Assembly: GCA_951828585.1 (NCBI GenBank)
Contig: OX639991.1
Span: forward strand, 682,001 to 746,000
DNA length: 64,000 bases
Direction: 5' to 3'
Source: Longimicrobiales bacterium
Lineage (GTDB): Bacteria > Gemmatimonadota > Gemmatimonadetes > Longimicrobiales > Gaopeijiaceae
In this document: positions 1 through 64,000 of the stretch, piece after piece
Numbering within the stretch: the stretch's first letter is position 1
Layout: every line of letters starts with the position of its first letter
Made by a program: the position numbers and the translations under genes
The notes under the pieces: model-generated
Told to the model about the DNA's origin: nothing
The model's database searches: none
The model's input: only the letters and a program-made list of their open reading frames with translations

Positions 1-156
1 ATGCTGGAGCAGCCGCGCTACATCAGTCCCGGGCTCGAGATGATCCTGGTGGTGCAGAACCTGGAGCGGATCGGCGACCTGACCACGAACATTGCCGAAG
101 ACGTGGTGTTCCTCGTGGAGGGAAGGTCGATCAAGCACATGGCGAGCCCGGCGTGA
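1..156 (+). CDS. phoU: PhoU C-terminal fragment (5' end outside window)
   Basis: The last 51 codons of an open frame that runs in from outside the window. The residues match the end of PhoU, the regulator of phosphate uptake that acts on the PstSCAB transporter and the PhoR kinase: a helix reading NLERIGDLTTNIAEDVVF is the typical closing helix of the second PhoU repeat, with its metal-binding ERIGD/E-type residues. The stop overlaps the GTG start of the following dehydrogenase by 4 bases, so the two are probably translated together. Only the tail is visible, so the pst genes expected upstream cannot be checked. Confidence 0.85.
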   Translation: MLEQPRYISPGLEMILVVQNLERIGDLTTNIAEDVVFLVEGRSIKHMASPA

Positions 157-1034
157 GCGAGTCTCCGGAAGGGGCGGCGCAGACGTCCGGCGGCCAGCCC
201 GGCATCGACGAAGCGGTCGAGGGACTGCTGACCCGCATGGAGACGGGGACGGCTCCTGGGATGGAGGCGGAGAGCGAGTCGCTGCGGGGGAGGGTGGCGG
301 TGGTGACCGGCGGCTCCAGCGGGATCGGGCGGGCCATCGTGGTGGCCTTCGCGGAGAGCGGCGCCAATGTCGCCTTCAACTACCTGGACACCGGCGAGGA
401 AGGCCGGCGGATGGCGGAGGAGACGTGCGAGATGCTGCAGGGCAGGGACGTGCGGGTCTTCGCCCGGGCCGCCGATGTGCGAGACCCCGAGGAAGCGGCC
501 GCGTTCGTGGCGCAGGCGCATGACCGGCTTGGCGGGCTCCACTTCCTGGTCAACAACGCGGGCATCGGGCGCGACCGCGCGCTGTGGCGCATGAGCGACG
601 ACGAGTGGCGGTCCGTGATCGACACCAACCTTTCGGGGGCGTTCTACTGCACCCGCGCGGCCGCTCCGTACATGCGCGCCCAGGAGTTCGGCAAGATCGT
701 CAACGTCTCTTCCGTGCACGGACTGTCCAGCGAATTCGGACTCGTCAACTACTGTTCGACGAAGGCGGGCCTGCTAGGCTTCACGCGCAGCGCGGCGCTG
801 GAGCTGGGGTCCGCGAACATCAATGTGAACGCGGTGGCCCCCGGATACATCCGCACCACGCAGCTGACCGAGCGGGTCCCGGCCGAGATCCTGGACCGGG
901 CCCGCGAGCGGAGCGTGCTCGGCCGGCTGGGCGACCCGCAGGACGTCGCCTCGGTGATCCTGTTCCTGTGCTCCGAGGCTTCGCGTCATATTACGGGAGC
1001 GGTGATTCCCGTCGACGGAGGATACCTGATATGA
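153..1034 (+). CDS. SDR-family oxidoreductase (FabG-like)
   Basis: A 293-aa short-chain dehydrogenase/reductase, predicted to use NAD(P)H on a keto or hydroxy substrate in the cytoplasm. The Rossmann glycine motif TGGSSGIG is near residues 51-58, NNAG near 135, and the active site is Ser in NVSSVHG followed by Tyr200-x3-Lys204 (YCSTK). The core resembles 3-oxoacyl-ACP reductase FabG, but there is an extra N-terminal stretch of about 45 residues before the first strand. The GTG at 153 overlaps the phoU stop; an internal ATG at 237 or 261 would give a more usual 250-aa enzyme. The stop overlaps the msrB start (ATGA), so this is a three-gene overlapping run. Substrate unknown. Confidence 0.88.
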
Positions 1035-1456
1035 AGAAGACCGCCGGCCCCGATGCGGCCAGCGTGCAGAAGACCAATCGCGAATGGCGCCAGGTACTGA
1101 CGCCGGAGCAGTTCAAGGTCACCCGCAAGGGCGGGACCGAGCGCGCCTTCACCGGCGCGTACTGGGAGCACAAGGAAGACGGAACGTACCTGTGCGTCTG
1201 CTGCAAACAGGCACTCTTCGAGTCCTCGGACAAGTTCGACTCGGGCACCGGGTGGCCCAGCTTCACCCGTCCCGCTGCCGGGGGACATGTGGGCGAGAAG
1301 GACGACCGCAGCTTCTTCATGCGGAGGACCGAGGTGGTCTGCGCCGGTTGCGACGCGCATCTGGGGCATGTGTTTCCGGACGGACCGGGACCGGAGGGAC
1401 TGCGCTACTGCATCAACTCGGCGGCGCTGGATTTCGAGGCGGAGGACGAGGGGTGA
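1031..1456 (+). CDS. msrB: peptide-methionine (R)-S-oxide reductase MsrB
   Basis: A 141-aa MsrB that repairs R-methionine sulfoxide in proteins using thioredoxin. Two CxxC zinc-binding pairs are present (CVCC at about residues 55-58 and CAGC further on), plus the conserved SGTGWPSF stretch and the catalytic Cys127 in RYCINSAAL. Length is normal for the family. The ATG overlaps the stop of the upstream SDR gene by four bases, which fixes the start and suggests coupled translation. No signal peptide is seen, so it should be cytoplasmic. Confidence 0.95.
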
Positions 1457-1481
1457 CCTGCACACATGCACATATACTCAT

Positions 1482-2498
1482 ATGAGTAGGTCCGTCACCG
1501 TCATCCCCGGCGACGGGATCGGTCCCGAGGTCACCGCCGCGGTGCTGCGGGTCCTCGACGCGGCCGGCGCGCGGCTCGACTACGACGAGCAGGTGGCGGG
1601 GGAGACCGCCCTCAGGTACCAGGGCAGTCCCCTCCCGCAGGAGACGCTCGACTCCATCGAGACCAACCGGGTCGCGCTCAAGGGACCCCTCACGACGCCC
1701 TCCGGCTCCGGGTTCCGCTCGATCAACGTCGCCATCCGCAAGGAGTTCGACCTTTTCGCCAACGTGCGGCCGGTCCGCACCATCCTGCCCGGCGGCCGCT
1801 ACGAGGACATCGACCTCGTGCTGATCCGCGAGAACACCGAGGGGCTGTACGTCGGGGTCGAGCACTTCATCGGCATGGAGAACGACCCCAAGGCGGCCGC
1901 GGAATCGGTCATGATCACCACCCGCTACGGGTCGGAGCGGATCGTTCGCTTCGCCTTCGACTACGCGGTCGCCAACGGCCGCCGCAAGGTGACGCTGGCG
2001 CACAAGGCCAACATCCTCAAGCACACGCAGGGGCTGTTTCTGGAGGTCGGGCAGCGCATGGCGGACGACTACGCGGACAGGGTGGCCTTCGAGGACCGAA
2101 TCATCGACGCGACCGCCATGTTCCTCGTGCTGGACCCGTACCGGTTCGACGTCCTGGTCATGGAGAACATGTTCGGGGACATCCTGAGCGACCTGATGGC
2201 GGGGCTGGTGGGGGGGCTGGGGTTTGCGCCGGCGGGGAATATTGGCGAGACGCATGCGGTTTTCGAGGCGGTGCACGGGTCGGCGCCGGATATTGCGGGG
2301 CAGGGGGTGGCGAATCCGACGGGTTTGCTGCTGTCCGCGTGTCTGATGCTCGATCATGTGGGGCAGGAGGGGGTGGCGGGGCGGATTCGTGGGGCGGTCA
2401 GCGCGGTGATCAGGGACGGGGTGGCGCGGACGCGCGACATGGGGGGGACGGATGGGACGGCGGCGTTCGCGGAGGCGGTGGTGGGGGGGGTGGGGTGA
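1482..2498 (+). CDS. isocitrate/isopropylmalate-family dehydrogenase (probable NAD-type isocitrate dehydrogenase)
   Basis: A 338-aa beta-decarboxylating dehydrogenase. The N-terminus has VIPGDGIGPEV; the substrate loop GFRSINVAIRKEFDLFANVRP carries the Ser-x-Asn of isocitrate enzymes rather than the Leu pair of isopropylmalate enzymes; the metal site falls in the stretch ending NMFGDILSDL, and HGSAPDIAGQ precedes the cofactor loop. The short length fits the NAD-dependent class that feeds the TCA cycle. Homoisocitrate or another malate derivative cannot be excluded. The ATG at 1482 begins directly at the conserved core. Third codon positions become almost all G in the last 300 bases, which run on into a G-rich spacer. 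Confidence 0.85.
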   Translation: MSRSVTVIPGDGIGPEVTAAVLRVLDAAGARLDYDEQVAGETALRYQGSPLPQETLDSIETNRVALKGPLTTPSGSGFRSINVAIRKEFDLFANVRPVRTILPGGRYEDIDLVLIRENTEGLYVGVEHFIGMENDPKAAAESVMITTRYGSERIVRFAFDYAVANGRRKVTLAHKANILKHTQGLFLEVGQRMADDYADRVAFEDRIIDATAMFLVLDPYRFDVLVMENMFGDILSDLMAGLVGGLGFAPAGNIGETHAVFEAVHGSAPDIAGQGVANPTGLLLSACLMLDHVGQEGVAGRIRGAVSAVIRDGVARTRDMGGTDGTAAFAEAVVGGVG

Positions 2499-2576
2499 GT
2501 GGGTTGGGGGGTGGGGTGGGGGGTGTGAGGGGGTTGGCGGCGGGGTGGGCGTGATGTGGTGGGGGAGGGGGTGGGT

Positions 2577-2903
2577 GTGAGCGGGGCGACTGGCGGGTCC
2601 GGGCTGGATCTGCACTGTTCGCGGTGCAGGCGGGTGTGCCGGGGGAACGAGCTCGACCGGTTGCTGTGGTGCGAGGGGTGTATCGCGCGGGCGAAGGCGC
2701 GGGCGAAGCGGGTGGGGTGGATGTGCGGGGTGGTGCTGGCGGCGGGGTTGGGGGCCTGGATCCATTTCGTGCAGAAACCGTCCGCGGCGTTGCTGGGCGG
2801 CTGGATCGGGATCGTGCTGGCGGCCTTCTGGCTGTGCGCGCGGGCGGGGACGGAGCTGTGGTACGGGGTGCTTCGCATCCGGCACCGGCCCGGTGGCCAG
2901 TAG
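2577..2903 (+). CDS. small zinc-ribbon membrane protein, unknown
   Basis: About 108 aa. The N-terminal third has two CxxC pairs (CSRC, then CEGC) that look like a zinc ribbon, followed by basic residues and two hydrophobic segments (GWMCGVVLAAGLGAW and LLGGWIGIVLAAFWL), so it is probably an inner-membrane protein with a small cytoplasmic zinc-binding head. The start is uncertain: GTG at 2577 is chosen, with GTG at 2556 possible. The same architecture (two CxxC pairs then two membrane helices) recurs in the larger proteins at 27718 and 30340. No function can be assigned. Confidence 0.5.
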   Translation: MSGATGGSGLDLHCSRCRRVCRGNELDRLLWCEGCIARAKARAKRVGWMCGVVLAAGLGAWIHFVQKPSAALLGGWIGIVLAAFWLCARAGTELWYGVLRIRHRPGGQ

Positions 2904-2944
2904 AGACTTACTGACGGCGGTTTCACCTCCTGGAGAGAATGCCA

Positions 2945-4129
2945 ATGGCGGCAAGGTTCGAAGGAACTGACTTCTACGACATCGACGCGCTCCTGTCCGA
3001 AGAGGAGCGCATGGTCCGCGACACGATCCGCGAATGGGTCGAGGACCGGGTCATCCCGATCATCGGCGACGCGTACGTGGACCGGCGCTTCCCCACGGAA
3101 CTGATCCCCGAAATCGGCGAGCTGGGAATGCTGGGTGCCAACCTCCCGGCCGAGTACGGTTGCGCGGAACTCAACAATGTGTGCTATGGCCTTATCATGC
3201 AGGAGCTTGAACGCGGTGATTCGGGGGTGCGTTCCTTCGTGTCGGTACAGGGCGCGCTTGTCATGTACCCCATCTACGCCTTCGGGAGCGAGGAGCAGAG
3301 GCGCGAGTGGCTTCCGGGGCTCGCTTCCGGGGAGAAGATCGGCTGCTTCGGGCTGACCGAGCCCGACTACGGATCGAATCCGGCCGGCATGATCACGCGG
3401 GCGCGCGAGACGGCGGACGGTTGGGTACTGAACGGGACCAAGATGTGGATCACGAACGGGTCGATGGCGGACGTGGCGGTGGTGTGGGCGCAGACGGGGG
3501 AGGCGGGGGATTCGCGGGGGATTCGCGGGTTCGTGGTTCCGACGGACACGCCGGGGTTCAGCGCCCGCGACCAGAAGGGCAAGCTGTCGCTGCTGGCGTC
3601 GGATACGAGCGAACTGGTACTCGAGGACGTGGAGTTGCCCGCCGATGCGCTGATGCCGGGGACCACCGGGATCAAGAACCCGCTGATGTGCCTGACCCAG
3701 GCGCGCTACGGGATTTCCTGGGGGGCCGTGGGCGCCGCCATGGCGTGCTTCCACGAGGCGGTCAGCTACGCGGGCCAGCGGGTCATGTTCGACGGGGTCA
3801 TTGCGGGCAAGCAGATCCAGCAGGTGAGGATCGCGGACATGCTGACGTGGATTACGCAGGGGCAGCTGCTGTGCCTGCGGCTGGGGCGGCTGAAGGACGA
3901 GGGGAAGATGACGCCGCAGCAGGTCAGCCTGGCGAAGCGGGCGAATGTGAACATGGCGTGCGACATTGCGCGCGAGGCGAGGCGGCTGCTGGGGGCGAAC
4001 GGGATTCTGGCGGAGTACGCGTCCATGCGGCATATGGCGAATCTGGAGTCGGTGTATACCTACGAAGGCACGCACGATGTCCACTCGCTGATCCTGGGGC
4101 ATACGGTTACGGGGATTTCGGCGTTTTAG
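2945..4129 (+). CDS. acyl-CoA dehydrogenase, glutaryl-CoA dehydrogenase-like
   Basis: A 394-aa FAD-dependent acyl-CoA dehydrogenase with all usual parts: a helical N-domain, the FAD/substrate beta-domain (GCFGLTEPDYGSNP, then MWITNGSMADV), and a C-terminal helical domain. The C-terminus TYEGTHDVHSLILG has the catalytic Glu in the position used by glutaryl-CoA dehydrogenase, and the full pattern is closest to that subfamily, which oxidises and decarboxylates glutaryl-CoA to crotonyl-CoA in lysine and tryptophan breakdown. The second ATG (2945) is preferred over 2939 because GGAGAG at 2932-2937 then lies at a normal distance. No electron-transfer flavoprotein genes are adjacent. Confidence 0.88.
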   Translation: MAARFEGTDFYDIDALLSEEERMVRDTIREWVEDRVIPIIGDAYVDRRFPTELIPEIGELGMLGANLPAEYGCAELNNVCYGLIMQELERGDSGVRSFVSVQGALVMYPIYAFGSEEQRREWLPGLASGEKIGCFGLTEPDYGSNPAGMITRARETADGWVLNGTKMWITNGSMADVAVVWAQTGEAGDSRGIRGFVVPTDTPGFSARDQKGKLSLLASDTSELVLEDVELPADALMPGTTGIKNPLMCLTQARYGISWGAVGAAMACFHEAVSYAGQRVMFDGVIAGKQIQQVRIADMLTWITQGQLLCLRLGRLKDEGKMTPQQVSLAKRANVNMACDIAREARRLLGANGILAEYASMRHMANLESVYTYEGTHDVHSLILGHTVTGISAF

Positions 4130-4218
4130 GGGCGGCGAGACTCCCACTTCGACCCATAGCGAACAAATCCCGAATAAACTACATTTGGAGCACCCAATTC
4201 ACCCGCCTCGGAGGATCC

Positions 4219-5037
4219 ATGCCCGACCGTAGCGCGATCGAATGGACCGATGCGACCTGGAACCCGACGACCGGATGCACCCGAGTGTCGGCCGGGTGCG
4301 ACCACTGCTATGCGGAGCAGCTGTCGAGGCGGTTGCTGTCGACAACCTATCGCGCGCGCCTTCCGGTTGTGGACACGCCGGACAATCGACGAGACCCGTT
4401 CGCGGTGCGGGTGTGGCCCGAGCGGCTATGCGTGCCCGAGTCGTGGAGGGAGCCGCGCCGCGTCTTCGTCAACTCCATGTCGGACCTGTTCCACAACGAG
4501 GTCCCGGAGGACTTCGCCCGCGAGTGCTTCCGGGTGATGCTGGAGGTGGATCGCCATGTCTATCAGGTGTTGACCAAGCGTCCGGCGAGGGCTGCCAGGT
4601 TTGTCAGGCGGCACGCGGACCTGTTTCCGGGGGGGCTCCCGAGTCACATCTGGATCGGGACCTCGGTGGAGGACCAGTCGGTGGACTACCGGGTTCGCCA
4701 CCTATTGGGGGTCCCTGCCGCTGTTCGGTTCCTCAGCTGCGAGCCCCTGATCGGGCCGCTGGATCTGAGCAGGTTCCTCAACGGGGCGCTCGCCTGCGAA
4801 GGGCTTCACTGGGTGATCGTGGGCGGCGAGAGCGGGATCGGTGCCCGACCGATGGATGTGGAATGGGCGCGGGTGGTGCGGGATGAGTGCCGTAGGGCCA
4901 GGGTGCCGTTTTTCTTCAAGCAGTGGGGTGGCCGGACGCCGAAGGCGGGTGGGCGGGTGCTGGATGGGGCGACGTGGGATGAGTATCCGGAGTCGGGATT
5001 GGTTTCGGCCGAGGAGGGGTTGAATGGCCGCGCCTAA
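4219..5037 (+). CDS. DUF5131 (phage Gp37/Gp68 family) three-Cys-motif protein
   Basis: A 272-aa member of the Gp37/Gp68 family. The N-terminus carries IEWTDATWNPTTGC followed by the cluster Cys-x6-Cys-x2-Cys (GCTRVSAGCDHCYAE), similar to but wider than the radical-SAM Cys motif. Later conserved blocks include VFVNSMSDLFH, YQVLTKRP, IWIGTSVEDQ, FLSCEPLIGPL, WVIVGGESG and FFFKQWGG. The family is known mainly from phages and defence or mobile regions and commonly sits beside TcmP, as here. A Shine-Dalgarno GGAGG lies four bases before the ATG. A second copy is at 40683. The chemical reaction is not established. Confidence 0.9.
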   Translation: MPDRSAIEWTDATWNPTTGCTRVSAGCDHCYAEQLSRRLLSTTYRARLPVVDTPDNRRDPFAVRVWPERLCVPESWREPRRVFVNSMSDLFHNEVPEDFARECFRVMLEVDRHVYQVLTKRPARAARFVRRHADLFPGGLPSHIWIGTSVEDQSVDYRVRHLLGVPAAVRFLSCEPLIGPLDLSRFLNGALACEGLHWVIVGGESGIGARPMDVEWARVVRDECRRARVPFFFKQWGGRTPKAGGRVLDGATWDEYPESGLVSAEEGLNGRA

Positions 5038-6139
5038 GGGAACACTGTGGCCGCGCGAACCCCACACGGAAGGCAAGCACCTTGTGCTGGAGAACTACCT
5101 GAAAGCGTGGTTTCCGATTCTTGGCATGGGCGAGAGGAACCGCCGGATTCTCTTCATTGACGGGTTTGCCGGGCCGGGAAAATACGAGGACGGAGCAGAG
5201 GGCTCCCCGGTCGTTGCCATGCGGGTGTTGGCTGAGCATCCCGCCGAGATCAAGGCCGAGGTAGTGTTCTTCTTCATAGAGAGGAAGCGTGATCGGGCTG
5301 ACCACCTGAAGCGTCTGGTCGCGCAGTGGCGTCCAAGGTTGCCCGCGACTGCGAAAATACACGTGCGGGAGGGCTCATTCGATGCCTCCATGACGGACGT
5401 TCTCGACGAGTTGGAGGTACGTGGGCGGAAAATGGCTCCGGCTCTCGTCATGATCGATCCGTTCGGTGTGAAGGGCATGCCGATGTCGGTGATCCGTCGG
5501 ATCATGGCTAACCGGAACTGCGAAGTGTACTTGAGCTTCATGTGGGAGGCGATGAACCGGTTTGTCTCGGAGCCGGAATTCGAGCCTTCGATGGACGAAC
5601 TGTTCGGGTCGCGGGAGTGGCGCAAGGCAAGGAACCTGGCTGGGGGCGAGCGGAGGGCTTCCCTTCACGGTTTGTATCAGAAGCAACTGAGGGAGGCGGG
5701 TGCAAAGCAGGTCGTTCAGTTCCATCTCTTTGCCGGAAATCGACTCAAGTACTCCGTTTTCTTTGGTACACGCCATCCCTTGGGATCGGATCGCATGAAG
5801 CAGGCCATCTGGAAGGTGGCGCCGTTCGGAGACTTCAGCTTTCGCGGCGGAGAGCGGGCTCAGACCAGCTTCCTCGAGCCGGACTTTGCACCCTTGCAGG
5901 AAGCCCTTCAGGAACAATTCGAAGAGGCTGGGTGGGTCTCGATCGAGAAGATCAGCGAGTTCGTGCGATCAGATGCGACGATCTTCCACACCGGGCAGTT
6001 GAGGTTGCAGGCATTGATTCCAATGGAGCGAGCAGGACGAATAGAGGTGAAAGTGAACGACAGGATCCGGAAGAAGGGCTCCAACTACCCGAAGAACTGC
6101 CTGATCAACTTCCGCCCTGAGGCACCTCGTTTCCTGTAA
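5024..6139 (+). CDS. tcmP: three-Cys-motif partner protein TcmP
   Basis: A 371-aa protein whose start overlaps the DUF5131 gene by 14 bases. The N-terminal GTLWPREPHTEGKHLVLENY, then FIDGFAGPGKY and later ALVMIDPFGVKGMP are typical of TcmP. The DGFAGPG and DPFG blocks look like a methyltransferase-type fold (glycine-rich loop, then DPFG), so a SAM-dependent activity is plausible but unproven. The tight pairing with the three-Cys protein is the defining context for this family and suggests the two act as a complex. Codon use is less G/C-biased than the neighbours, consistent with later arrival. Confidence 0.88.
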   Translation: MAAPKGTLWPREPHTEGKHLVLENYLKAWFPILGMGERNRRILFIDGFAGPGKYEDGAEGSPVVAMRVLAEHPAEIKAEVVFFFIERKRDRADHLKRLVAQWRPRLPATAKIHVREGSFDASMTDVLDELEVRGRKMAPALVMIDPFGVKGMPMSVIRRIMANRNCEVYLSFMWEAMNRFVSEPEFEPSMDELFGSREWRKARNLAGGERRASLHGLYQKQLREAGAKQVVQFHLFAGNRLKYSVFFGTRHPLGSDRMKQAIWKVAPFGDFSFRGGERAQTSFLEPDFAPLQEALQEQFEEAGWVSIEKISEFVRSDATIFHTGQLRLQALIPMERAGRIEVKVNDRIRKKGSNYPKNCLINFRPEAPRFL

Positions 6140-6294
6140 TCCGGAACCGATTCTGTTGGTCCGCGCGGGCCTCCAATCGTGCGGTTCAATTGGAATCGCC
6201 AGAATCGAACACATTCCCAGGCCATCGCGACACCGAGGCCTGCACAGGCCGCTCTTGAGCGAGCCGGGATCAACCCCCGGGAAAGGGAAGCGTG

Positions 6295-6652
6295 ATGAGG
6301 TTCCACCGAACACCCCTGTCCACGCTGTTGGCGCTGGCCACCCTCCTCATCACGGCCTGCCGGCCCGACGCCACCCCCTCACCCGACGCCTTCGCCGCCG
6401 ACCCCTGGACCCTGTCCGAACGCGAAGCGAGGATCGGTTCGGTCGACGACCCGGACTACATCTTCAACCCGATCACCCACATGGCGCTGGGTCCGGACGG
6501 GCTGTTGTACACCACGCGCGCGGGAAGAGGGCACGGTACGCCGATGGACCGCGGACGGAGCTCCCGCCGGCTCGCTGGGTGGAAGGGGAGAGGGTCCGGG
6601 GGAGTTCCAGTATCCCTACGGGCTTCGCCACCGGCTGATGAGGGACGGGTAG
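6295..6652 (+). pseudogene. decayed 6-bladed beta-propeller lipoprotein gene
   Basis: The ATG opens a good lipoprotein signal (LLALATLLITAC) followed by propeller-type sequence up to HMALGPDGLLYTT near base 6510. The reading frame is then lost: the next conserved propeller motif, GEGPGEFQYPYG, is present in another frame near 6583-6618 and soon reaches a stop at 6650. About 80 percent of a normal 350-400 aa gene is missing. The remainder abuts the convergent ABC operon. A dead relative of the intact propeller genes at 14982, 24245 and 25607. Confidence 0.7.
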
Positions 6653-6656
6653 CCCC

Positions 6657-7370
6657 CTACGGCGAATCCATCGTCCGCAGCCTCCGCACCGACAACACGA
6701 ACAGCACGACCACGACCACCACCGCCGCGACGGCAGTCAGACCCAGCGCGGTGTGCTCCGAGTCCGCGAACCGCCGCTCGTCCACCCCGTGCATGACGGC
6801 GATCGCGTGGCTGCGGATGCTGAAAAAGCGCACGCCGTAGACAAAGCGCGAGAAAAGCCCCTCCCACACGACGATGTAGGCGAGCCCGATGCCGACGGCG
6901 TGGTGGGTCAACAGGTCGAGCCATGTGAAAACGGAGCAGTAGAGCACAACCGCCACCACGGCGCCGACGGTCACGGCCCAAGTGGCGGACAGATCGGCCC
7001 CGTAGCCCATGTAGCTGGTGAGACACGCGCTGACCGGCATGACCAGCACGGGCACGGCAACGACCCCCAGCAGCTTCGGAAGGACGATCTTCCACCGGGG
7101 ATACGGAGTCAGCGTCACGTTGGCCAGAGTACGGTCGCTGATCTCGTCCCCGAACGCCGCTCTGGCCGTGGCGAGGGTGGCGAGCGGTATGATCGCTCCG
7201 GCGAGCAGCGTGTTCAGGATGTTCGTCTCGAAAATTCCCACTGGCGGTGCGTCCGGGATCAGCAGGATCAACGACGTGACCGCGAAGGGTGCCAGCGCGA
7301 GGCCCCCGATCATCAGGAGGCGCGAGGGGGTAAGGACCCTTCGCAGCGTGAGCAGGAAGAGTGACTTCAT
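6657..7370 (-). CDS. ABC transporter permease (237 aa)
   Basis: A membrane protein beginning MKSLFLLTLRRVLTPSR, with about six hydrophobic segments. It resembles ABC-2 type permeases of exporters. Its ATG overlaps the stop of the upstream ATPase gene by four bases (ATGA), which decides the start and excludes an in-frame extension of 76 codons that encodes no recognisable domain. It is the last gene of the operon running from 11182 down to 6657, and most likely pairs with the ATPase at 7367. The transported substrate is not evident. Confidence 0.8.
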   Translation of the reverse strand: MKSLFLLTLRRVLTPSRLLMIGGLALAPFAVTSLILLIPDAPPVGIFETNILNTLLAGAIIPLATLATARAAFGDEISDRTLANVTLTPYPRWKIVLPKLLGVVAVPVLVMPVSACLTSYMGYGADLSATWAVTVGAVVAVVLYCSVFTWLDLLTHHAVGIGLAYIVVWEGLFSRFVYGVRFFSIRSHAIAVMHGVDERRFADSEHTALGLTAVAAVVVVVVLFVLSVRRLRTMDSP

Positions 7371-8308
7371 CGTTCCCCGCCATCCACCAGGTAGCCGAAG
7401 ACGCTCTCGAGGGAATCGTCCAGCGGTACCACCCGGCGCAGGGTGACCGAGGTCCGCTGGGCCAGCCTGGGAAGCTCGATCTGCAGGTCGAGCACGTTGC
7501 GGCTGAGGATGACGATCCTGCCGTCGGGATCCAGCTTGACGGCCTCGACGGAGTCCAGCTGGACGACCGCCGACGCGAGTTTCCGGGGCGCATCGCACGC
7601 CACGAGCACATGGTAGGGACGCTCGTTGAGCGCCGCCCGAATCGCTCGGAAGTCCCCCGAGGCGGCCAGCTTGCCGTTCACGAGAAGGAGCACGGTGTCG
7701 GCGATCCGTTCGACCTCCTCGAGGACGTGCGAAGAGACCACGATGGTTCGCCCCTCGCTCGCGAACCTCTTCAGGAGCCGCTGGAAGTGGATGCGCTGCT
7801 TCGGATCCGCGCCGTTGAGCGGTTCGTCCAGGAGGAGGACCTCCGGATCGTGGACCAGCGTCCCGGCAAGGCGGATTCGCTGGCGCATGCCGCGGGAATA
7901 GGTGCGGATCTTCCGGTCGGCCGCATCCTGGAGTGCCACCTGATCGATGGCCCGCTCCACGGCCTCTCCGAGGGGGGTCACCTCGCGCAGTTCACCCATC
8001 AGTCTCACGAACTGGCGGCCGGTGAGGAATCCGTACACCGTCTCGTGCTCGTGCATGACCCCGATGCGCCTTGAAAGCGGGGGGTTGTTGCGAACGGGCT
8101 CGCCGAAGAGCGTGACCGAGCCGCTGGAGGTCCGGGCCAGGCCCGCCATCATGCGGATCAGGGTGCTCTTTCCGGCTCCGTTCGGACCGAGCAACCCGGT
8201 AATCCCGGGGTGGATGTCGAGGGTGACTTCGTTGACGGCCACGATGTTGCCGAACCACCGTGTCAGCCGTTCGGTCCGGATCACCGGAGTCGGGGTGCCG
8301 GAGGTCAT
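7367..8308 (-). CDS. ABC transporter ATP-binding protein (313 aa)
   Basis: Nucleotide-binding subunit. Walker A is GPNGAGKST, the signature is TYSRGMRQRIRLAG (a GG-less variant common in ABC-2 exporters of the CcmA/NatA type), Walker B is VLLLDEPLNG, and the His switch is VVSSHVLEEV. About 90 extra C-terminal residues follow the domain, as in drug and lipid exporters. The ATG at 8308 overlaps the upstream permease stop (ATGA), and its own stop overlaps the next permease. It energises one of the two permeases of the operon. Confidence 0.9.
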   Translation of the reverse strand: MTSGTPTPVIRTERLTRWFGNIVAVNEVTLDIHPGITGLLGPNGAGKSTLIRMMAGLARTSSGSVTLFGEPVRNNPPLSRRIGVMHEHETVYGFLTGRQFVRLMGELREVTPLGEAVERAIDQVALQDAADRKIRTYSRGMRQRIRLAGTLVHDPEVLLLDEPLNGADPKQRIHFQRLLKRFASEGRTIVVSSHVLEEVERIADTVLLLVNGKLAASGDFRAIRAALNERPYHVLVACDAPRKLASAVVQLDSVEAVKLDPDGRIVILSRNVLDLQIELPRLAQRTSVTLRRVVPLDDSLESVFGYLVDGGER

Positions 8309-9279
8309 AGTCTCAGCCTGCGGTAGTACATCCACAGGATTGCTCCCGGCGCCAGGAGCCAGCCGAAGTACGCCGCGAGGAGAAAGGCGGGCGAGAACCG
8401 GGTCGGGGCGGAATCAAAGTCTTCCAGTGCCTCGAACGCCTGCTCCACCTGCGTGCCGGCCTCCTCGGCCTGCTCGACCCCGTTGAAGATCAGCTTGTTC
8501 GTTTCCCCGAGGATGTCGCCGAGGCTGAAGACCGAAACCCACTGGAATTGCGGGTTGAACGCGAACGGTGCGGTCACCGCGTTCGGAATCACGAACAGCG
8601 CGATGAGGAGCACGGAGGCGTAGCCCCGCCGCGTGACGAGCCCCGAGGCGAGCATGGAGACGGAGGTGACCATTGCGGCCATGGCGACCCCGGCCAGGAG
8701 AAACTTCGGGATGTCGGTCCAGTTCGCGTCCAGATAGGCCAGGGGTTCCGGATGACCCAGTACGCGGCCGGCGAGCAGTACGAACTGCGGCACCCACGCG
8801 ACGAGCACCATCACGGTCAGGAATGCGGCCCATCGTGCCTGGACGTAGTCGGTGGCGGTGAGCGGGCGGACCAGGTACAGGTGAAGGGTCGCGTTGCGGC
8901 GGTCGGGACAGAGGAGCCTCGGGGCCACGAGCGCCGCGAATACGAAGAGGATGACGAGGCCGAACGTGTAGTAGAAGTAGTGGGACGTTCCCGGAACCAT
9001 CTCGGCCCCCGCATCTCCCAGGGCACGCTGCCCGAACCCGGCCATGGCCGACATGATGATGCTGATGCCGACCATGACCAGAATGCAGGCCCAGGGAAGC
9101 AGCTTCGCCTTTGCCCCCCGCCCGAGACCCAACACCTTGCGGAATCCGTCCTTGTAGACGGCGAGCCGGGCGCGCCGCCGGCCCTCGCGCGGCCCCGCGT
9201 ATCGCTGATACCCGATGTCGAAGACAACACCTCCGGCCTTCGGATCGCCGGCGGTCTTCGCGGTGGTCGCGTCGGCCAT
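8305..9279 (-). CDS. ABC transporter permease (324 aa)
   Basis: Starts MADATTAKTAGDPKAGG with a 60-residue cytoplasmic head containing YQRYAGPREGRRRA, then about six membrane helices (for example LLPWACILVMVGISIIMS and YYTFGLVILFVFAALVA) and a last helix ending in MYYRRLRL. It fits the ABC-2 permease family found next to CcmA-type ATPases. The start overlaps the stop of the upstream ATPase (TGATG, one base shared), and its end overlaps the following ATPase start. Between the helices lies an acidic loop rich in Glu (EQAEEAGTQVEQAFEALEDF), likely outside the membrane. Confidence 0.8.
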   Translation of the reverse strand: MADATTAKTAGDPKAGGVVFDIGYQRYAGPREGRRRARLAVYKDGFRKVLGLGRGAKAKLLPWACILVMVGISIIMSAMAGFGQRALGDAGAEMVPGTSHYFYYTFGLVILFVFAALVAPRLLCPDRRNATLHLYLVRPLTATDYVQARWAAFLTVMVLVAWVPQFVLLAGRVLGHPEPLAYLDANWTDIPKFLLAGVAMAAMVTSVSMLASGLVTRRGYASVLLIALFVIPNAVTAPFAFNPQFQWVSVFSLGDILGETNKLIFNGVEQAEEAGTQVEQAFEALEDFDSAPTRFSPAFLLAAYFGWLLAPGAILWMYYRRLRL

Positions 9280-10226
9280 CAACCGGTCTCCCCGGGTTCG
9301 TCATGATCCTCGTCAACGCCGGTGAAGAGTTCCGCCAGTTCCCGCCGGCGGGGCGCCATTCGGCGCAGCGGCGCCTCCGCCTCGACCAGCGCGTCCCTTA
9401 CCAGGTCGCTGAGATCCTCGTCGGACGCCTGGACCGCCACGCCACCCTTCCCCACCCCGACCGCCACCCCCCGCGCCTTGAGCGCCGCCACGAAACGCTC
9501 CCGGTTTCCGTCCACCTCGACGAACAGGGTCCGCGTCTCGGCGGTGTATTCCGCAACCGCTCCCGACTTCGCGACACGCCCGCCCTCGAGAACCGTGATC
9601 CGGTCGCAGGTGCGCTCGACGTCCGACATGAGGTGCGAGGAGAAGACCACCGTGATCCCGAACTCGCGGTACGTCTTGCGCACCAGGTCGAGCATGTCGT
9701 CGCGGCCCGCCGGGTCGAGTCCGGCCGCGGGTTCGTCCAGGAGCACGATGTCCGGATCGTGCACCAGCGCCTGGGCGAGCTTTACGCGCTGTTTCATCCC
9801 GGTCGAATAGGTGCCCATGGGGCGGTGGCGCGCCTCGAAGAGACCGACGTGCCTCAGGGTGTCGGCGGCCCGCATGCGGGCCCTGGCCGCGGGCAGTCCG
9901 CTGACTTCGGCCATGTGGCAAAGGAACTCGGCGGCGGGCGCCTCGAAGGGAAGACAGTCGTGCTCGGGCATGTATCCGAGCCTGGTGCGGACGAGAGGAT
10001 TGCGGGTCACGTCCTCGCCCAGCACCCGGACTGAACCGGAGGTGGGCGGAACCAGGCCGAGGAGGATCTTGATCATCGTGCTCTTGCCGGCGCCGTTCTC
10101 GCCGAGGAGGCCGGTGATCCCCTCGGTGAAGGACAGGTCCACCTCGTGGAGGGCCACGACGGCGGGGTACTGCTTGGTGACGCCGCCCAGCGTCATGAGC
10201 GCGCTGGCTTCGGAGATCGCCGTCAT
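9279..10226 (-). CDS. ABC transporter ATP-binding protein (315 aa)
   Basis: Second ATPase of the operon. Walker A is GENGAGKST, signature TYSTGMKQRVKLAQ, Walker B IVLLDEPAAGLDP, switch His in VVFSSHLMSD. A C-terminal regulatory-type extension follows. The ATG at 10226 overlaps the upstream Sel1 gene stop by four bases; a longer frame upstream belongs to the Sel1 coding region in another frame. It probably drives the permease at 8305, giving two complete ATPase-permease pairs in one transcript. Substrate unknown. Confidence 0.9.
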   Translation of the reverse strand: MTAISEASALMTLGGVTKQYPAVVALHEVDLSFTEGITGLLGENGAGKSTMIKILLGLVPPTSGSVRVLGEDVTRNPLVRTRLGYMPEHDCLPFEAPAAEFLCHMAEVSGLPAARARMRAADTLRHVGLFEARHRPMGTYSTGMKQRVKLAQALVHDPDIVLLDEPAAGLDPAGRDDMLDLVRKTYREFGITVVFSSHLMSDVERTCDRITVLEGGRVAKSGAVAEYTAETRTLFVEVDGNRERFVAALKARGVAVGVGKGGVAVQASDEDLSDLVRDALVEAEAPLRRMAPRRRELAELFTGVDEDHDEPGETG

Positions 10227-11182
10227 GTGGAATCCGGTGGGGGCGGGGGAGGAGGCGCGCACCCAAGCCGGTAGCCGAGCCTGCAGGCCAGGAAGAAATA
10301 GCGCTCCGCCTCGTCGTCGTCCCGCTCCACAATGGTCCCGGACTGGTACATCTCGGCGAGGCGGTAGCAGCTCTCTCCGTCCCCCCTGTCCCACCAGCCC
10401 TCGCCGCAGGCCCGCTCATACAGCTCCAGGGCGCGTTCGGGGTCCTCGGCCACGCCCTCGCCGTCGGCGTAGAGCCGGGCCAGCTCCCCGCAGCTCGCCT
10501 TGTTCTCGGCGTCGCAACCCCGCTCGAAGAAGGAGGCCGCCTGACCCGGATCAGGGGCGATGCCGGTGCCTGACCGATACAGACGGCCGAGTCTGAGGCA
10601 GGCTTCGGAGTTTTCACTCTCGGTGCAGGCGGGCTCATACAGTTCCGCCGCCGCGGCAGCGTTCTTCTCCCGCCCCTCCCCTTCCTCGTAGGCGATGGCC
10701 AGGTTCACGCACATTTCCGACAGACCCATTTCGCACGCCTTCTCGAAGTAGTCCGCCGCCCGCGTCATGTTCTCGGGTACTCCGCGGCCGGTCTGATGGA
10801 GATAGCCCAGCGCGGCGCACCCATCACCGAAGTCTCCCTCGCACGCCTTCTCGAAATACTGCGCAGCCTGCCCCAGGTTTTCGTCCACCCCGTCCCCCTC
10901 CCGGTACGCCGTGCCGAGTTCGAAGCACCCTTCCCACCGGTCTCCCTCGCACGCCTGCTCAAGGAAGGGGATTGCGTGGGCCTCGTCCCGAAAGACCCGG
11001 TCTCCACGGATAAGCTTGAGGCCGATCTCCTCGCAGGCGCTCACGTCTCTATCGGTGCAGGCGGAGCGCAGCTGCCGGGTACGCTCGGCTTCGGCAAGTC
11101 CGCACCCCGGTTGGGTGGCCAGGATGGGGAGGAGGAACAGGAGGGTGGGGAGCGGCGGGAGATGGGGGGGGTTTCTGGGCAT
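10223..11182 (-). CDS. secreted Sel1-repeat (HcpA-like) protein
   Basis: A 319-aa protein with an N-terminal hydrophobic export segment (LPTLLFLLPILATQPGC; the Cys could be a lipobox although the residues before it are atypical). The rest is about seven Sel1/TPR-like repeats of 35-37 residues, each with AaxyFekACexG and a Cys pair, the pattern of helicobacter cysteine-rich proteins, ending in a proline run. Such solenoids bind other proteins, often at the cell envelope. First gene of the ABC operon and overlapping the next start, so it may act with the exporter. Confidence 0.85.
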   Translation of the reverse strand: MPRNPPHLPPLPTLLFLLPILATQPGCGLAEAERTRQLRSACTDRDVSACEEIGLKLIRGDRVFRDEAHAIPFLEQACEGDRWEGCFELGTAYREGDGVDENLGQAAQYFEKACEGDFGDGCAALGYLHQTGRGVPENMTRAADYFEKACEMGLSEMCVNLAIAYEEGEGREKNAAAAAELYEPACTESENSEACLRLGRLYRSGTGIAPDPGQAASFFERGCDAENKASCGELARLYADGEGVAEDPERALELYERACGEGWWDRGDGESCYRLAEMYQSGTIVERDDDEAERYFFLACRLGYRLGCAPPPPPPPDST

Positions 11183-11460
11183 GGGGCTCCAAAGTACCCA
11201 CGGGGTGGAGGTCGTACAAGCTGGAGTGCGGACCGAGGAGAGACCCTCTCCATCTGATTGCCGGGTTGCCGAGTACGCAATTCCGTGCGGCGCATGGTGC
11301 TAGCAGTTGCTGCCAGCTATCCGGCAGCTGGATTCCAACGCCCGCGAAGTCGGTTGCCACTGGTTGAGCCGTCTGGAGAAAGTCCCAAAACACCATTCCA
11401 GCGACCCGCCCGGGGCGTGAGCTTCGAACCTCAGATTTGACGCAAACCGAGGTCGGAATC

Positions 11461-12093
11461 ATGATTGAATCCATGTACGGGATGGGGGTGGACACGTTGA
11501 AGGCAGCGCGGGCGCTGGAGAGGGCCGGCTTCGAGTCGGCACAGGCGGAGGCTTTGGTCGCCGCCTTCGGTGGGTCTGTGGCCGGTGGCGCCGCGACCAG
11601 GGAGGATCTGCGCGATCTGCGCAACGCCAGTCGGGAAGACAGCCGAGAGTTGCGCGCTGAACTGAAGGAAGAGATCGCGGAGGTGCGCACTGAACTGAAG
11701 GGGGATATTGCGGAGCTGCGCACTGAACTGAAGGGGGATATTGCGGAGCTGCGCACCGAACTGAAGGGGGAGATCGCGGAGCTGCGCACCGAACTGAAGG
11801 GGGAGATCGCGGAGCTGCGCACCGAACTGAAGGGGGAGATTGCGGAGCTGCGCACCGAACTGAAGGGGGAGATTGCGGAGCTGCGTGAAGAGACGCGTGC
11901 AGGGTTCGCCTCGGTGCGCGAGGAGATGGATGTCGTGAAAGCCGACATCGCCGAGCTCAAGACTGAAATGGTCAAGGTTCGCAGCGCCGGCCACGACGAC
12001 ATCAAGAGCCTCAAGGCCCAGATGTATGGGCTGCTCCTGGCGCAGGCAACGCTGATCGTGGGTCTGATCGTGGGATTGCAGCGGTTGCTGTAG
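11461..12093 (+). CDS. coiled-coil protein with 11-residue tandem repeats and C-terminal membrane anchor (DUF1640-like)
   Basis: 210 aa from the ATG at 11461, which has GAGG eight bases upstream; a TTG at 11437 is an alternative. Residues 1-40 look like the DUF1640/CCDC90 head (TLKAARALERAGF, then AEALVAAFGG). A long coiled coil follows, containing seven near-identical 11-residue units of the type ELKGEIAELRT encoded by a 33-bp DNA repeat, and the C-terminus is a single hydrophobic helix (MYGLLLAQATLIVGLIVGL). A membrane-anchored rod. Repeat number may vary between strains. Function unknown. Confidence 0.75.
   Translation: MIESMYGMGVDTLKAARALERAGFESAQAEALVAAFGGSVAGGAATREDLRDLRNASREDSRELRAELKEEIAEVRTELKGDIAELRTELKGDIAELRTELKGEIAELRTELKGEIAELRTELKGEIAELRTELKGEIAELREETRAGFASVREEMDVVKADIAELKTEMVKVRSAGHDDIKSLKAQMYGLLLAQATLIVGLIVGLQRLL
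11659..11889 (+). repeat. 33-bp in-frame tandem repeat, seven units
   Basis: Units start about every 33 bases (11659, 11692, 11725, 11758, 11791, 11824, 11857), each beginning GAACTGAAG and containing GCGGAGCTGCGCAC. The middle units are nearly identical in DNA as well as protein, showing recent expansion or homogenisation. Confidence 0.9.
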
Positions 12094-12117
12094 CGGCGTT
12101 CGCCCTGCTGTCCCTCC

Positions 12118-13416
12118 CTACCCCGCCAACCCCCTCTGCTTCCTCCCCAGCCACAACGCCACCCCCATCCACACCACCGAAACCGGCACCATCGACCACG
12201 CCATCGCGGCCGTCCCCAGCCCGAGCTTCCCGAACCCCGCGAACGACCACGCTCCGATCTGGTCGCCCGCACGGTAGACGAAGGTGTCGTTGAAGTTCTT
12301 GGCCTTGTACTTGTCGCGGCGGGGCAGCACGGTGTAGAGCACTTCGCGCGCAGGGACCGCGAGCGCGAAGTTCCCGGCACGCCTGAGTACCTGGAAGGCC
12401 ACGAAAACCACAAAGACGGGTGCCGCTCCCAGAGCCAGGAAGCCGACGATGCTCAGAAGCGGCAGAAGCGCCAGGGTCAGCCCGACGCCGAAGCGCCGCA
12501 TGATGCGCCCGGTCAGGAACAGTTGGGTCAGGAGCGTCAGGATGTTGACCGCCAGGTCGATCTGGGCGAAGACGGACGTGCGTTCATCGGGGTCGGCGAA
12601 GGTGCGCTCCATGACCGCCGCCTGGATGTTGTACAGGAAGGTTGACCCGATGGTGAAGAGGAGCATGAAGGCGCAGATGCCCAGCAGATAGGGCGAGGCC
12701 AGCACGTGCTTGATTCCGTCCAGCGGCGACCCGCCGATCACTTCGTCGTCCGGTGGGGGCGAAGGCGTATCGGACATCCGGTTCCTGGTCTTGCGGTCCA
12801 GCCCCTTCACACACGCCACCGCGCACTCGAGTAGCACGATCGAGAACCACAGCAGCGTTGCGGGGCTGAGGCTCTCGATCAGGAACGCGGTGATCGACGA
12901 TCCGACGATCGCGCCCAGGGTGCCCGCAACGCCGATCAGGCCGAAGAGACGGCGGCCCTGGCGCTCCCGGTAGATGTCGGTCATGAAGGACCAGAAGACC
13001 GACACCACGAAGAGGCTGAAGACGGCCGTCCAGATGAAGAACAGCCGCCCGGCCCAGATCGCCGCGGAATCGCCGGGCGGCAGAACGTTGAGTACGACGT
13101 AGAAGGCGACCAGACACAGCATGAAGAAGCGGTAGGTCACGGTGACGAACCGTCTCCTCGGCCACCGCGACACGATCGCGGCGAAGACCGGGTGCGCCAG
13201 GAGCACCGCGGCCAGGGTGCCCGTGAAGAGCCACGGAATGTTCTCCACGCCGCCGGCCACGCCCATCTCCTCGCGGATCGGCCGGATGACGTAGTACGCC
13301 GACAGCACGAAGAAGAAGTAGGCCGCCGACAGCAGGACCACGCCCGCCTCTTCCGGGCGGACTCCGGTCAGGCGGGCGACGACTTCCCGTGGGGTGGTCC
13401 GTGACTTGGAGCTCAT
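12118..13416 (-). CDS. ATP/ADP translocase-like or MFS-type transporter (paralogue 1)
   Basis: A 432-aa integral membrane protein with about 12 helices. Near the start it reads FFFVLSAYYVIRPIREEMGV, followed by WLFTGTLAAVLLAHP and VFWSFMTDIY. The pattern matches the COG3202 group (ATP/ADP translocase-like, Tlc-related), which in free-living bacteria has no proven substrate. It is divergently arranged with a clear paralogue at 13569 with 152 bases between, so both may be expressed from one control region. Calling it an energy-parasite nucleotide exchanger would be an over-reading. Confidence 0.7.
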   Translation of the reverse strand: MSSKSRTTPREVVARLTGVRPEEAGVVLLSAAYFFFVLSAYYVIRPIREEMGVAGGVENIPWLFTGTLAAVLLAHPVFAAIVSRWPRRRFVTVTYRFFMLCLVAFYVVLNVLPPGDSAAIWAGRLFFIWTAVFSLFVVSVFWSFMTDIYRERQGRRLFGLIGVAGTLGAIVGSSITAFLIESLSPATLLWFSIVLLECAVACVKGLDRKTRNRMSDTPSPPPDDEVIGGSPLDGIKHVLASPYLLGICAFMLLFTIGSTFLYNIQAAVMERTFADPDERTSVFAQIDLAVNILTLLTQLFLTGRIMRRFGVGLTLALLPLLSIVGFLALGAAPVFVVFVAFQVLRRAGNFALAVPAREVLYTVLPRRDKYKAKNFNDTFVYRAGDQIGAWSFAGFGKLGLGTAAMAWSMVPVSVVWMGVALWLGRKQRGLAG

Positions 13417-13568
13417 GGAGGGGAGCTTTGGGGGACGCGGGGCGAGTGCACGGCTCCTGCTTGCTTCCGTTGAAGGATGGGCTTCTTTTGCGGAACGTCA
13501 ATCCCGGGCGGCGGTTGCCGAACCGGATCGTGACCCCGAGCGCCGGCTGCGGCAGAGGAGGAATCACA

Positions 13569-14945
13569 GTGGCGGTACATCCATGGAACGCCGCGGTCCG
13601 ACTCGTGAGCCGGCTGGTCAACATGCGGCGCGGCGAACCCCCCCTCGCCGCGATGTCCGCCCTCTTCTTCTTCACCGTCCTCTGCGGCTACTTCTTCCTC
13701 CGCCCGGTGCGCGAGGCCATGGGGGTCGCGCGGGGCATGGACGAGCTGCGCTGGCTCTTCGCAATCAACTGCTTCGTGTCGCTGGGCGCGGTCCTCGCAT
13801 TCGGCGGGGTGGTGGCGCGCACGAATCGGCGCCGCTTCATCCCGGTGGCGTACCTGTTCGTGATCGTGTGCCTGATCGGGTTCTCGGCGCTGCTGATCCA
13901 GGATGTGAGGTCGGGGGGCGGGCTGATCGGGACGGATGCGCAGACCGCGCTGTCGCGGGGCGTGGGCTACTCCTTCTACATCTGGCTGACCGTCATCAAC
14001 CTGTTCACCACCAGCGTCTTCTGGGCGTTCATGGTGGACGTCTTTGACGTGGACCAGGGGAAGAGGATGTTCGCCTTCGTCGGGATCGGGGGGACGCTGG
14101 GCGCGATCGTGGGAAGCTGGGCGACCAACTTCATCAGCGGCCGGACCGAGAGTGCGTACCTGCCCGCGGGTCTGATGCTGATCGGGGCGGGTTTCTTTGC
14201 GGTGGCGATCGCGGTCATGCTGGCGCTGGAGCGGATGGCGGTGCGGTCGGAGGCGTCCAGGATGGAGGCGGTGGGGGGTGGGGGGACGGAAGGTGGTGAG
14301 GGCGAGGACGCGGGTGGAGCGATCGGAGGGACCTTCTGGGACGGCGCGCGTGCGGTGGCGACGTCTCCGTACCTGCTCGGGGTCGGCCTGTGGGTGGTGT
14401 TCATGGCCGTGTCCAACACGCTCATCTACTTCACCCAGGCCAACATCATCCTGAGCGACTCGGACACCTTCAGCCAGCTGCTCGGCAACTTCGCGCAGTT
14501 CGACAACATGGCGCAGGTCGCGACGCTGATCACGCAGATCTTCATCACCACGCACGTGATCCGGAAGCTGGGCGTGGGGTGGACCCTGGCGATCCTGCCG
14601 ATCGTGACGATGGCCGGGTTCGCGGTACTCGCGGTGTGGCCGGTCTACGGGGTCATGATGATCTTCCAGGCGGTGCACCGGGCGACCCGTTACGCCATTT
14701 CACGGCCCTCGCGCGAGACGCTCTTCAGCGTCGTGACGCCGGCGGAGAAGTACAAGGCCAAGCCGGTCGTCGACGTGTTCCTGTACCGGGGCGGCGATCT
14801 CGCGGGCGCCGGGATCGACGGGCTCTTTGCGTTGCTGGGGCTGGCGCTGGTGTGGGTGGCGGTGTCGACCGGGCCGCTGGCCGCGATGTGGATCGTGCTG
14901 TCGATCGGGATGGGGAGGGCGCAGGGGCGGCGGGTGGGGGGGTGA
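13569..14945 (+). CDS. ATP/ADP translocase-like or MFS-type transporter (paralogue 2)
   Basis: 458 aa from a GTG with AGGAGG seven bases upstream, which decides the start against the longer open frame. It shares with its neighbour the block FFFTVLCGYFFLRPVREAMGV, the VFWAFMVDVFD loop, GTLGAIVGSW and the late block REtLfsVvtpaEKYKAKpvvD. A charged loop rich in Gly and Glu lies in the middle, as expected between two six-helix halves. Intrinsic substrate unknown. The two copies have diverged considerably, so the duplication is old. Confidence 0.7.
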   Translation: MAVHPWNAAVRLVSRLVNMRRGEPPLAAMSALFFFTVLCGYFFLRPVREAMGVARGMDELRWLFAINCFVSLGAVLAFGGVVARTNRRRFIPVAYLFVIVCLIGFSALLIQDVRSGGGLIGTDAQTALSRGVGYSFYIWLTVINLFTTSVFWAFMVDVFDVDQGKRMFAFVGIGGTLGAIVGSWATNFISGRTESAYLPAGLMLIGAGFFAVAIAVMLALERMAVRSEASRMEAVGGGGTEGGEGEDAGGAIGGTFWDGARAVATSPYLLGVGLWVVFMAVSNTLIYFTQANIILSDSDTFSQLLGNFAQFDNMAQVATLITQIFITTHVIRKLGVGWTLAILPIVTMAGFAVLAVWPVYGVMMIFQAVHRATRYAISRPSRETLFSVVTPAEKYKAKPVVDVFLYRGGDLAGAGIDGLFALLGLALVWVAVSTGPLAAMWIVLSIGMGRAQGRRVGG

Positions 14946-14981
14946 CTTGGGGCCATTCCCCGGGCATCGCCGGCCCGGCTG

Positions 14982-16079
14982 CTACCGCCGGCCGGCCGCC
15001 CCCCGGGACAGACGCGGCTCGAGCAGGTGAATGTAGGGGACGCCCGCATCCGTCTCATGGTAGGAGTAGAAGTAGCGTGATTGTGATCCGAGCACGAACG
15101 TCTGGAAGGCACCCTTGTCGTAGTGGCGCGCCAATGTCTTGCCCGTCGCGGGGTCGATCAGTTCCAGCCGGCTGTCCCACTTCACCTGAGGCTGACCGGT
15201 GACCGGTCTGCTTTCTTCGGAGGGGACGCCCCCCCAGTCGGGGTCGGGCGTCCGCCAGATGATCCACAGCCCGTTCTCGTCGAGCATGGCGCCGGTGTTG
15301 AGCGGTCTCGGGGAGGCGAATCCCGTGGGTCCCCGGTCGTGCCGGTCCCACTCTTCCACGGTGCGGTCCCAGATTCGCCCGACGGCCGGTGTCGGCAGAA
15401 GATCCCAGCGGGTCACCCGGGTGGACTCCCCTGCGACAGTCCACAGCGACCTCCCGTCGCCCGTGACGAAGTGTGAGCTGGCCGCCCACGCCCGGTACGC
15501 GGAGTCGGTGGCGCCGTAGGATTCCAGCTTGCCGGACGGGGCGAGGAGATGGAGCTCATGCCCGACCGCGTCCGGAGTGGGGATGGCGCCCGCCAGGGCG
15601 ACCACGTCCCCATCCATCATGAACGTGGGCAAGGACCGGCCGGCAAAGCGGTCGCGCCTGACAAACGTGAAGTCGTGGTCGAGCAGCGTTCGTCCGCGGT
15701 GGTCGAAGACGTGGATGTACCGGGGGCCGACGTTGACCTCGGAGATGAAGAGGTACTCTCCCGGTCCTTCGCCGCCTCGCCCGACCGTGCTAAGGAACCC
15801 GCCGGCCATGTCGAATACGAAGATCCGCGGAATGCGGGGTTCGGTCACCAGGATGCGGTCCCCGGGGCCGATGGCGACCAATGCGGTGTACAAGATCACT
15901 TCCGTGCCGTCGCCTTCCAGGCCGCCGAGCGTCACCACGGTGTCGATCGTGATCACGCAGTCGCCGCACACGACCTTGCTGGAGACTCTTACCGGCTCCT
16001 GGGCGGTGAGGTCATCAGCGGCCGGACCGGCGTAGGCGGCCAGCCACGTGAGGGCAACCGCCCGCGCGAGTCGTGTCAT
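14982..16079 (-). CDS. secreted 6-bladed beta-propeller protein
   Basis: 365 aa from the ATG at 16079. A signal peptide (LARAVALTWLAAYAGPAA) is followed by propeller repeats; the typical family block is FDMAGGFLSTVGRGGEGPGEY, here with Tyr instead of Phe at the last position. The longer frame upstream overlaps the next gene and lacks a recognisable domain. Such proteins are exported and probably bind ligands or sugars at the envelope, but no enzyme activity is known. CGDCVITIDTVVTLGG near the mature N-terminus has a Cys pair that could form a disulfide. Confidence 0.78.
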   Translation of the reverse strand: MTRLARAVALTWLAAYAGPAADDLTAQEPVRVSSKVVCGDCVITIDTVVTLGGLEGDGTEVILYTALVAIGPGDRILVTEPRIPRIFVFDMAGGFLSTVGRGGEGPGEYLFISEVNVGPRYIHVFDHRGRTLLDHDFTFVRRDRFAGRSLPTFMMDGDVVALAGAIPTPDAVGHELHLLAPSGKLESYGATDSAYRAWAASSHFVTGDGRSLWTVAGESTRVTRWDLLPTPAVGRIWDRTVEEWDRHDRGPTGFASPRPLNTGAMLDENGLWIIWRTPDPDWGGVPSEESRPVTGQPQVKWDSRLELIDPATGKTLARHYDKGAFQTFVLGSQSRYFYSYHETDAGVPYIHLLEPRLSRGAAGRR

Positions 16080-16095
16080 TCGGAATGTCGCTTCC

Positions 16096-16785
16096 CTAGT
16101 CAAGCGCTTCGGTGGCAAGAACCCGGGCCTCTTCGAGTAGATCCCGGGGGACCGGCACATGTGCCGCGATGGTTGTGCCGTCGCAGCCCGCGACCTGAAT
16201 CGCGCCGCGGCCAAAGTTGGCATGCACATCCGGGAGAGCCAGGAGCATGGCCAGAAGCGGAGCATCTTCCGCGGCCGCGGCCCGGACGACCGCGTCGGTC
16301 AGCTCGCCGGCAATGGACTGTGCCATCTGTGGGCCGCCGCCCCCGGGCACGAAGACACAAATCCAATGCGAGAAAAGGCACGGCAGTCCCTCTTCCCATT
16401 CGGCATGCCATCCGTGTCCCTTGGCGTCCCCGGAGGCGGGCAGTTCGTCAGGGTATTCTATGGCGAAATGTAGCCGCTCTCCCGATCGGTGATCCACGCA
16501 TACGCCACAGTTATCGGAAATGCCGAATCCGCGGCTGGCCTTACGCGAGGTCCCGCCGCCGAGAATCGACAGCGCGCGATCCAGGGCCGCGGCCTGGTCC
16601 GCATGCAGGCCGGCGAGATCGAGAGCGGCCGCCGGGGCGTCGCCAGTCGCGCCGGTTTGCGAGGTCGGCGGTGTCTGCCCCTCCGTAAACGCCAGGCACA
16701 GAGCAGCCACCACGAAGGCGACGGACCTGGCGCGAGGCGAAACGAACCAGCTACGCGAGCTGGAGTGGGGGGTGTGAATACACAT
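16096..16785 (-). CDS. hypothetical exported protein (229 aa)
   Basis: Not recognised. A hydrophobic export segment (SVAFVVAALCLAF) is near residue 30, followed by an Ala-rich linker and a soluble region with scattered Cys (DNCGVCVDHRSGER; LPCLFSHWICVFVPGG). AGGAGG lies shortly before the ATG on the coding strand, so the start is well supported. It sits between a propeller gene and a prolyl oligopeptidase, all on the minus strand, with only 16 bases to the propeller gene, so these two may share a transcript. Confidence 0.6.
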   Translation of the reverse strand: MCIHTPHSSSRSWFVSPRARSVAFVVAALCLAFTEGQTPPTSQTGATGDAPAAALDLAGLHADQAAALDRALSILGGGTSRKASRGFGISDNCGVCVDHRSGERLHFAIEYPDELPASGDAKGHGWHAEWEEGLPCLFSHWICVFVPGGGGPQMAQSIAGELTDAVVRAAAAEDAPLLAMLLALPDVHANFGRGAIQVAGCDGTTIAAHVPVPRDLLEEARVLATEALD

Positions 16786-16934
16786 GTGTTCCTCCTTGGG
16801 AGTGAGGTGGTTCCTCCCAGGAGATGCCTACACCGTTAACACTATCTGACCGGTGTTGTCAAGACTTGTTGCAGAGTCACGTTGGAAGCAAATGGAATGT
16901 CCGGTTCGCGTCGCTTCGGCACTCGCCCCGGAAT

Positions 16935-19334
16935 TCAGGGCGACACCCCCGCAGCCGAGGCCGCCCCCAGGTGCCGCTTGAAAAACTCCACCATCCGCCG
17001 AGCCGCGTCCACAGCGCTCGCCCGTCTCCACAGACTGATCACATGCCCCTGGTCCAGGTACGATGCCAGCTGCGCGGGCTTCCCCAGCCGGCGTAGCGCC
17101 GTGAACATCTTCCCGGCGTCGTGGTAAGCCATGTCGGCGGTCCCGTGCACGATCAGCACCGGGGTCGTGATCCTGTCCGCGTTGTAGTAGGGCGAGTTGT
17201 CGAGGTAGCGGCGCACGTTGGCCCACGGGTGGGTTCCCATCCGCCCCTGACCGCCCTCGCTCCAGGCCTGGAAGAACCCGTCGCCGTCGGGGTCGATGTG
17301 ACCGTAGTTGCCGAAGAGGTCGAAGATGCCGGAGATGGGGACCGCAGCCCGGAAGACGTTAGTGCGGGTGACGATCGAGGCGGTGCCGTACCCGCCGTAC
17401 GACTGCCCGGTGATCGCGAGGCGGTCGAGGTCCACGTAGCCGAGTTCGGCGGCGCGGAAGACCTGGGGCAGCAGCACATCGACCATCTCCTGGACGGGAT
17501 TGCCGGCTTCCCCGTTGGGCCCCAGCGCCAGGTGGCAGAGCACGACGGCAAAGCCGCGGCTGGTGAAGACCAGGTTGGGGACGGTGAATACGCTGCCGCC
17601 GCCGAAATCCGCGGCGCTGCGGGTGACGTCGCCGCCGGGATACATGGTTACGACAGCCGGAAGACGGTCACCCCGCTTGGCGCCGGGTGGAAGCAGCACG
17701 GCGGTCTTGACCTTCGCGAGCGTGCCGTCGTGGAGGGGGACGGTGGTCTCGAAGGTCTCCGAGGTGCCGACCGCCACGTCGTCGAGGCGGGGGTCGATGT
17801 GGGTGACGCGCTCCCGGGCGGCGAAGTCGGCGTCGAAGCGGTAGATGTTCGGCGGCGTCGCCATGTCCTCGTACTGCGCCAGCATGAAGTCGTGACGGCC
17901 GCCCGAGGTGAGGTTGCCGAGCTTGCCGCGGGCCTTCCACAGGATCCGGCTCCGGCCACTGCCGGGGTCGTAGCGGACCACGGCCTTTTCGCCGGTCGAG
18001 CGTTCGGTGAGGAGGACCGAGACCGAGGCGCCGTCGGGCTGCCACAGGGTGCGTTCGTCGGCTTTGAGGATGCGGTCGTAGGCCCAGCGCTCGTTGTCGA
18101 AGGTGATCGCTGTGGGCTCGCCGCCGTCGAGCGGGACCAGGGCGAGGCCGCGCGGCCGGGGATCGCGATAGCCCCGGTCGTCGAATATGTCGATTCCGAG
18201 TACCGCGGACTCGCCGTCGCGCGTGAACCCGAAGACGGTCGCGGCGACATAGCCGAACTCGGGGGCGAGCGCCTGGGGGAAGGTGGGCGTGCCCGAGCGG
18301 AGATCGGTCAGGTACATCCGCTTGTCCTCGATGAACATCAGCCGGTCTTCGGTGGGGTGCCAGCTGTAGCTGTAGTTGAAGTAGCCGCCCTGGGTGAGGG
18401 GGACATTTCGCACCACCACGATCGGGTCGCCTCCGGACGTGGGGACGACGGCGAGGTCCATCACGGTCTCCTGCGACGTTTCGGAGACGGCGCGAAAACC
18501 GGACAGGTACGCGAGCCACCTGCCCGAGGGTGACAGACGGGCGACGCCGACCGAGATCTCGGCGTCGTGCGGCACCAGGGTGCGTGTGCGGCCGGTGGCG
18601 ACATCGACCGCCTTGAGGGTGACCAGGTGTTCGCGCGCGAAGTGGTCCTCCATGGGGGTGGGGGGCGGGGCGTCGTGCGGTGCGGCCGCCTCTTCGCTGC
18701 CGCTGCGCAGGACCACCACGCCGGCCGGGTTCGTGGCCTCGACCTGGGGCGGGCGGACTGGGCTGCGGTACTTGCCTTCCGGGGCGAACCCCGCGTACAG
18801 CGTGGAGCCGTCGGGGCTCCAGCGGGGCTCGTCGCCGTCCCAGAGCTTCGGCTTGACGGGGTCGTTGGAGAGTCGGCGCGATGTCCCGGCGGCGATGTCG
18901 TGAACCCACAGGTGCGGTGCGCCGTCGGCGTCCGAGAAGAGGGCGATCGCGGTGCCGTCGGGTGACCAGGCGGGGCGCCAGCACGCGCCTCCCGGGCAGG
19001 CGTGGACGGTCCGGCCCGTGGCGATTTCGGTGTAGTAGAGCGTGGTGCCGACAGCCGAGGACGGGGTGCCGTTGGGCTGGTAGCGCTCGTCGCGGTTGAT
19101 GGTCGTGTCGGGGGGCGTGTGGACGCCGTGGGCGACGAAGCGGCCGTCGGGCGAGACGAACCAGCGGGAGTCCCAGGGGAAGGAGGACATCGCGAAGGCG
19201 AGGTCGTAGGGGAGGGCGCCGGGGGGGTCGGTGGGGGAGGGTTGTTGGGCGGTGGTGGGGGTGGGGACGGTCAGGAGGAGGACGAGTCCCTGCAGGGCGG
19301 TGAGGAGGCGGGAAGCACAACGCAGCTGGTTCAT
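16935..19334 (-). CDS. secreted prolyl-oligopeptidase-family serine peptidase (S9)
   Basis: About 799 aa. A signal peptide (LLTALQGLVLLLTVPTPTTA) is followed by a WD40-like/DPP-type beta-propeller (for example RFVAHGVH, AWSPDGTAIAL, SPSGRWLAYLS) and a C-terminal alpha/beta hydrolase domain with nucleophile GQSYGGYG and late His in YLDQGHVISLW; the Asp is expected in VLIVHGTADMAYHD. This is the layout of S9C acylaminoacyl-peptidase or dipeptidyl-peptidase enzymes acting on peptides outside the cytoplasm. ATG 19334 is chosen over GTG 19343; no good Shine-Dalgarno is seen at either. An AT-rich promoter-like repeat lies just upstream. Confidence 0.88.
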   Translation of the reverse strand: MNQLRCASRLLTALQGLVLLLTVPTPTTAQQPSPTDPPGALPYDLAFAMSSFPWDSRWFVSPDGRFVAHGVHTPPDTTINRDERYQPNGTPSSAVGTTLYYTEIATGRTVHACPGGACWRPAWSPDGTAIALFSDADGAPHLWVHDIAAGTSRRLSNDPVKPKLWDGDEPRWSPDGSTLYAGFAPEGKYRSPVRPPQVEATNPAGVVVLRSGSEEAAAPHDAPPPTPMEDHFAREHLVTLKAVDVATGRTRTLVPHDAEISVGVARLSPSGRWLAYLSGFRAVSETSQETVMDLAVVPTSGGDPIVVVRNVPLTQGGYFNYSYSWHPTEDRLMFIEDKRMYLTDLRSGTPTFPQALAPEFGYVAATVFGFTRDGESAVLGIDIFDDRGYRDPRPRGLALVPLDGGEPTAITFDNERWAYDRILKADERTLWQPDGASVSVLLTERSTGEKAVVRYDPGSGRSRILWKARGKLGNLTSGGRHDFMLAQYEDMATPPNIYRFDADFAARERVTHIDPRLDDVAVGTSETFETTVPLHDGTLAKVKTAVLLPPGAKRGDRLPAVVTMYPGGDVTRSAADFGGGSVFTVPNLVFTSRGFAVVLCHLALGPNGEAGNPVQEMVDVLLPQVFRAAELGYVDLDRLAITGQSYGGYGTASIVTRTNVFRAAVPISGIFDLFGNYGHIDPDGDGFFQAWSEGGQGRMGTHPWANVRRYLDNSPYYNADRITTPVLIVHGTADMAYHDAGKMFTALRRLGKPAQLASYLDQGHVISLWRRASAVDAARRMVEFFKRHLGAASAAGVSP

Positions 19335-19365
19335 TTGAGTCACACGGCGAAGCCTGGGATGGAGG

Positions 19366-19452
19366 AAAGTATACTATACTTTATATAATGTAATGCTGGC
19401 ATTACAGTCTGGGCAACTGGAACAGAGCCGCTCGGCTGCGATGCATCGCCGC
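19366..19452 (-). repeat. AT-rich promoter-like repeat, copy A
   Basis: Read on the minus strand it runs GCGGCGATGCATC ... ACTGTAATG ... CATTACATTATATAAAG then GTATACTTTCC and enters the prolyl oligopeptidase gene. About three quarters of the bases match 35655-35748 on the plus strand. Within it GTAATG-CTGG-CATTAC (19390-19405) is a perfect 6-bp inverted repeat. It is far more AT-rich than its surroundings and contains TATAAT-like boxes. Confidence 0.6.
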
Positions 19453-19483
19453 AGCGATGCCCGGAGGATCCGTCCACGGATTC

Positions 19484-21115
19484 CTACGCTTCCAGCAGAC
19501 GGATCGCCACGCCGCGCGCCTCGTCCATCGTGTCCACCACATGGTCCTCCGACAGGTCCCGCAGGATGTCCAGTGCGTGCAGCGTGCGAGCGACCTTCCC
19601 GGAAAGTCCCATCACGATGCACTCGGTGTCCTCCTTGCCCGCGGTCGCGAGCAGCCGGCTGATCATCATGGCGGCGCTGTCGTCGATGTAGGTGGCGCCG
19701 GTGAAATCGAAAATCACCACGTCGTGGTCCTTGATGTCACCGCCGATCACACTGTACAGCTTCTGGGAAGACGCGACCGTGAAGCTGCCGTTGAGTCGCA
19801 CCAGGCCGGTCCGGGCCGAATACGGGTCCATCGTACGCGCCTCCTCCTGTCCAGCGAAGAAGACGTGGTCCAGGATCGGCACCGACACCACGCTGTCGAG
19901 TTCCAGTCCTTCCAGCTGCCGCGCGTGCACCATCCCCGCCGCGATCAGCCCGATGGCCACCGCGGTGACCAGGTCGACGAACACCGTCAGCCCCAGCGTG
20001 AGCGCGATCACGAACAGATGTTCCCGCCGGATGCGGTGAATCCGGGTGAGAAGCGGCCAGTCGATGATGTCCCACCCCACCTTCATGAGGATTCCGGCCA
20101 GGACCGCGTGGGGAATCGGTTCCACCAACTGCCCGAGCCCCAACAGAAGCGCAAGCACCATCAGCGCGCGGAGCGCCCCCGAGATCTGCGTCGAACCCCC
20201 GGCGCGGATGTTGGTCACCGTGCCCATTGTGGCGCCCGCTCCCGGCAGTCCCCCGAACAGGCCGGACACAATGTTGCCGACCCCCTGGCCCACGAGTTCG
20301 CGGTTGGGTTTGTGCTGCGTCCCCGTCAGGGAATCCGCGACCAGCGAAGTCAGCAGGCTGTCCACCGAGCCGAGAAGCGCAAGGATGAGCGCGGGCTGCA
20401 GTGACGTCACAAGAAAGCCGAGGGTCGGGAGCTCCAGTTGCAGCGAAGGAAGTCCCCCCGGTATCTCCCCGATGACCGGTACGTCGGTCAGCCACAGCAC
20501 GCCCAGCGCGGTGCCGGCCAGCAGGGCGACCAGCAGCCCGGGCAGGAACCGGGCCAGCCGCCGCGGCCAGAGCGCGGCCACGGCCAGAGCGACCACGGCC
20601 AGGCTGAAGGCGCGGCCGTTCATCCCCAGGACCGCTTCCGGGAGTGCCCGGATCGCACCCATCGGTCCGCCCGGGGCCGGCGGCAACCCGAGGAATGGCA
20701 GGGCCTGGATCAGCATGATGATGAGGCCCACGCCAGACATGAACCCGGAGATTACCACGTACGGCGTGTAGACGACGAAGCGGCCCATCCGCAACACGCC
20801 CAGCAGCACCTGGATGAGCCCACCCAGCACGACCACGGTGAGCGCTTCGGCGAGGGTGGACGCGTGAGTCGTGATGATGACCGCCATCGCGATCGTCATC
20901 GGACCGGTGGGGCCGGAGATCTGGGACTTGGTGCCACCGAAGACGGCCGCGAAGAAGCCGACCGCGATCGCGCTGTAGAGGCCGGCCGCGGCCCCCATCC
21001 CCGACGCCACACCGAAGGCGAGGGCGACGGGGAGGGCCACCACGGCTGAGGTGAGTGCGCCGAACAGGTCGCCACGGAGGGATGCGAGGTCGTAGTTGAA
21101 GCGGGGTGGCTTCAT
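19484..21115 (-). CDS. SulP-family anion transporter with STAS domain
   Basis: 543 aa. The membrane part (about residues 1-400) starts with GALTSAVVALPVALAFGVASG and GAAAGLYSAIAVGFFAAVFGG, characteristic of SulP (SLC26) carriers of sulfate, bicarbonate or related anions, and contains SGPTGPMTIAMAV. The C-terminal 110 residues form a STAS domain (DHDVVIFDFTGATYIDDSAA) that regulates the carrier in the cytoplasm. No carbonic anhydrase or sulfur-assimilation gene is nearby to tell which anion is carried. A broken piece of a closely related gene is at 24033. Confidence 0.9.
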   Translation of the reverse strand: MKPPRFNYDLASLRGDLFGALTSAVVALPVALAFGVASGMGAAAGLYSAIAVGFFAAVFGGTKSQISGPTGPMTIAMAVIITTHASTLAEALTVVVLGGLIQVLLGVLRMGRFVVYTPYVVISGFMSGVGLIIMLIQALPFLGLPPAPGGPMGAIRALPEAVLGMNGRAFSLAVVALAVAALWPRRLARFLPGLLVALLAGTALGVLWLTDVPVIGEIPGGLPSLQLELPTLGFLVTSLQPALILALLGSVDSLLTSLVADSLTGTQHKPNRELVGQGVGNIVSGLFGGLPGAGATMGTVTNIRAGGSTQISGALRALMVLALLLGLGQLVEPIPHAVLAGILMKVGWDIIDWPLLTRIHRIRREHLFVIALTLGLTVFVDLVTAVAIGLIAAGMVHARQLEGLELDSVVSVPILDHVFFAGQEEARTMDPYSARTGLVRLNGSFTVASSQKLYSVIGGDIKDHDVVIFDFTGATYIDDSAAMMISRLLATAGKEDTECIVMGLSGKVARTLHALDILRDLSEDHVVDTMDEARGVAIRLLEA

Positions 21116-21255
21116 GGGCGGTGCGACTCCCTCAACTGCGAGACCAATGCGTTCGGCAGGCAGTCCGCGTTCGCAGGGGCGAGCGTTTTCCTCCAGCTCA
21201 CGGGCGGGGTGCGTAAGGGACTGCTACGGCAACTGACACCGGCGCACGAACGGCG

Positions 21256-21345
21256 TCAAGATACTACGGCGCCTCCGGGTCGAAACCGCCGGGCTTGGTC
21301 CGACGGCGAGCGGAAGCGATGCAGCCGGACCAACTTGCGGAGTCC
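21256..21345 (-). pseudogene. remnant of a propeller gene 3' end
   Basis: On the minus strand the stretch translates as LVRLHRFRSPSDQARRF and resembles the last residues of the propeller encoded at 25607-26845 (LVQLYRLHLPSDQSGG). It lies directly after the stop of another propeller gene, in a different frame, so it looks like the leftover of a recombination between two family members. Confidence 0.4.
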
Positions 21346-21349
21346 GGTC

Positions 21350-21690
21350 GCGTTGCGTGCGGTCAGCGCACCGTCCCGGGAAGCCTCCGTACCACCACGC
21401 TCGCCACGTCGAATTCGTCGAACTCGATGAAGGCGGCCAGCCCGTTGGGGCCGAAGGCGTCGGGCATCGTGGTCGCGTCGGTGGCGAATGTACCGAGGTA
21501 GTGCCCGACGGAGGCAACGACATCGATCGGCCCGTCGCTGCCCGGTTGGTCGCCTCGGCGCTGCACCCAGATGCGCCCTCCCCATGTCGTGGAGAGGGAT
21601 CGCAGGACCGGCACTTCGGGGTAGAACAGTCCGCCCCGGCCGACATTTCGTCTCTCCTGGTATTCCCTCTTGATTGCGTCGGTCACCGGT
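21350..21690. repeat. propeller 3'-end duplication, copy 1
   Basis: Bases 21350-21620 match 26950-27240 closely in the same orientation, including the bases just outside the stop codon (GCGTGCGGTCAGCGCACCGT). Shared non-coding flank shows this is a segmental copy, not only protein-level similarity. Confidence 0.65.
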
Positions 21691-22370
21691 TCGGGCCGCA
21701 GGGGCCGCCGAATGACGCGCGCCACCTCCCCGGCGTCTGGAGGCGTGATCTTCAGGGCGTACGCGGAAGAATCGGAGTGGACGATGCTCCCGTCCGGCAA
21801 CACGCCCGCCAGAAGCGGCGGCTCTAAGATGGGGGGCGGGGAGAGGAGGCCGCTCATGGCAGCGCCCAACGCTCTGGCGTTTCCCGAACCCCTGATGTCT
21901 TGTGGCACGTCGATGTCCTGGTCGCTGCGGGGAGGCAGCCAGCCTTCGACAACCGTGTCCGTCCGCACCTCTTCCCCGGCGAAATCCAGATACAGAACAG
22001 GACGGGATGTGGGGGGGTCGGCCGGAGTCGCTTGGCCGGACGTGGTGTACGTCCTCGAGCGGCCGGTGACCGCGGGAAGGTCTCCGGTGAAGACGCCTCC
22101 GCCACGAGGGTCGGCGAGCAATGTGTTCCAGCCCTGGACTCCCCGAACCATGCGCTGGAATTCGCCGTTCGCGTCGAAGAGCTGGTAGCCGCGGTGCCCA
22201 AAGTCCTTCACGACCATGGTGCCGTCGCGCATCACCGCGAACCCGGTGGGCCACTTGAACTCGCCAGGCCCTTCTCCCGGCGAGCCGAACTCGCGCACGA
22301 AGCTGCCTGATGCGTCGAACACCAGCACGCGAACCCCCCCGCCACTCATCATGGCCCTGACATTCCGCAT
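21363..22370 (-). CDS. 6-bladed beta-propeller protein lacking a signal peptide, possibly 5'-truncated
   Basis: 335 aa beginning MRNVRAMMSGGGVRVLVFDASG. The family block FGSPGEGPGEFKWP occurs within the first 40 residues, whereas in the intact relatives it follows about 90-110 residues that include a signal peptide. The start codon has GGAG at suitable distance, so it may still be translated, but the product would stay in the cytoplasm. The C-terminal 100 residues are nearly the same as those encoded by 26974-27245. It follows the broken sigma gene in the same direction and frame, separated by one stop. Confidence 0.6.
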   Translation of the reverse strand: MRNVRAMMSGGGVRVLVFDASGSFVREFGSPGEGPGEFKWPTGFAVMRDGTMVVKDFGHRGYQLFDANGEFQRMVRGVQGWNTLLADPRGGGVFTGDLPAVTGRSRTYTTSGQATPADPPTSRPVLYLDFAGEEVRTDTVVEGWLPPRSDQDIDVPQDIRGSGNARALGAAMSGLLSPPPILEPPLLAGVLPDGSIVHSDSSAYALKITPPDAGEVARVIRRPLRPEPVTDAIKREYQERRNVGRGGLFYPEVPVLRSLSTTWGGRIWVQRRGDQPGSDGPIDVVASVGHYLGTFATDATTMPDAFGPNGLAAFIEFDEFDVASVVVRRLPGTVR

Positions 22371-22412
22371 CGCCGCCTCCAGCCTCTCCTCCGGGGATCC
22401 GGAACTAAGAGG

Positions 22413-22912
22413 TTAGGCGGTTTTCGGGAGCGGATGGGTTGTCCGCGGCCGCCGCAGGATCCGGCCCTTGAATTGAAGGAGTCGAGAAGGATCGTCAAGC
22501 AGGGCATCGGATTCCTCCACCGGTGGGACCTCGGCGGAATACCTGTCGATGGCCGGGCTGCGTGCCGCCTGTGACGTGCGCCAGTTCCTGCAAACGCCAC
22601 GCGCCAGTGTGACGACCCAGCCTCTCAAGGCCCCCAGTTCCCGGTAGTGTTTCCCCCGGGTCAGCAGGCCGATGCACACTTCCTGGTACATGTCCTCCTG
22701 ATCGTCCCCATCCTCGCTGTACGTATTGGCGACCCTTCTGATCAAGGGTCCGAATCGCTTGAGCACGATCGCGAAGCCCGCCGGATCGCCCCGTCGATAG
22801 CCCTGGTTTCGATGGAAGCGTCGTCGGCAGCTGCCTTGGTCGGCTTCGAAGCGGAACCAACAGGGAGCACTTCCCCCAAGCGCGGCGTTCCGGGAACCGC
22901 GGAATCACTCAC
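22413..22912 (-). pseudogene. frameshifted and truncated ECF sigma factor
   Basis: The GTG at 22912 overlaps the stop of the upstream gene (GTGA) and opens a frame reading SDSAVPGTP ... SIETRAIDGAIRR. The sigma region 2 that should follow (RRGDPAGFAIVLKRFGPLIRR, then DQEDMYQEVCIGLL and LRGWVVTLARGVCRNW) is in a different frame, so one base appears gained or lost around 22785-22805. Region 4, the -35 binding domain, is absent; the frame ends in low-complexity RRPRTTHPLPKTA. An initiation at GTG 22766 would give only 117 residues. Likely non-functional, unless frameshifting is programmed. Confidence 0.6.
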
Positions 22913-23721
22913 CCGTACCTCCGCCTGCGGACCAGGTAACCGAGAATGAGGCATTCAGCAGCGGGGAGCACCAGCGGTGCCCAGGCGGCAGCCACGCCCG
23001 ATCGCATCGTGCCGTCCCGCAGGAACGGCTCGATAGGTCCCGCCAGAACATAGCACGCGTAGAATGCCAATCCTCCCAGCACACCAATCGCAATACGGGC
23101 GTTTCGCCGACTCCCACGGGCCAGAACGACGGTCAGTTTGGCCGAGAGTACCCCCAGGATTACGTTGAAGAGCCCGAATACCGCCAGGGCCACCGGCGAA
23201 TGCAACGTCCAGCGAAGCACGTTCGGAGGGATTCGGTGTGGAGCGCCCGCCCGCAAGCTGTACTCCTCGGGAGGATTGGCTTCGACGAAGCGGAGGTTGC
23301 GCACGAGTCCGACCGGGGTCCGTGGACCGAACCGACGCATGTCTTCCGTCGTGGCATCCCGGCTGGCGAGATACCGATCGTCCAGCTCAGGTGCCAACCA
23401 CGACCCCAGCAGGTAGGAGGCCGCAACAACCGATATCCCGACCAACACCCCGACTCGAAGGACTCGCCGCGAGTACCCCAGCTTCCGCGTCAGTGCCACC
23501 CCGGCGGCGAAGAGCAGGAAGGGGAAAACGAAGGCGGTGAGCTCCGTGAACATCCACATCCAACGCAGGAGCGTCGCCTCCCCCTCCAGCGGCGGCCATA
23601 TGAGGAAGAGATTCCCGACGACAAGCAACAGAAGCCAGGGAAGCATCGCTCCCGCGACCGATCGCCATATGCGGAACCCCCGATGCTTCTTCATCGCAGG
23701 CTTGGCGCTCCTCGCGCTCAT
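22909..23721 (-). CDS. polytopic membrane protein, possibly LptF/LptG-like
   Basis: 270 aa with about six hydrophobic segments. Three lie in the first half (AMLPWLLLLVVGNLFLIW, ELTAFVFPFLLFAAGVAL, VGVLVGISVVAASYLLG), then a soluble loop of 60-70 residues, then three more, ending LVLPAAECLILGYLVRRRRYG. The layout (three helices, periplasmic loop, three helices, basic end) resembles the lipopolysaccharide-transport permeases LptF/LptG, but the loop is much shorter than usual, so this is tentative. It overlaps the broken sigma gene and may once have been its partner. Confidence 0.5.
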   Translation of the reverse strand: MSARSAKPAMKKHRGFRIWRSVAGAMLPWLLLLVVGNLFLIWPPLEGEATLLRWMWMFTELTAFVFPFLLFAAGVALTRKLGYSRRVLRVGVLVGISVVAASYLLGSWLAPELDDRYLASRDATTEDMRRFGPRTPVGLVRNLRFVEANPPEEYSLRAGAPHRIPPNVLRWTLHSPVALAVFGLFNVILGVLSAKLTVVLARGSRRNARIAIGVLGGLAFYACYVLAGPIEPFLRDGTMRSGVAAAWAPLVLPAAECLILGYLVRRRRYG

Positions 23722-24244
23722 TCGGTATCGGCGGTATCGGACCTATTCGGCGTCGCGATGTTCACTGGGAAAAGTACGACAATTGGTGTTCGCAAGATGG
23801 CCTTCTCCTTCTCGGGCTGACTGGGTGCGACCGCTGGGGGACCTGATCTCTCCACTAACAGACCAGTTGGTTGGGCAAGAACGTGCAATGCGGTTCTACC
23901 GGGTACGATGGTGGCGGATGGTCATGGTTGCCGGCTCGCTGAGTGATTCGGACCATGGCGGGGTTGCCGTCACTGGTAACGAACACCGCCACCTCCGTAG
24001 TCCATGCGTGGAGCCGGGCATGGGCTCGGCGCCAAGAACCGCCGCGAAGAAGCCGACCGCGATGACGCTGTAGAGGCCGGCGGCGGCTCCCATCCCCGAC
24101 GCGCGGGACTGCTATGGCGACTGACACCGGCGCCCGTCACCACGCAACTGGCATTCTGGTCGCTCGTCGAGCAACCATGCTGACTGCTCGTGGTGTCTAC
24201 GTGGGAGAGTACGGAGTGAATCCACAGCAGAGGAGTCCAATCAG
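23722..24244. other. 523-base spacer holding a SulP fragment
   Basis: No intact gene. The only recognisable item is the SulP-derived piece at 24033-24135. Bases 23722-24030 show no convincing coding signal on either strand. Confidence 0.6.
24033..24135 (-). pseudogene. SulP gene fragment
   Basis: Bases 24033-24101 match 20938-21006 of the SulP gene with few differences (minus-strand translation GAAAGLYSVIAVGFFAAV). Bases 24100-24135 then match sequence upstream of that gene (about 21215-21248; ACTGCTA, GGCGACTGACACCGGCGC). The part between, about 200 bases including the SulP start, is deleted. A dead partial duplicate. Confidence 0.7.
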
Positions 24245-25498
24245 ATGAGGTCTGTTCGATTGACTTGTGCGACGCTGGCGGTTCTGGCTTTGGGCCGGCC
24301 GCTGGAAGTGAGGAGTCAGGATGCTACAATCACCGATTCTGCTGGAGTGCGGATCGTCACCAGCCCCGCGAGTGACGCGACCTACGCGCGCTTGGCCGTC
24401 GAGCCGGCGCTGAGCATCGGTGTCGTTGAAGGACCTGACGCGTTCTTGTTCGACCAGATCGTGTCGGTGGCCCGGGACGGGGATGGCAATCTGATGGTCG
24501 TTGACAAGGGGTGGGGCGAGATACGCGTATTCGATGCTGGCGGTGAACATGTGCGGACGGTCGGAGGAATTGGAGAGGGCCCTGGCGAGTTCGAGGACCT
24601 GACTGACGCGTGGCCCAGAGCTGGGGGCGGCATCATAGCGGTAGACGGGTGGCGGCGGCGGATCACGGAATTCGGACCGTCCGGAGAACCGGGAGGGAAG
24701 GCGACGAGCCTCGCGGGAGCGTCGGATGAGGATATGCATCCAGAAAGGCTTCAGCCGCGGGGCCATTGGGGTCCGGGAGCTGTGTTGAGTTCGATGTCGC
24801 ACGTTAGCAATGTCGATCTGGCGCCTGGCGGGACGACTCGTTTCCCCGTCTGGTTCGTAAGGCACCGACTAGACGGAACGGTCCTGGACACGGTCGCCCG
24901 GCTTCCAGGCCGGACCGTGTCGGTAGTCCGGTCAGGTGGGAACACCTCCAACAGGTTTGTTCCGTTCGTGTCGGGGCCTACCGCGACTGGTGCTACGAGT
25001 GGCATCGCGGTCACCGGCGGCGATGCATACGAAGTCCACCTGATCGACGCGACGGGCTCTCTCAGCCATGTAGCGAGACTCGCAGAGCCGCCGCCTTTCC
25101 GTTCGGACGAACATTTGGATGCGCTCTTGGCCAACTGGCCGGGAATGAACGCAGACCCAGACCCGGCGGTGATGCGACGGATGCGAGCAATGCTGGAAGG
25201 CTTTCCCTTGCCGGCCACTATTCCGGCCTACACGGACCTGGTGTTCGCCGACACCGGGGAGCTGTGGGCACAGCGCTACCACCTGCCGGGCGCGTCGATG
25301 CTTCGCTGGGACGTGTTCCATCCGGACGGCCGGTACCTCGGCCGGGTGGACGTTGCGGCTTCGTTCGAGATTCACGCCGTCAGCGAGGGCCAGCTACTCG
25401 GCGTACACGAAGACGAGTTGGGAGTGCAGCGTGTGCAGGTTCGGGATCTGAGGCGGGGTGGCGCGGAGCCATCATACGGAAAAGAAAACACCCCCTGA
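24245..25498 (+). CDS. secreted 6-bladed beta-propeller protein
   Basis: 417 aa with signal peptide (LTCATLAVLALGRPLEVRS) and the family opening ITDSAGVRIVTSPAS. Propeller blocks follow (IVSVARDGDGNLMVVDKGW; VFDAGGEHVRTVGG, then GEGPGEFEDL). C-terminal residues RYLGRVDV and LLGVHEDELGVQRVQV are typical last blades. Base composition is a little less GC-skewed than the neighbours. It converges on the propeller gene at 25607. Expected to be in the periplasm or outside the cell; ligand unknown. Confidence 0.82.
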   Translation: MRSVRLTCATLAVLALGRPLEVRSQDATITDSAGVRIVTSPASDATYARLAVEPALSIGVVEGPDAFLFDQIVSVARDGDGNLMVVDKGWGEIRVFDAGGEHVRTVGGIGEGPGEFEDLTDAWPRAGGGIIAVDGWRRRITEFGPSGEPGGKATSLAGASDEDMHPERLQPRGHWGPGAVLSSMSHVSNVDLAPGGTTRFPVWFVRHRLDGTVLDTVARLPGRTVSVVRSGGNTSNRFVPFVSGPTATGATSGIAVTGGDAYEVHLIDATGSLSHVARLAEPPPFRSDEHLDALLANWPGMNADPDPAVMRRMRAMLEGFPLPATIPAYTDLVFADTGELWAQRYHLPGASMLRWDVFHPDGRYLGRVDVAASFEIHAVSEGQLLGVHEDELGVQRVQVRDLRRGGAEPSYGKENTP

Positions 25499-25606
25499 CC
25501 ACCTCCGAGGTCTGTTGAGGAACCCACAAGCAGGATGACTGCTACGCTCCCACGCACCCGCCCTCAGAGCGAAGCGGACCGTGCACTGACTTTGATGTGG
25601 ATGCTG

Positions 25607-26845
25607 CTAAGGATGGACGACCCCGCCGGACTGGTCTGACGGCAAGTGGAGGCGATACAGCTGGACCAACTGGATCCCGAGTTCGGTCTCGCGAAGCAGC
25701 AGGACGTAGTCGTTCCCGAATTCCCAGACGGCACCGGGGAGCGGGGCCAGGTGGCAGACAAACTCGCCGCCGGGGTTGAAGCCCAACCACGCTCGGTCCT
25801 CGCGCGGCCGGTCATACTGGCGGACCCAGATGCGCCCGTCCTTGCCGACCACGATGGTGGAGATCGACGGAAAGAGTTCAGCCACGGGACGATTGGTACT
25901 GACGCGGGCGTCGTCGAACCGGCTCCAGGGCACGGACGCGGGTTGGCTGCGGCTCTCGATGTAGTCTTCGCGCCACGCCCGCACATCCGCGCCGGTCACC
26001 TCGCGATCGGGCTCGACCCAGCGGATGATCGTGCGGAGGTTGAACTCGTCGTCGAGAACCCGGACCTCGGTGTCCCGGCCGTGCGCCAGCGCGATCGTGG
26101 ATCCGACGGCGTCGACCCAGGCGAACGACTGGAAGAGGGGGTAGATCCAGAAGTCCGGCACCTCCTTGACGGCCCCGCTGGCCCGGTCGGGCATCCGCGC
26201 GAGCGTACCGACGAGCTGGCCGCCGGGGTCGTGGACCTGGACGAGCAGCGTGTCGGGGTTGCTGAAGTTCTCACGGCGGGCGTCCTTCGACTTCGAATTC
26301 ACGGTGTAGCCGTTGTCGAGAACACCACCCTGTACGGATGCGTTCGGGAATACCGGCGTCAGGTTCACCTGCCGCACGAAGTCGCCCAAGGCGGTGAAGA
26401 GGTTGTAGCGCCACGGGGCCATGGCATCGCCCACCCAGAGCGTGTCGCCGCCGGCCACCCAGAGCTGGAAGGGATCGTCGAACTCGCCGGGCCCCTCGCC
26501 CTTTCGGCCCATCGACCTGAGGTGCCTGCCGGTCTCGTCGTAGATGCGCACTTCAGCAGTCGCCCGGTCCGCTGCCACGATGGATCCGTCGGACAGCCTT
26601 CCGGCCCCCCTGATGTAGGAGAACCACTGCCGCTCGTCATTCTCGTCGTCTCCGATGACGAGGCTCGGCTCTACGCTGATCGTGCAGGCGGCGTCCGAAT
26701 TCGAGGGGTCGCTTTCCACGATCCTGACACCGGCACTGTCGATGGGAAGTGTAGGGCTGTGGATTTCGGCGCCCTGGTCGCAGGACGCAAGGAGGAGAGT
26801 GGAAAGGATGACGGGAATAGGACGGCATCTTGGAGCGGTCAGCAT
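25607..26845 (-). CDS. 6-bladed beta-propeller lipoprotein
   Basis: 412 aa from ATG 26845 (GTG 26854 possible). Lipoprotein signal ILSTLLLASC, then IDSAGVRIVESDPS and the marker block RSMGRKGEGPGEFDDP. Last blade GIQLVQLYRLHLPSD. Intact and of normal length, in contrast to the remnants at 6295, 21256 and 26974. The mature protein should be attached to a membrane by lipid. Function unknown beyond the family fold. Confidence 0.82.
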   Translation of the reverse strand: MLTAPRCRPIPVILSTLLLASCDQGAEIHSPTLPIDSAGVRIVESDPSNSDAACTISVEPSLVIGDDENDERQWFSYIRGAGRLSDGSIVAADRATAEVRIYDETGRHLRSMGRKGEGPGEFDDPFQLWVAGGDTLWVGDAMAPWRYNLFTALGDFVRQVNLTPVFPNASVQGGVLDNGYTVNSKSKDARRENFSNPDTLLVQVHDPGGQLVGTLARMPDRASGAVKEVPDFWIYPLFQSFAWVDAVGSTIALAHGRDTEVRVLDDEFNLRTIIRWVEPDREVTGADVRAWREDYIESRSQPASVPWSRFDDARVSTNRPVAELFPSISTIVVGKDGRIWVRQYDRPREDRAWLGFNPGGEFVCHLAPLPGAVWEFGNDYVLLLRETELGIQLVQLYRLHLPSDQSGGVVHP

Positions 26846-26949
26846 ATGGATCACCGATTCGAAATTGAGGAAGAAAACGCGTGATCCGCCCTACGGGCTT
26901 GCTGATCGGCAGGTTGCAGTGTCCCGGGCTTGGGTGGACATGTTTCCTC

Positions 26950-27245
26950 GGAGTCGGGTTGCGCTGCGTGCGGTCAGCGCACCGTCGCGGGCAATCTCCG
27001 TACCACCACGCTGGCTACGTCGAATCCGTCGAGTTCGATGAAGGCGGCCAGCCCGTTCGGACCGAAAGCCTCGGGAATCCTGGTTGCGTCGGTGGCGAAT
27101 GTCCCGACGTACTGCCCGTCGGCCGTAACGACATCGATCAGCCCGGTGCTTCCCGGCTCGTCGACCCGGCGCTGCACCCAGATGCGTCCTTCCCATGTCG
27201 TGGAGAGGGACCGCAGGACCGGGATTTCGGGGTAGAAGCCGCTCA
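26950..27245. repeat. propeller 3'-end duplication, copy 2
   Basis: Partner of 21350-21690, same orientation, with the identity extending past the stop codon. Confidence 0.65.
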
Positions 27246-27530
27246 TGGACCTGCTCAAGGCCCGCGCGGCATCCCCCGGCAACCTGAAGTTCCCCGGAAC
27301 CTCGGTGTCTTCGTCACCAGCGGGAGGCAACCAGCCTTCGACAACGGTGTCGGTTTGCACGTCTTCGTCCCCGAAATCCAGGCGCAGTATGGGACGGGAT
27401 GGAAGACCTCCTCGAAGTCGGCGTTGAGGTGCTGGTCCCGGCGGGGGAAGTCGATCATTTCCTGGGCGGGGAGGGGGAGGGTGATGGTTACCAGTGCGAG
27501 CCCGATAGCGGTGATGGTCTTGACGGACAT
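26974..27530 (-). pseudogene. beta-propeller gene with internal deletion and frameshift
   Basis: The start is intact: ATG 27530 with GGAAGGAG about ten bases before it, then a signal peptide (MSVKTITAIGLALVTITLPLPA). About 40 codons later, around 27396-27415, the sequence changes frame and continues with the C-terminal third of a propeller (RPILRLDFGDEDVQTDTVVE ... ASVVVRRLPATVR). The middle blades are missing. The C-terminal part is a near copy of the end of the gene at 21363, including downstream bases. Confidence 0.75.
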
Positions 27531-27717
27531 CTTGGGCATCTCCTTCCGGGAGGGTAGTGGGGGGATAACCCTCGAGGGTGGACGGGTTGTCTGGACGAAT
27601 TTCCCACTCAGGTGTAGTGCGGGACTGAACGTCGAAGCTGGTCCATACGCCACTCTTGGTCGCATCTTCCGAACGCGGCAGCCTCACCTCCGCCCAACGC
27701 CACCGACCGGAGAGCCC

Positions 27718-28746
27718 TTGTACCAGACCTGCATCCATTGCAAGAAACCCCTCGGCGCCAACGAGGTCATCGAGACCTTCCCCGTTGGCCGCAGGCTCGC
27801 CTTCGACTCGGCGAAGGGGCGGCTCTGGGTCGTCTGCCGGAAGTGTCAGCGCTGGAACCTGACCCCTCTCGAGGAGCGCTGGGAGGCGGTGGAGGACTGT
27901 GAGCGCCTGTTCCGCGACACGCCGATGCGTGCGTCGACCGAAAACATCGGGTTGGCGCGCCACAGGGAGGGGCTGGACCTGGTGCGGATCGGAGAGCCGC
28001 CGCGCGGGGAGTTCGCGGCCTGGCGCTATGGGGACCAGTTCGGGACGCGGCTCCGCAAGCAGCTGGTCTGGGCCGGGTCGATGGGAGGCTGTTTGCTGGT
28101 TGGCGCCTCGGGTGTGATCTCGGTGTCGGTCGTTGCCGGCTCCGCGATTGCCATCGGGGTCTACCCGGTTCTCGCCTGGGAGTACCTGCGTCCTGTGGTA
28201 AAGGTTCGTTTGGAGGGAATCGCCGACGGGGGCCCCGCGGCGCCGGATCAGGTCGCCAGGTTCAACCGTCACAGACTTCGTTCCATCCGGCTGCTGCCCG
28301 ACGACGATGAACCGGGATTCAGCGTCGAGGTATCCAGGGGGACGCGGAAAGCCCGGATCCCGGGCGAAGGGGCCCGTCGCGTGGCCGCCGCGCTCCTCCC
28401 ACACGTCAACGGAGGGGGCGGGTCTAGGATATCGGTCCAGCGCGCCGTAAACGAAATCGAAGCCGAGGGTCACGCCGGGCGTTTCACTACCCACGCTGTC
28501 AGACTGGGCTACCGGGACTGGAGGGGCCGGTCGGGGAACATCGCGAGCTTTCCGCGCAGCACGAGGCTAGCGCTCGAAATGGCGCTCCACGAAGAGCAGG
28601 AACGCCGGGCGCTGGAGGGGGAACTTTGGCTTCTGGAACAGGCGTGGAAGGAGGCGGAAGAGATCGCGGCCATCTCGGACAGTCTCCTTCTGCCTGCGGG
28701 AACCGACGAGTTCTTCGAGCGGCACGGGGAGGAAGCTGGAACATGA
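27718..28746 (+). CDS. zinc-ribbon membrane protein, unknown family (paralogue 1)
   Basis: 342 aa from a TTG start placed by comparison with the paralogue at 30340, which starts with GTG at the same position before the first CxxC. CIHCKKPLG and VCRKCQRWNLTPLEERW form a zinc ribbon; residues about 115-160 contain two hydrophobic helices; the remainder is soluble and ends with a helix-rich region (LEMALHEEQERRALEGELW, then EQAWKEAEEIAAI). Its stop overlaps the ATG of the amidohydrolase. No known function. The matching downstream coupling of both copies suggests a role in handling the neighbour's product or an envelope complex. Confidence 0.7.
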   Translation: MYQTCIHCKKPLGANEVIETFPVGRRLAFDSAKGRLWVVCRKCQRWNLTPLEERWEAVEDCERLFRDTPMRASTENIGLARHREGLDLVRIGEPPRGEFAAWRYGDQFGTRLRKQLVWAGSMGGCLLVGASGVISVSVVAGSAIAIGVYPVLAWEYLRPVVKVRLEGIADGGPAAPDQVARFNRHRLRSIRLLPDDDEPGFSVEVSRGTRKARIPGEGARRVAAALLPHVNGGGGSRISVQRAVNEIEAEGHAGRFTTHAVRLGYRDWRGRSGNIASFPRSTRLALEMALHEEQERRALEGELWLLEQAWKEAEEIAAISDSLLLPAGTDEFFERHGEEAGT

Positions 28747-30254
28747 GAAAACGGATTGCCGGACTGACCCTCCTGGCGGTGCTGGCCTCGTCCGCCCCGC
28801 TGGCCTCTCCGCTCGCCGCCCAGGCCGTGTCCGCCGGGGCGCAAGCACCCACCCGCACCATTTTCGTGGGCGCAACCGTCATTGACGGAACGGGTGCCCC
28901 AGCGCTCCCCGGGATGGCCATCGTCGTGGAGGGGGACGTGATTGCCGGTATCCTGCCGGTCGAGGACCTGGCGGCGGACGTTCGCGAAGGCGCGGAGATC
29001 GTGGACGCGAGTGGTTGGTTCGCGATTCCCGGCCTCGTGGAGGCGCACACGCACCTGGCCAGCGTGGCGGACCGGGCGACCGCGGAGTTCATCCTCAACA
29101 GGCAACTCTTCGCGGGCGTCACCACCGTACGCGACATGGGGGGCGATGCCCGCGCGCTCATCGATCTCCAGCGCGCTTCGCTGGTAGAGGAAATTCCCGC
29201 GCCGGACCTGCACTTCTCCGCACTGATGGCGGGTCCAGGGTTTTTCGGCAATCGCCGCGCGGCCCTGGCGGCGGCGGGCGAGAGGACGGGAGCCGTTCCC
29301 TGGCTGCAGGCGGTGACCGACGAGACCGATCTTGCGGAAGCCGTAACCCTGGCACGCGGGATCTGGGCAACCGGGATCAAGGTCTATTTCCCGTTTGAGG
29401 GCGAGCTCCTGGGCAAGCTCGTGCCCGAGGCGTCCAGGCAGGGGATTTCGGTTTGGTCGCACGTGAGCATCGGTCCGGCAAGGCCCCTGCAAGTCGCCAG
29501 AGCCGGCGTCCGGTCGATGGCCCACTCCTGCGGCATCGTTCAGGCGGCCATACCCGACGATGTGTATCGCGAGGGAGAGGAAGGGACGCGCAGCGGGGTG
29601 GTGGAGGTCGACCTGAACGGCCCCGAGGTGGACACGCTCTTCGCGACCATGAAGCGGAACGGCGCGGTGCTCGACCCGACGCTTCGTGTGATGGTGCCGC
29701 GCCCATGGCCGGGAGTGGCGGAGAGCGACACGGTGGGGCCGGAGGTGCCTGGGGTCGCCGACACGGCCCGCGGGCCCGGCGAAGCCGACAACCCCGACCC
29801 GGAGCAGCCGCCCCCGCCTCCGCCCGCCAACACCCGCCCCCGAGGCGTCGTGGCAGACTGCGGGCTGGAGGAGGCGATCGAAGCCACGCGGCTGGCGTAC
29901 GAGGCCGGTGTCATGATCGCGGCAGGCACGGACGGAACGTCCCCGCCGGATTCGGTTTTTCCGGCACTGCACGAGGAGATCCGCTACCTCCACGAGTGGG
30001 TGGGCATGACGATGATGGATGTCCTGACGGCGGCGACCCGTCACGGCGCCGTCGCGCTGGGACGGGAGGACACGATCGGGACGCTCGAGCCCGGCAAGCA
30101 CGCCAACATCGTGTTCCTGCGCCAGGACCCGCTGGCCGGCCCCGGAAGCCTCCGTTCGGTGGAGCTCACGGTGAAGCGGGGCAGGCTGTACTACCGGCGG
30201 GACTTCGTACTCGGTGCGCCGCCGCGGCCGGGTTTGCCGGGCGAGGTGAGGTAG
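28743..30254 (+). CDS. secreted metal-dependent amidohydrolase
   Basis: 503 aa, signal peptide LTLLAVLASSAPLASPLAA, then an amidohydrolase fold: the HxH metal motif in GLVEAHTHLA, a Lys that could be carboxylated in GIKVYFPF, His in VWSHVSIG and MAHSCG, and Asp in AAGTDGTSPP. The end TLEPGKHANIVFLRQDPL is the usual closing beta-domain. Such periplasmic imidazolonepropionase/prolidase-like enzymes cleave dipeptides or cyclic amides; the exact substrate cannot be read off. A Pro-rich insertion (PEQPPPPPPANT) occurs near residue 355. Starts inside the stop of the zinc-ribbon gene. Confidence 0.85.
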   Translation: MRKRIAGLTLLAVLASSAPLASPLAAQAVSAGAQAPTRTIFVGATVIDGTGAPALPGMAIVVEGDVIAGILPVEDLAADVREGAEIVDASGWFAIPGLVEAHTHLASVADRATAEFILNRQLFAGVTTVRDMGGDARALIDLQRASLVEEIPAPDLHFSALMAGPGFFGNRRAALAAAGERTGAVPWLQAVTDETDLAEAVTLARGIWATGIKVYFPFEGELLGKLVPEASRQGISVWSHVSIGPARPLQVARAGVRSMAHSCGIVQAAIPDDVYREGEEGTRSGVVEVDLNGPEVDTLFATMKRNGAVLDPTLRVMVPRPWPGVAESDTVGPEVPGVADTARGPGEADNPDPEQPPPPPPANTRPRGVVADCGLEEAIEATRLAYEAGVMIAAGTDGTSPPDSVFPALHEEIRYLHEWVGMTMMDVLTAATRHGAVALGREDTIGTLEPGKHANIVFLRQDPLAGPGSLRSVELTVKRGRLYYRRDFVLGAPPRPGLPGEVR

Positions 30255-30339
30255 GGAGACTGGACCGGACCGCGCTCCCCGGCGCATCTTCCGAGCTCGG
30301 CACCTGCACTGCCGCGCCAGGCATCTCACCGGAAATCCC

Positions 30340-31356
30340 GTGTTCAATACCTGCATGTTCTGCAAACGGCCCCTCGGCGCCAACGAGGTCGTCGAGACCT
30401 TCCCCGTGGGCCGCAGGCTTGCCTTCGACGCCGCCAAAGGCCGCCTCTGGGTGGTCTGCCGAAAGTGCCACCGATGGAACCTGACTCCGCTCGAGGAGCG
30501 CTGGGAGGCGGTGGAGGACTGTGAGCGCATCTTCCGCGAGACGCGCACGCGCGCCTCGACGGAGAACATCGGGATTGCGCGCCACCGGGAGGGACTGGAT
30601 CTGGTGCGGGTCGGGAAGCCGCCGCGGGGTGAGTTCGCTGCGTGGCGGTATGGGGACCAGTTCAGGAAGCGCATGCGGATGGCGATGCTCGGCGTTGCCG
30701 GTGGCGTGATGGGCGGGGCCGCCCTGGTGTCCATGCAGGTCGCCTGGCCCGTCGCACTCGGCTGGCTCTCCTCGGTGGGCGCATGGCCATTCATCGCCTG
30801 GGGCCATATCCGCACCCTTGCCAAGGTTCGCGTTGGCGGAAAGGCCGACGATGGTTCCGTCACTCCGGAAAACGTGGCGAGATTCAGACAGTCCGACTTG
30901 AAGGCGGTTCGCGTATTGCCCAACGACGACGACCCTGGTTTCGCGGTCGAGATCAAACGGGTGTTGCGGAAGGCCTGGTTCGAGGGCGAGGACGCCCGGC
31001 GGGTCGGGGCTGCGATCGTTCCCCATCTGAACGGCTGGGGCGGTTCCCGCCGCACAGTCCAGCACGCGGTACACGAGATCGAGTCTAGCGGGCATCCCAG
31101 CCGCTTCCTGACCGCGTTGGCCAACAGGGAACACCGCAAGGGCAGCCAGGGGTACGTGTACAACATGCCCAGACCCACCCGCCTCGCCCTCGAAATGTCG
31201 CTCCACGAGGAACAGGAGCGCCGCGCGCTCGAAGGCGAATTGTGGATATTGGAACAGGCGTGGAAGGAGGCGGAAGAGATCGCGGCCATCGCCGACGATC
31301 TGCTCCTGCCCGCGCGCACCGACGAATTCTTCGACCGTTACGGAGAAGACCCTTGA
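30340..31356 (+). CDS. zinc-ribbon membrane protein, unknown family (paralogue 2)
   Basis: 338 aa from GTG. Same plan as the gene at 27718: CMFCKRPLG and VCRKCHRWNLTPLEERW, then two hydrophobic helices (LGVAGGVMGGAALVSM; LGWLSSVGAWPFIAW), then a soluble part. The first 90 and last 50 residues are almost identical to paralogue 1 while the middle differs strongly, as expected if the ends are kept alike by gene conversion or selection. Its stop overlaps the TTG start of the barrel protein at 31353. Confidence 0.7.
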   Translation: MFNTCMFCKRPLGANEVVETFPVGRRLAFDAAKGRLWVVCRKCHRWNLTPLEERWEAVEDCERIFRETRTRASTENIGIARHREGLDLVRVGKPPRGEFAAWRYGDQFRKRMRMAMLGVAGGVMGGAALVSMQVAWPVALGWLSSVGAWPFIAWGHIRTLAKVRVGGKADDGSVTPENVARFRQSDLKAVRVLPNDDDPGFAVEIKRVLRKAWFEGEDARRVGAAIVPHLNGWGGSRRTVQHAVHEIESSGHPSRFLTALANREHRKGSQGYVYNMPRPTRLALEMSLHEEQERRALEGELWILEQAWKEAEEIAAIADDLLLPARTDEFFDRYGEDP

Positions 31357-33536
31357 ACCCCCGCCACGTCTCCCAGGCCGCCATCCTGCAGACCACCATC
31401 GTACCGGCCACCATCCTGTTCGCCCTCCTCCTCCCCGCCCCCACCACCGCCACCCCCCAACCCCCCGACGCCTACCTCGACCAAACCGCACGCCACCTCG
31501 TCACGGGCGCCCGCGCAACCCTCGCCGCCACCCGGCAAGCCATCACCACCCACCGTGCCCTCGTCCACGAACGCCTCGCCTTCAACGCCCCCACCGGCCG
31601 GCGCGACCGCCCCTGGATGCGCGGCTCCCGCGTCGCACGCGCCAACTGGTCACGCACCGCCCCCCCCGCCGTCGACATCCTCGACCAACACTTCCGCCAC
31701 CCCGGCATCGGCCCTGGCCAACCCCGCTACTTCCAGGGCCTCCGCGACGACCACCTCCCCATCGACCCCCTCGCCGACCCCTTCACCCTCGGCCTCGCCC
31801 CCTTCATGGGCGCCGACGCGGCCGCCGCCGCCATCCACAGCCCCCTCGGCCCCGATGCCGAACGGTATTACCAATTTCGCTCAAACGGTATTACCACCCT
31901 CCAACTGGACAACGGCGAGACCATCGAAACCATCCCCGTCACGGTCATCCCCCGCTACCGCAGCATCCGTCTCGTCGCCGCGATCATGTGGATCGATCCG
32001 GAGACCCACGGCCTCGTGCGCGCCGCCTACCGCCCCGCCAAGCGAATCGACCACGAGGTGGCCGGAGTGCTCCGCGAGGCCGACGGCTGGTGGCTGGGCC
32101 TCGACATCGCGGTCGACGACGGTGACGCCGACGCGGACCCGCCCGCCAACCAGCCCGGCTGGTTCGGACAGCTCATCAACGAGACCTTCACGGCCGTGCT
32201 CCTCGGCATCGAGACCGACATCTCGGCGGCCATCGTCGATCTCGCGCCCGCGCAGCCCGGCCACTGGCTGCCCTGCCGCGTGCAATGGACCGGCTACACC
32301 GGCATCGAGAGCATCACCGCGACCGGTTCCGTCGTCCCCACCCTCCCCTTCGTCATCGAATGGACCCAGGAACCTTCGGACGGCGGCGAAGAGGACACCG
32401 GCCTGCTGCCCACCGGTCGCCAGTGGAACCTGGAACGCGCCCGCGGCAACGCCCTCGGACTCGGCAACACCCTGGCCGCCATCGGCAACGGCGACGCGGG
32501 CGACACCAACGAGGCCGCCAGCCCCTGGTACCTCTACCCGCCCATCTGGACGCTCAACCTGGTGCGCTACAACCCGGTCGAGGGCGTGTCGATCGGCGCC
32601 CAGGCCCGGCGCGACTTCGGCTGGTGGCGATCGCTCCTCACCGTGCGAGCGGCCACGCGCGAGTGGAAGGAGATCCCCGACCTCGACTTCACGCTCCAGC
32701 GCGACCGTCCCGGCCACCGGATGCAGTTCTCCGTCTACCGCTCGCTGCGCACCGGGGCCCTCGGCGCGGGCGGCATCGACGGATTCCCGCTCCCCGTCAT
32801 CTTCGAGAGCGACTCCCTCGATTTCCACCGGTCGACCGGGGCCGCCATGCGCTTGCTGTCCGGCAGCGGCGACCGCCTCGGTCTTTCGCTCAGCCTCTTC
32901 GCCGAGCGCGACGAAGTGGTCGAAACCGGCGACAAGCATGACCATAAGGACGAGACCGGCACCGAACACGACCATGCGGCAGCGGCCGGGACCGACGACG
33001 ACGAGACCGGGCACCAGCGGAACCGGTTCGGCGCCGCCCTCGAATGGAAGCCCTGGTGGGGCGGAATGGGCCAGGAGTCGATCGGCGCGGGCGGCACCGT
33101 GAGCGTGCGCGGATCGGCGGGCGACCACGCCCACGTGAGGACCGTGGTCGAGGGCGCGCTGCTCCTCCCCCTGGCCGCGCGCATCTCCCTGGGCCTCCAG
33201 GCCGGCTTTGCCAACGTCTCCGGCGACCCGGCGCCGCAGGATCTGTGGGATCTCGGCGCCACCGGAGCCTTCCTCCGCGGACTCGACGAGGCGGTCGAGA
33301 CCGACCGGGCCTGGATGGGCCGCGCCGACCTCCAGTTCCCGGTCCGCTACGCGCGCCTGTCCCTCTTCGGCGACTGGGCACGGGCCGAGGGCGGCGACTA
33401 CTACGCCGCCGGCGCGGGCCTCGTCCTGCTCGACGGGCTGCTGCGGGTGGATCTTGCGCAGGGGCTCACCGCGGAACGCGAAGGCGTCCCCGAACAGGGC
33501 CTCCGCATTCATGTGCTGATGGACAATCTGTTTTGA
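31353..33536 (+). CDS. predicted outer-membrane beta-barrel protein (copy 1)
   Basis: 727 aa from a TTG with GGAG seven bases upstream, overlapping the previous stop. An export signal (TTIVPATILFALLLPAPTTA) is followed by a soluble region (DAYLDQTARHLV; RDRPWMRGSRVARANW) and the block YRSIRLVAAIMWIDPETHG, then alternating strands in the C-terminal half ending in Phe (LMDNLF), as expected for an outer-membrane barrel. A His/Asp-rich loop (residues about 525-555) could bind metal. Closest relatives are the two copies that follow. Family unassigned. Confidence 0.65.
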   Translation: MNPRHVSQAAILQTTIVPATILFALLLPAPTTATPQPPDAYLDQTARHLVTGARATLAATRQAITTHRALVHERLAFNAPTGRRDRPWMRGSRVARANWSRTAPPAVDILDQHFRHPGIGPGQPRYFQGLRDDHLPIDPLADPFTLGLAPFMGADAAAAAIHSPLGPDAERYYQFRSNGITTLQLDNGETIETIPVTVIPRYRSIRLVAAIMWIDPETHGLVRAAYRPAKRIDHEVAGVLREADGWWLGLDIAVDDGDADADPPANQPGWFGQLINETFTAVLLGIETDISAAIVDLAPAQPGHWLPCRVQWTGYTGIESITATGSVVPTLPFVIEWTQEPSDGGEEDTGLLPTGRQWNLERARGNALGLGNTLAAIGNGDAGDTNEAASPWYLYPPIWTLNLVRYNPVEGVSIGAQARRDFGWWRSLLTVRAATREWKEIPDLDFTLQRDRPGHRMQFSVYRSLRTGALGAGGIDGFPLPVIFESDSLDFHRSTGAAMRLLSGSGDRLGLSLSLFAERDEVVETGDKHDHKDETGTEHDHAAAAGTDDDETGHQRNRFGAALEWKPWWGGMGQESIGAGGTVSVRGSAGDHAHVRTVVEGALLLPLAARISLGLQAGFANVSGDPAPQDLWDLGATGAFLRGLDEAVETDRAWMGRADLQFPVRYARLSLFGDWARAEGGDYYAAGAGLVLLDGLLRVDLAQGLTAEREGVPEQGLRIHVLMDNLF

Positions 33537-33552
33537 TGAGCGCGGGCATTTC

Positions 33553-35592
33553 ATGAATCCATCGAAGCGGCGCTGCCGGCGCCGATACTGGCCCCTGCCG
33601 GCAATGATCCTGGCTTTCACCTCACCCGGCCACCTCATCGCGCAACCTGCGGCAGCCCGCGGCGGAAAGCCCTGCTGCATTCGACCGGCGATGCATCCGG
33701 ACTGGACCGCTTCGCTCTGCGTTGCTCCTCGGGCGAATAGCTCTGCTATTCACCTCTCGTCGCGCCTTGCCAGCCCGGCGCCTCACCGGTCTCGGTGCCA
33801 CGCAGGGTTTCACCACGGACTGCCAGACCCCGTCGCGGCAACCCCCGCCCGGGACGCCTATCTCGACGAGACCGCCCGCCACCTCGTGCTCGGCGCGCGG
33901 CACGCCCGCGACACCGCCCGGCTCGCGATCGGGTCCTACTCGGCGGTCATCCGCGAACGGGTGGGCATGGTATTCCCCACCTTCCAGCGCGACAGGCCCT
34001 GGGTGAACGGGGAGCGAGTGGCGCGGGTGCGCTGGTCGCGCGATGAGGCCAACACGGTCGACGTCGTGAGTGCCCGGTTCCGCCGCAACGGCTTGGTCCC
34101 CGGCCGCCTTGGCCGCGCCTTCCCGGAAACCCGGGCGGAGCACTTCGCGGCCGACCCGTACGGGAATCCCTTCGTCTACGGCTTCCGCCCCCCGCTCGGC
34201 GCGACCCTCACGGCCGCCATCAACGTGCGCGACCCGCTCGGCGCGGACGCGGAGCGATACTACCAGTTCCGCTCAGGTGATACTACGCAGATCGCGCTGG
34301 ACGACGGCCGCACCGGCGACGCGGTCCCCGTCACCGTTATTTCCCGCTACCGCAGCATCCGCCTAGTGGCCGCGATTCTGTGGATCGAGCCGGAATCGTT
34401 CGGCCTGGTGCGCGTCGCCTACCGCCCCGCCAAGCGCGTCGACCTCGAGATGCGGGGACGGGCGGTGCACGGCGGCAGGTGGCAACCCCGCATCTGGATC
34501 GACGGCGGTGAAGGCGGCGGCGCGCCCGGCGACGACCCCGCGACCCCCCCCCCCCGGGCCTCATCGCGCGGCTGATCAACCTGTCCGCCTACCGCATGGC
34601 CGCGAAGCTCGAGGTGGACCTTGCCGCGGTGGTCGTGGACTTCGCGCCGTGGGACGAAGGCACTGGTTGCCGCGGCGCGTGCGGTGGGATGGGCACATGG
34701 CCTGGGAGATCGTAAGCGCGACGGCGTTTGTGCCGCCCGGGGTGCCGTTCAGTGCCGACTGGGCGCTGGAGATCGAGGATCTTCGCGCGCCCGGAGAGGG
34801 GCTCGCGTCCCTGCCGGCCGATCCTGCGGAACCAGCAGATCCAGCCGATGCGGCTGCTGCTACCGACGCGGCCGCTCCCAGCGACCCCGCCGCCCCCGAC
34901 CCCCTCCCCCCGTCCATCTGGCGCGACACACTGTCCGTGTGGCGGGACAAGTCGGCCATCTCGGAGGAGCTGGCCGCCATCGGCACCGGACAGGGCCCGG
35001 CAACGGCAAGCGCAACCGTTTGTCGCTAAGCGTCTTCGCCGAGCGGGACGCCGACATCGACACCGATTCGACGCGCAACCGGGTGGGTGGCGCGCTGGAG
35101 TGGAAGCCGTGGTGGGGCGCCTTCGGGGACGGGACGTTGGGCGGGGGCGGCACCGTGATCGCGCGGGGATCGGCGGGTGACAATCCGCATGTGAGGACCC
35201 TCGTCGCGGGTGCGCTGGTGGCTCCGCTGGCCGGGGGTCTGTCGCTCGGTTTGCAGGCGGGCATGGCCGGCGTGTGGGGCGACCCCGCGCCGCAGGATCT
35301 GTGGGAGATCGGCGTGACCGGGAACTGGATCCGCGGGCACCTGGGCACCGTGGCGACGTCGCGCACCTGGATGGGCAGGGTGGATCTGCAACGGCCGGTT
35401 CGCTTCTTGCATCTATCCGTGTACGGAGACTGGGCGTCGGCCGAAGGCGCGGACTACTGCGCGGTCGGGGCGGGGCTCGTCTTCATGGACGGATTGCTGC
35501 GCCTCGACCTGGCGAAAGGACTGGACTGTGGAAGAGAGGGATCATCGCGGGCCGGGTGGAAGTTCCACCCCAGAGGCTTCACCTTCTTCTGA
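33553..35592 (+). pseudogene. decayed outer-membrane barrel gene (copy 2)
   Basis: Shares with copies 1 and 3 DAYLDETARHLVLGARHARD, RDRPWVNGERVARVRWS, YRSIRLVAAILWIEPES and, at the end, PHVRTLVAGALVAPLAGGLS and YGDWASAEGADY, finishing in FTFF. The frame is broken at a run of 12 C (34544-34555), again near 34665 where one base of a Gly-His pair is missing, and about 375 bases are deleted near 35005. A hairpin repeat sits inside its 5' part. Certainly non-functional as one protein. Confidence 0.8.
33667..33835. repeat. intergenic-type hairpin repeat, copy 1
   Basis: Contains CTCTGCGTTGCTCCTCGGGC, then the perfect inverted repeat GAATAGC-TCT-GCTATTC (33735-33751), then CGTCGCGCCTTGCCAGCCC and GGCGCCTCACCG. 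The same order recurs at 35755-35870. It lies in the 5' part of the decayed barrel gene. Confidence 0.7.
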
Positions 35593-35654
35593 CCTGGTCA
35601 TATCATCTAGTCAACTCTGGCAGCCCGTGGACAAAATCCCCCCGGCATTCGAGC

Positions 35655-35752
35655 GGCGATGCATCCGCGCTGGCCGCTTCGCTTCGCCTATTTGCACTGT
35701 AAAGACAACATTACATTATGTCATGTATGGTATACTTTCTTCCACCCCGAGG
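35655..35752 (+). repeat. AT-rich promoter-like repeat, copy B
   Basis: Matches 19366-19452 on the opposite strand: GCGGCGATGCATCC, CACTGTAAAGACAACATTAC, ATTATG, then GTATGGTATACTTTCTTCC. Compared with the hairpin repeat at 33667 (which has the same left and right flanks) about 65-75 bases here look like an insertion. Possible promoter for the barrel gene at 35873. Confidence 0.6.
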
Positions 35753-35754
35753 CT

Positions 35755-35870
35755 ACGCTCTGCGTTGCTCCTCGGGCGAATAGCCCTGCTATTCACCTTT
35801 CGTCGCGCCTTGCCAGCCCGGCGCCTCACCGCTTTCGGTGCTCGGGCGGCTTCATCCACGGACTGCTAGC
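35755..35870. repeat. intergenic-type hairpin repeat, copy 2
   Basis: Same as copy 1 with the inverted repeat GAATAGC-CCT-GCTATTC (35778-35794); the loop differs by one base while the stem is unchanged. It ends three bases before the ATG of the barrel gene. Confidence 0.7.
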
Positions 35871-35872
35871 GA

Positions 35873-38092
35873 ATGCTCCGCCCCCTCCCCGCCACCCTCC
35901 CCCTCCTCCTCGCCGCCACCCTGCACGGCGCGGCCGCGGCGCAGACCCCCGACACCCTCCCCCCCGCCCCCTACCTCGACGAAACCGCCCGCCATCTCGT
36001 CCTCGGCGCGAAGGCCGCCCGCGACACCGCCCGCCTCGCCCTCGACGCCTACACGGCGGTCATCCGGGAGCGCATGGCGATGGAGGCGCCCAGCCTGCGG
36101 CGCGACCGCCCCTGGGTGAACGGCGAGCGCGCGGTGCGGGTCAGGTGGTCCCGCGAGGAGCCCAATGTCGTACACGTGCTGGGCGCTCGTTTCAATCGGC
36201 CCGGCCTTGCCCCCGGCGCGTCCGAGTTCTTTCCCGGACTGCGCGCCGAGCGCTTCACGGCCGATCCCCTCGGAGACCCCTTCAACTTCGGCGTTGCGGT
36301 CTTCGCCGGTGCGCGCGACGCGGCCATCACCGTCCGCAGCCCGCTCGAGCCCGAATCGGAGCGCTACTACCAGTACCGCTCGGGAGACACGCTCACGCTG
36401 CGGCTCGAAGACGGCCAGGTGGTGCGGGCGGTCGCGGTCACGGCGATTCCGCGCTATCGCAGCATCCGCCTCGTTTCCGCGATCATGTGGATCGACCCGG
36501 AGTCCCACGGGGTCGCGCGCGTCGCCTACCGGCTGGCCAAGAAGGTGGACAGGGAGTTGTCCTGGAGGGTCAGGCTTGGCAGAAGCTTCGGGTTCGGGGT
36601 GAACGTGCGGGACAGCGCACTTGCGTCGAATTCGGAGAGCGGTCCCCCCGGCTTCTTCGACCGGCTCCTGAGCGGTGTGGTCAACGAGATGATGCCGCGG
36701 ATGGAGATGGACATCACGACGGTTGTGGCGGACTACGGCCACTGGGACACGCGGCACTGGTTGCCGTGGAGCGTCAGGTGGAAGGGGTACATCGGCGTGA
36801 GCGAAGGCATCGACGCCGCCAGTATCGTGCCTCCCAGCGCCCCGGTGACCATCGACTGGACGGTGGAGATCGAGGAGATCCTCGAGCGCGGGGCGGAAGC
36901 GGCCGCGGGAACGCCCGCCACGGCCGCCGAAGCCCTGCGGCTCTGGAGCCAGGAGGGCGACAGCATCGGCGGCGACGTGGAATCCGGCGATCCCGCCGAG
37001 ATGGTCACCATCACCCCCGCCGACCGCGAAGCGCTGACCGCCAGCGACCTGCTGCCGCGGTCGTTCTGGGACGAGGACCGCGCCTTCGACGAGGCCACCC
37101 TGGCCGGGATCGCCACTGAACTGGAGGCCATCGGGACGGGCGAAGGCGGCAACGCCGAAGAGGCCGCGAGTCCCTGGCTGTTCCGACCGCCCGGCAAGAC
37201 GCTCAGGCTGCTGCGCTACAATCCGGTGGAGCGCCTGTCCGTCGGCACCCGTCTGAGCCGCGACTTCGGTTGGGGCACCGCGGTGCTCACGGCGAAGGTC
37301 GCAACCGGAAGCTTGGAAGTGCCGGACCTCGACCTTACGCTGCGGCGCAACCATCCCCGGCGACGCGTCCTGTTCTCGGTCTACCGGGCGCTCCAGAGTG
37401 GCGATCTCGGCGCGGGAGGCGACGATTCACCCGGCCTATACGTGACGGGTGACGCCGCCGATTTCCACTGGTCGCACGGCGCGGCCATCCGCATCCTGCC
37501 CTCGGCCGGCGACAGGAACTGGCTCTCGCTACGCCTTTTCGCGGAGCAGGACGCCGATGTCGTCGGGGACGCCACGCGCAACCGGATCGGGGCATCGCTG
37601 GGATGGAGGCCGTGGTGGGGTGGGGTCGAGTCCGGGTCGGTGGGTGGAGGCGGGAGTGCGAGCGTGAGGGGGTCGGCGGGCGACAATCCGCATGTGAGGG
37701 CTCTGGTCGAGAGCGCGCTGGTGGTCCCTCTGCCGCGTGGCATGTCGCTGGGCATGCAGGCGGGGGCGGGCGGGGTGTGGGGTGACCCCGCGCGGCATGA
37801 CCTGTGGCGCATCGGCGGGACGGGCGACTGGCTCCGGGGGCAGGAGGAAGCGGTGCGGGGGTCGCGGATTGTGATGGCCAGGGTGGACGTGCAGCGGCCC
37901 GTGCGGTTCTTGAGGTTGTCGGTGTTTGGGGATTGGGCGCGGGTGGATGGGGAGGGGTTCCGGGCGGTGGGGGCGGGGTTGGTGTTTATGGACGGGTCGC
38001 TTCGCGTGGACGTGGCGAGGGGGTTGCGGGGGGGGAGGGTGGGGGGTGGGGCGGTGCTGAGGGTGCATCTGTTGGGGGATGCGTTTTTTTGA
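35873..38092 (+). CDS. predicted outer-membrane beta-barrel protein (copy 3)
   Basis: 739 aa. Signal peptide (LPATLPLLLAATLHGAAAA), then PYLDETARHLVLGAKAARD, RDRPWVNGERAVRVRWSREE, FFPGLRAERFTADPLGDPF, YRSIRLVSAIMWIDPESHG and many short amphipathic strands; the last residue is Phe, the usual barrel sorting signal. Intact, unlike copy 2. Codon third positions are almost all C in the first 100 codons and almost all G in the last 150. Function unknown; a pore, receptor or assembly factor is possible. Confidence 0.68.
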   Translation: MLRPLPATLPLLLAATLHGAAAAQTPDTLPPAPYLDETARHLVLGAKAARDTARLALDAYTAVIRERMAMEAPSLRRDRPWVNGERAVRVRWSREEPNVVHVLGARFNRPGLAPGASEFFPGLRAERFTADPLGDPFNFGVAVFAGARDAAITVRSPLEPESERYYQYRSGDTLTLRLEDGQVVRAVAVTAIPRYRSIRLVSAIMWIDPESHGVARVAYRLAKKVDRELSWRVRLGRSFGFGVNVRDSALASNSESGPPGFFDRLLSGVVNEMMPRMEMDITTVVADYGHWDTRHWLPWSVRWKGYIGVSEGIDAASIVPPSAPVTIDWTVEIEEILERGAEAAAGTPATAAEALRLWSQEGDSIGGDVESGDPAEMVTITPADREALTASDLLPRSFWDEDRAFDEATLAGIATELEAIGTGEGGNAEEAASPWLFRPPGKTLRLLRYNPVERLSVGTRLSRDFGWGTAVLTAKVATGSLEVPDLDLTLRRNHPRRRVLFSVYRALQSGDLGAGGDDSPGLYVTGDAADFHWSHGAAIRILPSAGDRNWLSLRLFAEQDADVVGDATRNRIGASLGWRPWWGGVESGSVGGGGSASVRGSAGDNPHVRALVESALVVPLPRGMSLGMQAGAGGVWGDPARHDLWRIGGTGDWLRGQEEAVRGSRIVMARVDVQRPVRFLRLSVFGDWARVDGEGFRAVGAGLVFMDGSLRVDVARGLRGGRVGGGAVLRVHLLGDAFF

Positions 38093-38157
38093 GGGGGGTG
38101 GGGGGTGGGTAGGTCGTCGCCGGTGGTGACGAGCGGCCCCAGGTCAGCGTAGTAACG

Positions 38158-38191
38158 ACATTGTTCGACAATGTTATTGTTCGACAATGTT
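38158..38191. promoter_or_regulatory. twin palindromic operator
   Basis: ATTGTTCGACAATGTT occurs twice in direct succession (38160-38175 and 38176-38191), giving a perfect 16-bp period. The first copy extends to a 7-bp inverted repeat, ACATTGT-TCG-ACAATGT (38158-38174); the second has arms ATTGT/ACAAT. It ends five bases before the -35 box, where a dimeric regulator could block transcription. Confidence 0.65.
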
Positions 38192-38196
38192 ATCTC

Positions 38197-38224
38197 TTGA
38201 TCTCGACGAAAAAACCGCTAATAT
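38197..38224 (+). promoter_or_regulatory. promoter of the ATPase gene, possibly leaderless
   Basis: TTGATC (38197-38202), 16 bases, TAATAT (38219-38224). The expected start of transcription is about 38231, at the ATG (38230). No usable Shine-Dalgarno precedes the ATG (GGAG ends one base away), so a leaderless message is likely. Confidence 0.5.
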
Positions 38225-38229
38225 GGAGT

Positions 38230-39435
38230 ATGATTCACAGTATCTCGGTATCCAACTACGGATCGATACGGGACACGGCGACCCTTGATCTGCGGATTCG
38301 GGGCACGGCTCCGGACTTGGCGTGCTTCCGCCACAGCACGGCCAAACCGGACCTTCAGTTGCCCACCGTCGCCGTCCTCATGGGACCCAACGGGTCTGGA
38401 AAGACTACCCTCCTGCGTGCCTTGGTGGACGTGGCGCGTTACGTCTCCTCCTTCAACGAGACCATCTGGCTGTTCCCTTTTCTGAGCGAAGAGACCCGTT
38501 GCGAACCGACTCGGTTCTCGGTGGAGGGTGAGTGGGACTGGTTGTCGCCCGGGAACGGCTCGCAACGATTCCGCTACGAACTGGAGGTCGGACGGGAGCC
38601 GTCCGGGAGCGGATCCGAACACCTGTTTGTGATCCGGGAAGCGCTCCTGCACTTCCCCAGGGGGCGGAAGCGGAGGCTGTACGAGAGGAATGGCCAGGAA
38701 GCGCCTGTCTATGTGTCACGCGACTTCGGAGTCCGGCCGTCGGACGACCGGCTGCGGGGGCTCGGTCCGACCACATCGGTGATCGCCATGTTGGCCATGT
38801 TCAACGTGCCCCTGGCCCGACGCATCGCGGCGTGGATGCGGAGCTGGCTCGCCAATACAACAAACGTGTTCGGCAACGACACTCGCTCGCTGGACACCGA
38901 AACGGCGATCGGATGGATCGAGGCCAATCCCGACTCGAGGCGTTGGGCGGAGACCCAGCTCGGTCGCATCGATACGGGAATCCGAGCCCTTGAGGTCGCT
39001 CGGGACGGGGATGGGACCAGGTTCGTGCGGTTCGAGCACCGTGGGTTGGACGCTCCTGTCGTCCTCAACCTGGAGTCCAACGGCACCCGGCGCCTGTTCC
39101 ACCTGCTGCCGATGATCAAGCACGCGCTCGATGTGACCGGCCTGGCGGTTCTGGACGAGATTGACGGTGACCTTCATGTGGATCTAGTGGCGGAGCTACT
39201 ACGACTGTTCCGCTCGCGCGAGAGCAATCCCCGGGGTGCGCAGCTTCTCGTGACATCGCACCATGTCGGCCTCCTTGACGAGCTGGAGAAGGAGGAGGTT
39301 TTCATCGTCGAGAAGGATGCGGGAGGCGCGACACAGGTGTATGGCGCCCAAGACGTTCGAGGTCTTCGCCGCGATGTCCGGCTGTACCCCAAATACCGGG
39401 CGGGAGTGCTCGGCGGCATTCCTCGGATCGGGTGA
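38230..39435 (+). CDS. AAA family (AAA15/21, COG1106-like) ATPase
   Basis: 401 aa. Starts MIHSISVSNYGSIRDTATLD, the opening strand typical of ABC/SMC-like defence ATPases. Walker A GPNGSGKTT is at residues 52-60; Walker B LAVLDEIDGDLHVDL follows in the C-terminal part, then LLVTSHHVGLLD (switch His). A longer frame upstream covers the operator and is rejected. The stop overlaps the GTG of the RloB-like gene, so the pair is translated together. This pairing matches ATPase plus RloB modules of abortive-infection type (from memory similar to AbiL). First gene of the island. Confidence 0.82.
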   Translation: MIHSISVSNYGSIRDTATLDLRIRGTAPDLACFRHSTAKPDLQLPTVAVLMGPNGSGKTTLLRALVDVARYVSSFNETIWLFPFLSEETRCEPTRFSVEGEWDWLSPGNGSQRFRYELEVGREPSGSGSEHLFVIREALLHFPRGRKRRLYERNGQEAPVYVSRDFGVRPSDDRLRGLGPTTSVIAMLAMFNVPLARRIAAWMRSWLANTTNVFGNDTRSLDTETAIGWIEANPDSRRWAETQLGRIDTGIRALEVARDGDGTRFVRFEHRGLDAPVVLNLESNGTRRLFHLLPMIKHALDVTGLAVLDEIDGDLHVDLVAELLRLFRSRESNPRGAQLLVTSHHVGLLDELEKEEVFIVEKDAGGATQVYGAQDVRGLRRDVRLYPKYRAGVLGGIPRIG

Positions 39436-39791
39436 GGCGATCGCGGCAACGGCGAGACGTGCCACGCAGGCGCATCGTGTTCGTCGGGGTTGAGGGGAAG
39501 AGCGACCGAGCTTTCCTGCGGTTTCTCGGCCTGCTGTGCGATCGGGCGGGTCTGCATGTGCACCTCGATGTCAGGCCTTGCAATGGCGGTGACTCGCTGG
39601 AAGTCGTTAGGGAAACCGCGCGTCGGCTGAGGCGGCATCCCGATAGGCGTGGAATAGCGGCGCGTTTGGTGCTGCTGGACCTGGACCGCATGCAGGCGGA
39701 TCAAGCTGCGGGCCGCGATGCGCTCGCGGAGGCTGAGAACCGCGGGCTGGAGCCGGTGCTCATCAAACCGAATCTCATTCGGGAATCTTGA
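39432..39791 (+). CDS. RloB/TOPRIM-like partner protein, C-terminally short
   Basis: 119 aa from GTG overlapping the ATPase stop. IVFVGVEGKSDRAFLRFLGL has the Glu of a TOPRIM/RloB strand-loop, and LVLLDLDRM supplies the DxD. In RloB-like proteins a Pro-rich motif and a Leu-rich helix with a His follow; here the frame stops at KPNLIRES, so 50-80 residues are missing. It may be a truncated relic or a short variant. Proposed nuclease effector of the ATPase pair. Confidence 0.5.
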   Translation: MRRSRQRRDVPRRRIVFVGVEGKSDRAFLRFLGLLCDRAGLHVHLDVRPCNGGDSLEVVRETARRLRRHPDRRGIAARLVLLDLDRMQADQAAGRDALAEAENRGLEPVLIKPNLIRES

Positions 39792-39848
39792 CGCCCTGCT
39801 TATCAGTCGTGCGCGGTCGCCAAGGATAGTGCTCTCCATAGGGGAAAT

Positions 39849-39907
39849 TTGGTGTCACATTGGTCAACCCCTCCCGGCCACTGGCTGCATCCGGCGGTTG
39901 ACACCAA
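39849..39907. promoter_or_regulatory. inverted repeat over the hsdS promoter
   Basis: TTGGTGTCA (39849-39857) and its exact complement TGACACCAA (39899-39907) are 41 bases apart. GTCAACC and GGTTGAC inside extend the symmetry. The right arm overlaps the -35 box. Confidence 0.45.
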
Positions 39908-39927
39908 CGAAAAATACGCTGTAGGAT
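39898..39927 (+). promoter_or_regulatory. candidate promoter for hsdS
   Basis: A perfect TTGACA (39898-39903), then 18 bases and TAGGAT (39922-39927). Transcription would start around 39934, which would make a start at ATG 39971 or 39977 more likely than 39926. Confidence 0.4.
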
Positions 39928-40705
39928 GATGTACAGCGTCAATTATGCGACTGCCAACCTGCCAGTGGACATGCAAATGGGGAAGAAAACGCCCTTGGAA
40001 TCTCAGCGCCCGGTCAGACTGCGCGACATCTGCACGGTCCAGATCGGCTACACTGTCCGCCGGCGAATTAGGCGAACGAAGCAGGACGGCATCCTCACCG
40101 TCCAGCTCCGCGACGTCCCCCCGGGCGGTAGCGTGGATCCCGCGGGCTTGACCCGTCTGCAGGTTGGAGCCGTGCCGGAGCGATATCTGGTCGGCGCGGG
40201 TGATGTCCTCTTCCGCTCCCGGGGTGAGTCGAACACGGCGTGGACGCTTGACGACCGGTTTGAGGAACCTGTCCTGGCGATGCTGCCGTTCTTCATCCTT
40301 CGCCCGAACCGGGATGTCGTGCTGCCCGAGTTCGTAGCCTGGGCGATCAACCAGCCGCGCGCCCAGCGTCACTTCGATCGCTTCGCCCGGGGCACCAACA
40401 TGCGGATGATCCCGCGAGCGGTTCTCACTGACCTCGAGGTCACCTTGCCCGGCCTGGATGTCCAACGCACGGTCGTTGCCCTGGACGCCCTGGCCCGACG
40501 CGAGCGTACGCTGTCCATCCGCGCGGCCGAAAAACGTCGCCGGCTGTACACCCGAATTCTCGAAGACCTCGCAACAGGGCCGGATTCGTCCGGTACCGGG
40601 TTTCCCTTCCTCTGCGACAGTCTTCGGCTTAGTTTCGGTATCCCGAATTCCACGCGAACATCGGCAACACGGAGCATGCCGCATGGGCCAGCGGACATCG
40701 ATTGA
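39926..40705 (+). CDS. hsdS: type I restriction specificity subunit S, half-length
   Basis: Up to 259 aa. PVRLRDICTVQIGYTVRRRI opens a target-recognition domain, followed by FRSRGESNTAWTLDD, LPEFVAWAINQP, GTNMRMIPRAVLTDLEV and LDALARRERTLSIRAAEKRR (the conserved helical spacer). Only one recognition domain and one helix are present, whereas standard HsdS has two of each (about 400 aa); half-subunits are known to act as dimers that read palindromic sites. The last residues overlap the DUF5131 start by 23 bases. The actual start may be ATG 39971 or 39977 (MGKKTPLES). Confidence 0.75.
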   Translation: MMYSVNYATANLPVDMQMGKKTPLESQRPVRLRDICTVQIGYTVRRRIRRTKQDGILTVQLRDVPPGGSVDPAGLTRLQVGAVPERYLVGAGDVLFRSRGESNTAWTLDDRFEEPVLAMLPFFILRPNRDVVLPEFVAWAINQPRAQRHFDRFARGTNMRMIPRAVLTDLEVTLPGLDVQRTVVALDALARRERTLSIRAAEKRRRLYTRILEDLATGPDSSGTGFPFLCDSLRLSFGIPNSTRTSATRSMPHGPADID

Positions 40706-41501
40706 GTGGACCGAGGTCACGTGGAACCCGACGACCGGGTGCACCAAGGTGTCGGAGGGGTGTGACAACTGCTATGCGGAAACGCTGTCCCGGCGGCTGG
40801 TGAGCAGGATCTACCGTCGGCGTTTGCCCGTGGTGAACACTGCGGCCAACCGTGCCGATCCGTTCGCCGTGAGGATCTGGCCGGAGCGGCTGGGCCAGCC
40901 GGCCGGATGGAAGGGGCGGCGCCTCGTGTTCGTCAACTCGATGTCGGACCTGTTCCACTGTGACATCCCCGTGGACTTCCTGCGGGCAATCTTCGAGGTC
41001 ATGCTTGATGTGGACCGGCACACGTACCAGGTGCTGACCAAGCGGCCGAGCCGGGCGGCGCGTTTCGTGCGGGGGAATGGGGACCTGTTCGGCGGGGGAG
41101 GGCTGCCGCCGCATATCTGGATCGGGACGTCGACGGAGAACCAGAAGACGGCGTACAGGATTCGGCATCTGAAGGAGGTTCCGGCGGCGGTGCGGTTCCT
41201 GAGTTGCGAGCCGCTGATCGGGCCGCTGAGCCCGTGCAAGGTGCTGAGCTCGGGGGGGATTCACTGGGTGATCGTGGGGGGGGAGAGTGGGGTGGGGCGG
41301 AGGCCGATGGAGGGGAGGTGGGTGGAGGATCTGAGGGACGAGTGTGTGGCGGCGAATGTGCCGTTTTTCTTCAAGCAGTGGGGAGGGAGGACGCCGAAGG
41401 CGGGGGGGAGGGAGTTGGGGGGGAGGGTGTGGGATGAGATGCCGGGGTGGGGTGGCGAGGGCCCGAACCAGATTCTGGGAACACAGCCAGAATTGAACTG
41501 A
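40683..41501 (+). CDS. DUF5131 (Gp37/Gp68 family) three-Cys-motif protein, second copy
   Basis: 272 aa, exactly the length of the copy at 4219. IEWTEVTWNPTTGC, then the Cys-x6-Cys-x2-Cys cluster GCTKVSEGCDNCYAE, VFVNSMSDLFH, YQVLTKRP, IWIGTSTENQ, FLSCEPLIGPL and FFFKQWGG are all conserved. No TcmP gene follows; instead the interrupted AbiJ-like gene does. Placement between hsdS and hsdM suggests a defence or DNA-modification role. The last 200 bases are almost pure purine with long G runs. Confidence 0.88.
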   Translation: MGQRTSIEWTEVTWNPTTGCTKVSEGCDNCYAETLSRRLVSRIYRRRLPVVNTAANRADPFAVRIWPERLGQPAGWKGRRLVFVNSMSDLFHCDIPVDFLRAIFEVMLDVDRHTYQVLTKRPSRAARFVRGNGDLFGGGGLPPHIWIGTSTENQKTAYRIRHLKEVPAAVRFLSCEPLIGPLSPCKVLSSGGIHWVIVGGESGVGRRPMEGRWVEDLRDECVAANVPFFFKQWGGRTPKAGGRELGGRVWDEMPGWGGEGPNQILGTQPELN

Positions 41502-41775
41502 GGCGACACGATGGACTACAGCCCGTACCAAGACTTGCCGACATTCTCTCAGCGAACCGGAATTCGAGAGATTCCCGGGCCTCCGCGATTGGACGAGATC
41601 AGTGAGCGGGCGCGGAACGAGATCTGGGATACCCTGTGGAAACGGCTGCAAGCCCAGACGAAGGTTGGCCGCGACCAACTCCTCTCCCTCTCTGCCAACA
41701 CACGCGAGACACGAGAGGAGAAAGAGATTAGAGTAGGGCGAGGCAGAGAGTTGAACGATGGCACGAGGAGAAGGA

Positions 41776-42207
41776 ATGAAGGTGAACGGAACGCCCCTCT
41801 CCACGGGGGAGGGCAAGCGAAGCGCGGCAGCCCGGCCGGATCCGGAGGTTGCGGCGAAGACGACGCGGCGGCGGTTCACGGCGGCGTACAAGCTTTCGAT
41901 CGTGGAGAAGGCGGACGCCTGCGATACACCGGGCGAGATCGGAGAGCTGCTTCGGCGCGAAGGACTGTATAGTTCGCACTTGTCGTCGTGGCGGAAGGCG
42001 GCGCGGGAAGGGTCGCTGCGGAGGCTGGCGAAGAAGCGAGGCCCGAGGCCGTCCGGCGGGAAGCGTGAGGCGAAGAGGGTGCGGAAGCTGGAGCGGGAGA
42101 ACGCGCGGTTGCGCGAGGAACTTCGCAAGGCGCGCATCATCATCGATGTCCAGGGAAAAGTTGCGGGGCTGCTGGGTGTGAGCCCCGGGGACGGGAAGCG
42201 CTCTTGA
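41776..42207 (+). CDS. IS3-family transposase OrfA
   Basis: 143 aa. Starts at ATG 41776 with AGGAG five bases upstream (ATG 41758 possible). Helix-turn-helix of the IS3 OrfA type: RRRFTAAYKLSIVEKADAC and LLRREGLYSSHLSSWRKAA, then a leucine-zipper helix KRVRKLERENARLREELRKA that mediates dimerisation and joining to OrfB. Ends in TGA overlapping the TTG of orfB. Binds the element ends. Confidence 0.88.
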   Translation: MKVNGTPLSTGEGKRSAAARPDPEVAAKTTRRRFTAAYKLSIVEKADACDTPGEIGELLRREGLYSSHLSSWRKAAREGSLRRLAKKRGPRPSGGKREAKRVRKLERENARLREELRKARIIIDVQGKVAGLLGVSPGDGKRS

Positions 42208-43241
42208 GCGCGGCCAGAGGCTTGGCCGGGCACGTGGGCGTACGCGCGGCGTGCAAAGCCCTCGGGGTTGCGCGCGCCACGTTCTACCGTCGCCGGAGGC
42301 CGAAGACCGGGCAGTGGCAGCCCCGGCCGGCTCCTGCCCGGGCCCTGGACGCGACGGAGCGGGCGGGGGTCTTTGGTGTGCTGTGCTCGCCGCGCTTCGC
42401 GGACCGTGCTCCCGCGGAAGTGTACGCGACGCTGCTGGACGAGGGCGTCTATCTGTGTTCGGAGCGGACGATGTACCGCGTCCTGGCCGAGAATCAGGCG
42501 GTCCGCGAGCGCCGGGCGCAACGTAGCCATCCCAACCACCCGAAGCCCGAGGTGGTGGCCAGGGCACCCAACGAGGTGTGGTCCTGGGACATCACCCGGC
42601 TGCTGGGGCCGGAGAAGTGGCAGTACTTCTATCTGTACGTGATCCTGGACATCTACAGCCGCTACGCCGCCGGATGGATGGTGGCGGAGCGCGAGACCGC
42701 CGGCTTGGCCGGACACTTGATCGGGGAGACATGCCTCAAGCACGGTGTGCAGCCCCGGGTGCTCACGCTGCACTCGGACCGGGGATCTCCCATGACGGCC
42801 AAGTGCACGGCGCAGCTCCTGGCCGACCTGGGCGTCACCCAGTCGCTGGGCCGCCCCAGGGTCTCGAACGACAACCCTTACTCGGAGGCGCACTTCAAGA
42901 CCGTCAAGTACCATCCGGGCTTCCCGGGTCGCTTCGGCAACATCGAGGAGGCGAAGGACTTCTGCCGGGAGTTCTTCCAGTGGTACAACACCGAGCACCG
43001 GCACGGCGGCATCGGCTTGCTGACGCCGGAACAGGTCCATCTCGGCCGCGCCCCCGCGGTCATCGAGCACAGACAGAAGGTGCTGGCTGCGGCCTACGCC
43101 GCCCGGCCCGACCGCTTTGTCGGTGGCCCGCCGAGAGCTGCGGAACTCCCGGTGGAGGTCTGGATCAACCGCGCACTCCCCGTCACGGCAGCCGATGGAG
43201 CAGAGCCGGCCAACGGGGGAAAGGAGGGCTCACTAAACTGA
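42204..43241 (+). CDS. IS3-family transposase OrfB (DDE integrase)
   Basis: 345 aa. N-terminal ACKALGVARATFYRRR helix-turn-helix, then the rve integrase core: first Asp in EVWSWDITRL, second Asp in LTLHSDRGSPMT, Glu in DNPYSEAHFKT, followed by FFQWYNTEHRHGGIG. Complete and with all three catalytic residues, so the element may still be active. The TTG start overlaps the orfA stop, with coupling or frameshifting expected. Confidence 0.92.
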   Translation: MSAARGLAGHVGVRAACKALGVARATFYRRRRPKTGQWQPRPAPARALDATERAGVFGVLCSPRFADRAPAEVYATLLDEGVYLCSERTMYRVLAENQAVRERRAQRSHPNHPKPEVVARAPNEVWSWDITRLLGPEKWQYFYLYVILDIYSRYAAGWMVAERETAGLAGHLIGETCLKHGVQPRVLTLHSDRGSPMTAKCTAQLLADLGVTQSLGRPRVSNDNPYSEAHFKTVKYHPGFPGRFGNIEEAKDFCREFFQWYNTEHRHGGIGLLTPEQVHLGRAPAVIEHRQKVLAAAYAARPDRFVGGPPRAAELPVEVWINRALPVTAADGAEPANGGKEGSLN

Positions 43242-43984
43242 ATCGGAAAGTGTCTCAACGTCGTTGGCAGGTTCCGCTTACCCTGGCGAGAGATGTTCGT
43301 ACACGTGCATCGAGAACTGCTCGTCTCGCCGCTAGAGGATTTCAGCACGTCGGCATCAGACTGGATAGATAAGTGTCGGGGCTTCCTGCTCAAGGGCTCA
43401 TATTCCGAGTGCTTCGATCTTCTGGAGTTGCTCATGCGACACCCGAAATGCCCGATCGAATTTACTGAGGAGATCAAGGACATCTTCCACCACCGGTTGG
43501 CCTACCGGATCGATACGAGCTCGATCCCCACGATCGTCCCGGCAGCAACCGCACAGGAAGGCGACGCCCTGGTCGGGGCGATTCAGGACCTTGAAGGCGG
43601 TGGGTTGGGGGGCGCGGCAGAGCATCTGCGGCAGGCAGGTGAGCGCATCCTCGATGAGGACTGGGCCGGGAGTGTTCGTGCGAGCATTGATGCTGTCGAG
43701 TCTGTGGCGAAGCAGGTTGCTCCTGGTAGCGCCGGGACGCTGCCCAAGGCGCTAGCTGCGTTGGAACGACGGTCGGGTATCCATCCAGCCCTGAAGAAGG
43801 GTCTGAATAGGCTGTATGACTACACTTCCGACGAACCCGGCGTCCGCCACGCCTTGCTGGACGATGAATCGAAGGTCACCCAAGACGAAGCCATCTTCAT
43901 GATCGGAGCCTGCGCCGCATTCTGCAGCTACCTCTGGCGAAAGTTCGGTCCCCAAGGCGCCTCGTCACCCACTCAGCCGCACCC

Positions 43985-45496
43985 ATGACCCAAACCCAGG
44001 ACCAGGTCAACCAGACCGCGTGGGCCGCCTGCGACACCTTCCGCGGCGGCGTCGACGCCGGCCAGTACAAGGACTACATCCTCGTGATGCTGTTCCTGAA
44101 GTACATCTCGGACCTCTGGGACGACCACGTGGAGACCTACCGGAAGCGGTATCGCGGCGACGAGGCCCGCATCCGCCGCCGCCTCGAGCGCGAGCGCTTC
44201 GTCCTCCCCGAGAGCGCCCGTTTCCAGACCCTCTACGAGCAGCGCAACGAGCCCAACATCGGCGAACTCATCAACATCGCGCTGGAGAGGATCGAGGACA
44301 GGAACCGCGCCAAGCTCGAAGGGGTCTTCCGGAACATCGACTTCAATTCGGAGGCGAATCTCGGCCGGACCAAGGACCGCAACCGCCGCCTCAAGAACCT
44401 CCTGGAGGACTTCGCCAAGCCCGCCCTCGACCTGCGTCCGTCCAGGGTCACGGGCGACATCATCGGCGAGTGCTACATCTACCTCATCTCGCGCTTCGCC
44501 TCGGACGCCGGGAAGAAGGCGGGGGAGTTCTACACGCCGTCCGCCGTCTCCCGCCTGCTCGCCAAACTGGCCGCCCCGAAGGACGGCGACACGATCTGTG
44601 ATCCGGCGTGCGGCTCGGGCTCCCTGCTGATCCGCGCGGTCGAGGAGGTCGGGTCGAAGAACTTCTCCCTCTACGGGCAGGAGGCAAACGGAGCGACATG
44701 GGCGCTGGCCCGTATGAACATGTTCCTGCATGCGAAGGACGCGGCTCGCATCGACTGGTGCAACACGCTGACCGGCCCCACCCTGATCGAGGACGACCGG
44801 CTCAAGACCTTCGACATCGTGGTCGCCAACCCGCCCTTCTCGCTCAAGAAATGGGGTGCCGAGAACGCGGCCAACGACCCCTACGACCGCTTCTGGCGCG
44901 GCGTTCCCCCGCCCTCGAAGGGTGACTACGCCTTCATCACCCACATGATAGAAATCGCTGAGCGGCGTAGCGGGCGCGTCGCGGTGATCGTCCCCCACGG
45001 TGTGCTCTTCCGGGGCCATCGCGAGGGCCGCATCCGGAAGGCGCTGATCGAGGAGAACCTCCTGGACGCGGTGATCGGTCTGCCCGCGAAGCTCTTCACG
45101 ACCACCGGCATCCCCGTCGCGATCCTGGTCCTCGACCGGTCCCGCGAGCAGGGCGGTGCGAACGAGGACCGCCTCGACGTGCTCTTCATCGACGCGAGCA
45201 AGGAGTTCACGCCCGGCAAGAAGCAGAACGCGATGGAGGAGGAGCACATCGCGAAGGTGGTCGAGACCTGGCGGAATCGGGAGACGGTCGAGCGGTACTC
45301 CCACGTCGCGACGCCCGACGAGATCGTGGAAAACGACTACAACCTGAACATCCCGCGTTACGTGGATACGTTCGAGCCGGAGGAGGAGATCGACATCGCC
45401 GAGGTGCAGCGGGAGATCGACGGGATCGAGGCGGAGCTGGTGGAGGTGAGGGCGAAGATGAGGGGGTATTTGCGGGAGTTGGGGGTGGAGGTGTGA
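43985..45496 (+). CDS. hsdM: type I restriction-modification DNA methyltransferase subunit M
   Basis: 503 aa. N-terminal helical domain (DYILVMLFLKYISDLW), then GEFYTPSAVSRLLAKL, SAM loop DPACGSGSLL (about residues 206-215) and catalytic NPPF (about 282-285), the set that makes N6-methyladenine. Ends with a coiled-coil helix (IAEVQREIDGIEAELVEV) used to bind HsdS. Complete and normal length. Its start overlaps the AbiJ-like gene. Works with the HsdS at 39926 and HsdR at 58297. Confidence 0.93.
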   Translation: MTQTQDQVNQTAWAACDTFRGGVDAGQYKDYILVMLFLKYISDLWDDHVETYRKRYRGDEARIRRRLERERFVLPESARFQTLYEQRNEPNIGELINIALERIEDRNRAKLEGVFRNIDFNSEANLGRTKDRNRRLKNLLEDFAKPALDLRPSRVTGDIIGECYIYLISRFASDAGKKAGEFYTPSAVSRLLAKLAAPKDGDTICDPACGSGSLLIRAVEEVGSKNFSLYGQEANGATWALARMNMFLHAKDAARIDWCNTLTGPTLIEDDRLKTFDIVVANPPFSLKKWGAENAANDPYDRFWRGVPPPSKGDYAFITHMIEIAERRSGRVAVIVPHGVLFRGHREGRIRKALIEENLLDAVIGLPAKLFTTTGIPVAILVLDRSREQGGANEDRLDVLFIDASKEFTPGKKQNAMEEEHIAKVVETWRNRETVERYSHVATPDEIVENDYNLNIPRYVDTFEPEEEIDIAEVQREIDGIEAELVEVRAKMRGYLRELGVEV

Positions 45497-45616
45497 GCTG
45501 AACAGGTTCGAATCCGCGACGAGTCGTTGGATAGGCTTCATGCTATCGTTACCTTTTCGGGATGGGACGACGGAAGATGGCCGCCGGGGCTTCGAACGAA
45601 TCTGGAGGACGTAGAC

Positions 45617-46975
45617 ATGCCTGATCCTAGTGTGGTGCGGAAGAGGTTGCATAGTATCGCCGCTGAACTCGAGGCGACTGGAACCTCACGACGGACGAGC
45701 GTCCGCAACCTGCTATCGTGGTTCGACTTCCAACGACGAGGGGAATGGGTCGTCTATACCGTGCGGCAGGCTCTCCAGGAAGCCGGCCTTCGGACCAAGC
45801 CCGATTTCGCTGATGTCGACGATGTGGGCTTCGACTCCTTCGTGGAGTTCGAGTTGGATCCCTCCGAGAACGCCCGCCAGGATGGCCAACCGGAACGGCA
45901 AGAGGAGGTGGACGGCGAGACTGAGCCAGACGGCCTCGACACGACTGCTCCATGGATAGACTATCCCCTTGATGGATTGTTGATTCGAAGCGAGACGCGC
46001 ACCGTGCATGGTGTTTTTCGGTGGATAGAAAAAGGATTCTACGTGATGAATCCCGATTTCCAGCGCGACTTTATATGGAAGATTGACAAGCAGAGCAGAC
46101 TTATCGAATCAGTCATCATGCGAATTCCCCTTCCGGTGTTCTATCTTGCAGAAGATGACGAAGGCAAGATGATCGTCGTAGATGGGCTTCAGCGACTGTC
46201 TACGTTCCAGAGATTCCTCAACAATGACCTGCGACTGCGGCTTCCGAACCAGGAGGAACTACACGGCAAGAGGTTCTCGGATTTGGGTCCGAAACTGCAG
46301 AACCGAATTGAAGATTGCAACCTTACCTTCTACATAATGGATGCAAACGTCCCAGAGAGAGCCCGCCTCGATATCTTTGAGCGAGTCAACGCTGGCGAGC
46401 CTCTTAGCAGGCAGCAAATGCGCAATTGTCTATATAATGGCAAAGCGACTGTTTTCCTGCGAGACGAGGCGCACTCGGACCTGTTTCGAAAGGCTACAGG
46501 AGGGAGTCTACGATCCGACACAATGCGAGATCGTGAGTTTGTGAATCGGTTTTGCGCTTTTCAGGTCCTGGGTGTGAACCGTTATCGCGGCGACATGGAC
46601 CAATTCTTGGCCGATGCCTTACGCACGATGAATTGCATGCAGGATAGTGAGATCGTCGAACTCCGGCGCGCCTTTCACCGGACGCTCCGAAACAACTACA
46701 ATATCTTCGGGAAGCACGCTTTTCGGAAGCAGCGCCGTGGAGTAGCCAGGCGTAGCGTGATCAATGCGGCATTGTGGGATGTAATGGCAACGGGTCTCTC
46801 ACGCCACGATGAAGACTACATAGGCTCCATTGGCGATGACCTTAAGGTAGCTTTCCTGGAGTTGCTTGACAACGAAGAATTCCAGACAGCAGTGACGCTG
46901 TCGACCAATGACGACAAGAGAGTGAGGGTCAGGTTCGAAATGGCGCGGCATATGTTCGAGGAGGTGCTTGGGTGA
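45617..46975 (+). CDS. DUF262 (GmrSD/ParB-like) domain protein
   Basis: 452 aa from ATG 45617 with GGAGG eight bases before; a longer frame upstream lacks support. The first 110 residues look like a DNA-binding or linker region (SWFDFQRRGEWVVYTVRQAL). The DUF262 domain then has NPDFQRDFIWKIDKQSRLIE and VVDGLQRLSTF (about residues 189-198), the ParB/Srx-like nucleotide-binding motif seen in GmrS of type IV restriction enzymes. The second HNH domain (DUF1524) of GmrSD is not visible. Overlaps the following ATPase gene. AT content is clearly higher than in neighbours. Confidence 0.82.
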   Translation: MPDPSVVRKRLHSIAAELEATGTSRRTSVRNLLSWFDFQRRGEWVVYTVRQALQEAGLRTKPDFADVDDVGFDSFVEFELDPSENARQDGQPERQEEVDGETEPDGLDTTAPWIDYPLDGLLIRSETRTVHGVFRWIEKGFYVMNPDFQRDFIWKIDKQSRLIESVIMRIPLPVFYLAEDDEGKMIVVDGLQRLSTFQRFLNNDLRLRLPNQEELHGKRFSDLGPKLQNRIEDCNLTFYIMDANVPERARLDIFERVNAGEPLSRQQMRNCLYNGKATVFLRDEAHSDLFRKATGGSLRSDTMRDREFVNRFCAFQVLGVNRYRGDMDQFLADALRTMNCMQDSEIVELRRAFHRTLRNNYNIFGKHAFRKQRRGVARRSVINAALWDVMATGLSRHDEDYIGSIGDDLKVAFLELLDNEEFQTAVTLSTNDDKRVRVRFEMARHMFEEVLG

Positions 46976-48111
46976 TTACTCGGCTTGACCTTCGGCATTT
47001 CAAGTGCTTTAGGGAACTGAAACTTCCCCTTGGTTCGCTGACGCTGCTATCGGGGGCGAATGCGTCCGGCAAGTCCTCGGTTCTGCATGCGCTGGGGCTG
47101 CTACAGCAGACGATACGCGAGCACGAGTGGTCGACACGCCTGATACTGAACGGGGTTTCGGCGCGGCTGGGTGTAGTGTCGGACGTGGTAGACCAGGTCT
47201 ACGGGCGGCGGGAGTGTGAGATTGGCTTGGTGTATTCGGACCGTGAGTATCGATGGCGATTTCGTGGGGAACGCTCGGAGATGGCCATGGAAGTTGCATC
47301 CGTCCGGGCGAAAGGTGAGGAAATCGACGAGCCGAAGGTGCTACGGCGCCTGATGCCCGTTCATATCGACGACGATCGGTTGGCGAAACACCTTGAGAGC
47401 CTGACATACCTTACGGCAGAGCGGATGGGGCCGAGGGAGGTCTACCAGTTGGACGATCCGCAGGTCGCCCCAGTTGTTGGGCCGACCGGAGAGGATGCTG
47501 TCAGCGTTCTCCACCTGGGTCGCGACGAGATGGTACTTCCTGCGTTGCGACTTGCTGGTCGCCCGCCTACGAGGTGGTGGCAGGTGACGGCACGGATGGA
47601 GAACTTTTTCCCGGGGTGCGGACTGTCGATCGAAGCAATCCCGCACGCCAACGCTGTTACACTTGGGCTCCGCACTTCCGCGAGCACGGAATTCCATCGT
47701 CCGATCAACACAGGGTTTGGCCTGACGCAGATCCTGCCATTGATCGTCGCCTCGATCTCTGCGAAAGAGGATGACATGCTGCTGATCGAGAATCCAGAGG
47801 TCCATCTTCATCCTGCAGGCCAAGCGGCGATGGGCGAGTATTTGGTCGAAGTTGCGGCTGCGGGAATTCAGGTACTCATCGAGACTCACAGCGATCACAT
47901 CCTGAACGGTGTTAGGCGGGCGGTGAAGAACGGAGTGCACCCGCCAGATGACGTGCTCCTTCACTTTTTCCGGCCGCGGGATGAGTCGGAGGGGGGTGGG
48001 AGACCGCAGGTCGAGAGCCCGGCCATCGACGCGGCAGGGAACGTGGATGCCTGGCCGGAGGGTTTCTTCGACCAGTTCGACAAGGACACTAGCTTCTTCG
48101 CTGGTTGGTGA
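46972..48111 (+). CDS. AAA family ATPase with DUF3696
   Basis: 379 aa from GTG overlapping the previous stop. MITRLDLRHFKCFRELKLPL, Walker A SGANASGKSS (about 27-36), NTGFGLTQILPLIVASI (signature-like), Walker B LLIENPEVHLHP (about residue 270), LIETHSDHILNGVRRAV (switch His) and a C-terminal DUF3696 tail (FFRPRDESEGG; GFFDQFDKD). These ATPases act in defence modules. Paired with DUF262 it recalls the Menshen defence system, by memory only. Confidence 0.85.
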   Translation: MITRLDLRHFKCFRELKLPLGSLTLLSGANASGKSSVLHALGLLQQTIREHEWSTRLILNGVSARLGVVSDVVDQVYGRRECEIGLVYSDREYRWRFRGERSEMAMEVASVRAKGEEIDEPKVLRRLMPVHIDDDRLAKHLESLTYLTAERMGPREVYQLDDPQVAPVVGPTGEDAVSVLHLGRDEMVLPALRLAGRPPTRWWQVTARMENFFPGCGLSIEAIPHANAVTLGLRTSASTEFHRPINTGFGLTQILPLIVASISAKEDDMLLIENPEVHLHPAGQAAMGEYLVEVAAAGIQVLIETHSDHILNGVRRAVKNGVHPPDDVLLHFFRPRDESEGGGRPQVESPAIDAAGNVDAWPEGFFDQFDKDTSFFAGW

Positions 48112-49079
48112 TCGAATTGGAGATCTTCCTCAACAACCAGTCTCTCCACGGGCAGTTCCGTAGCGGCGCGGCCTTCCGGGCGGCCCTCGACCGGGTCATG
48201 GCCATGCGGCGTGTGGCGCGGCAATTCGAGCGGGACATCCACTGTGACGGAGGGATCCTGAGTCGAGACGCGTCACCGGACGACCCGGTGCAGAATGCGA
48301 TTGCTTGGCTCTCGCCGGACCAAAGGCGTGCAGCAATGCAATGGTGGACCCGCGGCGGCCCGTTTTGGGATGCCGATCGCCGACACGGCGTCGACGACTG
48401 GTTCGAGTGCCAAGGCGAGATCGTTACGGACGATGCGCTCGGTGAGGCGGCCTACCGCAAGGCGTTGGGTCTCGAATGCGACACAGTCAGCTTCACGCCC
48501 TCGGACTGGACTCACTCGCCCTTGATGGTGCGTTGGCGGCGCAACGAGGGGTTCACAGACCTTCGCCTCGCCCTAGAGAACTACTGGGAAGAGGCGGACC
48601 TTCGGGCGCGACTGCGGAGCGTGGAGCCGCCGATCTCCTCGTGGAGCCAACTCCGGGAATGGTCGGAGAGGCACTTTGCGAACCTGCGTTTTGGCCCGGA
48701 GTGCTTCCGTCCGCTGCGCGGTCTTCCGTTTTCCAATGCCGGAGCGACGAGAATCCGTGCGCTGCTTAGCATTCTCGATCAGTTTGCGGTCGCGTTCGAG
48801 CCGGACGGTCGTCGGAGCGTCGAAGGTCAGAGGATGTTTCAAGACTACTTCACCGGCAGGGATGGGAGCGAGCTGTTCTCCGATTCTTCCGACAGAGAAA
48901 AGAGCCGCTTCGCGAAGCACCTGAGGTTCCCGCATCCAGACAAGCCGAATGAGACGATTCCATGTACCTGGCACGGGAAGGTGAGCCACATGTTCCTGAG
49001 AGTCCATTTCTCGTGGCCGGTTCGAGCAGGCAAACCGGTGTACGTGATGTACATCGGCCAGAAGATCACTCGCCGATGA
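48108..49079 (+). CDS. unknown third protein of the DUF262/DUF3696 set
   Basis: 323 aa from GTG, overlapping the ATPase stop. Not recognised. Visible features: LEIFLNNQSLHGQF and LDRVMAMRRVARQFERDI at the start, a Trp-rich middle (QWWTRGGPFWDADRRHGVDDW; WRRNEGFTDLRLALENYWEE), and a conserved-looking end (CTWHGKVSHMFLRVHFSWP, then KPVYVMYIGQKITRR). No membrane segment or known nuclease motif. Its fixed place after the ATPase makes it the likely effector or substrate-sensing partner. Overlaps the next small gene by four bases. Confidence 0.65.
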   Translation: MIELEIFLNNQSLHGQFRSGAAFRAALDRVMAMRRVARQFERDIHCDGGILSRDASPDDPVQNAIAWLSPDQRRAAMQWWTRGGPFWDADRRHGVDDWFECQGEIVTDDALGEAAYRKALGLECDTVSFTPSDWTHSPLMVRWRRNEGFTDLRLALENYWEEADLRARLRSVEPPISSWSQLREWSERHFANLRFGPECFRPLRGLPFSNAGATRIRALLSILDQFAVAFEPDGRRSVEGQRMFQDYFTGRDGSELFSDSSDREKSRFAKHLRFPHPDKPNETIPCTWHGKVSHMFLRVHFSWPVRAGKPVYVMYIGQKITRR

Positions 49080-49372
49080 AAAAGACAACTACAGTTGACC
49101 AAATGTTATCTGCGCTTGACACTGTCGAGCAAACAGCCAGCGGATTAGCCCGCCTTGGGGTAGAGGCGAGAAGGGCTAGGGTGCGGCCCGTAAGGGACCA
49201 AGAAGGGACCAAGAAGGGACCAAGTCGGCACCAAGCGGGGATTCTTCGTAAGTCCTTGTCCGCGCGGCTCATCGCGCAACTCGCCGGGGTGGTGGGGAAA
49301 GAGGAACGCACCAGGGTCAGGCACCAGCTTCTTAGACCACCGTTGGGTCTCGAAGGGATCGTGAACCCATGA
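49076..49372 (+). CDS. 98-aa basic protein between two defence modules
   Basis: Begins MKKTTTVDQMLSALDTVEQT and overlaps its neighbours on both sides with ATGA. Very basic (RRARVRPVRDQ; RHQAGILRKSLSARL). A three-copy 11-bp repeat (49194-49226) reads through all three frames. Not recognised; a DNA- or RNA-binding accessory of either the DUF262 set or the type ISP enzyme is possible, as is a gene remnant. Confidence 0.5.
   Translation: MKKTTTVDQMLSALDTVEQTASGLARLGVEARRARVRPVRDQEGTKKGPSRHQAGILRKSLSARLIAQLAGVVGKEERTRVRHQLLRPPLGLEGIVNP
49194..49226 (+). repeat. 11-bp tandem repeat, three copies
   Basis: GGGACCAAGAA repeats at 49194, 49205 and 49216 (last copy diverging). As 11 is not a multiple of three, each copy is read in a different frame within the 98-aa gene. 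Copy-number changes would switch the gene on or off. Confidence 0.7.
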
Positions 49373-52300
49373 GCACCACCGGATTCCAGCGCGCCCTCAA
49401 CCACATCCGTTCCGTTTCTGAGATCGAAGCCCAGAAGGGCCGTCTGTTCGAACGGCTCATGCAGGCGTACTTCCGCGAGGATCCGCTGTACCTGGAGCGG
49501 TTTACCCAGGTATGGCTCTGGAAGGAGTGGGTTCCGCGGTTCAACGAGGAGGAGACCCGCCAGGCCGCCCAGCGCCCGGAGTCCGCGTCGCCCCTGCGGT
49601 TCGACCTGAACGACACCGGCATCGACCTCGTGGCCCGGGAGCGCGATGGAGGCTGGTGCGCGATCCAGTGCAAGTGCTACGCACCGGGAACGCGACTCGC
49701 CAAGAAGCACCTCGACTCCTTTGTCTCGGCCTCGGCTCGCGACCCCTTCACCTCCCGCATCTTCGTAGACACCGGAGACAGCTGGGGCCCGAACGCCCTC
49801 AAAACTCTTCGTGGCCTGAAGCCCGCCTGCATCGTACTCCGCTTCGGCGATCTGGCCAGCCGCCCGTTCGACTGGCCGGATCTGGTGTCGCGGGACCCCG
49901 AGGACCTCCGCTACGTCGGCGAGCCGTTCGAGCTGCGGCCCCACCAGCGCGAGGCACTGGACGATGTGCTGGCGGGATTCCGGGACCACGACCGCGGCAA
50001 ACTCATCATGGCCTGCGGTACGGGAAAGACCTTCACTGCCCTCCGCATTGCCGAGGCGGTCGCGAAGACCGGAGGCCGCGTTCTCTACCTGGTGCCGTCG
50101 ATCTCTCTCTTTGCGCAGTCGATGCGCGAGTGGGCGACCCAGAAGGCGCTTCCGCACCGCTACGTCGGGATCTGTTCGGACACGCGCGCGGGTCGGCACG
50201 ACGAGGACGCCTCGCTACTCGAGCTGGAAATCCCCGTCACCACCGATCCGGCCCGCATCTCGGCGGCGCTGCGAGAGACCCGCCCCGGCTTCATGACGGT
50301 CGTCTTCTGCACCTACCACTCCCTTCCCATCGTCGAGAGTGCCCACGAAGCAGGAGCGCCGCCCTTCGACCTCGTCCTCTGCGACGAGGCCCATCGCACC
50401 ACCGGGGTCGACCGCCCCGGCGACCGCACCTCCCCCTTCGTGCGCGTCCACGACGGCGAGCGCATCCAAGCGCGCAAGCGTCTGTACATGACCGCGACCC
50501 CGCGCATCTACACGGAGAGCTCGAAGTCAAAGGCAGCGCGGCACGATGTGGATGTCTTCTCGATGGACGAGGAGGCCACGTACGGCCCCGAGTTCCATCG
50601 CCTCCCGTTCTCCCGCGCCATCGAGCGCAACCTGCTCTCGGACTACCAGGTGGTGATCTTCACCGTGGCCGAGTCCGGGGTGGAGCCCACGCTTCAGGCG
50701 CATTTGGGCCAGAGCCGCAGCAGTGAGATCAACATCACCGACGCGGCCAAGATCGTCGGTTGCTGGCGTGCCCTCCAGGGGCGGAGGGTTGGACGTAGAG
50801 AAGCCGGGCCGCCAGACCCGAAGGCAGATCGGGGTCGGCACACGAACGGCGCTCCGGCGGGCGGCGAGACCTCTCGTCCGCTCGTCCGCGCCATCGCCTT
50901 TGCCAACACCATCCGGGACTCGAAGCGGCTGGAGGCGCATTGGGACCGTGTGGTCCAGGAGGCCGTCGCGATGCTTCCGGAGGAAAGGCGCGAGGGAGCG
51001 TTGCGGTGCTCGACCCTGCATGTGGACGGACAGCACAACGCGCTTGAGCGCAAGGGACGCATCGACTGGCTCAAGGGCAGGGAGGACGGCGTCTGCCGCA
51101 TCCTGAGCAACGCCCGGTGCCTCTCCGAGGGCGTCGATGTCCCCGCCCTCGACGCCGTCTTCTTCATGGCGGCGCGCAAGTCGCCGGTCGAGATAGTGCA
51201 GGCGGTCGGACGCGTCATGCGGAAGGCGGCGGGGAAGAAGTATGGCTACATCGTGCTGCCTGTTGCGATCCCGCCGGGGGTCGCCCCCGAAAAGGCGCTG
51301 AACGACAACAAGCGCTTCGGCACCGTGTGGGGGGTTCTCCGCGCGCTCCGGTCCCACGACGACCGCTTCGACGCCGAGATCAACCGCATCGACCTGAACG
51401 AGCGGAAGCCGGACCGGATCATCGTTGACGGCGACATCGACCCCGGTGGGGACGACCAGTTGCCCTTCGACTTTCCGCCCCTCGACCTCTCTCCCGACGC
51501 CATCTACGCCAGGATCGTCGAAAGGTGCGGAGACCGAAAGTACTGGGAGACCTGGGCCAAGGACATTGCCGACATCTTCGCCCGTCTGGTCGAGCGGATC
51601 GGCCGACTGCTCGAGAATCCGGCCAACGAGGCGCTACTGGAGTGGTTCGAGGGCTTCCACGAGGAGTTGCGCGGCTCGATAAACGAGTCGTTGACGGAAG
51701 ACGCGGCCATCGACATGATCGCGCAGCACATCCTCACCGTGCCCGTCTTCGAAGCGCTCTTCGAGGGGTACGACTTCGCGAGCGGCAACCCCATCGCGAC
51801 AGCCCTGGACGAACTCCGGCGCGATTTCGGAGAGTTTGGTCTGGAGAACGAGATCCGCGACATGGCCCCGTTCTACGAGAGCGTCCGCCGACGGGCACGG
51901 GGCCTCGATAACAGCGCCGCCCGACAACAGGTGCTCAAGGAGCTCTACGAGCACTTTTTCCGTGTGGCGCTCAAGAGGCAGGCGGAACGGCTTGGGATTG
52001 TGTACACGCCGACCGAGGTGGTGGATTTCATTCTGCGCAGCGCCGACCATGTTCTGCGCGAAGAGTTTGGCCGGGGGCTCACCGCCGCCGGAGTCCATGT
52101 CCTCGACCCCTTCACGGGAACCGGCATCTTCCTGGCTCGTCTGCTCCAGCTGGGGCTGGTGGAGGAATCCGACTTGAAACGCAAGTTCCGTGGCGAGCTC
52201 CATGCGAACGAGGTGGTGTTGCTCGCGTACTACATCGCGGCGGTGAACATCGAAGAGGCGTACCGGGGGCGGCGCGGGACGGATGCCGCCTACGAACCCT

Positions 52301-54261
52301 TCGGCGGGATCGTGCTTGCCGACACGTTCAACCTGAACAATCCCCAGACGGGCGTCTTCCTGTCGGAGAACAGCGAGCGCGCCCGGCGGCAGGAGGAAGT
52401 GCCCATCCAGGTGATTGTGGGGAATCCACCGTGGTCGGCTTGGCAGAAGAGTTCGGCGGACGACAACCCGAACGTGAGCTATCCGGAGATGGAGGGCCGC
52501 ATCGCGGAGACCTACGCGGCGCGCTCGACCGCGACGCTGAAGAGCAGTCTGTACGACACGTACAAGATGGCCATCCGCTGGGCTTCGGACCGGATCGGAG
52601 AGCAGGGTGTGGTCGCGTTCGTGACCAACGGCTCGTGGATCGAGGGGAACGTGGATTCGGGGGTGCGCGCCTGTCTGGCGGAGGAGTTCACGTCCATTCA
52701 TGTGGTGAACCTGCGGGGCAACCAGCGGACGCAGGGAGAGCGGTCCCGGCAGGAGGGTGGCAAGGTCTTCGGACAGGGATCCCGGGCGCCAGTAGCGATC
52801 ACGGTCCTGGTGCGCAATGCGGCGAGCCGGCACGCAGGTTGCCGCATCCTGTACCACGATATTGGCGACTACCTGAAGCGTGAGAAGAAGCTGGGGATCT
52901 TGGGCGACGCGGAGTCGATTGCCGGGATCGCCCGGGCCAACCGGAAGTCCGGGTGGCGCGAGATCATGCCCGACGAACACCACGACTGGGTCGGGCAGCG
53001 GGACGCGGCGTTCCAGGATTTCTATCCGATTGGCACGAAGGAGGCGAAGGCGGGCAAAGCCGATGATGCGGTGTTCCGGCTGTACAGTAGAGGGTATGCG
53101 ACGAGTCGAGACAGCTATACGTACAACTTCTCCAAGAGTTCCTGCGCCGGGAACGCCCAAGCGATGGTAGACGACTACATAGGTGCTATGGTTCTTCGGG
53201 AACAGCGTCCAGACTATTCGGTCGATGATGCTGCAGACGTGCATTCATCGCATGTCAGGTGGGATCGCGAGCTAAAGAACAACCTGCGGCGGGGCAGGAG
53301 TACTTCGTATTCGGCGGACAGGATCCGCCGGACTCAATACAGGCCGTTCGTGCGATCCCACTGTTACGTCGACTATGTGTTGGTCAACAACAAGTACCAA
53401 CAGGATCGTATATTCCCTCTCGGCGACCGCGCCAACCGGGCCATCTGTATTTCCGGTAAAGGCTCCACCAAGCCTTTCTCGTCCCTGGTCGTGGACCGCA
53501 TGCCCGATCTCGAAGTGGTCTCGAAGAGCCAATGCTTCCCCCGCTGGCGCTACGAACAGCAGGACGCCCACCAGCGCGATCTGCTCACCGGCCACCAGGA
53601 CCTCGTCCGGATCGACAACATCCCGGAGACTGCCCTGCGGCGGTTCCGCGTCGAGTACGGCGACCGTTCGATCACCGGAGACGACATCTTCAACTACGTG
53701 TACGGCGTCCTCCACTCGCCTCACTACCGCGACCGTTTCGCCAACGACCTCGCCAAGGGCCTGCCGCGCATCCCCTTCGCACTTGACTTCCGCGCCTTCG
53801 CCGACGCGGGAGCGGTGCTCGCGGAGCTACACCTGAACTACGAGGACGCCGACTTCCCTGAGCATTCGCTCGAAGTGGTGTCTTCGACGGGTCTGCCCCT
53901 TAAGCCCGACGACTACCGCCTGGGAACCCGTCCCATGCGCTTTGCAGACAAGGAGCGGCGCGACACCTTGATCGTCAACGACCGCGTGCAATTGGCCGGC
54001 ATCCCCCCGGAAGCCCACCGGTACGTCGTCAACGGACGAACGCCCCTGGAGTGGCTGATGTACTACTACAAAGAGGCCACCGACAAGCGTAGCGGCATCG
54101 TGAACGACGCCAACGAGTGGTTTGCCGACCCGCGCGACCTGGTCACGACGATCCAGCGGATTGCCTACCTTAGCATCGAGACCGCGAGGATCGTGGATGG
54201 GCTGCCGGATCCGCTTCCGGAGGAAATGACGGAATTCGCGTTCGAGCTGGGAGACGGGTAG
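49369..54261 (+). CDS. type ISP restriction-modification enzyme (nuclease-helicase-methylase in one chain)
   Basis: 1630 aa, similar to LlaGI-class enzymes (about 1570 aa). N-terminal Mrr-like nuclease: GIDLVARER near residue 85 and QCKCY near 101-104 (Asp...Gln-x-Lys). SF2 helicase: ACGTGKTFTA (about 216-225), LCDEAHRTTG (about 337), YMTATPRIYTE, then the second lobe with SEGVDVPALDAV and VQAVGRVMRKA. Methyltransferase: DPFTGTGIFLARLL (about 913) and NPPWSAWQKS (about 1018). C-terminal target-recognition domain. Needs no separate subunits; moves along DNA and cuts when two enzymes meet head-on. Confidence 0.93.
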   Translation: MSTTGFQRALNHIRSVSEIEAQKGRLFERLMQAYFREDPLYLERFTQVWLWKEWVPRFNEEETRQAAQRPESASPLRFDLNDTGIDLVARERDGGWCAIQCKCYAPGTRLAKKHLDSFVSASARDPFTSRIFVDTGDSWGPNALKTLRGLKPACIVLRFGDLASRPFDWPDLVSRDPEDLRYVGEPFELRPHQREALDDVLAGFRDHDRGKLIMACGTGKTFTALRIAEAVAKTGGRVLYLVPSISLFAQSMREWATQKALPHRYVGICSDTRAGRHDEDASLLELEIPVTTDPARISAALRETRPGFMTVVFCTYHSLPIVESAHEAGAPPFDLVLCDEAHRTTGVDRPGDRTSPFVRVHDGERIQARKRLYMTATPRIYTESSKSKAARHDVDVFSMDEEATYGPEFHRLPFSRAIERNLLSDYQVVIFTVAESGVEPTLQAHLGQSRSSEINITDAAKIVGCWRALQGRRVGRREAGPPDPKADRGRHTNGAPAGGETSRPLVRAIAFANTIRDSKRLEAHWDRVVQEAVAMLPEERREGALRCSTLHVDGQHNALERKGRIDWLKGREDGVCRILSNARCLSEGVDVPALDAVFFMAARKSPVEIVQAVGRVMRKAAGKKYGYIVLPVAIPPGVAPEKALNDNKRFGTVWGVLRALRSHDDRFDAEINRIDLNERKPDRIIVDGDIDPGGDDQLPFDFPPLDLSPDAIYARIVERCGDRKYWETWAKDIADIFARLVERIGRLLENPANEALLEWFEGFHEELRGSINESLTEDAAIDMIAQHILTVPVFEALFEGYDFASGNPIATALDELRRDFGEFGLENEIRDMAPFYESVRRRARGLDNSAARQQVLKELYEHFFRVALKRQAERLGIVYTPTEVVDFILRSADHVLREEFGRGLTAAGVHVLDPFTGTGIFLARLLQLGLVEESDLKRKFRGELHANEVVLLAYYIAAVNIEEAYRGRRGTDAAYEPFGGIVLADTFNLNNPQTGVFLSENSERARRQEEVPIQVIVGNPPWSAWQKSSADDNPNVSYPEMEGRIAETYAARSTATLKSSLYDTYKMAIRWASDRIGEQGVVAFVTNGSWIEGNVDSGVRACLAEEFTSIHVVNLRGNQRTQGERSRQEGGKVFGQGSRAPVAITVLVRNAASRHAGCRILYHDIGDYLKREKKLGILGDAESIAGIARANRKSGWREIMPDEHHDWVGQRDAAFQDFYPIGTKEAKAGKADDAVFRLYSRGYATSRDSYTYNFSKSSCAGNAQAMVDDYIGAMVLREQRPDYSVDDAADVHSSHVRWDRELKNNLRRGRSTSYSADRIRRTQYRPFVRSHCYVDYVLVNNKYQQDRIFPLGDRANRAICISGKGSTKPFSSLVVDRMPDLEVVSKSQCFPRWRYEQQDAHQRDLLTGHQDLVRIDNIPETALRRFRVEYGDRSITGDDIFNYVYGVLHSPHYRDRFANDLAKGLPRIPFALDFRAFADAGAVLAELHLNYEDADFPEHSLEVVSSTGLPLKPDDYRLGTRPMRFADKERRDTLIVNDRVQLAGIPPEAHRYVVNGRTPLEWLMYYYKEATDKRSGIVNDANEWFADPRDLVTTIQRIAYLSIETARIVDGLPDPLPEEMTEFAFELGDG

Positions 54262-54266
54262 CCGCC

Positions 54267-56138
54267 ATGTACGTGAAGAGGATTCGGCTCGAGAACTACG
54301 GTCCCATCCCGAACTTGGATATCCAGCTTCCGTTCGACGATGACCGTCCGAAGCCCATCGTGCTGGTTGGTGAGAACGGATCAGGGAAGAGCATCGTTCT
54401 ATCCCATATCGTCAACGGCATGCTGGAGGCCAAGCATGTCGCGTACCCAAGGTCCCGCGAACTCGACGAGGACGTGGTCTTCAAGATGCGAGACGGCAAG
54501 TATATTGCCGTTGGCTCTGACTACTGCTTCGGACGCGTGGACTTCGAACAGGGTCAGTTCATTCAGGAACTGATTCTGCACCAGCGAAAGGACAGTGAAT
54601 CCAGCCCGCCCATGGAGAGCGGAACACCGGCGCACTCCATGTGGGATTCCCTGAAGCTTGGCCGCCCCGACAACTACCAACCTAGCTTCACCACCTCAAG
54701 ATCTGAGAAGGGACGAATGGTTGCCTCCGAGTTGGTTGCGGCGAATTGTCTGCTCTATTTCCCGCCCAACCGGTTCGAGGAGCCCGCGTGGCTGAATGAG
54801 GACAATCTCCGGGCCAAGCCCAGCCAAAGACCCGTCACAAGGATTGCCGGGCAGACAGATCGAAGGGTCCTTGCGTATTCGCCGCTCTTGAAGCTCCAGA
54901 ACTGGCTGTTCAGCGTGGCCTATGATCGGGCGGCCTTCGAAGCTAAGACCGTAACCGCTCCGGTCCCCGTGGGTGGTACCGAGCGTCCGGTGCATGTGCC
55001 GCTCTGGCTGGGATATGAGGGTGATGCCACGAAGGTCTATGAAGAAGCGCTGAAGATCGTAAGATTCGTGGTGAACAAATCGCCTCCTGTTTCCCGGATG
55101 GGAATCGGAGGACGGCATGACCGCAGCCTCGCCCTTATGTCGGGCGATGACACTGCTGTTCCCAGCGTCTTTCAGTTGTCCAGCGGCGAGACCGCGCTTC
55201 TGGCTCTGTTTCTGTCCATCATGCGCGACTTCGACCTCCGGGAAGATCGAACAGTACCCTTCACCGGTGTCAGCGATGTGCGGGGTCTAGTCGTGATCGA
55301 CGAGGTGGACCTCCACCTTCACGCGAACTACCAGGACGAAGTCCTCCCAAAGCTGATCCGCATGTTCCCACGCGTACAGTTCGTCATGACCACCCACTCA
55401 CCTCTGTTCGTTCTCGGATTGGGCAAAGTGCTCGGCGAGGAAGGATTCGGCCTCTATGAGCTTCCGTCAGGCTCTCCGATTGCCGCTGAGGAGTTCAGGG
55501 AGTTCGGCGAAGCGTATCAGGCGTTTAGGCAGACTAGATTGTTTCGGAGCGATGTACATAGACACATCGAGGAAGCGCAGCGCCCAATCCTGTTTGTCGA
55601 GGGATCAACCGACTGCGAGTATCTTCCCAAGGCTGCGGACCTCCTCGGGAAGAATGAAATCCTTGCTCGGTTTGACCTCAGACCCTCGGGCGGGAGCCAA
55701 CTGGGGAAGATGTGGAGCCCGCTGGAAAGACTGTCGAAGGCGGGAGCGATGCGGCACATGGTGGTGCTTCTGTACGACCCGGAGTCGGAAGCTAAGCGCA
55801 GTAGCCGGGGGCAAGCCCAGCGGCTCATCATGCCGAAGTGCGCTGAGCACCCGATCGCCAAGGGCATAGAGCACCTGTTCGACCGGGACACGTTGGCGAG
55901 GGCCCGCGAACACAAAGTGGCATTTATCGACATCGAGAATGCGCATCAGAGAACCGACCGGGGTAAGCCCAAGACGGTGCCAGAAAAATGGAACGTCAAC
56001 CCGGACGAAAAGACCAACCTCTGCAACTGGCTCTGCGAGAACGGAACTGCAGAGGACTTTCGGCACTTCGAGGCGATCTTCGCCATGCTGGAGGAGGTGC
56101 TCGCTGGATCCGAGGCGACGACAAGTGCCGAATGCTGA
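54267..56138 (+). CDS. OLD-like ATPase with C-terminal TOPRIM domain
   Basis: 623 aa starting five bases after the type ISP gene. Walker A GENGSGKS (about 36-43), a long insert, LSSGETALLALFLSIM signature, Walker B LVVIDEVDLHLHA (about 342) and THSPLFVLGLG. The C-terminal part has ILFVEGSTDCEYL (about 440) and LLYDPESEAK (about 501), the Glu and Asp of a TOPRIM nuclease domain. Similar in plan to phage P2 OLD class enzymes. Probably co-transcribed with the AlbA_2 gene seven bases downstream; could be a Gabija-A-like or stand-alone OLD effector, but no UvrD partner is present. Confidence 0.82.
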   Translation: MYVKRIRLENYGPIPNLDIQLPFDDDRPKPIVLVGENGSGKSIVLSHIVNGMLEAKHVAYPRSRELDEDVVFKMRDGKYIAVGSDYCFGRVDFEQGQFIQELILHQRKDSESSPPMESGTPAHSMWDSLKLGRPDNYQPSFTTSRSEKGRMVASELVAANCLLYFPPNRFEEPAWLNEDNLRAKPSQRPVTRIAGQTDRRVLAYSPLLKLQNWLFSVAYDRAAFEAKTVTAPVPVGGTERPVHVPLWLGYEGDATKVYEEALKIVRFVVNKSPPVSRMGIGGRHDRSLALMSGDDTAVPSVFQLSSGETALLALFLSIMRDFDLREDRTVPFTGVSDVRGLVVIDEVDLHLHANYQDEVLPKLIRMFPRVQFVMTTHSPLFVLGLGKVLGEEGFGLYELPSGSPIAAEEFREFGEAYQAFRQTRLFRSDVHRHIEEAQRPILFVEGSTDCEYLPKAADLLGKNEILARFDLRPSGGSQLGKMWSPLERLSKAGAMRHMVVLLYDPESEAKRSSRGQAQRLIMPKCAEHPIAKGIEHLFDRDTLARAREHKVAFIDIENAHQRTDRGKPKTVPEKWNVNPDEKTNLCNWLCENGTAEDFRHFEAIFAMLEEVLAGSEATTSAEC

Positions 56139-56145
56139 GACACCC

Positions 56146-57393
56146 ATGACCCCCTACTCCGACCTGGACCTCGAAGCCATGATGGCCGACCTCGAGTCTG
56201 AGCTTGTCGAGCGCAAGGAGTCGCTCAGGAAGGCCCCGCCGGGTAGGGACGGTCCCATCGAGAGGATCCGGCAGGCGGTGTGCGCGTTCGCCAACGATCT
56301 TCCGGGACACGGACGCGCGGGCGTCGTCTTCGTGGGCGCTCGGGACGATGGCACGCCATCCGGTATCCCCATCACCGATCGACTCCTCCAGCGTCTGGCC
56401 GACATCAGGAGCGATGGGCACACGCTGCCGCCGCCGGTCATGTCGGTGGCGAAGCGCAAGCTGGCGGGAAGCGAGGTCGCGGTGTTGACCGTCCACCCGT
56501 CGGACGCGCCACCGGTGCGCGCCCGGGGACGGGTGTGGATCCGCGTAGGATCGCGCCGGGCGATCGCGACGGCGCAGGACGAACGCATCCTGAACGAGAG
56601 GCGGCGGCACCACGACGCGCCCTTCGACGCATGCCCCGTGTCGCGTGCCACCCTCGCGGACCTCGATGTTCGGCGATTCGAGGAGGACTATCTGCCGCGG
56701 GCGTTCGACCCCGAGCTGCTGGCCGCGAACGACCGGACCGCCGAGGAGCGTCTCGCCGCAACCCGGATGATCGCATCGGTGGACGAGCCCGTGCCCACGG
56801 TCGTGGGGATGCTGGTCTTCGGGCGCAGCCCGCGGGATTTCATTCCCGGCGCGTACGTCCAGTTCCTGCGGATGGGCGGCACCGAATTCCCGGGCCCGGT
56901 GCTGGACGAGGCCCGGTGCACGGGACCGATTTCCACCCAGCTGGAGCGTCTCTTCGGCAAGCTCGACTCCCACAACCGCACCGCGGTCGACATCACGTCA
57001 GGACCTGTCGAGGAGCGCCGCTCGACACATTCCGCGGTGGCGCTGCGGCAGATCGCATACAACGCGGTCATGCACCGGACCTATGAGGCCACCAACGCGC
57101 CCATCCGGGTCACTTGGTACGACGACCGGGTGGAGATCATGAGTCCGGGCGGAGCGTACGGCGTGGTCACGGCCGAGAACTTTGGCCAGCCGGGAGCGGC
57201 CGACTACCGGAATCCGAGCTTGGCCGAGTCCATGCGCGTCCTCGGTCTGGTCCAGCGATTCGGCGTCGGCATCGGGATCGCCCGGGCGGCTCTGCGGCGA
57301 AACGGGCAGCCGGAACCCCTGTTCGATGTGCAGCCCAACTGGGTGCGATGCGTTCTGAAGGCCAGACCGGATGGTGGCGTGGGGGTTCCGTGA
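56146..57393 (+). CDS. AlbA_2 / HATPase_c_4 DNA-binding ATP-dependent protein
   Basis: 415 aa. An N-terminal AlbA_2 (Schlafen-like) domain: ELVERKESLRK, IRQAVCAFANDLPGHGRAGV, FVGARDDGTPSG and VHPSDAPPVRARGRVWIRVG. The C-terminal half has a GHKL-type ATP-binding fold (LRQIAYNAVMHRTYE, then DDRVEIMSPGG and RNPSLAESMRVLGLVQRFGVG). This combination is found in transcription regulators and defence loci. The start is the first ATG after the ATPase gene. The stop overlaps the next GTG. Confidence 0.82.
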   Translation: MTPYSDLDLEAMMADLESELVERKESLRKAPPGRDGPIERIRQAVCAFANDLPGHGRAGVVFVGARDDGTPSGIPITDRLLQRLADIRSDGHTLPPPVMSVAKRKLAGSEVAVLTVHPSDAPPVRARGRVWIRVGSRRAIATAQDERILNERRRHHDAPFDACPVSRATLADLDVRRFEEDYLPRAFDPELLAANDRTAEERLAATRMIASVDEPVPTVVGMLVFGRSPRDFIPGAYVQFLRMGGTEFPGPVLDEARCTGPISTQLERLFGKLDSHNRTAVDITSGPVEERRSTHSAVALRQIAYNAVMHRTYEATNAPIRVTWYDDRVEIMSPGGAYGVVTAENFGQPGAADYRNPSLAESMRVLGLVQRFGVGIGIARAALRRNGQPEPLFDVQPNWVRCVLKARPDGGVGVP

Positions 57394-57761
57394 GCGAAGG
57401 ACGGCGCCTCGAATTGAAGACCTCGTGGCACGACGACTACCTGAAGTCGGTGTGCGCATTTGCCAACGCCGCCGGGGGCGGCGCTCTCGAGGGTGGTGTC
57501 GACTTCCTGCGCATCGTCGTTGAGCCGTATCCGGTGTCGATCAGCTGCCGCGGGGTCTACTACCAGCGTAGTGGAAGCACGAACCAGGTACTCCAGAGTC
57601 CTGCGCTGGACCGCTTCCTACTCGGAAAGACCGGCAGGTGCTGGGACGGGATGCCCGACCCGAGGGTGGCGCTGGAGGATCTCGATCCTGTCGCAATCCG
57701 AGAACTGATTCGCTTCTCATCTCTCGGGGTCCGGTCCGACGATGTTCCATGTATGACGTAA
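57390..57761 (+). pseudogene. shortened AlbA_2-domain gene
   Basis: 123 aa from GTG. RRLELKTSWHDDYLKSVCAFANAAGG is a classic AlbA_2 start, but the next 30-40 residues of the domain (the GxIYIGVdDdG...gi region) are missing, and it jumps to FLRIVVEPYPVSISCRGVYY, QRSGSTNQVL and FLLGKTGRCWDGMPDP. The C-terminal ATPase domain is also gone. In frame throughout, so still possibly translated, but probably a deletion derivative of a full-length protein. Confidence 0.6.
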
Positions 57762-58246
57762 AGCGCATTACACTAAACGATGCCGATCTCATGGAGCAGC
57801 TCCTCCCCAAGCTCCGCGATCGGGTCTTTCATGTCACGACTCGAGAAGCTTGGCCCTGCATTGAGGCGTCAGGGCGAATTCTGGCCTCTCCTCCTGAAAG
57901 CGTTCCCCGGTGCGACAATGCAGGGTTGCGACATATCGGCCACGTGTCCCTGTGCGACTTGCGGTCGCTGGCGGAAGGGAATCTTCAGCACGCCTTGGAC
58001 GCGTACTATTTCCTCGATTATCGGAGGGAATCACGCGGTCCCGTCTTCATGTTTCTCACAAAGTCTGCGATAGAAGACGTGGTTTCCTATCAAGAGTTGA
58101 AGGACAGGATCAACAGCCTCAAGAAGCTGATCGTACCCTTTGTCGAAGCAGGTCATGCGGGCGATCTACCGCTTGAGAAGATTGCCGAGGTGCTGGTGGT
58201 GGAGGTCGTGAGAAGCCCCACGCCTGCTTACCCTGCGGAACTGTAG
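57749..58246 (+). CDS. unknown protein, possibly ADP-ribosyltransferase-like
   Basis: 165 aa; ATG 57749 overlaps the previous gene by 13 bases. Visible pattern: DRVFHVTTREAWPCIEASGRI, HIGHVSLCDLRSL, PVFMFLTKSAIEDVVSYQEL and AEVLVVEVVRS. A His near the start, a Ser/Leu-containing strand and a late Glu fit the H-x-E layout of ADP-ribosyltransferase folds (DarT or DUF4433-like), but this rests on a loose resemblance. Its place at the end of an ATPase/AlbA_2 run is in keeping with a toxin-like effector. Confidence 0.45.
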   Translation: MYDVKRITLNDADLMEQLLPKLRDRVFHVTTREAWPCIEASGRILASPPESVPRCDNAGLRHIGHVSLCDLRSLAEGNLQHALDAYYFLDYRRESRGPVFMFLTKSAIEDVVSYQELKDRINSLKKLIVPFVEAGHAGDLPLEKIAEVLVVEVVRSPTPAYPAEL

Positions 58247-58296
58247 ATGGTTGTACTGCGGGTTGCTCATGGTGATACGGCGCGGGCAACCTAAGA

Positions 58297-61266
58297 ATGG
58301 CCGGACGAATGGAATCCCCCCACCCCCCCACCCTCCCCCTCCTCGCCACTCTCGGCTACACCCCACTCTCCCGCCGCGACGCTCTCCACCACCGCGGCGG
58401 CCGCCTTCGCAACGTCCTCCTGCACGACATCCTCGCGGACCGCCTCCTCGCGATCAACACCTTCTCCTACCGCGGCCGCCGCTACCGCTTCGACCTGGAA
58501 GACGCCCACGAAGCCATCCGTCGCCTCCACCCCACCCCCGACCGGATCCGGGATCTCCACCGCACCAACCAGGCGATCTACGACCTCCTCGTCCTCGGAA
58601 CCACCATCACGCAGAACATCGGCGGTGACTCCAAGTCATACCCGTTCCGCTACATCGACTGGGAAGACCCCACCAACAACGTCTACCACGTCACCGCCGA
58701 CATGGAGGTCGAACGCACGGGCAGCTTCAGGACCCGCCGCCTCGATGTCGTCGCCTTCGTCAACGGCATCCCCTTCATCGTCATCGAGGACAATCGAGCG
58801 ACCGAAAGCGGCCTGCAAGCCGGAACCCAGCTGATCGGCCACCAGAGCCGCGAGAACATCCCTCACCTCTTCCACTTCGCCCAGCTCCTCGTCGCGCTCA
58901 ACGGCAAAGAGGCCCGCTACGCAACCGTCGGCACCCCGAAGAAGTTCTGGCACCGCTGGCGCGAGCCGGAGCCGGAAACCGTCCGCGCCCCCCACCCCTT
59001 CCACGCGCTCTGCCGCCCCGACCGCCTCCTCGACCTCGTCCGCCGCTTCACCGTATTCGACGCCGGCACCCGCAGGATCGCCCGCCACCACCAGTTCTTC
59101 GCCGTCCGTCGCGCAATCGACCGCGTCAAACAAATCGACCCCGCTGGCAAACGCCAAGGCGGCGCAATCTGGCACACCCATGGCTCGGGCAAGTCCCTCA
59201 CCATGGTCATGCTCGGCCGCGCACTCGCCCTCGAAAACGACATCGTCAACCCCCGCATCCTCATAGTCACCGAACGCACCGACCTGGACCACCAGATCCG
59301 CGACACCTTCAAGTCCTGCAAACTGGAACCGGTTCGCGCGCGAAGCGGTCGCCACCTCATCACCCTCATCCGCAACCGCGTCCCCCTCGTCACCACCCTC
59401 GTCAACAAGTTCGACACGGCTCTCAGGTACTCCGTCAAACCCGACGACGACCCCAACCTCTTCGTCCTCGTCGACGAGAGCCACGGCTCCCACACGGGAC
59501 CCCTCGGCGGCCACGGCCAACTCGCCACGAAGATGCGCCGCCTCCTTCCCAAGGCCTGCTACCTCAGCTTCACCGGAACCCCCCTCCTCACCCGCGAAAA
59601 GAGCACCTTCTCCACCTTCGGCGGCCTCATCCACCGCTACGCCACCGACGAGGCGGTCGACGACGGCGCCGTCCTACCGCTTCTTTGCGAGGCGCGCTTC
59701 GTCGACCAGCAGGTCACCGCCCAGACCATCGCCCGAGACATCTCCGAACACTTCCGCCGCCACTGGCAGGGGACCGGCTTCAAGGCCCAACTCGTCGCCC
59801 CCTCCAAGGCCGCCGCCATCCGCTTCAAGGAGATGCTCGACGAGATCGGCGACGTGACCAGCGAGATCGTCATCTCCGCTCCCGACGACGGCGAAGGGAA
59901 CGAGGAGGTCGACAGGGCGTCGAAGGACCGGGTGCGCGTCTTCTGGGACGAAACGATGGCGCGCCACGGATCCGAGACCGAGTACAACCGCCGGGTCATC
60001 GACGCGTTCAAGGGTCCGGGCCACCCCGAAATCCTCATCGTGGTGGCCGCCAGGCTGCTCACCGGGTTCGACGCGCCCCGCAACACGGTGCTCTACGTCT
60101 GCAAGGCGCTCAAGGAGCACAATCTGCTGCAGGCGATCGCGCGAGTGAACCGGCTGCACGAGGAGGGCGGGACCGAGAAGCAGTTCGGGTTCATCATCGA
60201 CTACCGGGGTCTGCTGGGCGAACTCGACTGCGCCCTGACCACCTACAGCGCACTGGAGGGTTACGATCCCGAAGATCTGGCCGGCGCCGTCCACGATGTG
60301 CGCGAGGAAATCGGGAAGCTCCGGCACTACCACGGCCGGTTGTGGGACCTCTTCCGGCCGGTCCCGAACAGGAAGGACATGGAGGCGGTGGAGCAGTTTC
60401 TGGCCGATGACGCCCGCCGGCAGGACTTCTACGGGCGGCTGCGCGCCTTCTCCCGCTGCCTGCACATTTCGCTTTCGTCGGAAAAGGTCCTCGACGTGTT
60501 CGACGAGGCGCGGATCGCGGAGCTGAAGCGCGACTGGCGGAGCTTCAGCGAACTTCGTCGTTCGGTCCGGATCCGCTACCAGGAGGCCGTGGACGTCACG
60601 GTGTTCGAGCCGAAGATCAAGCGCCTCCTCGACGATCACGTCGCCGCGATGCCGGCCGAGACCGTGATCGAGCTGGTCGACATTCACGACACGGGGATGC
60701 TGAAGGCGGTCATCGAAGAGACCGGGGTCACCGCCGCATCCAGGGCCGACCGCATCGCGAGCGCCACACGCCGGGCCATCACCGAGCGCATGGACCGGGA
60801 CCCCGCCTTCTACGAACGCTTCTCGAAGCTGCTTGATGACACGATCAAGGAGTACCGCGAGAAGCGGAGGTCGGAAGGCGACTACCTGGACGGCGTGGTC
60901 AGGATCGCGTGGAAGGTGGCACGGGGGCACGAGGAGCGCGATGTGCCGGCGGCGCTCGGTGGAAACCGCCACGGGATGGCCTTCTACGGGATCTTCAAGG
61001 GCGTACTCAAGGATCCTTGCGGCGAACCGCTGGGAGACGATGAGACGGCCGAGGTCGCGCTGTCAGTCATGGAGATCATCCACGAGCGCCTCATCGTCGA
61101 CGTGTGGTCCAACGAGACGGCTCAGAACGACATGCGCAACGCCATCGACAACTACTTCTACGACGTGCTCCGCGACGAAATGGGGATCGAGCTCACCGAA
61201 GGGCAGATGGACGATCTGCTGGCGCGGATCATGAGGCTGGCTCAGGCGAGGTTTCCGCAAGAATAA
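58297..61266 (+). CDS. hsdR: type I restriction endonuclease subunit R
   Basis: 989 aa. N-terminal nuclease domain, where the usual Asp...Glu-x-Lys reads RLDVVAFVNGIPFIVIEDNR: Asp150 and Glu164 are there but the Lys position is Asn166. Helicase: HTHGSGKSLTM (about 293-302), LVDESHGSHTG (about 391), LSFTGTP, LIVVAARLLTGFDAP and LLQAIARVNR. C-terminal helical region binds HsdM. Full length. Starts 50 bases after the preceding gene, 12.8 kb from hsdM. Should translocate DNA; cutting is in doubt. Confidence 0.9.
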   Translation: MAGRMESPHPPTLPLLATLGYTPLSRRDALHHRGGRLRNVLLHDILADRLLAINTFSYRGRRYRFDLEDAHEAIRRLHPTPDRIRDLHRTNQAIYDLLVLGTTITQNIGGDSKSYPFRYIDWEDPTNNVYHVTADMEVERTGSFRTRRLDVVAFVNGIPFIVIEDNRATESGLQAGTQLIGHQSRENIPHLFHFAQLLVALNGKEARYATVGTPKKFWHRWREPEPETVRAPHPFHALCRPDRLLDLVRRFTVFDAGTRRIARHHQFFAVRRAIDRVKQIDPAGKRQGGAIWHTHGSGKSLTMVMLGRALALENDIVNPRILIVTERTDLDHQIRDTFKSCKLEPVRARSGRHLITLIRNRVPLVTTLVNKFDTALRYSVKPDDDPNLFVLVDESHGSHTGPLGGHGQLATKMRRLLPKACYLSFTGTPLLTREKSTFSTFGGLIHRYATDEAVDDGAVLPLLCEARFVDQQVTAQTIARDISEHFRRHWQGTGFKAQLVAPSKAAAIRFKEMLDEIGDVTSEIVISAPDDGEGNEEVDRASKDRVRVFWDETMARHGSETEYNRRVIDAFKGPGHPEILIVVAARLLTGFDAPRNTVLYVCKALKEHNLLQAIARVNRLHEEGGTEKQFGFIIDYRGLLGELDCALTTYSALEGYDPEDLAGAVHDVREEIGKLRHYHGRLWDLFRPVPNRKDMEAVEQFLADDARRQDFYGRLRAFSRCLHISLSSEKVLDVFDEARIAELKRDWRSFSELRRSVRIRYQEAVDVTVFEPKIKRLLDDHVAAMPAETVIELVDIHDTGMLKAVIEETGVTAASRADRIASATRRAITERMDRDPAFYERFSKLLDDTIKEYREKRRSEGDYLDGVVRIAWKVARGHEERDVPAALGGNRHGMAFYGIFKGVLKDPCGEPLGDDETAEVALSVMEIIHERLIVDVWSNETAQNDMRNAIDNYFYDVLRDEMGIELTEGQMDDLLARIMRLAQARFPQE

Positions 61267-61267
61267 G

Positions 61268-61296
61268 CGCTGTAGGTAGTTCTACAGAGCGTTTTC
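61268..61296. terminator. bidirectional hairpin terminator
   Basis: CTGTAG-GTAGTT-CTACAG (61270-61287) followed by AGCGTTTT, between the convergent ends of hsdR and the ATPase gene. Short stem, so modest strength. Confidence 0.5.
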
Positions 61297-61297
61297 A

Positions 61298-62476
61298 TCA
61301 GTCCCGTGGCATCACCCGTTTCAGGTATTGATCGAACAACGGCACCGTGAAGGCGGTGTCGCCGTGGGCCGGACTGTATACCATGCCCTTCTTGACCAGT
61401 CTCGCTCGAGTTGGAGCCACTCCCTGGACCGGCCTGCCCAGCGCCGTCGCGATGGCTCCCGATCTATGAGGACCGGGACCCAGTTCGGCCATGGCGCGGA
61501 GGTAGCGGCGCTCGAACGGCGTCGTGCGCTCCAGCCGGACCCGGAAGAATGTCGAGTCCAGCTCACGCACGGCGACAGGCGTCGCAGCCTCGACGTCTGC
61601 GATGGCGATGTTCGGCCCGCTGGCGACTCTCCAGCAGGCGCTACCCCATTCCTGAAGGAAATACGGATAACCTTCCGTAAGCCTCAGGATCTCGTCCAGC
61701 GCGCCACTCGTGTAGGACACGCCAAGCTTGTGCGCGGGTGCCTCCAGTGCCCTGGCCGCCGAATCTCCGGCCAGGGGTCCGATCTCAGGGAACGAGAACA
61801 TTCGCTCGGCGTAGGACTTGGCCGTTCCCACATGGCCCACCAGTTGCGGCAGACCCGAGCCGATCAGAGCGACCGGGAGTCCCAGCTGTGCCGTACGGTG
61901 CAGCGCCCTGATCAAGGCGGCCAGCTGGCGTTCCTCCACGTACTGCATCTCATCGACGAACAACACCAGGGCCGTGGCCCGTGCGCGTGCGGCTTCTCCC
62001 ACGACCTGCATGAGCATGGTGAGGTCGGTGTCCAGGTCGCCGCTGTCCGCGACGCCCTCCTCCTTCTCCAGATCAAGGGAGAACGCAATGTCGTCGAAGG
62101 TGAGCTTCATCGCCCCCACGAACCCCGCCAGGGCTCTCCGGGCACGCTTTGCCAGTTCCCTGGCGGCGGCGCCGCGGCTCATACGGATAAGAGCCGAGTT
62201 GAGCGGCCCCGCCAATGTGCCCGGCAGCGAGCGGTCCTCCGGAGCCTCGATCAGAATACACTCGAAACCCCTGCCGCCGGCGTCGACGAGAAGCCGGTTC
62301 AGGAGGACCGTCTTGCCGACCCCTCGCAGGCCGACCATGAGAAGGCTCTTGGCCGCGAGCCCGTTGCGGAGCCGGTCAAGCGCGATCTCGGCGTCCTCGA
62401 TCAGCTCGTCGCGGCCAACCAGTTCGGGAGGCGGTGTGCCCGCGCCAGGCGCGTAGGGGTCGGTTCGGCGGTCCAT
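61298..62476 (-). CDS. P-loop ATPase (AAA_16/archaeal-ATPase type) with C-terminal winged helix
   Basis: 392 aa. PPELVGRDELIEDAEIAL opens the fold; Walker A GLRGVGKT at 49-56; Walker B ALVLFVDEMQ at about 169-178; sensor region LPVALIGSGLPQLVG. The last 100 residues (LERTTPFERRYLRAMAELG; LVKKGMVYSPAHGDTAF) form a winged helix. These standalone STAND-like ATPases occur in defence and toxin-type loci. Transcribed towards hsdR and separated from it by a hairpin. A palindrome lies just upstream. Confidence 0.82.
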   Translation of the reverse strand: MDRRTDPYAPGAGTPPPELVGRDELIEDAEIALDRLRNGLAAKSLLMVGLRGVGKTVLLNRLLVDAGGRGFECILIEAPEDRSLPGTLAGPLNSALIRMSRGAAARELAKRARRALAGFVGAMKLTFDDIAFSLDLEKEEGVADSGDLDTDLTMLMQVVGEAARARATALVLFVDEMQYVEERQLAALIRALHRTAQLGLPVALIGSGLPQLVGHVGTAKSYAERMFSFPEIGPLAGDSAARALEAPAHKLGVSYTSGALDEILRLTEGYPYFLQEWGSACWRVASGPNIAIADVEAATPVAVRELDSTFFRVRLERTTPFERRYLRAMAELGPGPHRSGAIATALGRPVQGVAPTRARLVKKGMVYSPAHGDTAFTVPLFDQYLKRVMPRD

Positions 62477-62488
62477 TTATATCGAAGT

Positions 62489-62508
62489 TATCGAGGTTTA
62501 TCTCGATA
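62489..62508. promoter_or_regulatory. operator-like palindrome upstream of the ATPase gene
   Basis: TATCGAG-GTTTAT-CTCGATA, a perfect 7-bp inverted repeat 13 bases before the ATG. A related half site (ATCGAAG) is at 62481. AT-rich compared with surroundings; likely autoregulatory. Confidence 0.55.
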
Positions 62509-62591
62509 GACAACGACTTGGAGCGACTCCACCGGCGTCGGAGCCATCACGCTCAGGGGCCATGCAGCCACACTGTCATGAGCGTCGCTCG

Positions 62592-62741
62592 ATGATCGGA
62601 GACATCCGCGACGACTCCTGGTTTCGCACAGGCGGCGACTTCCGGAGCCGCATCACGGGGCGGCGTTCTACAGGTTGCTGGACCGGGTCATGCCGGACTG
62701 GGCGGGGCGGAAGGGGCGGCTGGAGGAGCGGATGGCGTAGT
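62592..62741 (+). pseudogene. gene remnant (unknown enzyme C-terminus)
   Basis: A short frame, DIRDDSWFRTGGDFRSRITG, continues in another frame as AAFYRLLDRVMPDWAGRKG and stops with RLEERMA. The Trp/Arg-rich segment looks like genuine protein but too little remains to name it. Confidence 0.3.
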
Positions 62742-63952
62742 CAGTCCCAGTAGCTCTTGCCGATGGCCTGGAGTAGGTGGTCTTCGTACGTTCCCAGGTT
62801 TTCTTGCAAAGCGTTTTCCAAGATTGCTCGCAAGGAAGAATCATCCGGTTCTGGCGTCGGCTCCAGCGGCCAATGTTCTTCGAGGTAGGCCGTCAGGGCC
62901 GTACGATAGATGGTGGAAGCAAGGGACAGCAACGGAGGAGCTTCGTCGCCAGTCGTCAAGAGGAGTTTGGCCGACACCTTGCCTCCGTGTACGAACGAGC
63001 TTCTCGCATCGTACAAACGCAAGAAGATTCTCTTGGCAAGAGTCATATGGCTGCGGCCTTGCTTGGTCTTCACCCAGCATTTCCTCCACCTAAGTGCAGG
63101 GACCGAGAACTCGTGTTGTCCGATGAGCCGCGTGCAATGCCATTTGCTCACTCTGCCCTTATCGGGGGATGCGAGGACTTCAATAGCGGTCGCCCACGGC
63201 ACGGCATTCAGTCCGACTTCATTCAAGGAGGAGTAGCTCCGGAATCGGATTCCCAGTGCTTCATAAGCCGTTTCAAGAGACCGGAAGACCCTCGCACTCT
63301 TCCGTTTCTCCCTTCCTCGCCTATACCGAAGATACCACACTCGCCCGAGCCGCTCGGCCAGCCGTTCATCCACGTGACGAAGTTCGGTTCGAGGAACACG
63401 CAAATCGGGTGTCAGGGAAAGGCCGTCCAAACGAAATCCCATGGAGTTGAGCGCGGGCGTCCAGGAATCGAACTTCGTGCCGTCGAGCCGAAGCTGAGCC
63501 GGGTGGTAGTCGAAGCTCTCGGACCAGGACACACCCGACCAGCCATCACTTTGCCATTGCGCCCTGAAGGGCAAGATGGAAGCAATGGCAGCGGCATTGC
63601 GGAAGGCGATCACGGGCTCGGGGTTCCCGACAATGTCCGAGTGCCAGTCCTCTCGGACGATCAAGGCAGCAGGCTGAGTTTCCCTGCGATTGCCATCGTG
63701 GAACGAACCGAGAAACCGCCTTGCAGCCTTCGACCACTCCGCTATTTCGGCTACCCGTGGATCCGAAGCGGGCACAATCGCGATCCCCTCAAGCCCAAGG
63801 GTAAGCTCCGAGGGAGAAAGCTCGTGCCGCCCCAGACAGAGGTTCGGTAACACAAAGGCAAGCTGCCAGTCCGGTGCTGTGGACACTACGGAATCCCGCT
63901 TTCCCGGGAATGAAGAAAAAGACGTACGCTCACCGATCGGGACGCTTCCCAA
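62741..63952 (-). CDS. HEPN (Apea-like) domain protein
   Basis: About 403 aa. Start uncertain: the only candidates upstream are TTG 63952 or internal GTGs near 63886; no ATG occurs before the core. The C-terminal part has LAKRIFLRLYDARSSFVHGG, containing Arg317-x4-His322, the HEPN ribonuclease motif, in the Apea-like arrangement. The N-terminal 250 residues are not recognised. HEPN proteins often cut RNA in phage defence. Last gene of the island within the window; base use is less GC-rich than the housekeeping part. Confidence 0.65.
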   Translation of the reverse strand: MGSVPIGERTSFSSFPGKRDSVVSTAPDWQLAFVLPNLCLGRHELSPSELTLGLEGIAIVPASDPRVAEIAEWSKAARRFLGSFHDGNRRETQPAALIVREDWHSDIVGNPEPVIAFRNAAAIASILPFRAQWQSDGWSGVSWSESFDYHPAQLRLDGTKFDSWTPALNSMGFRLDGLSLTPDLRVPRTELRHVDERLAERLGRVWYLRYRRGREKRKSARVFRSLETAYEALGIRFRSYSSLNEVGLNAVPWATAIEVLASPDKGRVSKWHCTRLIGQHEFSVPALRWRKCWVKTKQGRSHMTLAKRIFLRLYDARSSFVHGGKVSAKLLLTTGDEAPPLLSLASTIYRTALTAYLEEHWPLEPTPEPDDSSLRAILENALQENLGTYEDHLLQAIGKSYWD

Positions 63953-64000
63953 AGAGTCGATGAAGCCAAGTCGTCAACTCAACACAGGTAGCCACCTCAA

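Follow-up and report, generated by a model that had tools for sequence, protein, structure and literature searches.

Two DUF5131 genes in one Longimicrobiales genome, one paired with TcmP and one inside a type I restriction operon

A stretch of 64,000 nucleotides from a Longimicrobiales bacterium (contig OX639991.1, positions 682,001 to 746,000), hereafter called the window, contains two genes encoding DUF5131 proteins, and the locus raises the question why one of them is found without the TcmP gene that accompanies the other. A first-pass annotation had described two proteins of 272 aa with the same Cys-x6-Cys-x2-Cys cluster and tcmP next to the first copy only. This description agrees with the gene calls and with the matches to PF07505 (299.4 bits for copy 1 and 294.6 bits for copy 2, at a cut-off of 28.9), and the clusters read CTRVSAGCDHC in copy 1 and CTKVSEGCDNC in copy 2. 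A search of the whole genome detected two DUF5131 genes, both located in the window, and a single TcmP gene, the one at positions 5024-6139 beside copy 1. The region of copy 1 has the following composition:

2945..4129, plus strand: gene flanking copy 1, which we take from its sequence to encode an acyl-CoA dehydrogenase-like protein (gene call; blastn synteny with genomes G007, G015, G003 and G022)
4219..5037, plus strand: DUF5131 copy 1, 272 aa, radical-SAM-like (Pfam, PADLOC, trees)
5024..6139, plus strand: TcmP, 371 aa, with an RlmJ-like methyltransferase fold (TIGR04474; PDC-M30A)

The genes of copy 1 and TcmP overlap by 14 bp. The TcmP protein matches TIGR04474 with 193.6 bits and the A profile of the PADLOC system PDC-M30 with 180.3 bits, and copy 1 matches the B profiles of PDC-M30 (283.3 bits) and PDC-M41 (291.8 bits), both of which are PADLOC candidate systems consisting of TcmP and DUF5131. 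Copy 1 and the adjacent TcmP gene accordingly represent an intact pair of the PDC-M30 type. In a study on Pseudomonas aeruginosa, PDC-M30 was predicted in 32 strains, 68.8% of which were resistant (PMC10855318).

The second copy belongs to a type I restriction operon, and hsdS, hsdM and hsdR were all identified in this locus:

39926..40705, plus strand: half-size HsdS, 259 aa (PADLOC Specificity_I, 64.8 bits; under purifying selection)
40683..41501, plus strand: DUF5131 copy 2, the 'orphan', 272 aa (Pfam, PADLOC, trees)
41511..41685, plus strand: 5' fragment of a PDC-S32 (AbiJ_NTD4) gene (PADLOC), in the slot occupied by TcmP in G007
41686..43276, no strand assigned: insertion element, presumably of the IS3 family, whose transposase ORFs match HTH_Tnp_1 and rve (present six times in the genome)
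43277..43988, plus strand: 3' fragment of the PDC-S32 gene (PDC-S32, 151.6 bits; the gene call starts the open frame at 43293)
43985..45496, plus strand: HsdM, type I methyltransferase (N6_Mtase, HsdM_N, TIGR00497; PADLOC)
45527..57393, plus strand: further defence-type genes in the hsdM-hsdR interval, namely GmrSD_N, AAA, IIG-like, AAA and Schlafen AlbA_2 (family searches)
58309..61266, plus strand: HsdR, 985 aa (HSDR_N, SWI2_SNF2; gene call)

The earlier placement of copy 2 between hsdS and hsdM is correct, as copy 2 overlaps hsdS by 23 bp and HsdM follows at 43985-45496, but it had missed the PDC-S32 gene lying between copy 2 and hsdM, which is split by the insertion element of 1591 bp, present in six copies of 100% identity in the genome. 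The 3' fragment of this gene yields an AbiJ_NTD4 match of 21.4 bits, under the cut-off of 34. HsdS, with 259 aa, has the size of about one target-recognition domain (the best profile is 208 positions long), and two such domains were not recognized in it. All HsdS calls were made with PADLOC, as an initial HsdS profile caught fused DUF5131 frames (135 matches) and was discarded. Copy 2 matches the B profiles of PDC-M41 (300.8 bits) and PDC-M30 (291.0 bits), and no TcmP gene was found within 3.5 kb of it in the window. It thus differs from PDC-M41 by the missing A gene, by its position in a type I operon and by the PDC-S32 gene in the slot. Additionally, a 97-bp element at 62643-62739 was considered as a possible module boundary.

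The two copies share 67% of their amino acids (174/261) and 70% of their nucleotides (563/805 aligned bases). A phylogenetic tree was calculated from 69 of 129 near-full-length DUF5131 proteins, comprising all 54 of the Gemmatimonadota set and every fifth of the 75 others, and it placed copy 1 and copy 2 in separate clades. A second tree from 34 hand-picked rows of the first also separated them, with support values of 100/98 for each clade, and on these rows a tree joining the two copies was rejected by the AU test with a p-value of 2e-8. A recent duplication, which the first-pass annotation had named as part of the refuting outcome, is thus rejected. The clades also differ in their partners, as PDC-M30A was assigned to 6/6 tested TcmP proteins in the clade of copy 1, including that of the window, and PDC-M41A to 4/4 tested in the clade of copy 2. 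These assignments were made by PADLOC alone, custom profiles having been set aside because they were built partly from the proteins to be typed, and they rest on the TcmP partners, since the B profiles do not separate the two copies (M41B is the best match for both). The proposal that one TcmP serves both DUF5131 proteins is in line with the single TcmP gene of the genome. It is nevertheless very improbable in view of the different TcmP subfamilies of the two clades and of genome G017, which keeps an intact copy-2 orthologue in an 86%-complete assembly in which TcmP was not found.

A comparison of related genomes revealed how the locus of copy 2 is built. The gene order hsdS-DUF5131-X-hsdM recurs in the congener G007 (locus L139) and in G017 (L135) and is present in decayed form in G015, so that the orphan does not lack an independent association either. 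Slot X contains TcmP in G007, an intact PDC-S32 gene in G017 and the broken PDC-S32 gene in the window, and the TcmP protein of G007 matches the A profile of PDC-M41 with 232.7 bits. On the basis of this exchange, the 'orphan' is best read as a DUF5131 protein whose lineage's own TcmP was displaced from the slot now occupied by PDC-S32. According to blastn synteny, the acyl-CoA dehydrogenase-like gene has the hsd-DUF5131 locus as its neighbour in G007 and G015, in place of copy 1. The grouping of the PDC-S32-bearing DUF5131 proteins of the window and G017 as a clade of their own is marginal (p 0.033), and nothing was built on it. PDC-S32 as a general partner of DUF5131 was likewise unsupported, as seven other genomes with PDC-S32 (L238-L244) had no DUF5131 in the fetched stretches around it, some of which are short or end at a contig end. 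The two genes were seen as neighbours only in this operon lineage, and PDC-S32 may therefore be mere cargo.

The same could be said of copy 2 itself if defence genes accumulated in the type I locus as a hotspot of recombination and the DUF5131 gene were a passing element without function in a decaying locus. The variable genes filling the hsdM-hsdR interval, the disruption of the PDC-S32 partner gene, the decayed version in G015 and an HsdR protein shorter than that of G017 are all compatible with such a passive role. It appears rather unlikely, however, as copy 2 is intact and evolves under purifying selection (dN/dS 0.13-0.15).

Alternatively, copy 2 might be tied to the type I enzyme, which would silence an embedded effector and free it when restriction is blocked. 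A precedent is EcoprrI, a type I operon that harbours the gene of the effector PrrC (PMC3874165). The overlap of 23 bp between hsdS and DUF5131 is kept in the window, in G007 and in G017, and the flanking genes diverge together, with dS values between the window and G007 of 0.32 for hsdS, 0.26 for copy 2 and 0.30 for hsdM, the gene between DUF5131 and hsdM being unrelated. Moreover, separate arrangements occur as hsdS-DUF5131-TcmP in G057 and hsdM-DUF5131-TcmP in L069. These observations are offset by the hsdM gene of G057, which is a fragment of 174 aa, and by the predominance of DUF5131 genes outside hsd loci, an HsdM-family ORF being present within 8 kb at 23/136 DUF5131 loci (L147 entering this count as two separate pieces); counting N6_Mtase across 59 relatives provides a rough background from which no enrichment is claimed. 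Furthermore, seven related HsdM loci (about 40% identity, L245-L251) were without DUF5131 in the fetched stretches, several of which are cut by contig ends, and a general pairing of HsdM with DUF5131 is thus unsupported. PrrC is an anticodon nuclease, and such a domain was not found in DUF5131 or TcmP by the family searches. A guarding role of this kind is considered quite unlikely. The earlier suggestion that the orphan cooperates with the restriction system may or may not hold: the embedding and the common divergence are real, but the seven HsdM loci limit the link between hsd genes and DUF5131 to one locus lineage and two separate cases.

The relation between the two partner proteins was also analyzed beyond the window. 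The Gemmatimonadota set contains 56 TcmP genes in 54 of 395 genomes, and 51 of the 52 assessable genes adjoin DUF5131, while the neighbourhood of four others is cut off by a nearby contig end. The remaining TcmP gene, in G161, is located next to a canonical CxxxCxxC radical-SAM protein (PF04055, 39.4 bits at a cut-off of 29.5) with a frame of 272 residues and a DUF5131 match of 21.7 bits (1.6e-4), below the family cut-off. This protein holds the same position beside TcmP and its cysteines align one-to-one with those of the DUF5131 profile (E 6e-5), although the spacing differs. In phages, DUF5131 was adjacent to TcmP in 9/9 distinct cases, seven inspected by sequence and two by coordinates. 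Conversely, TcmP was not found in the assemblies of G003, G006, G017, G022, G040, G044 and G047, all of which carry DUF5131, by searches with two queries that a divergent TcmP may escape. The neighbourhood table comprises 143 entries, with some contigs listed twice, and 26 of them are without TcmP, including the contig-end cases L052 and L053. Two pairs of DUF5131 genes without TcmP showed dN/dS values of 0.137 and 0.092. Six phage loci with DUF5131 were devoid of TcmP within the inspected 4-5 kb per side; a replication or recombination gene was present in this range in 6/6 and a DNA methyltransferase gene in 3/6. In total, DUF5131 was detected on chromosomes, in 375 of 72,556 plasmid records and in 159 of 50,697 phage records. 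In the Gemmatimonadota set and the inspected phages, the dependence is one-way: TcmP goes with a radical-SAM gene, but not the reverse, and DUF5131 is kept under purifying selection without TcmP.

The gene next to TcmP in G161 also strengthens the interpretation of DUF5131 as a radical-SAM protein. The residues C20, C27 and C30 are conserved in 56/56 aligned relatives, as is the Tyr-Ala directly after them, which argues that the shared spacing of the two copies is not due to chance. The three-cysteine motif of a [4Fe-4S] cluster is present in both copies in the form Cx6Cx2C and not in the canonical spacing of radical-SAM enzymes, CxxxCxxC, but other spacings are known in this superfamily. An AlphaFold2 model of DUF5131 (pLDDT 83.6, pTM 0.83) was compared with solved structures by VIA-align, in which the first 27 matches are radical-SAM enzymes by title or known identity. 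The nearest, with a Z of 13.5 over 199 residues at 3.0 A, is spore photoproduct lyase, a radical-SAM enzyme of DNA repair that shares a three-cysteine cluster followed by tyrosine, with the spacing CxxxCxxC and with 12-14% identity to DUF5131. Other searches gave weaker or negative results: the match to the radical-SAM family TIGR04471 has an E-value of 1.4e-9 but 37.8 bits against a cut-off of 355; Foldseek returned no match at E <= 0.001, and its top-ranked structure was a non-SAM TIM barrel; none of the 56 DUF5131 members matched the Pfam radical-SAM models including PF04055 at E <= 1; and PDB sequences yielded no match to the DUF5131 profile and nothing significant among solved chains, apart from one chance match at E 0.57. 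DUF5131 is very probably a radical-SAM enzyme with a three-residue insert in its cluster motif and a barrel closest to that of spore photoproduct lyase, and it probably acts on nucleic acid.

The fold of TcmP matches that of RlmJ, the 23S rRNA A2030-N6 methyltransferase (Z 17.1), and RlmJ also leads the matches of the TcmP profile in the PDB, with an E-value of 0.0056 over motif I. TcmP differs from RlmJ by the absence of the catalytic DPPY-type motif, [DN]PP[YFW], from 108/110 proteins; a simple DPxG pattern is present in 66/110, and a GMT-wHTH domain was matched in 18/54 at E <= 1.

Taken together, DUF5131 is most likely a self-sufficient radical-SAM enzyme acting on nucleic acid, on which TcmP depends as an antidote or a licence, and the pair is a candidate defence system that lies, like DarTG2 and PrrC, within a restriction locus. 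Tentatively, within an anti-phage pair TcmP would be the member that harms or marks, and DUF5131 would make it safe by reversing or pre-empting its modification; this would account for the need of TcmP for a radical-SAM partner, for the solo DUF5131 genes of phages and for the persistence of an 'orphan' after another effector has replaced TcmP. In a more specific and doubtful form of this idea, DUF5131 would be an antidote that uses radical chemistry resembling that of spore photoproduct lyase to remove a lesion or mark placed on nucleic acid by TcmP. The same dependence of TcmP is predicted if DUF5131 makes the substrate on which TcmP acts. It is also conceivable, at clearly less than even odds, that DUF5131 itself introduces a radical-SAM-dependent mark into DNA or RNA of the host or a phage and that TcmP methylates or reads the product in a modification-based defence, the solo copies of phages marking phage DNA to escape restriction. 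The methyltransferase fold of TcmP, its association with a radical-SAM partner and the genes surrounding the solo phage copies fit such a writer, but the enzyme with the nearest fold, spore photoproduct lyase, works in repair. To the main explanation as a whole, with old separate copies, a displaced TcmP and a radical-SAM DUF5131 that makes TcmP safe, we assign a probability of about 0.5.

DarTG2, which works by ADP-ribosylation and its removal, offers a parallel in position, between hsdS and hsdR, with proteins unrelated to DUF5131 and TcmP. This toxin-antitoxin pair is located between the hsd genes of a type I system in an RRDM island (PMC12255303). If the antidote model is true, DUF5131 and TcmP would form a toxin-antidote defence similar to DarTG in its working but based on radical chemistry. 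The solo genes of phages would then serve as counter-defence, and the orphan in the restriction operon would provide standing immunity next to a slot for exchangeable effectors. A full-text search of the literature collection used here found no paper naming DUF5131, the full name of TcmP was met in two papers, each time as a table entry, and no functional study of the pair was recognized. The one-way dependence of TcmP, the radical-SAM substitute in G161 and the natural partner swap within one restriction operon make this unnamed candidate system directly and cheaply testable. These data suggest an anti-virus module that is little understood and whose parts can be exchanged, centred on what appears from its sequence to be an unstudied family of iron-sulfur enzymes, of which a single bacterium contains two old, separate copies.

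The window encodes two DUF5131 proteins, as the first-pass annotation had stated: both open reading frames specify 272 amino acids, belong to PF07505 and show an identical Cx6Cx2C cysteine spacing. The respective features are:

4219-5037, DUF5131 copy 1
5024-6139, TcmP
40683-41501, DUF5131 copy 2
41686-43276, IS3-type element of 1591 bp, splitting the PDC-S32/AbiJ_NTD4 gene between copy 2 and hsdM
58309-61266, hsdR, downstream of a run of other defence-type genes

The two proteins share 67% identity. A whole-genome search of the source genome, a single contig of 4.47 Mb, detected two DUF5131 genes and one TcmP gene, confirming that TcmP accompanies copy 1 only, with a gene overlap of 14 bp. 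Copy 2 shares 23 bp with the preceding gene, which encodes a type I specificity subunit of 259 aa, and hsdM follows further downstream; the described location between hsdS and hsdM is correct for both flanks, but the PDC-S32 gene also intervenes before hsdM. The inserted element, which we take to belong to the IS3 family, is present in six genomic copies of 100% identity (as printed) and was therefore recently active.

Immediately upstream of hsdS (38161-39435) are a small open reading frame and a gene for an AAA_21 ATPase that matches AbiLi and AriA-type profiles; 31353-38092 contains a series of genes resembling one another (31353-33536, 33886-35592 and 35873-38092), the middle one of which looks broken up. 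The hsdM-hsdR interval (45527-57393) is densely filled with cargo, including GmrSD_N (NsnA profile), AAA, AAA_21, Schlafen AlbA_2 and a 1630-aa IIG-like restriction-methylase; in G007, a genome of the same genus, it carries a TIR-like gene and others. The window HsdR comprises 985 aa compared with 1122 aa in the congeneric G017, and blastn coordinates against both relatives imply two in-frame deletions of 282 and 117 bp in the window copy, one of them close to where the helicase domain ends. The end of the locus marked by hsdR carries a 97-bp element (62643-62739) that is conserved in G007 (96%) and G017 (89%); the source genome has another copy 3.6 kb beyond it, and G005 and G009 contain copies as well. 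The reading frame at 11437-12093 contains tandem ELKGDIAELRT-type repeats that, judged from the sequence, likely form a coiled coil.

The phylogeny of DUF5131 was deduced from two trees, one covering 69 proteins and a more careful one restricted to 34. In the latter, copy 1 falls into a clade of ten rows and copy 2 into one of seven (support 100/98 each), both clades being sisters (95/94). A constrained tree making the window copies each other's closest kin was rejected (p 2e-8); the proposed phylogenetic check assigns them to separate clades. PADLOC classified the TcmP of the copy 1 clade as PDC-M30A in all six cases tested (window, L129, L133, L127, L196, L140) and that of the copy 2 clade as PDC-M41A in four of four (L139, L142, L032, L138); its DUF5131 profiles did not tell the copies apart. 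Two TcmP-less members of the copy 1 clade (L035, L120), from genomes of one and two contigs, lie downstream of large N6-methyltransferase-type genes. The DUF5131-TcmP pair is already known as PADLOC candidate PDC-M30/M41 and is counted in two surveys (PMC10855318; PMC11878078). A full-text search of one paper collection found none using the word DUF5131, and no functional study of the pair was recognised in the literature searches made.

The order hsdS-DUF5131-X-hsdM-...-hsdR was found in the window, G017 and G007, with X representing the broken PDC-S32 gene, an intact PDC-S32 gene starting 15 nt past DUF5131, and TcmP overlapping DUF5131 by 4 nt, respectively; the congeneric G015 has a decayed version of the region that lacks X. 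The window and G007 cease to be homologous close to where DUF5131 ends and are homologous again from the beginning of hsdM. Since the synonymous distances of hsdS (0.32), copy 2 (0.26) and hsdM (0.30) are alike, the flanks descend together and X was exchanged. The corresponding distances to G017 are uneven (hsdS 0.80, copy 2 0.52, hsdM 0.36, PDC-S32 1.08), which suggests recombination. The entire hsd-DUF5131 locus of G007 occupies the site that harbours copy 1 and tcmP in the window, adjoining the gene at 2945-4129, and G003 and G022 contain a copy-1-type DUF5131 at this site but no TcmP. A displaced partner of DUF5131 within the hsd operon is a new finding.

Separate neighbourhoods with the orders hsdM'-hsdS-DUF5131-TcmP (G057, locus L128) and hsdM-DUF5131-TcmP (L069, Acidimicrobiaceae) show that the pair has been incorporated into type I loci on more than one occasion. 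The search for DUF5131 beside hsdS/hsdM elsewhere was positive in G007, G017, G057 and L069, but DUF5131 was absent from the examined stretches of seven loci with about 40% identical HsdM, which counts against a general link. Tested precedents for type I embedding are described in two papers: DarTG2 between hsdS and hsdR (PMC12255303) and PrrC in EcoprrI (PMC3874165). A PDC-S32-like gene directly follows an HsdM-like gene, 29% identical to the window HsdM, in L243 (4716-7048; G014:C35), making this a second, unrelated locus in which PDC-S32 neighbours hsdM.

TcmP was present in 54 of 395 Gemmatimonadota genomes, in 57 rows representing 56 genes, since two rows of G336 are pieces of one gene. 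DUF5131 adjoins 51 of these 56 genes (38 from loci or coordinates, 13 from a check of TcmP loci). Four others (G015:C64, G008:C78, G226:C144, G345:C3) lie too close to a contig end for assessment, no DUF5131 occurring in the sequence present on their contigs. The remaining TcmP, from G161, is divergent (72.7 bits), and its 12-kb contig contains no DUF5131 above the cut-off. The reading frame directly following it (L297, 4132-4947) encodes a protein of the radical-SAM type, with 39.4 bits against PF04055 (cut-off 29.5), that scores below the cut-off against PF07505 (21.7 bits, E 1.6e-4) and has no significant match to the model for spore photoproduct lyase (11.2 bits, E 0.16). When it is aligned with the DUF5131 profile (E 6e-5, 41 columns), the cysteines of its CxxxCxxC motif coincide with those of Cx6Cx2C, the motifs differing by a three-residue insert; a CxxxCxxC protein in the place of DUF5131 forms a bridge from this family to the radical-SAM superfamily. 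With the 51 DUF5131 neighbours and this stand-in, every one of the 52 TcmP genes that could be assessed is adjoined by a gene of the radical-SAM type.

As for DUF5131, TcmP lies within 3.5 kb of 117 of 143 entries, some contigs being counted twice, but was not found in the DUF5131-bearing assemblies G003, G006, G017 (86% complete), G022, G040, G044 (a single contig) and G047. The dN/dS values of TcmP-less DUF5131 pairs are 0.137 (G044-G047) and 0.092 (G003-G022), and that of copy 2 is 0.13-0.15. Both the one-way dependence of TcmP on a radical-SAM gene and the canonical radical-SAM stand-in in G161 are new. TcmP-less DUF5131 genes of Gemmatimonadota (L132 8332-10365; L148 5342-7399) lie beside short, apparently phage-like genes, methyltransferase-like and ASCH-like by eye, in what are perhaps prophages.

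DUF5131 was detected in 159 of 50,697 phage records. Searches with the window TcmP retrieved eight records and those with the TcmP of G007 five, together representing nine distinct phages, in all of which TcmP adjoins DUF5131 (seven profile-checked, two by coordinates). In the six Gordonia phages examined the pair adjoins the immunity repressor, and an integrase gene is located in the examined stretch of five. Six TcmP-less contexts were examined among the 159 records, all with replication or recombination genes nearby.

Genes near TcmP-less phage DUF5131
Phage 1: SSB, processivity factor, dNMP phosphatase
Phage 2: RecE, RecT, DNA methyltransferase, RepA
Phage 3: sliding clamp, 2.5 kb away
Phage 4: RecT, RusA, DnaQ
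Phage 5: RecT
Phage 6: exonuclease VIII, Erf, SSB, dNMP phosphatase

The AlphaFold2 model of DUF5131 (pLDDT 83.6, 56-sequence input) gave weak Foldseek results, with nothing at E <= 0.001. VIA-align placed spore photoproduct lyase first (Z 13.5, 199 residues, 3.0 A, 12-14% identity), followed by viperin-like enzymes, SuiB and RlmN (Z about 11), all radical-SAM proteins; the first other fold reached Z 8.8. None of 56 DUF5131 members matched PF04055, and the match to NCBIfam radical SAM mobile pair A (1.4e-9) is far below the cut-off of that model. The predicted TcmP structure (pLDDT 93.3) resembles RlmJ (Z 17.1; general methyltransferases 14.7 or less in the same list), also the top PDB sequence match (E 0.0056). 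Since 108 of 110 TcmP proteins lack a DPPY-type motif, it would be unsafe to presume that they carry out ordinary N6-adenine methylation. These model-based fold assignments, putative as they are, are new.

TcmP might mark or damage nucleic acid, with DUF5131 reversing the mark or damage as an antidote; alternatively, DUF5131 might act as a licence by producing the substrate on which TcmP acts. The need of TcmP for a radical-SAM neighbour, without the reverse need, is compatible with either putative chemistry, and the predicted repair-enzyme fold together with the TcmP-less phage copies slightly favours the antidote.
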